Source: a virus. From it: a DNA stretch of 24,331 nt. This document shows, piece by piece, positions 1 through 24,331 of the stretch (positions are counted from its first letter, which is position 1; each line of letters starts with the position of its first letter). The stretch is from IMG/VR virus record IMGVR_UViG_3300022723_000048, positions 1 through 24,331 of that record; one strand, 5' to 3'. The notes beneath the pieces were generated by a model that saw only the letters and a program-made list of their open reading frames with translations, was not told the DNA's origin and ran no database searches. Made by a program: the position numbers and the translations under genes.

Positions 1-774
1 GATGGTGAAGGGCGTGGAGAGGAACAGTTCCACGTCGATAGACGTGCTCGGAACGTAGTTCGACGTGGTGCGAATCTCCGAGATAACTCCAGCGTCAGCG
101 TTGTCACCGGTTAACCACTCGAGCTTCCCGTGGTCGTAGAACTCTGACGTCCCCCAGTTCGGGTTGTTCGGCAGCGCTTGAAACTGGTAACGACTCGTCA
201 CTGAAACGATCGTGCCATTGGTCTCGATCGTGGTACCGAACGAGAACTGACAGTCCGCGTCGCCCAAATCCCAACCGCACGTCACTCCGTAGACCCGACC
301 AGCACGTTCGTGCAGCTTACGCGACACGCCCGAAACTCGTGCGACCCACAGCTCGCCGGTCCACTCGATGTCATCGATGAAGAACACCGTAGTCATTAGC
401 GGACCGTAGAACGGAAAACCCCAGTCAACGAGGTACTCCGTGACCTTGGCTTCACGGTATACTCCAGCCCACAGGTCACTCTCCTTGATTAGATTCGAGT
501 CGAGCACCCCGCGGTAGTCGGCGTCCCCCGGCTTGGAATTCGTCTGGTGCTGCTGCGCCGAACCGGACAGGCCACGCGCGGGCAAGAACGCCGACGAGGC
601 GTCTGCTGTCGCACCGCCGATGTTTTGCGGGTCCTCCATCAAGTACACGGGCTCGTCGTGGTCCGTAAGCCTGATGGGAGCACCGCCACGCTGGAGCTCG
701 ATCTTCCAGCACGTGCAGCGTCGGAACACTCGTCCGATCTTGCGGCCTTCTCGAAGAGTGTCGAGCGTTATCAA
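1..774 (-). CDS. DUF2163 / BR0599-family tail tip (hub) protein, partial at left edge
   Basis: The frame is open for 258 codons from a TTG start at 774 to the left edge, so the C-terminus is missing. The TTG overlaps the stop of the upstream gene as TTGA, which is why I chose it; no ATG lies near. The N-terminal part has the look of the DUF2163 family (TIGR02218): an early cysteine, then a LTDHDEPVYL segment and a GGATADAS segment. The later motif YGVTCGWDLGDADC, near residues 161-174, matches the paired-cysteine signature of the phage BR0599 domain. In gene transfer agents and related siphophages this protein follows the DUF2460 protein and forms part of the baseplate hub. The order here is the same. 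Family assignment is fairly sure; the structural role is taken from the family. Confidence 0.85.
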   Translation of the reverse strand, partial: MITLDTLREGRKIGRVFRRCTCWKIELQRGGAPIRLTDHDEPVYLMEDPQNIGGATADASSAFLPARGLSGSAQQHQTNSKPGDADYRGVLDSNLIKESDLWAGVYREAKVTEYLVDWGFPFYGPLMTTVFFIDDIEWTGELWVARVSGVSRKLHERAGRVYGVTCGWDLGDADCQFSFGTTIETNGTIVSVTSRYQFQALPNNPNWGTSEFYDHGKLEWLTGDNADAGVISEIRTTSNYVPSTSIDVELFLSTPFTI

Positions 775-1115
775 AATGCCCCCGGGAACTTGAACACTGC
801 CCAGCTACCAGCAACGGTCGTGTTATCGTAAAGGAAGATCACGAGTGACTGACTTCCGGCCATGTACGGGTTGTAGATCGAGTTGCCTTCAAAGTCCTCG
901 ACGTCAACGTTCTCCACGCCACCGTTCGCCAAGTAATAGTGAGGCCCACCGAGAGGCAAGCCCAGCGCAGAAGGCATCTTGACAGAAAAGCCCGTGTCGC
1001 CGACTCCAGGATTAACCTCGATGTTTCGAGCCCCTCGTGCCGATAACTGAATCGAAGCCTGAAACGGATCAATGTGAAGGAACCCGCCCGCGTGCCGCTC
1101 GTAGCTCGTGCTCAT
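771..1115 (-). CDS. small virion protein, paralogue of the C-terminal domain of the neighbouring DUF2460 protein
   Basis: This gene encodes 114 residues. The ATG at 1115 overlaps the stop of the DUF2460 gene as ATGA, and its own stop overlaps the next start as TTGA, so it is embedded in the tail operon. Residues 30-110 look like a beta-rich domain. The stretch beginning LGGPHYYL (residue 55) can be aligned by eye with LGGPYFWI (residue 272) of the preceding gene, including a following VENVDV against TETINV and a late hydrophobic strand. I therefore read it as a duplicated tail-tip domain, perhaps a decoration or adhesin module. I do not recognise a named family. Tail-tip location is inferred from context. 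Confidence 0.8.
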   Translation of the reverse strand: MSTSYERHAGGFLHIDPFQASIQLSARGARNIEVNPGVGDTGFSVKMPSALGLPLGGPHYYLANGGVENVDVEDFEGNSIYNPYMAGSQSLVIFLYDNTTVAGSWAVFKFPGAF

Positions 1116-2098
1116 GCTATGTCCAACGCAGACCAGATCTTGCCCGAACCTTCGTTGACGCAAAAGATAACCGCACCTTCTGCACTCGCCGTGATGCTCG
1201 CGACGAGGGTGCCACCGGCTGAACCGATCCTGACGTTGATAGTTTCCGTACCCGTCTGCTTGATCCAAAAGTACGGTCCACCGAGACGCACGTTCGTGTA
1301 GTCACTCGGGAGAATAAAGTTGAGCGCGGTGTTTGCCTCGACGACGTGTACGATTCCGTCGCTGACGTCCAAAGTGACGTCGGTGTTCTGGTCCGGGTAG
1401 TGTGTCGCGCCTCCCATGAACCGCTCGTCCGAAACACCGAGTTCAGCTTTGATCTCCACGACAGGAATCTCGATCGAACCTTCGTCAAAGTCCGTGAGAG
1501 CAAACTGCAGCTCATCTTCAGTGACGTCGAAACGTACCGGCACGTCGAACTCGTAGCCGGCTGTCACTTCCACACCGGGACCGGGAGCGGTGTTGAACGT
1601 AACTACACCCGTCGTGTAGTTGACCGAGTAGTCAGTTGTCTCCGTCTGCAGCGTTCCGTCGAGAGCAACGAGTACTGTTCCACTTACAGGCTTTTCGATG
1701 TTGCGCGTCTTTGACGCGACGTCGTCGGGATACGTCTTGATGAGTTGAAACGTCAGCTTCGAGCCATCGCCATCACCGAGAACTTGATCGTCCTTCGCGG
1801 GCGACGCGCCATTCGTTCCGTAGTCCTTCCCGTACGCAGTCGAGTTGTAGTCGAGCCAGTCCTTGAACTTGAATCCGTACGTGGCACCCGACCTGGCCAG
1901 AAAAAACTGGTACACCGTGTACAGATCGTCTTGGCTCTTGAGACCGTAACCAACGTCGTAACGACGACGTGCTGAGTTCCAGCGGTTCAACCGCTGCTCG
2001 TAGCCCGAGTCAAGCTCGATGACTTTCGTTCGGTAACCCGGGCCTCCACGGCTTCCGTAGCTGATGTCAGTGGGAAACCGAACTTCGTGAAAGCTCAC
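1112..2098 (-). CDS. DUF2460 family (TIGR02217) distal tail protein with C-terminal extension
   Basis: This gene encodes 328 residues. It starts with GTG at 2098, overlapping the tape measure stop as GTGA, with GGGGAG upstream. The N-terminus (FPTDISYGSRGGPGY, then a conserved SGYEQR at 31-36 and RRRYDVGYG at 44-52) and the segment FFLARSGATYGFKFKDWLDY (66-85) are typical of DUF2460, known in gene-transfer-agent-like tails as the ring-forming distal tail protein. A hairpin-rich region with DGTLQTETTDYSVN follows (147-160). The family domain ends near residue 220. The last 100 or so residues are an added beta-rich domain that resembles the protein encoded just downstream. It probably sits at the tail tip, joining the tube to the hub. 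Confidence 0.88.
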   Translation of the reverse strand: MSFHEVRFPTDISYGSRGGPGYRTKVIELDSGYEQRLNRWNSARRRYDVGYGLKSQDDLYTVYQFFLARSGATYGFKFKDWLDYNSTAYGKDYGTNGASPAKDDQVLGDGDGSKLTFQLIKTYPDDVASKTRNIEKPVSGTVLVALDGTLQTETTDYSVNYTTGVVTFNTAPGPGVEVTAGYEFDVPVRFDVTEDELQFALTDFDEGSIEIPVVEIKAELGVSDERFMGGATHYPDQNTDVTLDVSDGIVHVVEANTALNFILPSDYTNVRLGGPYFWIKQTGTETINVRIGSAGGTLVASITASAEGAVIFCVNEGSGKIWSALDIA

Positions 2099-4473
2099 CT
2101 AGCGACTCCCCTTCGAATGTCCTGAACGATCTGTTTCCTTGACTTGCGGAACGACCCCGCGTCAGGAGTAACCACCGTCATGTTCACCGTGACGCTCCCG
2201 CTCCCGGCTGCCTTCACGCCAAGTTCACCGCCACGCATCTGCGCGAGCGGAAGGATCGCTTCGGGTCCCTTCTCAGCGATGGAGCCGAGCGAAAATACCG
2301 AGGGACGACTGATTACGCCACCCGTAGCGAACGGAGTAATCGCGTTGCCCGCCGCGCTCGGGGTCACGGCTGTTTTAATCACGTTCGTGAGTCCCGACGT
2401 CAGTGCGCCAACGATGGGCTTGATCAGTGCCTGCTGCGCGACCAGACGACCGAGGTCGCGAAGGAAACTCTCCAGTGCTTCCTTCGCGCTCTTGGTACCG
2501 GTGATGATGCCCTCAAAGGCTTCACCGAAAGCACCCGCGATGTCAGCCGCAAACTGTTCAGCTTCAGTAAGACGCTGCAGCGACGTGTACAGCGAGTCAA
2601 ACTCGGTACGCAGCTCGTTAGCGAGAGTAGCTTCGGTTGTCTTCAAGTCGTTGTCGAACTCCCGAGCAGCTCGTAGCTTGTCCTTTTCCTCAGCAAGCTT
2701 ACCGACGAGGCTGATCTCGAATTCCAAGTCTTCGAGCGCCTTAAACGAGCTCTCTGGCGGGAGACCCTTCGCAGCTCCACGAGCTCGCGCGATTGCTTCG
2801 TCTCGCTGGCGTCGAGCCTCTTCGAGTTCAGGCGGCGGTCCAGCGCGATCACCGGCACCGGGAGCTGCGCTACCCGCGCCGGCGTCTTTCAGCTCCTGCG
2901 CGGCATCGCTAAGTTTTCGCGTAAGGTCGGAGCGACCGAGAGCCTTAACCATGTTGTTGTACGCGATCTCTAGCAGCGCTGCGTTTTTCTGCGCGTCAAC
3001 AGCAAGATCAATGTTAATCTCCTCGAGGTTCTCCCGAAAGCTCTTAAGCCCCGTGAGATCGATCTCAAACGGTATACCCCCCGGTGTCCGTAGTTTAATG
3101 GTACCGAGCTCTTCAAGTTTTTGGATCAAGCGACCGAACGCATCCGTGGCAGCGATACCGACTTCGAGCAGCAGCTGCTTGAAACCACGAAGGGCAAACT
3201 GGATAACCGCGATGCCATCCTTGAACTTCTGTGCGACCCAACCGATGAGTTCGCCCAGCCACTTGAGAATGTTTGCCATCTCGCGTTGATCGTTGGTCGC
3301 GTCCAACCACGCCTGCCGGTCACCGTTCAAGATTCGCGCGATGGTCGTGAAACTGTCCACGAGGCTGCGCAAGTTACCGGCGAGACCCCGGTCACCCGTC
3401 TGCAGGACCATCTCTTCGAGTGCCGAACGGAGGTTCAAGAACGAGCCGCGCAAGGTATCCTGCATGATCCGGGCCATGTTCTCAGCCTCGCCCGCTGCTT
3501 CGCGGTTCGCGTCGCGCAGTTCCTTGATTCGTTGCGTCGAGGAGGCGAACGTGAGCGCTGCCGCGAAATTTCGCCGGCCAAAGATCTTCACAGCCGCAGT
3601 GGCACCGAGGTTTGCCTCTGCGAAACGCTCGAAGATGTCGACAGCGTCGTTAGCCGCGGGATTGACCCCGTCGAAGGTAAGATTTAGTTTCTCAAGCTCG
3701 TTGTCGAGCTTTTCACTCCGCTCAGCCAGTGCAGCGAACGTTCCCCGCAAGTTTGTACCCGCCATCGTAGCCTGGATGCCGCGGTCGCCGAGAACACCAA
3801 CGAAAGCCGCCGCCGTCTCTACGTCGTTACCGAAGGCAGACGCTGCCACACCGCCGAGTTTCATAGCCTCGGCTAGCTGAGTGATGTTGGTATTCGATCG
3901 GTTCGAAGTTGCTACGAGCGTGTCCACGACGCGCTCAGTTTCACTGGCTCGCAAGCCAAATTGCGAAACGATATTCGACGCAAAATCAGCCGCCGTTCCC
4001 AGCTCAATGTGCCCCGCTGCTGCGAGACTCAACGTGCCGCTGACAGCGTCGAGTGACTGCTGTGCAGTGAAACCCGCACGAGCCAGGAACAACAACGCTT
4101 GACCCGCTTCGTTCGCACTGAACCGTGTCGTCGCGCCAAGCTCACGCGCGCGTCCTTCGAGACGCTTGAAGTCGTCGCTCATGCGGTCAAGCCCCGTGAC
4201 TCCGCTGAGCTCGGCCATGGTACTCTGGAAGTCCGCAATGATCGTAATGACCTTGCGAAGCGCTGCGAATGTCAAGAACGTCGTCACGAGGCTGCGCAGG
4301 CCCGCACCGGTGGCACGGGTACGCTTCGAGGTCTGTTGCAGCTGACGGCCAAAGCCTTTGACGTGGCGGCCTGCGCGGTCAGCGGACGCGCCCATGCGAC
4401 GAGTCGCTTGGTCGAACCTCCGAGCTCCTCTCTCCGCCGGAGCCGAGTCGATCACCGCTTGTAGTGTCGCCAT
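2095..4473 (-). CDS. tail tape measure protein (TP901/lambda H-like)
   Basis: This 792-residue protein sets tail length and lies inside the tail tube before DNA ejection. A hydrophobic stretch is near residues 60-85. A TP901-type minor tail domain follows at roughly 80-330, with ARELGATTRFSANEAGQAL and further alanine-rich helices. Charged coiled-coil stretches fill the middle, around a hydrophobic segment near 400-450. The C-terminus has the lambda-like motif FATGGVISRPSVF followed by GPEAILPL. With the usual rule of about 0.15 nm per residue, the tail would be near 115-120 nm. The ATG at 4473 lies inside the end of the gpT frame and lacks a strong ribosome binding site, so coupling is likely. 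The stop overlaps the next start. Confidence 0.93.
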   Translation of the reverse strand: MATLQAVIDSAPAERGARRFDQATRRMGASADRAGRHVKGFGRQLQQTSKRTRATGAGLRSLVTTFLTFAALRKVITIIADFQSTMAELSGVTGLDRMSDDFKRLEGRARELGATTRFSANEAGQALLFLARAGFTAQQSLDAVSGTLSLAAAGHIELGTAADFASNIVSQFGLRASETERVVDTLVATSNRSNTNITQLAEAMKLGGVAASAFGNDVETAAAFVGVLGDRGIQATMAGTNLRGTFAALAERSEKLDNELEKLNLTFDGVNPAANDAVDIFERFAEANLGATAAVKIFGRRNFAAALTFASSTQRIKELRDANREAAGEAENMARIMQDTLRGSFLNLRSALEEMVLQTGDRGLAGNLRSLVDSFTTIARILNGDRQAWLDATNDQREMANILKWLGELIGWVAQKFKDGIAVIQFALRGFKQLLLEVGIAATDAFGRLIQKLEELGTIKLRTPGGIPFEIDLTGLKSFRENLEEINIDLAVDAQKNAALLEIAYNNMVKALGRSDLTRKLSDAAQELKDAGAGSAAPGAGDRAGPPPELEEARRQRDEAIARARGAAKGLPPESSFKALEDLEFEISLVGKLAEEKDKLRAAREFDNDLKTTEATLANELRTEFDSLYTSLQRLTEAEQFAADIAGAFGEAFEGIITGTKSAKEALESFLRDLGRLVAQQALIKPIVGALTSGLTNVIKTAVTPSAAGNAITPFATGGVISRPSVFSLGSIAEKGPEAILPLAQMRGGELGVKAAGSGSVTVNMTVVTPDAGSFRKSRKQIVQDIRRGVAR

Positions 4474-5190
4474 GCCAGTCTAACAGAACTCGATCGAGTT
4501 CGCGTACAGCGAGGAACAACTCACGCCGCTGGTCAAAGTCGTCGATGCCGTGAAGCTCCAGCCAACTTTTGATGTCCGTGACCGAGATCGGACACGGCCC
4601 AAAGCCACCCGACGCTCGAGCCGCTGACAGCTCAACGAACGCGTGGTATATCCACGCGATGTCCTCGTGAACGTCGGGACGATTGTCAATCGCGGGTGTC
4701 GGTAAGCCACGAGCTGCACGTTTCTCCAGAAACTTGATGTACCTGCCGTTTTCCTTGCCCCAGGCTAAGGTCCAACGGAGGTACTTGCTCAGTTTTTTCG
4801 GTCGTCCTCCTCCTGGTCTTCGGCGAAGAGACTGTTCTCGTTCGACATGTCCGTAACGAAACGGTACAGATCGCGCAGTCTCGGGTCCGAGAGAAGCTCG
4901 TGCGCCTTGTCCTCGCTGTACGGGATGTCCTCGCCGTTGTCGTCCTGCAAGTTCTTCCAGCCGAGGAGCAGGTACCTGGCTGCGCCGCGTACCATGATTT
5001 CTTGCGCTTTGTCGTCGGGCATCTGATCCCGACGAATGAGGTTCTGGTACGGCTTGGTAGCTCGCCGAATGTAGTTCGCGTACTCCTGCTGCGATGAGCC
5101 ACCGATGAGCAGCTCTACGTCCTCGACGTACGGGCACCAGACTCCTTTGCCAGCACGGTCGAGGTCTTGCCTAATGCGGTTCAGTTTCAC
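4379..5190 (-). CDS. tail assembly chaperone gpGT, made by programmed -1 frameshift
   Basis: Ribosomes reading the gpG frame from 5190 can slip back one base on A_AAA_AAC (4798-4792). They then continue in the -1 frame to the stop at 4379-4381 and give a fusion of about 270 residues: 133 from gpG plus 137. The sequence after the slip begins LSKYLRWTLAWGK and includes VHEDIAWIYHAFVEL, which look like real protein and have no start codon of their own. The last 95 bases overlap the tape measure start. In lambda and many siphophages the G/GT pair binds the tape measure protein and recruits tail tube subunits. Position between tube and tape measure genes fits exactly. The frameshift itself is inferred from sequence. 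Confidence 0.88.
4789..5190 (-). CDS. tail assembly chaperone gpG
   Basis: This gene encodes 133 residues. It starts with GTG at 5190, four bases after a strong AGGAGG, nine bases downstream of the tail tube gene. The protein is acidic at the C-terminus (EDQEEDD) and mostly helical, with no recognisable motif of its own. The assignment rests on position between tube and tape measure genes and on the slippery heptamer that overlaps its last codons just before the TGA. The protein should be made in excess over the gpGT fusion. It is a non-virion assembly factor in the systems studied. Confidence 0.85.
   Translation of the reverse strand: MKLNRIRQDLDRAGKGVWCPYVEDVELLIGGSSQQEYANYIRRATKPYQNLIRRDQMPDDKAQEIMVRGAARYLLLGWKNLQDDNGEDIPYSEDKAHELLSDPRLRDLYRFVTDMSNENSLFAEDQEEDDRKN
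4792..4798 (-). promoter_or_regulatory. -1 ribosomal frameshift slippery site A_AAA_AAC
   Basis: In the gpG frame the minus strand reads CGA AAA AAC TGA, so the classic X_XXY_YYZ heptamer A AAA AAC ends directly before the stop codon. Slippage gives the CTG AGC AAG frame of gpT. This heptamer is among the most efficient -1 sites known in bacteria, and such sites are the rule between siphophage tail tube and tape measure genes. I did not identify a clear downstream pseudoknot. Confidence 0.9.
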
Positions 5191-5198
5191 AGTTCCTC

Positions 5199-6362
5199 CT
5201 ACGCGGCATTGCGCGCGATGCGAAGCGTGTGGCCGTAGGTACCGCTACGCTTCGCGCTGAACTGCATGTCCGCGATCACGTCCTGGTTGATACCTCCCGC
5301 CACGCGCTGCCCTTGCGTGTACTTGACCGCCGGCAAGTCGATGACGTAGGCCTTGCCGTTGCCATCTTCCGCGACGATCATGATCTCCGTTTCGGTGAAG
5401 TTCAGGTACTTGTCCATCACCGTGGAGTTGTTGAAGTAAGCCTGTAAAGTGCCGGTGATCTCCACTGTACCGGCACCGATGGACACCGCGCCGAGCGTAC
5501 CGACCTGCTGGCGCGCTCGCAAGTTGTTCGCCAGCTCCAGGCTGAACTGCGTGATGTCGTAGTCCGAACCACCTTCCACCACCGCAGCGATGTGATCGAT
5601 GGCGTTCATCACGTCGTCCGTCGGTGCAGCCGTGTTCGACCCGTCACCGACAGTGCTAGCGCTGCTCGCTGCCGACTTGCCGAGGAAACCGAAGTTTCCC
5701 GTGATGATCTGGTCCGGCTGCACGTTGAGCGACAGCGCATTCACCGTGAGACCCGTGAGCACTTCGAAGATGTTCGAGAGGTCCTCAAACGTTTTCTCGA
5801 TGGAGTAGCTCTTCTGCGTGGTGCCGTTCGTGATCGCCGACAAGTTCTCGATCGTGACGCTGTCACCTGCCACCTCGTCCGTGAGGTTCCGATTGACCAC
5901 GATCTTGTTCGAGCCGCTGACGCTGACCACCCGGAAGTAACCGTTGTTTCCGGCCTCGGTAAAGCCCGAGACCTTGATGATGTCACCGGCCGAAGGATCG
6001 TTGTCCCAGCTCGACGTGTGGTTGAACGAGTCGTCCGAAGTTGCCGCGCTCACGCCCGTGTCCGCGGCCGCGACGCTTTCTTCGGCCGACCAGTCAGCAC
6101 TCTGGAGCGCGGCCTGGAGCAAGTCATCGTACGCGCCGTACGAAAGCTCGAGGCCGATGTCACCTTCCGCACGAATCCCCGTGCGTACGTGGTCCGGCAC
6201 CTGCCGGTCCGATCGGATCTCTTGTGACTGTACGACTTCGGTCGCCTGCACCAGACTCTCCTGCGTATACCGCATGTTCTGGAGCGTGGGCGGTCCGCTG
6301 GGGGTGACTCCGAACGTCGACTCTTCGACGTAGGCGAGAAGTACCCTGTTGGTATCTGACAT
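5199..6362 (-). CDS. major tail tube protein
   Basis: This gene encodes 387 residues. The ATG at 6362 follows AAGGAGAG by six bases, the strongest ribosome binding site in the tail operon, in keeping with a protein needed in many copies. The start is typical of the phage tail tube family (Phage_tube_2): AYVEESTFGVTPSGP at 10-24, then a RSDRQVPDHVRTG stretch and ELSYGAYDDLL. A central segment near 115-165 (DIIKVSGFTEAGNNGYF) looks like an inserted surface beta domain. The C-terminal half repeats tube-like strands and ends with KRSGTYGHTLRIARN. It should polymerise into the hollow tail tube around the tape measure. Upstream lies the tail terminator and downstream the chaperones, the normal order. 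Confidence 0.92.
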   Translation of the reverse strand: MSDTNRVLLAYVEESTFGVTPSGPPTLQNMRYTQESLVQATEVVQSQEIRSDRQVPDHVRTGIRAEGDIGLELSYGAYDDLLQAALQSADWSAEESVAAADTGVSAATSDDSFNHTSSWDNDPSAGDIIKVSGFTEAGNNGYFRVVSVSGSNKIVVNRNLTDEVAGDSVTIENLSAITNGTTQKSYSIEKTFEDLSNIFEVLTGLTVNALSLNVQPDQIITGNFGFLGKSAASSASTVGDGSNTAAPTDDVMNAIDHIAAVVEGGSDYDITQFSLELANNLRARQQVGTLGAVSIGAGTVEITGTLQAYFNNSTVMDKYLNFTETEIMIVAEDGNGKAYVIDLPAVKYTQGQRVAGGINQDVIADMQFSAKRSGTYGHTLRIARNAA

Positions 6363-6374
6363 TCGGGTCTCTCC

Positions 6375-6770
6375 TTAGAAACTGTAGATGAAAGGGCAGT
6401 CGACGTTGAGCTGCCACCACTTCCCTTCGCGTCCCACCGGCTGTGGAAACGGCGTACGGAAAGTCACCGTACCGACCGTGACTCTGCGAAATACGGTAGC
6501 GATCTTGTCGGCGTAATCGACAGCAACGCTGGTACCCGTCTCCTCGAGCACGAAAATCTGAGCAATCGCGTTGCCCGTGCCGCGAAACTTCGGTGTGGCA
6601 CCGATCTCGGTCTGGCGCGACGCACCCCACAAGATCGTGAACCGCACCCAAGCGCTCTCGTCCGGCGGTGTAAACGGTGCGTTGTCATACTGCACCGACA
6701 CGCCCTCGGGAGTGGCGAATTCATCTGCCAGGCGAGAGTTGATCGCGTTCTGGACCGTCTCGACGCTCAT
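6375..6770 (-). CDS. tail terminator-like protein (DUF4128-like)
   Basis: This gene encodes 131 residues, with its start overlapping the upstream stop as ATGA. The pattern is that of small siphophage tail terminator proteins: an N-terminal helix (VQNAINSRLADEF), then YDNAPFTPPDESAWVRFTIL, then a strand-rich core with GNAIAQIFVLEETG and an ADKIATVFR helix. Such proteins cap the finished tail and join it to the head stopper. The neighbours (gp10-like protein before, tube protein after) fit. I recognise the fold pattern rather than a precise family, so the role is well supported by synteny and the family label is less sure. Confidence 0.83.
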   Translation of the reverse strand: MSVETVQNAINSRLADEFATPEGVSVQYDNAPFTPPDESAWVRFTILWGASRQTEIGATPKFRGTGNAIAQIFVLEETGTSVAVDYADKIATVFRRVTVGTVTFRTPFPQPVGREGKWWQLNVDCPFIYSF

Positions 6771-7183
6771 GAACCGAACACGTCCTCTCGTAGCTGACGA
6801 ATACTCACGGTAAGCATTCCCTTCGGAGCTTGCTTGGACCAGCCACGTTCCAGACGAACGATGTACGGCACGTTGTTCGTCAGGAAGATCACGTCGCCGA
6901 GCTTGAGCTGCGACAGCGCGCTGATGTCCTCCGTAGAGCCACCACCACTAAGGTTCGACGAAGTGTCGAATTTGCCCGTCTCGCCCGAAGCCGGAACGTT
7001 AACCGTAAGTTGCCAGTTGCCGCGCGCACGGCCCGAGTCAACGGGCGTGCGCTGAACCACAAGACGCAGTAAGTCAAGACCAAGCTTCTTGAAAAACACG
7101 ATCGCTTGCTCTTGCGACAAACGTCGAGACACCCGCCGTAACTCACGGTTGAAAGTCTTGAGGCCTCGAATCGTCGCGGTCAT
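6767..7183 (-). CDS. HK97 gp10-like tail completion protein
   Basis: This gene encodes 138 residues, joined by ATGA overlaps on both sides. The sequence has the family layout: a basic N-terminal helix (LKTFNRELRRVSRRLSQEQ), then VVQRTPVDSGRARGNWQLTV at 38-57, which is the family hallmark (TPVDSGRxRGNW), and a C-terminal NNVPYIVRLERGWSKQAPKGML. Proteins of this family act at the head-tail joint or in tail completion. Length is normal. The composition matches the tail module to its left rather than the head module to the right. Confidence 0.9.
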   Translation of the reverse strand: MTATIRGLKTFNRELRRVSRRLSQEQAIVFFKKLGLDLLRLVVQRTPVDSGRARGNWQLTVNVPASGETGKFDTSSNLSGGGSTEDISALSQLKLGDVIFLTNNVPYIVRLERGWSKQAPKGMLTVSIRQLREDVFGS

Positions 7184-9540
7184 CGTCGGAGCTGCAGTTG
7201 GTACGCTGCAATCTGCTTTCCAGTGTATATCGGTTGTACTCGAACCACATCGAAGACGTCACTGTCTACCTTGAGGCTAAATCCTTGCTGCGGCACGATG
7301 CTAAGGCCGCTCGCGGGCAGTAGCACCTTCGCGTCGCCTGCCTTTACCACGTCACCGTCGATCAAGTGACTCGAGTAAGACTCGGGCGGAGTCACTTTCT
7401 TGAACTCGGTAGCGCCGCCGCTCTCGACAACGGTACCCGCGGTCGGGTCGAAAGAATACGAAGCGACCGTCGTCAGTTTCGCTGTTTTACCGAGACGATT
7501 TACCAGCGACAGTACTTTCGGTACAAGCGACTCGTCGAGAGCTGTTTTAGCAGAAGTACTCGGAACGATCGCTCCAGTGCCGCGAACGTAAACCAGGTAC
7601 AGGCCAACTTGCTCGCCTGTGTAAATCGTCTCGTACTTGACTACGTCAAAGACCACGCTGTCGATGGTAACCTTAAGCCCTGTTCGCATCGTGAACGGGA
7701 TACCGCGATGCGCGATACCGAAGAGCAAGTCACCCGTGCGTACCACGTCGCCTGTCACGTAACGGTGCTCGTAGCTAAACGGTGGCGTGACCATCACGTT
7801 GTGCTGCGTTACACCACTGTTCGCCACTGCGCCCGTGCTCGGGTCGTAAACTTGATCTTCTGTCTCGATGACAGCGTCTTTACCTAGACGGTTAATCAAC
7901 GACTCGATGGTAGGACGCAGCGAAACGTCCAGTGTGGTCGGCGTGATCGTTACCGCGAGCGATACCGTACCACCGACCACGATAATCTTTGCGTCGATCG
8001 TAGCCCCGACCAACGTCTCGGATCCCGCTCCTGCCGCTGTGCCACCGATCACGACGAACGGCGTGTTAACCGTAGTACCGAGCAACGTAACGCCACCAGC
8101 GACTACGACGCCAGACACGACAACGACGGGGGCAGCGACTACCGTACCGATCAACGCGACCGTTCCCGGGCCGAGCGCCCCGTTTGCTGTCGTGAACTTC
8201 GCGTCAATCGTTCCGCCTTCGAGGCTCTGCAGCTCGCCGAGCAAGCCACTGACCACCGAAAACAACGCATCGACCGTGTTGCCAACGACGGCGACGCTGC
8301 CCGGAGCGACCTCGCCGCTGACCACTGCCAACGGAACACCGAGCGTAGTGCCGAGCAAAAATGCAGCACCCGGGTCGAGCGCTCCGTTTACCACCGTGAA
8401 CAGCGCACCGATGGTAGAACCAGTCAGCGTCTCAGCGCCGCCAACTTGCAAAGTTCCGCCAACGACTTGCATGAGCGCGTCGATGGCGCTCCCGTCGATA
8501 CCCACGCCGCCAGCGTCGAGCGAACCGGAAATGAGCTGAAACAGCTCTTCGATGACGCTGCCCTGAACGGCGACGCTGCCTGAAGCTACTTCGCCGTTCA
8601 CGATTTGCAACACCGCATCGACAGTGTTACCGACGAGAGCAGCGCTACCCGAATCGAGTGAGCCGCTCACAGGTTGCAGCAGCGCGTTAATCGTGGAGCC
8701 GTCGATAGTCTTGTGTTCAGCGAGAGCACCGTTGACCACGCTGAACAGCGCGTCAACGGCTGCGCCAGTAATCGACACGCTACCCGGCGACAGCGAGCCG
8801 CTTGCGACCGTGATCGGAGACGAGATCGAGCCGCCGGTGAGGGTCTGGCCCCCGCCGCCCGCGTCCACCTCGTCCGGCACTGCCAGCGACGACGACGGGA
8901 AGAACACGCGGGACGGGTTGCCGACGAGCGTCGGCGAGCTGACGGGCGAAGCGATGTCGCCGCCCATCACGTCGAGACCGCTACCCACCAGCGGCCAGTA
9001 GTGGGTCAGGATGTCGGGGCGGATCAGCAGAGGCGAGACGCCCGCGGAGAACTGCGCCACGCCCTTCGCGCCGATGTCGCCGTCGTAGAGCGCGATGTCC
9101 CAAAGCTCGCCGTCCCAAAGGCTCCCCGCAGGCGACCCCTTGTCGTTGAAGTCGCCGATGTAGAGGACCCGGCTCCCGACTGACGAGTACCCGCCGATGG
9201 TCCCCGTACCCGCCGCGCTGCCGTTCAAATAGAATGCGTAGTTGCTACTGGCGTCGATCCGCACCGCGACGGCGTAGACCACGTCCTCCGAGATCCCGGA
9301 GGAGAAGTTGTAGTCCGCCACGCCCGCGTGCGTGAACCGGAAAACACCGTTGCTTCGGATTTCCAGCTTCCAGCCGTTGTTCGGGTTGTCGCGCGCGCCG
9401 ATGACGGCGGCCTCGTTGCCGAAGGTCGCATGGTTGTCCGACCGGCAGCGCGCAAGGATGGTCCGGTTCGTCGTGGCGCTGTCCCAGACGACGCCCGTGG
9501 TCAGGTACTGCGTGGACGCGCGGACAAGGTCGTACGCCAT
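7180..9540 (-). CDS. fused virion protein: LamG-like domain, 23-residue repeats, two head-tail stopper-like domains
   Basis: This single frame of 786 codons starts with ATG at 9540, two bases after the upstream stop. Residues 1-225 look like a LamG/concanavalin-type binding domain with SNYAFYLNGSAAGTG, a WDGELWDIALYDG strand and an ILTHYWPL motif. Residues 232-541 hold about thirteen 23-residue repeats. Residues 541-654 and 670-786 are two copies of a small head-completion domain: each has an NRLGK helix, a YDP or FDP turn, TPP, DGDVV or TGDVV, KAGD or RTGD, FDVV, IYTG and a YVR or LRR end. A lone stopper of this kind is usually about 110-120 residues. The fusion is unusual, and base composition changes within it near 8.8 kb. 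It could be a true mosaic protein or an assembly join. The ATGA overlap with the gp10-like gene fits the stopper role. Confidence 0.85.
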   Translation of the reverse strand: MAYDLVRASTQYLTTGVVWDSATTNRTILARCRSDNHATFGNEAAVIGARDNPNNGWKLEIRSNGVFRFTHAGVADYNFSSGISEDVVYAVAVRIDASSNYAFYLNGSAAGTGTIGGYSSVGSRVLYIGDFNDKGSPAGSLWDGELWDIALYDGDIGAKGVAQFSAGVSPLLIRPDILTHYWPLVGSGLDVMGGDIASPVSSPTLVGNPSRVFFPSSSLAVPDEVDAGGGGQTLTGGSISSPITVASGSLSPGSVSITGAAVDALFSVVNGALAEHKTIDGSTINALLQPVSGSLDSGSAALVGNTVDAVLQIVNGEVASGSVAVQGSVIEELFQLISGSLDAGGVGIDGSAIDALMQVVGGTLQVGGAETLTGSTIGALFTVVNGALDPGAAFLLGTTLGVPLAVVSGEVAPGSVAVVGNTVDALFSVVSGLLGELQSLEGGTIDAKFTTANGALGPGTVALIGTVVAAPVVVVSGVVVAGGVTLLGTTVNTPFVVIGGTAAGAGSETLVGATIDAKIIVVGGTVSLAVTITPTTLDVSLRPTIESLINRLGKDAVIETEDQVYDPSTGAVANSGVTQHNVMVTPPFSYEHRYVTGDVVRTGDLLFGIAHRGIPFTMRTGLKVTIDSVVFDVVKYETIYTGEQVGLYLVYVRGTGAIVPSTSAKTALDESLVPKVLSLVNRLGKTAKLTTVASYSFDPTAGTVVESGGATEFKKVTPPESYSSHLIDGDVVKAGDAKVLLPASGLSIVPQQGFSLKVDSDVFDVVRVQPIYTGKQIAAYQLQLRR
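7920..8847 (-). repeat. about thirteen tandem 23-residue (69-base) coding repeats
   Basis: Residues 232-541 of the fused protein repeat a unit of roughly 23 residues, with the shape V-x-L-x-G-T-x-V-D-A-L-F-x-V-V-x-G-x-L-x-x-G. Examples begin VSITGAAVDALFSVV, VAVVGNTVDALFSVV, VGIDGSAIDALMQVV and TLTGSTIGALFTVV. Copies differ in sequence and a few are 22 or 24 residues long, so they are old and not a recent slippage product. Regular small/hydrophobic alternation suggests a beta-solenoid or fibre-like rod. The family is not identified. Confidence 0.8.
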
Positions 9541-9542
9541 CG

Positions 9543-10064
9543 CTACGTCTGCTCGACCAGCTCCACGGTCTCGACATAAAAGTCACCCGACGCGGTGTCC
9601 GCCGCGTCATCAACGTCCCGACGCATCAGCAGGCGGCACTCGTCCCCCGCCGCCACGCTGTCGTCGTTGGACATCGTCACGTCCTGCTCGACCTGATGTC
9701 CGGCGGTTCCGGGCGGGTCCACTTCGGCGGTGTTCGCCGAATCGAACGAATCTCCGGCGTCCACGTCCACCGAATCGCCGGGCGTGATCGCCTCGATTCG
9801 CACGTCCATCACGGCCTCGTCGGTCGCGGTCGTCTCGGACGCGAAGAACCCCTTGAGGCGCGCAAGCAGGGTGTTCCCTCCCGCGTAGGTGCTCGGCATC
9901 ACGAACGGCAGCGAGATCGCCGCCTCCTCATCCGTGTCGTCGAACGCGAGGACGAGCCGCTGCCGGATCGCTTCGAGAGTCGCGGGCGCGTCGCCGGCAA
10001 CGACCGGCGCGGAGTCCCCGATGAAGTCGGTGGACCGCAGGGTCACGAGGGTCGCATCAGCCAC
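9543..10064 (-). CDS. putative virion structural protein, receptor-facing beta domain
   Basis: This gene encodes 173 residues, overlapping the upstream gene by eight bases. The protein is acidic and beta-rich. It has EAIRQRLVLAFDDTDEEAA, then FVMPSTYAGGNTL, ITPGDSVDVDAG, a PGTAGHQVEQ turn and a C-terminal SGDFYVETVELVEQ. I recall this pattern from small structural proteins encoded beside LamG proteins in environmental phages, but I cannot name a Pfam family. Location between adaptor-like and LamG genes suggests a virion surface or fibre component. Codons are strongly G/C at third positions, like the head genes. Confidence 0.75.
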   Translation of the reverse strand: MADATLVTLRSTDFIGDSAPVVAGDAPATLEAIRQRLVLAFDDTDEEAAISLPFVMPSTYAGGNTLLARLKGFFASETTATDEAVMDVRIEAITPGDSVDVDAGDSFDSANTAEVDPPGTAGHQVEQDVTMSNDDSVAAGDECRLLMRRDVDDAADTASGDFYVETVELVEQT

Positions 10065-10509
10065 CGTTCAGGGCCTCCAGCTTGTTGCGGATCGCCGTCT
10101 TGAGTTGGGCGACGGTGCGCGTCGGCACATCGATCGCGCCGATCGCGGTCTTGACGTCGCCGAGGCTGTTCGCGCGGTCGATGGCGTCGAGGATCGCGGT
10201 GGTCCGGGTCGCGTGCAGGTTGATCTCGTCGAGGATGGCGAGCGCGAGCGCCTGCGTCAGCGTCTTGGCGTCGATGTCCGCCATGATCGCGTTTTCCTCG
10301 GCCGTCGTCTCGGCCGCATCGACCGCGTCCTTCTCGGCCTGCGTCATTTCGACGGGCCGCTCCGCACCACTGTCCCACTTCCAATACCGGAACGCCACCC
10401 CCGCCACCGCGCTCATGTCGGGGTTGTGCTTCCACGTCGGCTCCGGGAAGTCGGGCGTGTTGACGGAGCGAGTGAACTCCAGTGTTGTGCGGTGGATCAC
10501 GTTCGCCAT
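10057..10509 (-). CDS. phage structural-module protein, unknown function
   Basis: This gene encodes 150 residues, with ATG at 10509 five bases after GGAGG and directly after a TAG (TAGATG). The N-terminus carries RYWKWDSGAERPVEMTQAEK followed by DAVDAAE, a pattern I know from small proteins beside phage tail or fibre genes. The middle and C-terminal parts are helical (AILDEINLHATRTTAIL, then VAQLKTAIRNKLEAL) and suggest a short coiled coil. The stop overlaps the next gene by eight bases. Function is not known. A fibre-linked or assembly role is a guess from context. Confidence 0.75.
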   Translation of the reverse strand: MANVIHRTTLEFTRSVNTPDFPEPTWKHNPDMSAVAGVAFRYWKWDSGAERPVEMTQAEKDAVDAAETTAEENAIMADIDAKTLTQALALAILDEINLHATRTTAILDAIDRANSLGDVKTAIGAIDVPTRTVAQLKTAIRNKLEALNGG

Positions 10510-10551
10510 CTACGCCTCCATCTCCCGGTCGAACTCGGACGGGGTGCCCAT
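10510..10551 (-). CDS. possible 13-residue coupling minigene
   Basis: An ATG at 10551 overlaps the adaptor gene stop as TAATG. It opens 13 codons (MGTPSEFDREMEA) and ends in TAG, which touches the next ATG. The GGAGG for the next gene lies inside it. It may serve only to carry ribosomes from the adaptor gene to the next gene. Such a short frame may also arise by chance, so confidence is low. Confidence 0.3.
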   Translation of the reverse strand: MGTPSEFDREMEA

Positions 10552-11294
10552 TACGGACCTCCCATCTCAAGGGACCAATCCACGGACGGCTCGGGGACGA
10601 TGTCGAGGTCCGCCGCTCCGTGACGGTTGTCGGCGATATTGCTCGCCTGAATCTTTTCCTCGCGAAGACCGCGCTCCTCACGGGCCACGTCGTACTCGCG
10701 TCGCAACGCCGCGTACTCCGCCCGCATCTCGTGGCGAATCTCGGGGTACGCGCTGGCCGGAAGCTCCACGAATGTGTCACTCGAAATCAGCCCGAAGTAC
10801 GGCGTGTAGTAGAACGTGACCGTGATCGCGGACGAGTCCGACTTGGCCCGCTTCCACTGGGCCACGGGCGGATCGTCACTCGTCATGCCATCGAAGAACC
10901 AGCGCGGCTCGGCCGCACTCTCGGCCCACGGATGAGTCGATCGGCCCTGTGTCCCCCACGACGCCACGAAATCGGCCTTCGTCGTGATCTGGACGAGCTT
11001 CGTCTTCCCGCCCTGCGTCTCCGTGATCTGACGCATCGACCGGAAATCCGCCGGCATCGAGATCGTCTGCGAGGAGGCCGAAAGCGTTTCCTCCTTCTCA
11101 CGGACCGCCCACGGGTAGTGGGCCATCCGCTTCGAGATGTATTCATGCGCCTCTTCCAGAATCCGGTTCAATTCGGTCTGGGTCGCCGTTGCGAGGTTGT
11201 CGTAGGAGATCCCCGACCACGTCGCGACGGTGTTCCGAAGCTCCGTCTCCGTGAGCCGGTCGAGGGGGGAGGTAGTCGTTCGGAGAGCCGTCAT
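10551..11294 (-). CDS. putative head-tail adaptor / connector protein
   Basis: This gene encodes 247 residues, with its start overlapping the upstream 25-residue gene as ATGA. The N-terminal helical part (LTETELRNTVATWSGIS, then ELNRILEEAHEYISKRM) is followed by a beta-rich middle with SQTISMPADFRSMRQI. A late helix is rich in Arg and Glu (EIRHEMRAEYAALRREYDVA). This helix-strand-helix order and size fit the adaptor proteins that dock under the portal in podoviruses and some siphoviruses. Its place downstream of portal and capsid genes and before tail genes agrees. The specific family is not identified, so the role is an inference. Confidence 0.72.
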   Translation of the reverse strand: MTALRTTTSPLDRLTETELRNTVATWSGISYDNLATATQTELNRILEEAHEYISKRMAHYPWAVREKEETLSASSQTISMPADFRSMRQITETQGGKTKLVQITTKADFVASWGTQGRSTHPWAESAAEPRWFFDGMTSDDPPVAQWKRAKSDSSAITVTFYYTPYFGLISSDTFVELPASAYPEIRHEMRAEYAALRREYDVAREERGLREEKIQASNIADNRHGAADLDIVPEPSVDWSLEMGGP

Positions 11295-11368
11295 CGTTCA
11301 ACTGCGATGACGTGAATGACCATGCTGTTGGCATCCGAATTGGACGTGATCTTGATTTTTCCAGCCAT
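11291..11368 (-). CDS. 25-residue minigene, unknown function
   Basis: This very short gene has ATG at 11368 and TGA at 11291-11293. An excellent AAGGAG lies six bases before the start, inside the end of the glycosyltransferase gene. It begins three bases after that stop, and its own TGA overlaps the adaptor start as ATGA. The peptide starts MAGKIKITSNSDAN and ends VIHVIAVER, which is an amphipathic, strand-like pattern. Both junctions fit the operon's coupling style, so I think it is translated. It has no recognised family and may act mainly as a coupling leader or as a small virion peptide. Confidence 0.65.
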   Translation of the reverse strand: MAGKIKITSNSDANSMVIHVIAVER

Positions 11369-11371
11369 TCG

Positions 11372-12550
11372 CTACTCCTTCACCGCCACCATTTCGCGGC
11401 GCTTCCTCAAGAGGTCGTTCTCGGCCTCGGTGACAACCGACTTCCGCTGCATCTCGGCCCGGTACAGGCTCTTCACCTGTTTCGGCGTCATGTTCGGGTC
11501 AACCGCCTGAACACCGCTCTTGAACGCCTTGGGCGCAAGACCCGCGTAGCGCCGGAACTCGTTCTTGTTGTCGTGAAGCTTGATGTGGCCGAGGAAAACC
11601 CGCGTGTCAACCCACATGCGAATCCCTAGGTCATGGCACATCCGGCAAAACCAGATGTCCTCGCCAATCGCCCAGTTCCCGTGGTACATCAGCCGGAAGT
11701 CGCGTTGATGACGCTCCTCGACCTCCTCGTCAAGAGCCTTCGCCAACGCCTCCGGGTCGTCCTTGTGCTTGTCGAGAAGGTCGCGAAGCTCGTAGTTCTC
11801 GAACGAGCCGTCCCGCAGCTTGTCCTTGAACCACGGACGCCGCGCCGCATGGAGTCGCTTGAACACGTCCCGCGTGATGAGCAGACACCCGGTCGGAAGG
11901 CCACCGTTCTCCAACGGAATCAGACCCCTCTGGCCCACGAGCTTCGTGACGACCTCCCGGGACGCGAACCGGAAACCCCCACCGGGGTCGTCCGACATCT
12001 CGTAGATGAGCGGCTGGACACCGTCCGCCCTCTGGCTCTCGACGCAGTAGACGCCGCCCACAACATCCACGTCGTCGCGCTCGATGTCCTCCAGAAGATG
12101 ATGGAGGTCTTGGGCGGACGGAACGTTGTCGGCATCGACAAGCAGGACCGCGTCGTAATCCGTGTTCAACAGGTCGTCGCAGTCCCAGTCGATGTCGAAC
12201 AGGAACTTCTTCGCCTGGTTGTTCCGGTTGGCGGCCAGCGGAGACCCGGGGACAGGGCAGAACGTGACCGACCAGCCATCGGGAATCATCGAGGCCCATA
12301 GGTGCTTCTTGGTCCGCGCATCGACCCATTGGCGCTCGGCCTGTTCGGCCACCCAGCCGATGCCCGCGTCTTCGCCCATGTCACGGACCTGTGCCCGCGC
12401 CTTGAGTTGCGATGTGGGAAGGCCGTCCGCAATCGAATGGGCAAGGTCCCGGCAAGCCGACTGGACCTGCACCGACATGAGCCACCAGACAAGCTCCTGA
12501 TGGTAGGAGCCGTAGGGCGCGGTCGGAACCGAAACCATCAAGCGCTTCAT
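11372..12550 (-). CDS. GT-A type glycosyltransferase (GT2-like)
   Basis: This gene encodes 392 residues. ATG at 12550 is chosen because GGAGG lies seven bases before it and it overlaps the methyltransferase stop as ATGA. The protein starts MKRLMVSVPTAPYGSY. A DxD metal- and sugar-nucleotide-binding motif is at VLLVDADNVPS (135-145), GGLPTGCLLITRDVF at 216-230 forms the usual acceptor-side strand, and GEDIWFCRMCHDLGIRMWVD (296-315) plus GHI (321-323) match the late ED...GH motif of the family. It should transfer a sugar from a nucleotide donor. The acceptor is not visible; virion protein, host surface polysaccharide or DNA are all possible. Its place within the head operon suggests that it acts late in infection, perhaps on capsid or fibre proteins. 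Confidence 0.88.
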   Translation of the reverse strand: MKRLMVSVPTAPYGSYHQELVWWLMSVQVQSACRDLAHSIADGLPTSQLKARAQVRDMGEDAGIGWVAEQAERQWVDARTKKHLWASMIPDGWSVTFCPVPGSPLAANRNNQAKKFLFDIDWDCDDLLNTDYDAVLLVDADNVPSAQDLHHLLEDIERDDVDVVGGVYCVESQRADGVQPLIYEMSDDPGGGFRFASREVVTKLVGQRGLIPLENGGLPTGCLLITRDVFKRLHAARRPWFKDKLRDGSFENYELRDLLDKHKDDPEALAKALDEEVEERHQRDFRLMYHGNWAIGEDIWFCRMCHDLGIRMWVDTRVFLGHIKLHDNKNEFRRYAGLAPKAFKSGVQAVDPNMTPKQVKSLYRAEMQRKSVVTEAENDLLRKRREMVAVKE

Positions 12551-13149
12551 GCCCGAACCTCCACGAGAATTTGTTCCCCCGTCTTCGTGGACCACGTCTT
12601 TCGGGACACCGGCATGAGCAGTTCGTTGACCGCGCGCTTCACGCCCCAGTCCCACATGCGGTCGTGGTAGTCGTCAAGAGCCACGACAGCCCCATTGGAG
12701 AGACGCGGGATCACCCGTTCGAGGTCTTCGCGAACGCCTTCGTAGGAATGGTCCCCATCGACATGAGCGAAGCGGATCTTGTCGGGGACCGTGTCCCATG
12801 CGCGGTCATCGTGCGAACTGCCCACCATCAGGTTGAAGTTTGCGACCCCCATCGCGCCCATGTTCTTCTGGAACAGTTCGTCCGGCTTGTGGATTCGGGA
12901 CAGCTCCCTTTTCAGGTCGGGGTCCTCCTCCGGCGCGGAGAAGCTGTCGATGACGAAAAGCGCCTCGCCGAGATTCCGGTCCTGAAGAGCGCGGCAAATC
13001 ACGGCGGTAGAGCGTCCGAGAAAGCACCCGATTTCCAGCGTGCCGCCCTCGACATCGGTGTCCCGCGCCGCCGTGTAGAGCAGTTCGAGGTAGTCCGGTC
13101 CGGTGTACCCCTGAATACGGAGAGCGTCCTTGACCCGCTCAAAGGCCAC
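12547..13149 (-). CDS. class I SAM-dependent methyltransferase (Methyltransf_24-like)
   Basis: This gene encodes 200 residues from a GTG at 13149, chosen because AAGGA lies about nine bases upstream and it overlaps the preceding gene by 11 bases. An in-frame ATG at 13212 is possible but would add a basic tail deep in the upstream gene. Motif I is LEIGCFLGRSTAVI (38-51), the SAM-binding glycine loop. An acidic strand end appears in VIDSF (66-70). The hallmark HVDGDHSYEGVREDLE (129-144) and ALDDYHD (157-163) are typical of the Methyltransf_24 / cephalosporin-hydroxylase-like group, often found beside glycan genes. With the adjacent glycosyltransferase it may modify a sugar or the virion. The substrate is unknown. 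Confidence 0.88.
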   Translation of the reverse strand: MAFERVKDALRIQGYTGPDYLELLYTAARDTDVEGGTLEIGCFLGRSTAVICRALQDRNLGEALFVIDSFSAPEEDPDLKRELSRIHKPDELFQKNMGAMGVANFNLMVGSSHDDRAWDTVPDKIRFAHVDGDHSYEGVREDLERVIPRLSNGAVVALDDYHDRMWDWGVKRAVNELLMPVSRKTWSTKTGEQILVEVRA

Positions 13150-13549
13150 GGCGTTCCGTCCTTTCGAGTTCGTGCAGCGCGTCTCGGAGAACCGCCTGTG
13201 CGAGCGCATCACATTCGCGGCCCGTCTTGCGCCGCTGCCATTCCGCGAAGTCGCCGAGGATGTTGTGCGTCCACGTCTCCCGCATCTCGAAAAACCTCGG
13301 GTCGGCGCGGTCTCCTGCGTAGTACTTCGCGAAGAACAGGACCTTGTCGCAGGCGTTGCTCATTTCGGAGCCGACCGGATGACTGGAGCGGCGGCGACGA
13401 ACCACGTCGGGCATCTTGCGGAACCAGTCCACAAGCCCGACACGGGTCGCTTCGTGCCACTCGTCGTCGGTCTGAGCGGCCCAGTTCACGTCGATCATCG
13501 GCGCATCGCACGCCGACTCGATGAGGTCGAACTGCCGGTCTCTAGACAT
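13139..13549 (-). CDS. hypothetical protein in accessory block
   Basis: This gene encodes 136 residues. ATG at 13549 overlaps the upstream stop by eight bases, and its end overlaps the methyltransferase start. No clear ribosome binding site is seen, so coupling is likely. The protein is charged and tryptophan-rich (DVNWAAQTDDEWHEATRVG, then VDWFRKMPDVVRRRR and ETWTHNILGDFAEWQRR) with one or two mid-sequence cysteines. No signal peptide or membrane segment is visible. I do not recognise a family. Tight linkage to the methyltransferase and glycosyltransferase suggests a shared task. Confidence 0.72.
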   Translation of the reverse strand: MSRDRQFDLIESACDAPMIDVNWAAQTDDEWHEATRVGLVDWFRKMPDVVRRRRSSHPVGSEMSNACDKVLFFAKYYAGDRADPRFFEMRETWTHNILGDFAEWQRRKTGRECDALAQAVLRDALHELERTERRGL

Positions 13550-14336
13550 CGGTCACGATGTCTCCGAGGGCGTCGGAAATCTCCATCGGCCCATCACTTG
13601 TCATGACGGCTCCGTACATCGCGTACTTGTCGCTGTACGGGTTGGGGTGCTTCTCGACCACCATCGGCTCATCCATGTGCGCCGCCTTGTCGATCCAGAT
13701 GGACCCGGCGTTGGCCTGAAGAAGATGGCGGACCAGTTCGCGCAACGCGTCCGTCGAACACGGCGACTTCTTGCCGTGCGGCTGCATCGTGGCCGTGTGA
13801 AGGCCCTGGAAGTCCGAGACCGAAACGATGGCCCGATCCGGAATCGGGTTCTTCTCGTAGCTGAAGAAGTAGTTCGCCGTGGCACGGTCGATCTCGTGGT
13901 AGTGGTGCTTCGACGTGAGCGCACGACCATCGCGGACCTGCTGGAATGTCCCCTTGAACTTGAACGGGTTCTTGACCCACTTGCGGAGTCCCGTCGCCTT
14001 CAAGTGGCGGGGCACGTCGCGGCCCGGGTGGACTCCCTGCGGTCGCTTGTAGACAGTGGCCGGCAGGTACTTGAGGGTCGAGACAAGGGTCACGATCTCC
14101 ACGTCCTCGTCGATCCACCGCAGCGGGTCCACGGACTCGTCGTAGGGAGCGGCATCGCCCGTACTCTTGGCCGGAGTCGGGACGGGCTTCGCCTGCTGCG
14201 CGAGTACCGCTTCCAACTCCTCCGACGTGGAGACGCCGAATCGCTCCAGAAGCGCGTCGAGTTCCGCCTCCTTCCGCTTCGCTCTCGTGACGTGATGCTC
14301 CTTGCCGGAGCCGGTTTTGACTGCACCGTCGCTCAT
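13542..14336 (-). CDS. hypothetical protein, first gene after the capsid terminator
   Basis: This gene encodes 264 residues from ATG at 14336, which is preceded by an AAGAGAG purine tract; the in-frame ATG at 14381 has none. The N-terminal 60 residues are charged, with a basic helix and SEELEAVLAQQAK, like a helical tether. After a Pro/Thr-rich linker comes a globular part with IDEDVEIVTLVSTLKYLP, a basic stretch (GLRKWVKNPFKFKGT) and a C-terminal HPNPYSDKYAMYGAVM. I recognise no family or catalytic motif. Placement between capsid and modification genes suggests a virion or head-associated protein, but this is inference. Confidence 0.75.
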   Translation of the reverse strand: MSDGAVKTGSGKEHHVTRAKRKEAELDALLERFGVSTSEELEAVLAQQAKPVPTPAKSTGDAAPYDESVDPLRWIDEDVEIVTLVSTLKYLPATVYKRPQGVHPGRDVPRHLKATGLRKWVKNPFKFKGTFQQVRDGRALTSKHHYHEIDRATANYFFSYEKNPIPDRAIVSVSDFQGLHTATMQPHGKKSPCSTDALRELVRHLLQANAGSIWIDKAAHMDEPMVVEKHPNPYSDKYAMYGAVMTSDGPMEISDALGDIVTDV

Positions 14337-14381
14337 CGATCTCTCTTTCTTTCCGGGGCGTTTTCGCTTCGCCGGGGTCAT

Positions 14382-14415
14382 GGAAAAGAAGGGAGAGGGC
14401 TACACGCCCCCTCCC
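14382..14415 (-). terminator. intrinsic terminator after the major capsid gene
   Basis: The minus strand forms a ten-base-pair stem, GGGAGGGGGC with GCCCTCTCCC (one G-U pair), around a five-base loop, and is followed by TTCTTTTCC. It begins about nine bases after the capsid stop. This would end much of the head transcript directly after the most abundant gene and lower expression of the accessory and tail genes. Confidence 0.8.
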
Positions 14416-14424
14416 GTGCATGGA

Positions 14425-15597
14425 CTAGCCGATCCCGCGGATGAAGCCGTGCCGCTTCTCCCAAGTGATCCCGAGGCCCGAGTTCGTCTTCATCTGGTGC
14501 TTGACGATCTCGCCGCCCGGGTCGTCCTGGATGTTCTGCTGGAACGTGAACTTCTTCCCGGTCAGGTGATGGAGGCTCAGGCACTTCGGGTCGATGAAGA
14601 ACATGTACCCGTTGTACGGAGCGCCCGCCTCCTGAAGGATGCGCTCGTACACCATGTCGAGCGTGAAGTTCGACACGGAGATGGACTGTCCGGCGTAGCC
14701 GTACGGACCCTTGCGGTCCTGATTCCCGACTCGCGCCGTGGTGCCGAGATCGGCCAGCCCGCCGAGGGCGAGTTCGCCGTGGTAGCACTTGTAGTTGCGG
14801 TACTTGGCCCACTCGGCCAGACCCTCGACGATTCCGGAAACCGTGGCGTACGCCAAAGCACCGCCCTCGTTCGCCGACGTGACGCCGGAGCCGTTCGCGA
14901 GCTGGACCACGATGCCCTTGGTCGTCTGGTAGCCGCCGGACGTCGAAGCGTCCTGCGAGGACCGTCCGAACCAGTAGGTGAACCCGAGGTCCTTGCGGAA
15001 CTCCTTGCGGAGCCATGAGGACTTCTGCTCCATCCGGCTCGCCTTGGTCTCCACGTCGCTCGCCAGCTCGGTCTCGTCCCAGTGGACGGACCGGCGAATG
15101 AGCTGCGTGTAGTTCGTGACCTTGGTCGGCTCGCGGTAGGTCGCCGTCGCCGAGGACGCCGAATCGAATGCCGCCGCCTCGCCGAGAATGATGAACGCCG
15201 CGTCCGTGGCGATAGCCGCGGTCCGCGTGTTCAGGTCGGAAATGTTGAGCGGAGCCGCGACCGAAGTGATTCGGACATGGTCTCCGTCCTCCCCCGCCGT
15301 GGGGAAGTGCAGGATGTCGCCGACCCGGAGCCCGGCCGTGGACTCGACGTAAAGCTGGGTGTCGTCCGTGGCAAGGCCGGTCGTGTCGGAGACGGTGCCG
15401 GTGCGGTCGGTCATCTCACCGGCCCACGCGAAAAACTCGGGCGTCCCAACTTCCTTGGAGTTGCCCTGTGTCATCACGAAGGTCGCGAGGTCGGCCGCAA
15501 CGTCGTCGTCGATGTCGATGTAGTTCTCGTACTCGTAATCGATCATCGACGTAAGGGTGGAGCGAAGCTCCATGTACCCCTTATTCGTCGTGTTCAT
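14425..15597 (-). CDS. major capsid protein (SU10/DUF5309-like, HK97 fold)
   Basis: This gene encodes 390 residues, starting at ATG 15597 after a GGGAG site. A central EPTKVTNYTQLIRRSV segment, followed by a helix rich in Glu, Arg and Lys (WLRKEFRKDLGFTYWFG), is the signature I associate with the SU10 major capsid family, which adopts the HK97 fold. An inserted acidic beta domain lies near 60-150 (LATDDTQLYVESTAGLRVGD). The C-terminal part has a FTLDMVYERIL helix and NGYMFFIDPKCLSLHHL, as in the axial domain. It follows a scaffold gene and is followed by an intrinsic terminator, both expected. No protease gene is visible in the head module, so maturation may rely on the separate scaffold. Confidence 0.88.
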   Translation of the reverse strand: MNTTNKGYMELRSTLTSMIDYEYENYIDIDDDVAADLATFVMTQGNSKEVGTPEFFAWAGEMTDRTGTVSDTTGLATDDTQLYVESTAGLRVGDILHFPTAGEDGDHVRITSVAAPLNISDLNTRTAAIATDAAFIILGEAAAFDSASSATATYREPTKVTNYTQLIRRSVHWDETELASDVETKASRMEQKSSWLRKEFRKDLGFTYWFGRSSQDASTSGGYQTTKGIVVQLANGSGVTSANEGGALAYATVSGIVEGLAEWAKYRNYKCYHGELALGGLADLGTTARVGNQDRKGPYGYAGQSISVSNFTLDMVYERILQEAGAPYNGYMFFIDPKCLSLHHLTGKKFTFQQNIQDDPGGEIVKHQMKTNSGLGITWEKRHGFIRGIG

Positions 15598-15647
15598 ATC
15601 AGTCTCCCGGACCGAACCCGGCTACGGAGAGGCGGACACCGCTGCTG

Positions 15648-16478
15648 CTATCGCAACGGCAGTTCCTCCATCCCGTACTTCTTCTTGCGAGCCGATGGCG
15701 ACATCGCGTAGAAGGCCCCGGGGTCGATCACGTTCTTTTCTTCCTGTTCCTGAATGCCGCCGGGCACCGCGCCCGCCGACCCGGACCCGAGAAGGGAGTC
15801 CGTCCGCTTTCGCTTCAGATCCTCCGACTTACGGGCCTCCTCGCTGCGGTTCAGCGATTCGCGCAGGTTTCCGGAACGATGAGCGTTGAGAAGCTGGATC
15901 GCGAGCACGCGGTCCTTGATGCCGAGTTGGTTCTCCATCTGCGCGATCTCGTTTTCGTTCGAGATCCCGCCGATGTCGGCGCTCTCCTTGATCGCCTGCT
16001 TGAACTCCCATGCCTCAAGGGCCTGCTTGGCGGCGTGCGGCGTCCATGCAGCACGCTCCGCATCGAGGGCAGCGCGGCGCAGTTCCTTGCGACGGTCCGG
16101 GTCGTACTCGTTCTCGTACGCCTCCCAGAGATCGTCGGACGGGTTCTGCGCGCGACGCTGCTGCCCCTCGAAATACTCCTTGACCTTCTGGCGCTCGGTC
16201 TGCCATTGCTGCTGCTCGCGCTTCAGCTCGGCGTTCTCCTGTGAGCGCCTGGTGAATTCCTGCACCCACGCCTTCGGGTCCGTGATGTTCGCTTCCCGCG
16301 CCGCGTTGTAGAACGCCAGCGCCTCGTCCTTGTCCGGTGCCGTTTCGTTCGACTCCGTGACAGCACGGCCTTCGGCCTCCTGCGCCCCGACGCGCTCGTT
16401 CCCCTCGTCGGGGTTGACGTTCTCGTCGGTCTGCTGGTTGGGCTGTCCCGCCTGTTCCCGGTTGGTCTCATCCGACAT
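15648..16478 (-). CDS. capsid scaffold protein
   Basis: This gene encodes 276 residues. ATG at 16478 is chosen because it follows the upstream stop by two bases and has AGGAG about 12 bases before it; a longer in-frame start at 16544 would lie within the neighbour. The protein is acidic and rich in Gln, Glu and Asn at the N-terminus. The middle is a long charged coiled coil (SQENAELKREQQQWQTERQK, then more helices to about residue 200). The C-terminus has a Gly-rich linker and a basic SARKKKYGMEEL tail. Such proteins drive procapsid assembly, and the basic end typically binds the capsid protein. Position between portal and capsid genes is standard. Confidence 0.82.
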   Translation of the reverse strand: MSDETNREQAGQPNQQTDENVNPDEGNERVGAQEAEGRAVTESNETAPDKDEALAFYNAAREANITDPKAWVQEFTRRSQENAELKREQQQWQTERQKVKEYFEGQQRRAQNPSDDLWEAYENEYDPDRRKELRRAALDAERAAWTPHAAKQALEAWEFKQAIKESADIGGISNENEIAQMENQLGIKDRVLAIQLLNAHRSGNLRESLNRSEEARKSEDLKRKRTDSLLGSGSAGAVPGGIQEQEEKNVIDPGAFYAMSPSARKKKYGMEELPLR

Positions 16479-16480
16479 GG

Positions 16481-16816
16481 CTACTGCTTTCTCCTGTATT
16501 CGTGAAGCCGGGATCGAAGCTCTGTCAACACGTCGGAGCTGCAAAGAAGGCCGGAAGCCTCATCCACCCCGTACATGAGATGTCGCGTGCGCTCGTCCTC
16601 CCGACCGGCTTCTTCCACCGGAAGGCTGCGCTTGTCTTTCTTGAAGTCGTCCGCAATCGCGTCGAAGTGGTGCTTGAGCAATCCGGAAACTGCCCGGCAC
16701 AACTCGTCCTCGTTCGTCAAGCGATCGGCCACGATGTCGGCGAAGCGGATCAATGCGGTGCGCTCCTCCTCGGCGAGATCGGGGCGAAGACGGACAAAGA
16801 CTTCTCGATCACTCAT
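16481..16816 (-). CDS. small head-module protein, unknown function
   Basis: This gene encodes 111 residues. ATG at 16816 overlaps the portal stop as ATGA, and the TAG at 16481-16483 ends two bases before the scaffold start. The protein is helical and charged (LAEEERTALIRFADIVADRL, then AVSGLLKHHFDAIADDFKKD) and ends RLHEYRRKQ. No motif, signal or membrane segment is visible. Small proteins at this place in podovirus-type head operons are common but poorly described. It may help portal or scaffold assembly; this is only inferred from position. Confidence 0.78.
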   Translation of the reverse strand: MSDREVFVRLRPDLAEEERTALIRFADIVADRLTNEDELCRAVSGLLKHHFDAIADDFKKDKRSLPVEEAGREDERTRHLMYGVDEASGLLCSSDVLTELRSRLHEYRRKQ

Positions 16817-18930
16817 CGCGGACCCCCGCTACCGACCATCTGGCCGACCTGCCTGTTGGGGGCGATCCCGCCCGGAGACGCGCCGCCCGCGTCGATGTTC
16901 GGGCGCTGCCGCTCCGCCTGCATGTTGGCGAGGCTGTCCGTCGCGACCATCGCCTCACCGGGACCGGTCGTGTTCGACGGCGTACCGCCGGCGGAAGACG
17001 CGGTTCCCGACGCCTGCTGCTGCGCGACAAGATGGAACTGGATGTGCCGCTCCATGACGGGGATGTTCGCATCGAACGGGTTCTCCGCCGCTACGCGCTG
17101 CAAGGCCTCGTAGTGCTTCTGGGCATGGTCGAAATGGTCGTCCTGCGGATGGACGGCGATCTCCATGCCGAGGTCGAACACGGCGGCGTTCTCGGCGACC
17201 GGCGACATCATCGGCTTCAGCCGCTTCTGCACCATCAGGGCGTCCGGGTTGGACACACCGATCTTCACGAGGATGGTGCGAAGAGTCTCGTTCGGGTCCA
17301 TCGTTCCCGTCGCAGAGAACTGGCCCCACACATTGAGAAGTTCCGCCACTTCCTGCCGCGGGTTGACGCCGCGGGTCGAGCCGCCGAAAACGACCTCGAA
17401 ATCGCCGCGAAGATGCTCGGGCCGGAGACGGAGGAAAGCCTCCGCGTCACGACCGAGAATCGGAATCGCCGTGTCCCAATGAAGACGATGCTTCATCGTG
17501 GAAAGCATGACCCGCGCGATCTGCTCCACGGAACGGCGCCAGTTCCGGTAGATGAGCCGGTCGTTTGTCTGGCCGCCCTGTTCCGCGATCGCGGCCTCGG
17601 TCGCCGAGTCGGCACCGGTCGCCTGACCCCGACGCGCCTCCGACTCGCCCGTGGCATTGTCGGCCCACTGTTTCGCGACCTGCGACGCGAGATGGTGAAG
17701 CGACGGATCGAAGCTGATGGGCATGTAGCCCATGTCCTCGTTAATGTTGTCCACTTCGATCGAGCGGCCGGACGGGGAACGTAGCGTCTCTTGCCGGAGC
17801 CGAAGGCCGCGACGCACAAGAAGCGGCGTGTCGGCGCTCTTGCCGATGATCCGCTGGAATGCGCGGAGGTTCGTGTCCATCGCCTCGGCCAGCGAACCCA
17901 CGATCTCGCTTTCCCCGTAACCCCAAACTTCGTTGTCCACGGGGTTCGGGATGAACGGGACGACGGGGCAGATCCCGTAAGGGCTTTTTTCCTTCTGAAT
18001 CACGAGGTCGTTCCGCTCCGTCATCCCGAAGCCCGGAACAACGCGGATATGAGCCCCGTCCCGGCGTGTCTCGAAATACTCCAGGAGCATGAGACGCGCA
18101 TTGAACGGATCGTCGGCCGGGGACTCATAGGGGTCGGAGCCCTCGTCCACGTCGGCAACGCGACCAATCGTGTGTTGTCGCTGGTTCGCGTTCTCGGCGT
18201 AGAACTCGCGGTCGATGTTGCTGGACCGCTTACCCGACCGAAGCTCCTTCTCGATCATCTTCGCGGCCTTGAGGGCGCGGCCACCGTCCACGGGCTCGCT
18301 GTCCATGATCGGCTCGCCCGTCTCCGGGTCCTCGCCGACAATCTCGCCACTCGGGGCGCTCAACTCATGGGCAAGGTCGTACAGCTCCGCCAGCGTGATC
18401 CAGCGGCGAACAATGATCCACCGGTTGTCCCGCCAGTCGGGGAACACGTCGAACGGATCGAGATGAACAAGCCGTACGCCCCAGTCTTCGTCATGCTCGA
18501 CCCACGAACAGTAGACGTAGGCGTTCCCGTAGAGGATGCCGGTCCTTGCGAACCGCTCCATCACGAAGCCGTTGTTCCAGAACAGGTCGGCGGATGAACG
18601 GCGGAACTGGCGCTCCAGCGCCATCGTGACGGTTTCGCCGATCGCTCCGTGATCCGGCGTCGTCGAACGGGCCACGACCCAGCGGCCGTTCGCTTCCGAC
18701 ATCGAAAGCAGGTTGCCGACCTTGGTCTGGACGTTCCGGAAGACGTACGCGCCCTTGAGCGGGGGACCCCGTTTCACCCGCGACTTGTCGACGTACTGGG
18801 GATCGAACCGCTTCCGGGCGTCATTCCACGCCTTCTCCCGGGATGTCCGCGCATCGGCCGCGGCCACGAACCTGTTCGTGACAAGACGGGCCGCATTCTC
18901 GTCCGTTTCCTTGCGGGATAGGCGGGGCAT
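16813..18930 (-). CDS. portal protein (P22-sized)
   Basis: This gene encodes 705 residues, from ATG at 18930 with AGGAAGGG just before it. The N-terminus has WNDARKRFDPQYVDKSRVKR, followed by YVFRNVQTKVGNLLSMS, and the wing region has VRLVHLDPFDVFPDWRDNRW. The clip and stem region has LAEAMDTNLRAFQRIIGKSA, and the C-terminal half has the RLIYRNWRRSVEQIARVML helix and EVVFGGSTRGVNPRQEV. The last 70 residues are Gly/Ser/Pro-rich and probably disordered or barrel-forming. The length equals P22-like portals rather than the 400-500 residues of most siphovirus portals. It forms the dodecameric DNA gate at one capsid vertex and binds the terminase during packaging. Confidence 0.92.
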   Translation of the reverse strand: MPRLSRKETDENAARLVTNRFVAAADARTSREKAWNDARKRFDPQYVDKSRVKRGPPLKGAYVFRNVQTKVGNLLSMSEANGRWVVARSTTPDHGAIGETVTMALERQFRRSSADLFWNNGFVMERFARTGILYGNAYVYCSWVEHDEDWGVRLVHLDPFDVFPDWRDNRWIIVRRWITLAELYDLAHELSAPSGEIVGEDPETGEPIMDSEPVDGGRALKAAKMIEKELRSGKRSSNIDREFYAENANQRQHTIGRVADVDEGSDPYESPADDPFNARLMLLEYFETRRDGAHIRVVPGFGMTERNDLVIQKEKSPYGICPVVPFIPNPVDNEVWGYGESEIVGSLAEAMDTNLRAFQRIIGKSADTPLLVRRGLRLRQETLRSPSGRSIEVDNINEDMGYMPISFDPSLHHLASQVAKQWADNATGESEARRGQATGADSATEAAIAEQGGQTNDRLIYRNWRRSVEQIARVMLSTMKHRLHWDTAIPILGRDAEAFLRLRPEHLRGDFEVVFGGSTRGVNPRQEVAELLNVWGQFSATGTMDPNETLRTILVKIGVSNPDALMVQKRLKPMMSPVAENAAVFDLGMEIAVHPQDDHFDHAQKHYEALQRVAAENPFDANIPVMERHIQFHLVAQQQASGTASSAGGTPSNTTGPGEAMVATDSLANMQAERQRPNIDAGGASPGGIAPNRQVGQMVGSGGPR

Positions 18931-19007
18931 TGACCCTTCCTATACCACATGGATTGAGATAAATGGAAACAACCCCCCAACATCTTGTGGCCGGGGAGCC
19001 GAGAAAA
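18931..19007 (-). other. AT-richer spacer between terminase and portal genes, possible promoter
   Basis: This 77-base gap is unusually rich in A and T for the head module. On the minus strand it holds TTGTTTCCATTTATCT and then GGTATAGG just before the portal ribosome binding site. A promoter here would allow separate control of head genes, but spacing between possible -35 and -10 boxes is poor. I see no terminator. Confidence 0.25.
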
Positions 19008-21044
19008 TCAGGCCCACTGGGACCAGGTGTCCTGCGTGACCTCGGACCGGCCAACCTCGGAAACCGTTGCCCAGTCACCATTTACGTTCGGGCTGACCCG
19101 GACCTGCTCCAAATGGCGGCACAGGTAAAACCACGCATCGGCCGCGTCATGGACGTGCGGCGGGTCCTGCTTGTCCACGTCGATCCGGTATTCGGCCTGA
19201 CCCGACTGAGGCTTCGGCTTGGCGGTCTGGAAAACTGCCTTGACCGTGGGGAATCGTCCTCCAAGCGGAGTCGGGGGTGCGAGATCGGCGATCCGGTCGT
19301 CAATGCTCATGCGGGTCGCCCACTCGATGCCGCGCCCCACCAGCTTCTCCCGATCCTTGGTCTTGATCCAATGCACGAAGATGCGGTAGTCCGCCAGAAC
19401 CTCGTAATGGCTCGTTCCGCCGGCCTTGTGGCTGCCGAACTTGTCGCCCTCGATACTGCCCAGCGGATAGCGTGAAACAAGGTCGAGAACCTCCAACGCC
19501 TCGGGCGGGTACTGGAACGCCTCCATCCATGTCTGGCCCCCGAACTTTCCGTACGGCATCCGGCTCTGCATGACGCGACGGCGATTCCAATGCTTCATGA
19601 AAGGGACCCAGTATTCGGGGTGCGGGTTGTCGGAGCGCCAGTACCCCACAAGGACGACCCTTCGATCGACCGGGTCGAACCGGGAGCTGATCCATGCGGC
19701 CGGATTCTTCATCGACCACCCGGGATCGAAACCTTCCAGCGTGACCCATGTCCCCTTTGTCTCGTTGTGCCGCCGGACGAGGCCGTGATGGTTCAACGTA
19801 CTGAACAGCACATCCCCCTGACTCGCCATCCAGTCGAGCTGATACTCACGCGCGATCATGGTGCGGTCCCCAAGCGCCAGCGCACTCATCTTCCGGAACC
19901 ACGGACTCGTCATGTCCTTGAACACGACGCGCTGTTCGAGGTCGCAAAGACCGCAGGCCCGTTCGACGCCCTCGCGACCCGGAGGATGGTTCGGGGGATG
20001 CGGGTTCTCGTGACCGCAGGCCCGACAGATCCATGCGCCGTCCGCCATGTACGGCGCGACCTCGCTCCAGTGAAAGCTGATCTGGCTCGCGACCTTCGCG
20101 AACTCCTCGTTGTGGCAAAGCTGGTACGGGAACGACGCGGTGCCGCCCTTCTTCGGCAAAGTGAACGGCGCGATGCGGTTCTTCGCCGCCGCCTGACACG
20201 ACGACCACGAGTCCTTGTCCACGCCTTCGCGCCGGTCATTGAACTGCGCAAACTCGTCGAGGATCGCGTTGCGGAGCTTGAGGCCGCGGAACAAAGAATC
20301 GCCCGGCGAGTCGCCGACGATGAAGTTCCGTTCCGCCTCGGCGAACATCCGCTCGCCATGCACCCACCACTGCGGCCTCGTCAGCTTCCGGTTCGTGTCC
20401 TGCGCGTCACGAAGTCCCGACTGCGTCATGTCCCCGTCGAACTTCCGCTTGTACCTCTTGTTGAACCGAAGCTCGGGGATGCAGTGAACGAGCGCGTCAA
20501 GGTAGGAGCGCAGCGCGCCGAACAGGGTCTCCTCCGTTCTCTGTCCCTTGCCGCCCCGGTCGATCATGTCTTCCTCGTAGGACGTGACGCCGGTCTTCCC
20601 ACCTTCCTGAAAAAGCCATGCATGGAGCGGCAGCCACCCCGCGAGCAGTCCGGTCGCGAAGACCTGCCGCGACTTCTCGATGACGGCGGCTTCTTCGGTC
20701 GGGGATGTCTGGAATCGGTCCCACATCTCGATCAGTTCGATCTGCTTCTTGTAGGGCCGGAACGGGACCATGCCGGGGGGTGCGATGATGCCCTTGGGCA
20801 CGGAACCGGCCCCGAATCGTCCCTTGGAGTCGTGCGCCCACGCGCAGTCCCGGATGAACTCCAGGGGTTCCCGCGCCCATTTCTGGAGGGTCTGGAAGAG
20901 GAACCGGACCTTGTCTTCCTTGGGCGTTTCATCTTCGATGTCGACGCGAAGTGCGCGGTACAGGCGGTTTCTTCTGAGACATTCGGCTCGTACGAAAGCG
21001 CCGATGACTTCCTGTGTGGCTCCGAGGGTGTTCGATTCGGGCAT
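19008..21044 (-). CDS. terL: terminase large subunit (ATPase-nuclease)
   Basis: This gene encodes 678 residues. The ATPase Walker A region is the deviant EKSRQVFATG (123-132), normal for large terminases, and Walker B is AILDEFAQF (260-268), with the catalytic glutamate after the Asp. A Zn-ribbon-like insert with two CxxC pairs (340-343 and 364-367) sits between the domains. The nuclease domain has its first acidic residue at FDPGW (D440), then IEGDKFG (531-537) and a last HDAADAWFYL (632-641). It cuts concatemeric DNA and pumps it through the portal. No Shine-Dalgarno precedes the ATG at 21044; instead TACCAT lies seven bases upstream. It heads the minus-strand structural operon. Confidence 0.95.
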   Translation of the reverse strand: MPESNTLGATQEVIGAFVRAECLRRNRLYRALRVDIEDETPKEDKVRFLFQTLQKWAREPLEFIRDCAWAHDSKGRFGAGSVPKGIIAPPGMVPFRPYKKQIELIEMWDRFQTSPTEEAAVIEKSRQVFATGLLAGWLPLHAWLFQEGGKTGVTSYEEDMIDRGGKGQRTEETLFGALRSYLDALVHCIPELRFNKRYKRKFDGDMTQSGLRDAQDTNRKLTRPQWWVHGERMFAEAERNFIVGDSPGDSLFRGLKLRNAILDEFAQFNDRREGVDKDSWSSCQAAAKNRIAPFTLPKKGGTASFPYQLCHNEEFAKVASQISFHWSEVAPYMADGAWICRACGHENPHPPNHPPGREGVERACGLCDLEQRVVFKDMTSPWFRKMSALALGDRTMIAREYQLDWMASQGDVLFSTLNHHGLVRRHNETKGTWVTLEGFDPGWSMKNPAAWISSRFDPVDRRVVLVGYWRSDNPHPEYWVPFMKHWNRRRVMQSRMPYGKFGGQTWMEAFQYPPEALEVLDLVSRYPLGSIEGDKFGSHKAGGTSHYEVLADYRIFVHWIKTKDREKLVGRGIEWATRMSIDDRIADLAPPTPLGGRFPTVKAVFQTAKPKPQSGQAEYRIDVDKQDPPHVHDAADAWFYLCRHLEQVRVSPNVNGDWATVSEVGRSEVTQDTWSQWA

Positions 21045-21051
21045 GGAAACA

Positions 21052-21057
21052 ATGGTA
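21052..21057 (-). promoter_or_regulatory. possible -10 box (TACCAT) of a leaderless terL transcript
   Basis: The minus strand reads GCTACCAT, seven bases, then the terL ATG, and there is no purine-rich ribosome binding site. A TANNNT box at this distance is what leaderless promoters look like in several G+C-rich bacterial groups. A clear -35 box is not visible. The same arrangement appears before two other minus-strand genes in the window. Confidence 0.4.
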
Positions 21058-21076
21058 GCGGGGTGGTAGGGTCAGG

Positions 21077-21134
21077 TTGGAGGATATGAGACGCGACATG
21101 ACAACAACGTGCCCTCCCGGTTCACATCCTCCGA
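21077..21134. promoter_or_regulatory. inverted repeat in the divergent terL / plus-strand intergenic region
   Basis: The left arm at 21077-21090 (TTGGAGGATATGAG) and the inverse of the right arm at 21121-21134 (TCGGAGGATGTGAA) match at 11 of 14 positions, separated by 30 bases. The pair lies between the divergent terL and plus-strand gene starts, where a control protein could act on both. It may also be chance in a region with Shine-Dalgarno-like GGAGG words. Confidence 0.3.
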
Positions 21135-21209
21135 CGCAAGCGGGTGGAAGGTCGATTCGTTCGTCTCCCCGAAGCCCGGCCGGGGGTGGCGCGATTCAAG
21201 GAGGAGCGC

Positions 21210-21474
21210 ATGAGTAGCCAGACACAACGGGATCGCAAAAGCCATCGCGGAGCTTCAGTCGAACATCGGCATGGCCGAGGACGTTCTAGCGTCTCTGGAA
21301 AGCCGCCTCGTCACCGCTCTGGTCGGCGAACAGCGCGTCGGGCCCAGCGAAGTCGCAAATGCGCATGATGTCGAGGCCCGCTGCGAAATGGCGGATCGGA
21401 TCAATCAGGTAACCGTCCGCGTCGCCGTGCTCGCCGAGAACATTCGGACGCTGAACAGACGCGTCGATCTTTGA
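21210..21474 (+). CDS. small helical protein with a broken or shifted reading frame
   Basis: A strong AAGGAGG lies five bases before ATG 21210, but that frame soon becomes an Arg/Ser-rich sequence ending at 21368. The +1 frame, closed by a TGA at 21211-21213, gives a convincing amphipathic protein running from AIAELQSNIGMAEDVLASLE to a TGA at 21472. The first such start in that frame is ATG 21271, which lacks a binding site. Removing one A from the AAAA run at 21237-21240 joins MSSQTQRDRK to AIAELQSNIG and yields 87 residues. It may be a homopolymer sequencing error, a recent mutation or a programmed +1 shift. The family is unknown; helices with VTVRVAVLAENIRTL suggest a coiled coil. Confidence 0.65.
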
Positions 21475-21648
21475 GACAACCACGCGGCCCCCGGCGCAGG
21501 TCTTCTGGACTCCTGTCGCTTGCCGCTGACCCGCCGGGGTGCCGCTCTTGAAGACAAACCGTGCCGCCGCATGGTGCGCGGGGAGATCCCGCGACGGTCT
21601 TCGGAGGCTCGTGAAACACAGGCGGCGCGGACTTCACGGAGGAACGAC

Positions 21649-21936
21649 ATGAGCGTGGAACTACGAGACGGAGACAGGGCATTCCTCATGGTGAGGAGGA
21701 TGTACCCCATCCTCGACACGGACAGCCCCGAGACGATGACAGAACGACGCAGAATCGCGACACCGGGTTTCGCCGTCGACGCGCAGACGACCATCCTCCA
21801 GTTCTGCATGGAGCACGGCTTCGAGATCACGCCCCTGCTCCTCTCCGACGAACAGCGACTCCGGCTCTGCACCTGCATGGGGGAGCCGTACAAGTCGGAG
21901 GAGATGGAGCGGCAGGGGTTGAAGGAGGAGACATGA
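21649..21936 (+). CDS. small unknown protein of the plus-strand operon
   Basis: This gene encodes 95 residues from ATG 21649, which follows CGGAGG by six bases; an earlier in-frame ATG lacks a site. The protein begins MSVELRDGDRAFLMVRRM and has FAVDAQTTILQFCMEHGFEI near the middle, then LLLSDEQRLRLCTCMGE and a charged C-terminus. The two close cysteines at CTC could bind metal but are too few to call. Its stop overlaps the next start as ATGA. I recognise no family. It belongs with three other small genes on the strand opposite the structural genes. Confidence 0.75.
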   Translation: MSVELRDGDRAFLMVRRMYPILDTDSPETMTERRRIATPGFAVDAQTTILQFCMEHGFEITPLLLSDEQRLRLCTCMGEPYKSEEMERQGLKEET

Positions 21937-22319
21937 GACAGGGAAGCTGGAACGACCTCAAGGACCGCGTCAAGGCGCTCGAAGAACAGGTCGAGGCGCA
22001 AAGCATGGAGATCGCACGGCTCAAGGAGCGCAGAGAGCCGCCGATTACGAGGGAACATCAGTTCGACTGGAGAGAGCGAGGCAAGCCCGTCTCGCGCGGC
22101 GTCAACGAGATGATCTCCGACAAGCTGCCGGGCGGGTTCATGCCGGCAGAGGGAGTGATCGTCACAAGAGACGACCCGACCAATGAGTCGTGGCATGTGG
22201 TGTGCCCGCATTGCGGGACGAGAGACAAGATCACGGCGGTCGAACTAGCCCGAGAGCCGCATCGCGTTCCCATCTTCTGCAACTGCGGCAAGCAACTGCT
22301 TCGGAAGGAGACGACGTGA
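21933..22319 (+). CDS. coiled-coil protein with a C-terminal zinc-ribbon-like motif
   Basis: This gene encodes 128 residues. The ATG overlaps the upstream stop and is preceded by AAGGAGGAG. Residues 1-35 form a heptad-like coiled coil (LKDRVKALEEQVEAQSMEIARL). A middle with PVSRGVNEMISDKLPGGFMP follows. The C-terminal part has CPHCGT near residue 91 and CNCGK near residue 117, spaced like a four-cysteine zinc ribbon. A dimeric nucleic-acid-binding or regulatory protein is plausible, but the function is unknown. The stop overlaps the next gene's GTG start as GTGA. Confidence 0.8.
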   Translation: MRQGSWNDLKDRVKALEEQVEAQSMEIARLKERREPPITREHQFDWRERGKPVSRGVNEMISDKLPGGFMPAEGVIVTRDDPTNESWHVVCPHCGTRDKITAVELAREPHRVPIFCNCGKQLLRKETT

Positions 22320-22540
22320 GGGACGAGCGGACGAAGCAATGCCAAGCGTGCGGGAAAACCGCAATCACGGACCCCTACCGATGCGCCATCTGCGGAGTCC
22401 ACCTCACGCCGGGGTGCGTCGTCCTCTACAAACACGCCGAAGACAAGCACGAACCCCTGCGGGTGTGCCGGTCATGCTCCCGAACAGGGAAAGAGGTCGT
22501 CAGGATTCCGGGCGAGTACCGGGCGAAGGACGACGACTAG
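22316..22540 (+). CDS. small zinc-finger-like protein
   Basis: This gene encodes 74 residues from a GTG at 22316 that overlaps the upstream TGA and has AAGGAG five bases before it. Three CxxC pairs (CQAC at 9-12, CAIC at 23-26, CRSC at 52-55), together with H29, C34 and H41, could hold two zinc ions in a cross-brace arrangement, as in B-box, RING or FYVE-like fingers. The C-terminus is acidic. Its TAG shares a CTAG with the stop of the convergent HTH gene. The role is unknown; a nucleic-acid or protein adaptor is possible. Confidence 0.8.
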   Translation: MRDERTKQCQACGKTAITDPYRCAICGVHLTPGCVVLYKHAEDKHEPLRVCRSCSRTGKEVVRIPGEYRAKDDD

Positions 22541-23004
22541 CTCAGGCCCAGCTCGCTCATCAAACGCGCATGCTCCTCCGCGTCGAACTCATGAACCAGC
22601 TTCGGGTCCAGATTCACCTTCACCGCATTCAGCGTGTTGTGGACATCGCCCACATGAATGCTCCCCTTGCCCGTCAGGCCCAGCGCGTCATTGTAGTTCC
22701 GGAACTGACCCGCCTGATTCCGGTTCTCCGGGTCCTTCGCACTCTCCGCAGCCGCATCCAGCATCTCCAGGTAATGCTGCTCCGCATGACGATGAACCTG
22801 AAGACGACGCTCCTCGATCCGCTGCTCGATCACGTCGCGGTTGTGACGCTTCGTGTCCTCGATGGTCCGGATCGGCGTCTGCATGATCGAAGCGATCTCC
22901 GCGTTCGTCTTGCCCTCCACCGCAAGCTCGATCAGGCGAGACTCCTTCGGAGTGTGACGAAACGGGACCTTCTTCGGGGTGTGACCGGGCGGGTATTTCC
23001 TCAC
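22537..23004 (-). CDS. HTH protein, probable terminase small subunit
   Basis: This gene encodes 155 residues from a GTG at 23004; an upstream in-frame ATG at 23142 would add a tryptophan-rich tail inside the lipoprotein gene and is unlikely. Residues 19-62 form a GerE/LuxR-like helix-turn-helix (SRLIELAVEGKTNAEIASIM). A long charged helix (65-90) and a C-terminal segment with NYNDALGLTGKGSIHVGDV follow. This HTH, oligomerisation helix and C-terminal tail order is that of many small terminases, which bind pac/cos DNA and recruit the large subunit. A stand-alone transcription regulator is the alternative. No Shine-Dalgarno is seen; TACACT lies six bases before the start. Confidence 0.72.
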   Translation of the reverse strand: MRKYPPGHTPKKVPFRHTPKESRLIELAVEGKTNAEIASIMQTPIRTIEDTKRHNRDVIEQRIEERRLQVHRHAEQHYLEMLDAAAESAKDPENRNQAGQFRNYNDALGLTGKGSIHVGDVHNTLNAVKVNLDPKLVHEFDAEEHARLMSELGLS

Positions 23005-23010
23005 GCCTGA

Positions 23011-23016
23011 AGTGTA
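23011..23016 (-). promoter_or_regulatory. possible -10 box (TACACT) of a leaderless HTH-gene transcript
   Basis: The minus strand reads GGCTACACT, six bases, then the GTG start. No Shine-Dalgarno is present. The layout matches the one before terL and the lipoprotein gene. A -35 box is not clear. Confidence 0.4.
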
Positions 23017-23041
23017 GCCGATTCGGGAGGACGAAACGCGA

Positions 23042-23470
23042 CTAGGTGCCCGCCACCAGCCACACCGCCCGGTCCACCACCAACCGGAGATTCCAGTCCC
23101 ACACGTCCAGCGCAAAACCGGACCGGAACACCAGATCCGCATTCACCAACCACTCCTCCTCCAGCCAGTAAAGCACACGCAGACCCGCCCCCTCCCACTC
23201 CCGGATCACATCACCCCGATCCACAAGTGCCTGACGAGCCGGACCACCGTCCAGACGAACACCCCGCTCGTCCACCAGCCAAAAAGACCCGTCCTCACCC
23301 TCGAACCACTCGAACGCCGGGAAATACACCAGCCCGTACAACGCCGTCTCCACCGAAAAAGCCACGAGGCGGGACGAAGCCGCAATCTCGACATCCGCCG
23401 GCGCAGGAGAAGAAGAACCCCCACCGCAAGCCGACAGAACCACAAAGAGGAGTCCTGCTGTTCGTCTCAT
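23042..23470 (-). CDS. small lipoprotein
   Basis: This gene encodes 142 residues from ATG 23470; longer in-frame starts give no signal peptide. The N-terminus MRRTAGLLFVVLSACGGG is a compact lipoprotein signal: two arginines, nine hydrophobic residues and a lipobox LSAC with Cys15. A Ser/Pro/Ala linker then leads into a domain rich in Trp, Phe, Val and Glu (YFPAFEWFEGEDGSFWLVDE, later LRVLYWLEEEWLV). It should be lipid-anchored on the outside of the cytoplasmic membrane or in the outer membrane. Phage lipoproteins often exclude superinfecting phage, but nothing here proves that. Third-position codons are richer in T and G than in the head genes, so it may be a recent arrival. Confidence 0.75.
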   Translation of the reverse strand: MRRTAGLLFVVLSACGGGSSSPAPADVEIAASSRLVAFSVETALYGLVYFPAFEWFEGEDGSFWLVDERGVRLDGGPARQALVDRGDVIREWEGAGLRVLYWLEEEWLVNADLVFRSGFALDVWDWNLRLVVDRAVWLVAGT

Positions 23471-23476
23471 GCCGCG

Positions 23477-23482
23477 ACGGTA
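23477..23482 (-). promoter_or_regulatory. possible -10 box (TACCGT) of a leaderless lipoprotein transcript
   Basis: The minus strand reads GCTACCGT, six bases, then ATG. A seven-T run lies just upstream. No Shine-Dalgarno is visible between box and start. This is the third copy of the same layout in the window. Confidence 0.4.
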
Positions 23483-23634
23483 GCAAAAAAAGTAGGACGC
23501 CGGGACCGCCGAATGGTTTGAGCAGGGCGGCTCACGCGATGGGAGACGCGCTCCCGGCGTGACCGGACCATACCACACCCACCACCAGATGGGGGTTGAT
23601 TTCCGATCCACCCCAAGGTAGGGTGCCACCCTGT

Positions 23635-23904
23635 TTGAGCAAACGCCGTCAACGAAACGCCCGCTGGCAACAACGCTACAAGCGAGGCGAATACGGCGTC
23701 AAACCCAACCGCAGGAACGCCCCGGTCAGCGACAAACCCGACCCCGGGAAGCTCCAGGAGGCCGCAGACACCGTGCGCAGGCAACTCGCCAAGGAAGCAC
23801 GCAAAGACCTCTGGACACCCAAAATCGGCAAGAAATGCTCGCCGACATTGCGAAAAAAAATGGGGAAAGGCCTCGGCAAACCGCAACTGACGACCCGCGG
23901 CTGA
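23635..23904 (+). CDS. probable small basic protein, unknown function
   Basis: From a TTG at 23635 the frame runs 89 codons to TGA at 23902. Coding is suggested by third codon positions, which are nearly all G, C or A up to the end, with almost no T; the part of the same frame upstream of 23635 lacks this bias. The protein is strongly basic: KRRQRNARWQQRYKRGEYG at the start, DPGKLQEAADTVRRQLAKEA in the middle and a Lys-rich end. It could bind nucleic acid. The start codon is uncertain, because no good ribosome binding site is seen. I recognise no family. Confidence 0.5.
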   Translation: MSKRRQRNARWQQRYKRGEYGVKPNRRNAPVSDKPDPGKLQEAADTVRRQLAKEARKDLWTPKIGKKCSPTLRKKMGKGLGKPQLTTRG

Positions 23905-24331
23905 AAAGCGCCGCCGTTGCCGACCCAGCGCGAAGTCAGGCTCAGGGTGGCGGTTGGAGGGGGTGCAGGCATCCGGCCTATAAACGGGGTTTTCACACAA
24001 AAAACCGGCGAGCGCGGCCAAAAACAAACGGCGTGGCGGGGGAGGGAGGACCCGAACCTCCCGAACAACGGGAACCCCCCATCGAAGACCGGATCGAACC
24101 AGCGAATCACCAATTCGCCCAAAAACACCCGCGTACGCCAATGCACGCACATGGACGCAAAAACCCCCGCACGCGCGATGACGAACACCTTAAGGGGAAC
24201 CTAATCTATAGGGGGGAGGGCCCGGAGGGTGGTACGGGGTCGGGGTCGAAACGCGCGCGCGCCCCCGCAGCGAACCGCATGTTCTGGGTCTTCTCTGCTC
24301 TTCGCTCTTCCGCTTCCTGGCCACGCCCCAT
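23905..24331. other. gene-poor right edge, no supported gene
   Basis: I find no convincing gene here. One plus-strand frame stays open from ATG 23835 to the edge, but its codon pattern is not coding-like and the G+C content makes long open frames common. The stretch holds a hairpin-prone GGTTTT/AAAACC pair near 23987-24006, a tRNA-end-like segment at 24034-24061, an AT-rich island with TAATCTATAGG near 24202-24212, and a doubled GCTCTTC near 24295-24308. Confidence 0.5.
24034..24061 (-). other. tRNA 3'-end-like segment
   Basis: The minus strand reads a five-base-pair arm, GGAGG TTCGGGT CCTCC, then CTCCCCC, G and CCA, which copies the layout of a T-arm, acceptor 3' strand, discriminator base and CCA end. 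No matching 5' acceptor, D-arm or anticodon arm is found upstream, so it is not a whole tRNA. It could be an attachment-site core or chance. Confidence 0.25.

Follow-up and report, generated by a model that had tools for sequence, protein, structure and literature searches.

The window analysed here, i.e. the whole stretch of 24 331 nt that makes up positions 1 to 24 331 of IMG/VR record IMGVR_UViG_3300022723_000048, belongs to an uncultured long-tailed bacterial virus and harbours on its minus strand, at 9540-7180, an open frame that translates without interruption into 786 aa. The frame starts with ATG, and its TGA stop overlaps the start of a gp10-like tail completion/Neck1 gene (6767-7183, minus strand; phrog_169, E 1.3e-36) as ATGA. 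This gene is coupled by another ATGA overlap to a single-copy tail terminator gene (6375-6770, minus strand; Phage_tail_terminator_5, E 4.1e-9, and phrog_179, E 3.1e-29), which is followed by the tail tube gene (5199-6362, minus strand; PF18906, E 5.1e-48). On the other side, and on the same strand, lie the genes for an SU10-type adaptor (10551-11294; PF24175, E 1.5e-10), i.e. the ring expected above the stopper, and for the SU10-type major capsid protein of the head module (14425-15597; PF17236, E 2e-14). The long frame is located between the adaptor and the gp10/terminator genes, the usual place of a stopper; this gene order bears out what a first, sequence-only reading had deduced from the ATGA coupling, namely that the stopper half of the gene is in its normal position. 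Between the capsid and adaptor genes, the region 11372-13212 encodes a protein that, by a weak Pfam match, resembles glycosyltransferases, together with a Methyltransf_24 protein, while the contig end (23001-24331) shows a strong A-over-T and partly a C-over-G skew on the plus strand and contains no recognised gene.

Domain architecture of the fused protein

The sequence-only reading had proposed that a single gene joins a LamG-like head, a rod of 23-residue repeats and two stopper domains, and each of these domains was recovered. The C-terminal part is matched by phrog_161 (head closure Hc1) in two stretches, with E 6.9e-21 for the protein. In the whole record, the same profile hits copy 1 at 7582-7920 (E 2.5e-9) and copy 2 (E 4.5e-16) and finds no stopper beyond these two copies, making the fused gene the only stopper gene of the contig. 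Our own stopper HMM delimits stopper domain 1 to residues 537-653 (7582-7932, minus strand; 6e-34) and stopper domain 2 to residues 668-785 (7186-7539, minus strand; 1e-35), with domain parsing leaving a linker of 14 residues between them (7540-7581, minus strand). The two copies are around 41% identical to each other (Z = 40 versus shuffled sequences), both retain conserved positions, and together they form a homologous pair of ring domains on a single chain. AF2, run with 28 sequences, modelled copy 2 with a pLDDT of around 95 and copy 1 mostly with 65-87. A Foldseek search of the whole model against the PDB ranked the T1 stopper (9l0e) first (E 2.3e-3, probability 1.00), and the top of the list consisted of stopper or neck chains of phages, i.e. 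T1, FCWL1, SaPI1, R4C, lambda and phiCD508, together with Pam3; the E-values are modest, which probably reflects the many parts of the model. Family profile, stopper fold and gene position all identify this part of the protein as a stopper of the Hc1 type.

The rod comprises residues 236-534 (7939-8835, minus strand) and was parsed into 13 units of 21-24 residues. Its identity at lag 23 is 0.247, which none of 500 shuffles reached (shuffled maximum 0.146 +/- 0.009). In the AF2 model, the rod is all-beta and each repeat contributes roughly two short strands; the confidence is moderate (pLDDT mostly 60-80). Confidence is low at the border between rod and stopper (residues 520-540), which may be flexible according to this model.

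The N-terminal head covers residues 1-230 (8851-9540, minus strand) and has a predicted LamG/concanavalin-like fold: when residues 1-229 were scanned alone, residues 10-157 matched Laminin_G_3 (PF13385) with E 6.2e-9 and 36.6 bits versus a curated cut-off of 27.6, whereas this family was absent from the Pfam listing when the whole 786-aa protein was scanned. AF2 yielded no usable model of the head, either within the whole protein or on its own (pLDDT 32), and the head had no sequence match in the PDB and no close relative among 50,697 phage records. Its predicted fold is of a sugar-binding type. The head is less certain than the rod and the tandem stoppers, since the strongest break in GC3 sits inside the fused gene.

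Stopper fusions among related phages

The tail tube proved to be the best handle for finding relatives: an alignment of three tubes retrieved 80 IMG/VR loci, a second tube alignment a further 80 loci on contigs partly shared with the first set, and cellular genomes contributed 11 loci. Relatives were also found with an alignment of seven stoppers; among viral contigs, none were found with the whole fused protein, with an alignment of three stoppers, or with the capsid, tube or terminase proteins alone. Stopper, gp10, terminator and tube genes were identified in these loci with local profiles, and the loci fall into 134 groups according to how the tube sequence ends; this number is slightly too high, as a single phage may be counted more than once when its tube is truncated. 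A stopper was present in 116 and a terminator in 128 of the 134 groups. As the sequence-only reading had stated, the stopper is normally separate and short, i.e. a lone gene of around 120 residues in nearly all groups.

Three groups, including the window, carry a long head and a rod together with several stoppers. In L099, a protein of 883 aa consists of a jelly-roll-like head, a rod with an exact 23-residue period and two stoppers, while the L028 protein (1088 aa) combines an unrelated head and a rod with three stoppers. Homologues in which the two halves are invariably separate genes would have refuted the sequence-only reading, but L099 and L028 show that this is not the case. In the L099 and L028 records, too, phrog_161 finds no stopper outside the fused genes, and the linkers between stopper domains measure 13-15 residues in all three phages, a length that fits adjacent positions within one ring. 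No fused stopper was present in the 11 loci from cellular genomes. FastTree grouped copy 1 of the window with copy 1 of L028, and copy 2 of the window with copy 3 of L028 (support 0.79 and 0.84). This pairing was absent from an IQ-TREE analysis of a subset of sequences (UFBoot 12-58), and we therefore make no claim of a shared ancestry of the tandem copies.

Apparent fusions in L017, L073/L144, L100 (stopper), L112, L130 and L185 were dropped because, in our judgement, these ORFs had been called too long and their N-termini are junk, and weak stopper matches within proteins of 278-298 aa (L153, L160 and L162) were left out of the count. In L028, the gene directly upstream of the triple-stopper fusion (4884-8147) encodes a sulfatase (3599-4879; PF00884, E 2.4e-28), and the middle stopper copy is broken by an insert of around 160 residues (residues about 745-905).

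The same plan on the tail terminator

In the circular GenBank phage MW202657 (our locus L002), a stand-alone gene encodes a stopper of 121 aa, and the gene preceding the tail tube encodes a 546-aa protein in which a G/A/S-rich rod is followed by two tandem terminator domains. The two terminator copies find each other by BLASTP (E 1e-8), with phrog_179 matching the second copy. By our own reading, the protein starts with a jelly-roll-like region, for which there is no Pfam match, and the period of its rod is not significant (reached in 39 of 500 shuffles). Tandem terminators behind rod-like regions are also found in L096 and L067 (the latter the same phage as L042, 99.8%), and tandem terminators without a head in L100; one fused terminator each is present in L039, L045, L055 and L064. 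Where the terminator rods are periodic (L039, L045, L064 and L067), the period is 20.

The comparison of L039 and L045 bears on the nature of the heads. Over a rod and terminator stretch of 1330 bases, the two phages are 95% identical in DNA sequence, and their gp10 genes are 87% identical, while no alignment exists between the first 132 residues of the L039 protein and the first 696 of that of L045, i.e. the heads are unrelated. The L045 head shows a DUF2341 domain and a weak GH16-like match, the L039 head a weak F5/8-like match. By analogy, such a head swap on a common rod is the pattern of receptor-binding fibres.

Some further peculiarities were seen around the tail tube genes. Rod-only proteins with repeats of around 20 residues are encoded just before the tube gene in L030 (5312-6043), L034 (2-1354), L039 (2739-3281) and L021 (6608-7093), and those of L030 and L021 begin alike (MPDR.NL.HEELL). 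In L063, the terminator (1994-2911) contains an insert that is recognised by the tail tube profile, reminiscent of the exchange of a domain between tube and terminator. Three consecutive tail tube genes follow the terminator in L104 (7255-10468), and L102 has at least two.

Composition break within the fused gene

The break in composition inside the fused gene, noted in the sequence-only reading, is real. Within the structural module, GC3 has its strongest changepoint at residue 253 (235-272), i.e. near the head/rod border at around 8.78 kb (best point 8782, interval 8725-8836), with GC3 falling from 0.86 before to 0.70 after it and a log-likelihood gain of 83 versus a shuffled maximum of 7.7. 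At 10551-21044, a SU10/P22-like head module (SU10 capsid, adaptor and a weak SU10 portal) precedes a tail module of the siphovirus type. One might therefore suppose that the contig is an assembly chimera in which an SU10-like phage was joined to a siphovirus at around 8.78 kb, with a LamG head that is foreign to the stopper. The fall in GC3 speaks for this, as does the lack of any homologue of the upstream head module in the roughly 100 loci compared; SU10_MCP and SU10_adaptor likewise gave no match in any of 40 whole records, a weak argument, since the searches were equally blank in control genomes. Against a chimera, the join is in frame, on the same strand, at the start of the rod and exactly at the border between head and tail modules, and it leaves one non-redundant set of genes. 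GC3 breaks are, moreover, common in other contigs, with gains of 48 in the circular MW202657 and of 44 in the isolate in L007. Finally, rods and tandem stoppers with some kind of head occur in L099 and L028, whose contigs are nearly homogeneous in GC3 (gains 12.6 and 7.5), so that the architecture as such does not depend on the window contig, although the identity of the head in the window protein partly does. We consider a chimera improbable. In our judgement, natural recombination where head and tail modules meet, with the head exchanged at the rod, is more likely than misassembly, because the reading frame continues across a properly placed join and similar GC3 breaks occur elsewhere.

A stopper with a proposed built-in arm

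In R4C (PMC10276861) and in phage 812 (PMC12886913), both stoppers and terminators form hexameric rings. Tandem ring domains have been described in tail tubes: both T5 pb6 (PMC11313276) and the tail tube protein of P74-26 (PMC10034513) carry two domains per chain and assemble into trimeric pseudo-hexamers. On balance, we favour the view that the window protein is a neck stopper with a built-in adhesin arm. The C-terminal domains would sit in the stopper ring between the adaptor and the tail terminator, and each chain would send its rod and head outward from the neck, where the head may touch cell-surface glycans and thereby aid adsorption, as the neck passage structures of lactococcal phages do; the outward-pointing fibre of the sequence-only reading is thus retained as something that we infer. 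With less certainty, three chains would form the stopper ring and the virion would carry three arms, since there are six ring positions and each chain supplies two. The three domains per chain of L028 would, by the same reckoning, give two arms. By analogy with the tandem tube proteins, three chains forming one pseudo-hexamer fit two domains per chain better than the duplicated stopper ring that had been envisaged before.

An arm of this kind could instead be structural, comparable to the neck decoration proteins of phage 812: rod and head would follow the neck or rest on the capsid vertex and brace the junction of head and tail. The orientation of the known ring is compatible with such a brace, as the N-terminus of the stoppers faces the adaptor in R4C (PMC10276861). 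A brace would, however, be expected to be conserved, and the heads are wholly different between the close relatives L039 and L045; they also include types that are frequent in surface-binding or glycan-acting proteins, i.e. LamG, DUF2341 with a GH16-like stretch and a NosD beta-helix. We therefore regard a bracing role as unlikely. Another explanation, which we think has little chance of being correct, is that the protein is cut, or that translation also initiates within the gene and yields the stopper part alone, leaving free stoppers in the ring and the head-rod part elsewhere. Fused virion proteins can be processed, and the stretch of low AF2 confidence at residues 520-540 may be flexible, but none of the genes scanned could be recognised as encoding a protease. 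As to an internal start, there is no ATG codon between residues 357 and 583, so that a free tandem stopper would have to begin at GTG or TTG.

Taken together with the terminator fusions, the stopper fusions suggest that fusion to either ring protein is a way to mount additional host-gripping arms on the neck. It is tempting to speculate, though we hold this more tentatively, that siphovirus neck rings (stopper or terminator) repeatedly become arm-bearing through tandem duplication and the addition of rods with exchangeable heads, such that one, two or three ring domains per chain would give six, three or two arms; this would be a general design not described before. The rule that the domains per chain divide six does not apply to L039 and L045, since both possess an additional, unfused terminator gene. 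If the model is true, host recognition could be linked without intermediates to the components that retain the DNA and let it out, and these proteins would offer a natural test of how far ring subunits tolerate tandem linkage. It would also account for odd long 'hypothetical' genes between the capsid and tail genes of uncultured phages.

Comparison with known neck and tail proteins

Neck appendages as such are already known. The neck passage structures (NPS) of lactococcal 936 phages bear carbohydrate-binding or beta-helix heads, one of which binds host cells weakly (PMC6669499); TP901-1 also has an NPS (PMC4493119), and T4 wac and XM1 gp40 are neck appendages as well (as described in PMC10491603). 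In the open-access literature searched, neck appendages are described only as separate proteins, and a stopper or terminator joined to a rod and an adhesin head was not encountered.

The window gene resembles the known Hc1 stoppers (R4C, T1, lambda gpFII and phage 812 gp97) in its profile, in the fold of copy 2 and in its position before the gp10-like and terminator genes. Those stoppers are single proteins of around 120 residues, whereas here two tandem copies follow a head and rod of 535 residues. With the collar appendages of 936 phages, TP901-1, T4 (wac) and XM1 (gp40), the window protein shares a presumed role, the display of carbohydrate-binding or beta-helix heads on a stalk anchored in the neck, and related phages again differ in their types of head, but those appendages attach to the neck as separate proteins, while this one would be covalently part of the channel-forming ring. 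It is also distinct from an NPS in its polarity, as NPS proteins have a BppU-like N-terminal ring domain and a C-terminal head, in contrast to the N-terminal heads and the stopper anchor found here. Like T5 pb6 and the P74-26 tube protein, the window protein has a hexameric ring domain duplicated in tandem within one chain; in those phages the duplication lies in the tube and the trimeric pseudo-hexamer is known by structure, whereas here it lies in the neck and the trimer is predicted by analogy. Finally, the 546-aa protein P0002 of MW202657, a Manatee Spring siphovirus, shares with the window protein an N-terminal jelly-roll-like region, a repeat-like rod and two tandem ring domains, these being tail terminators in P0002, next to a lone stopper gene, and stoppers in the window protein.
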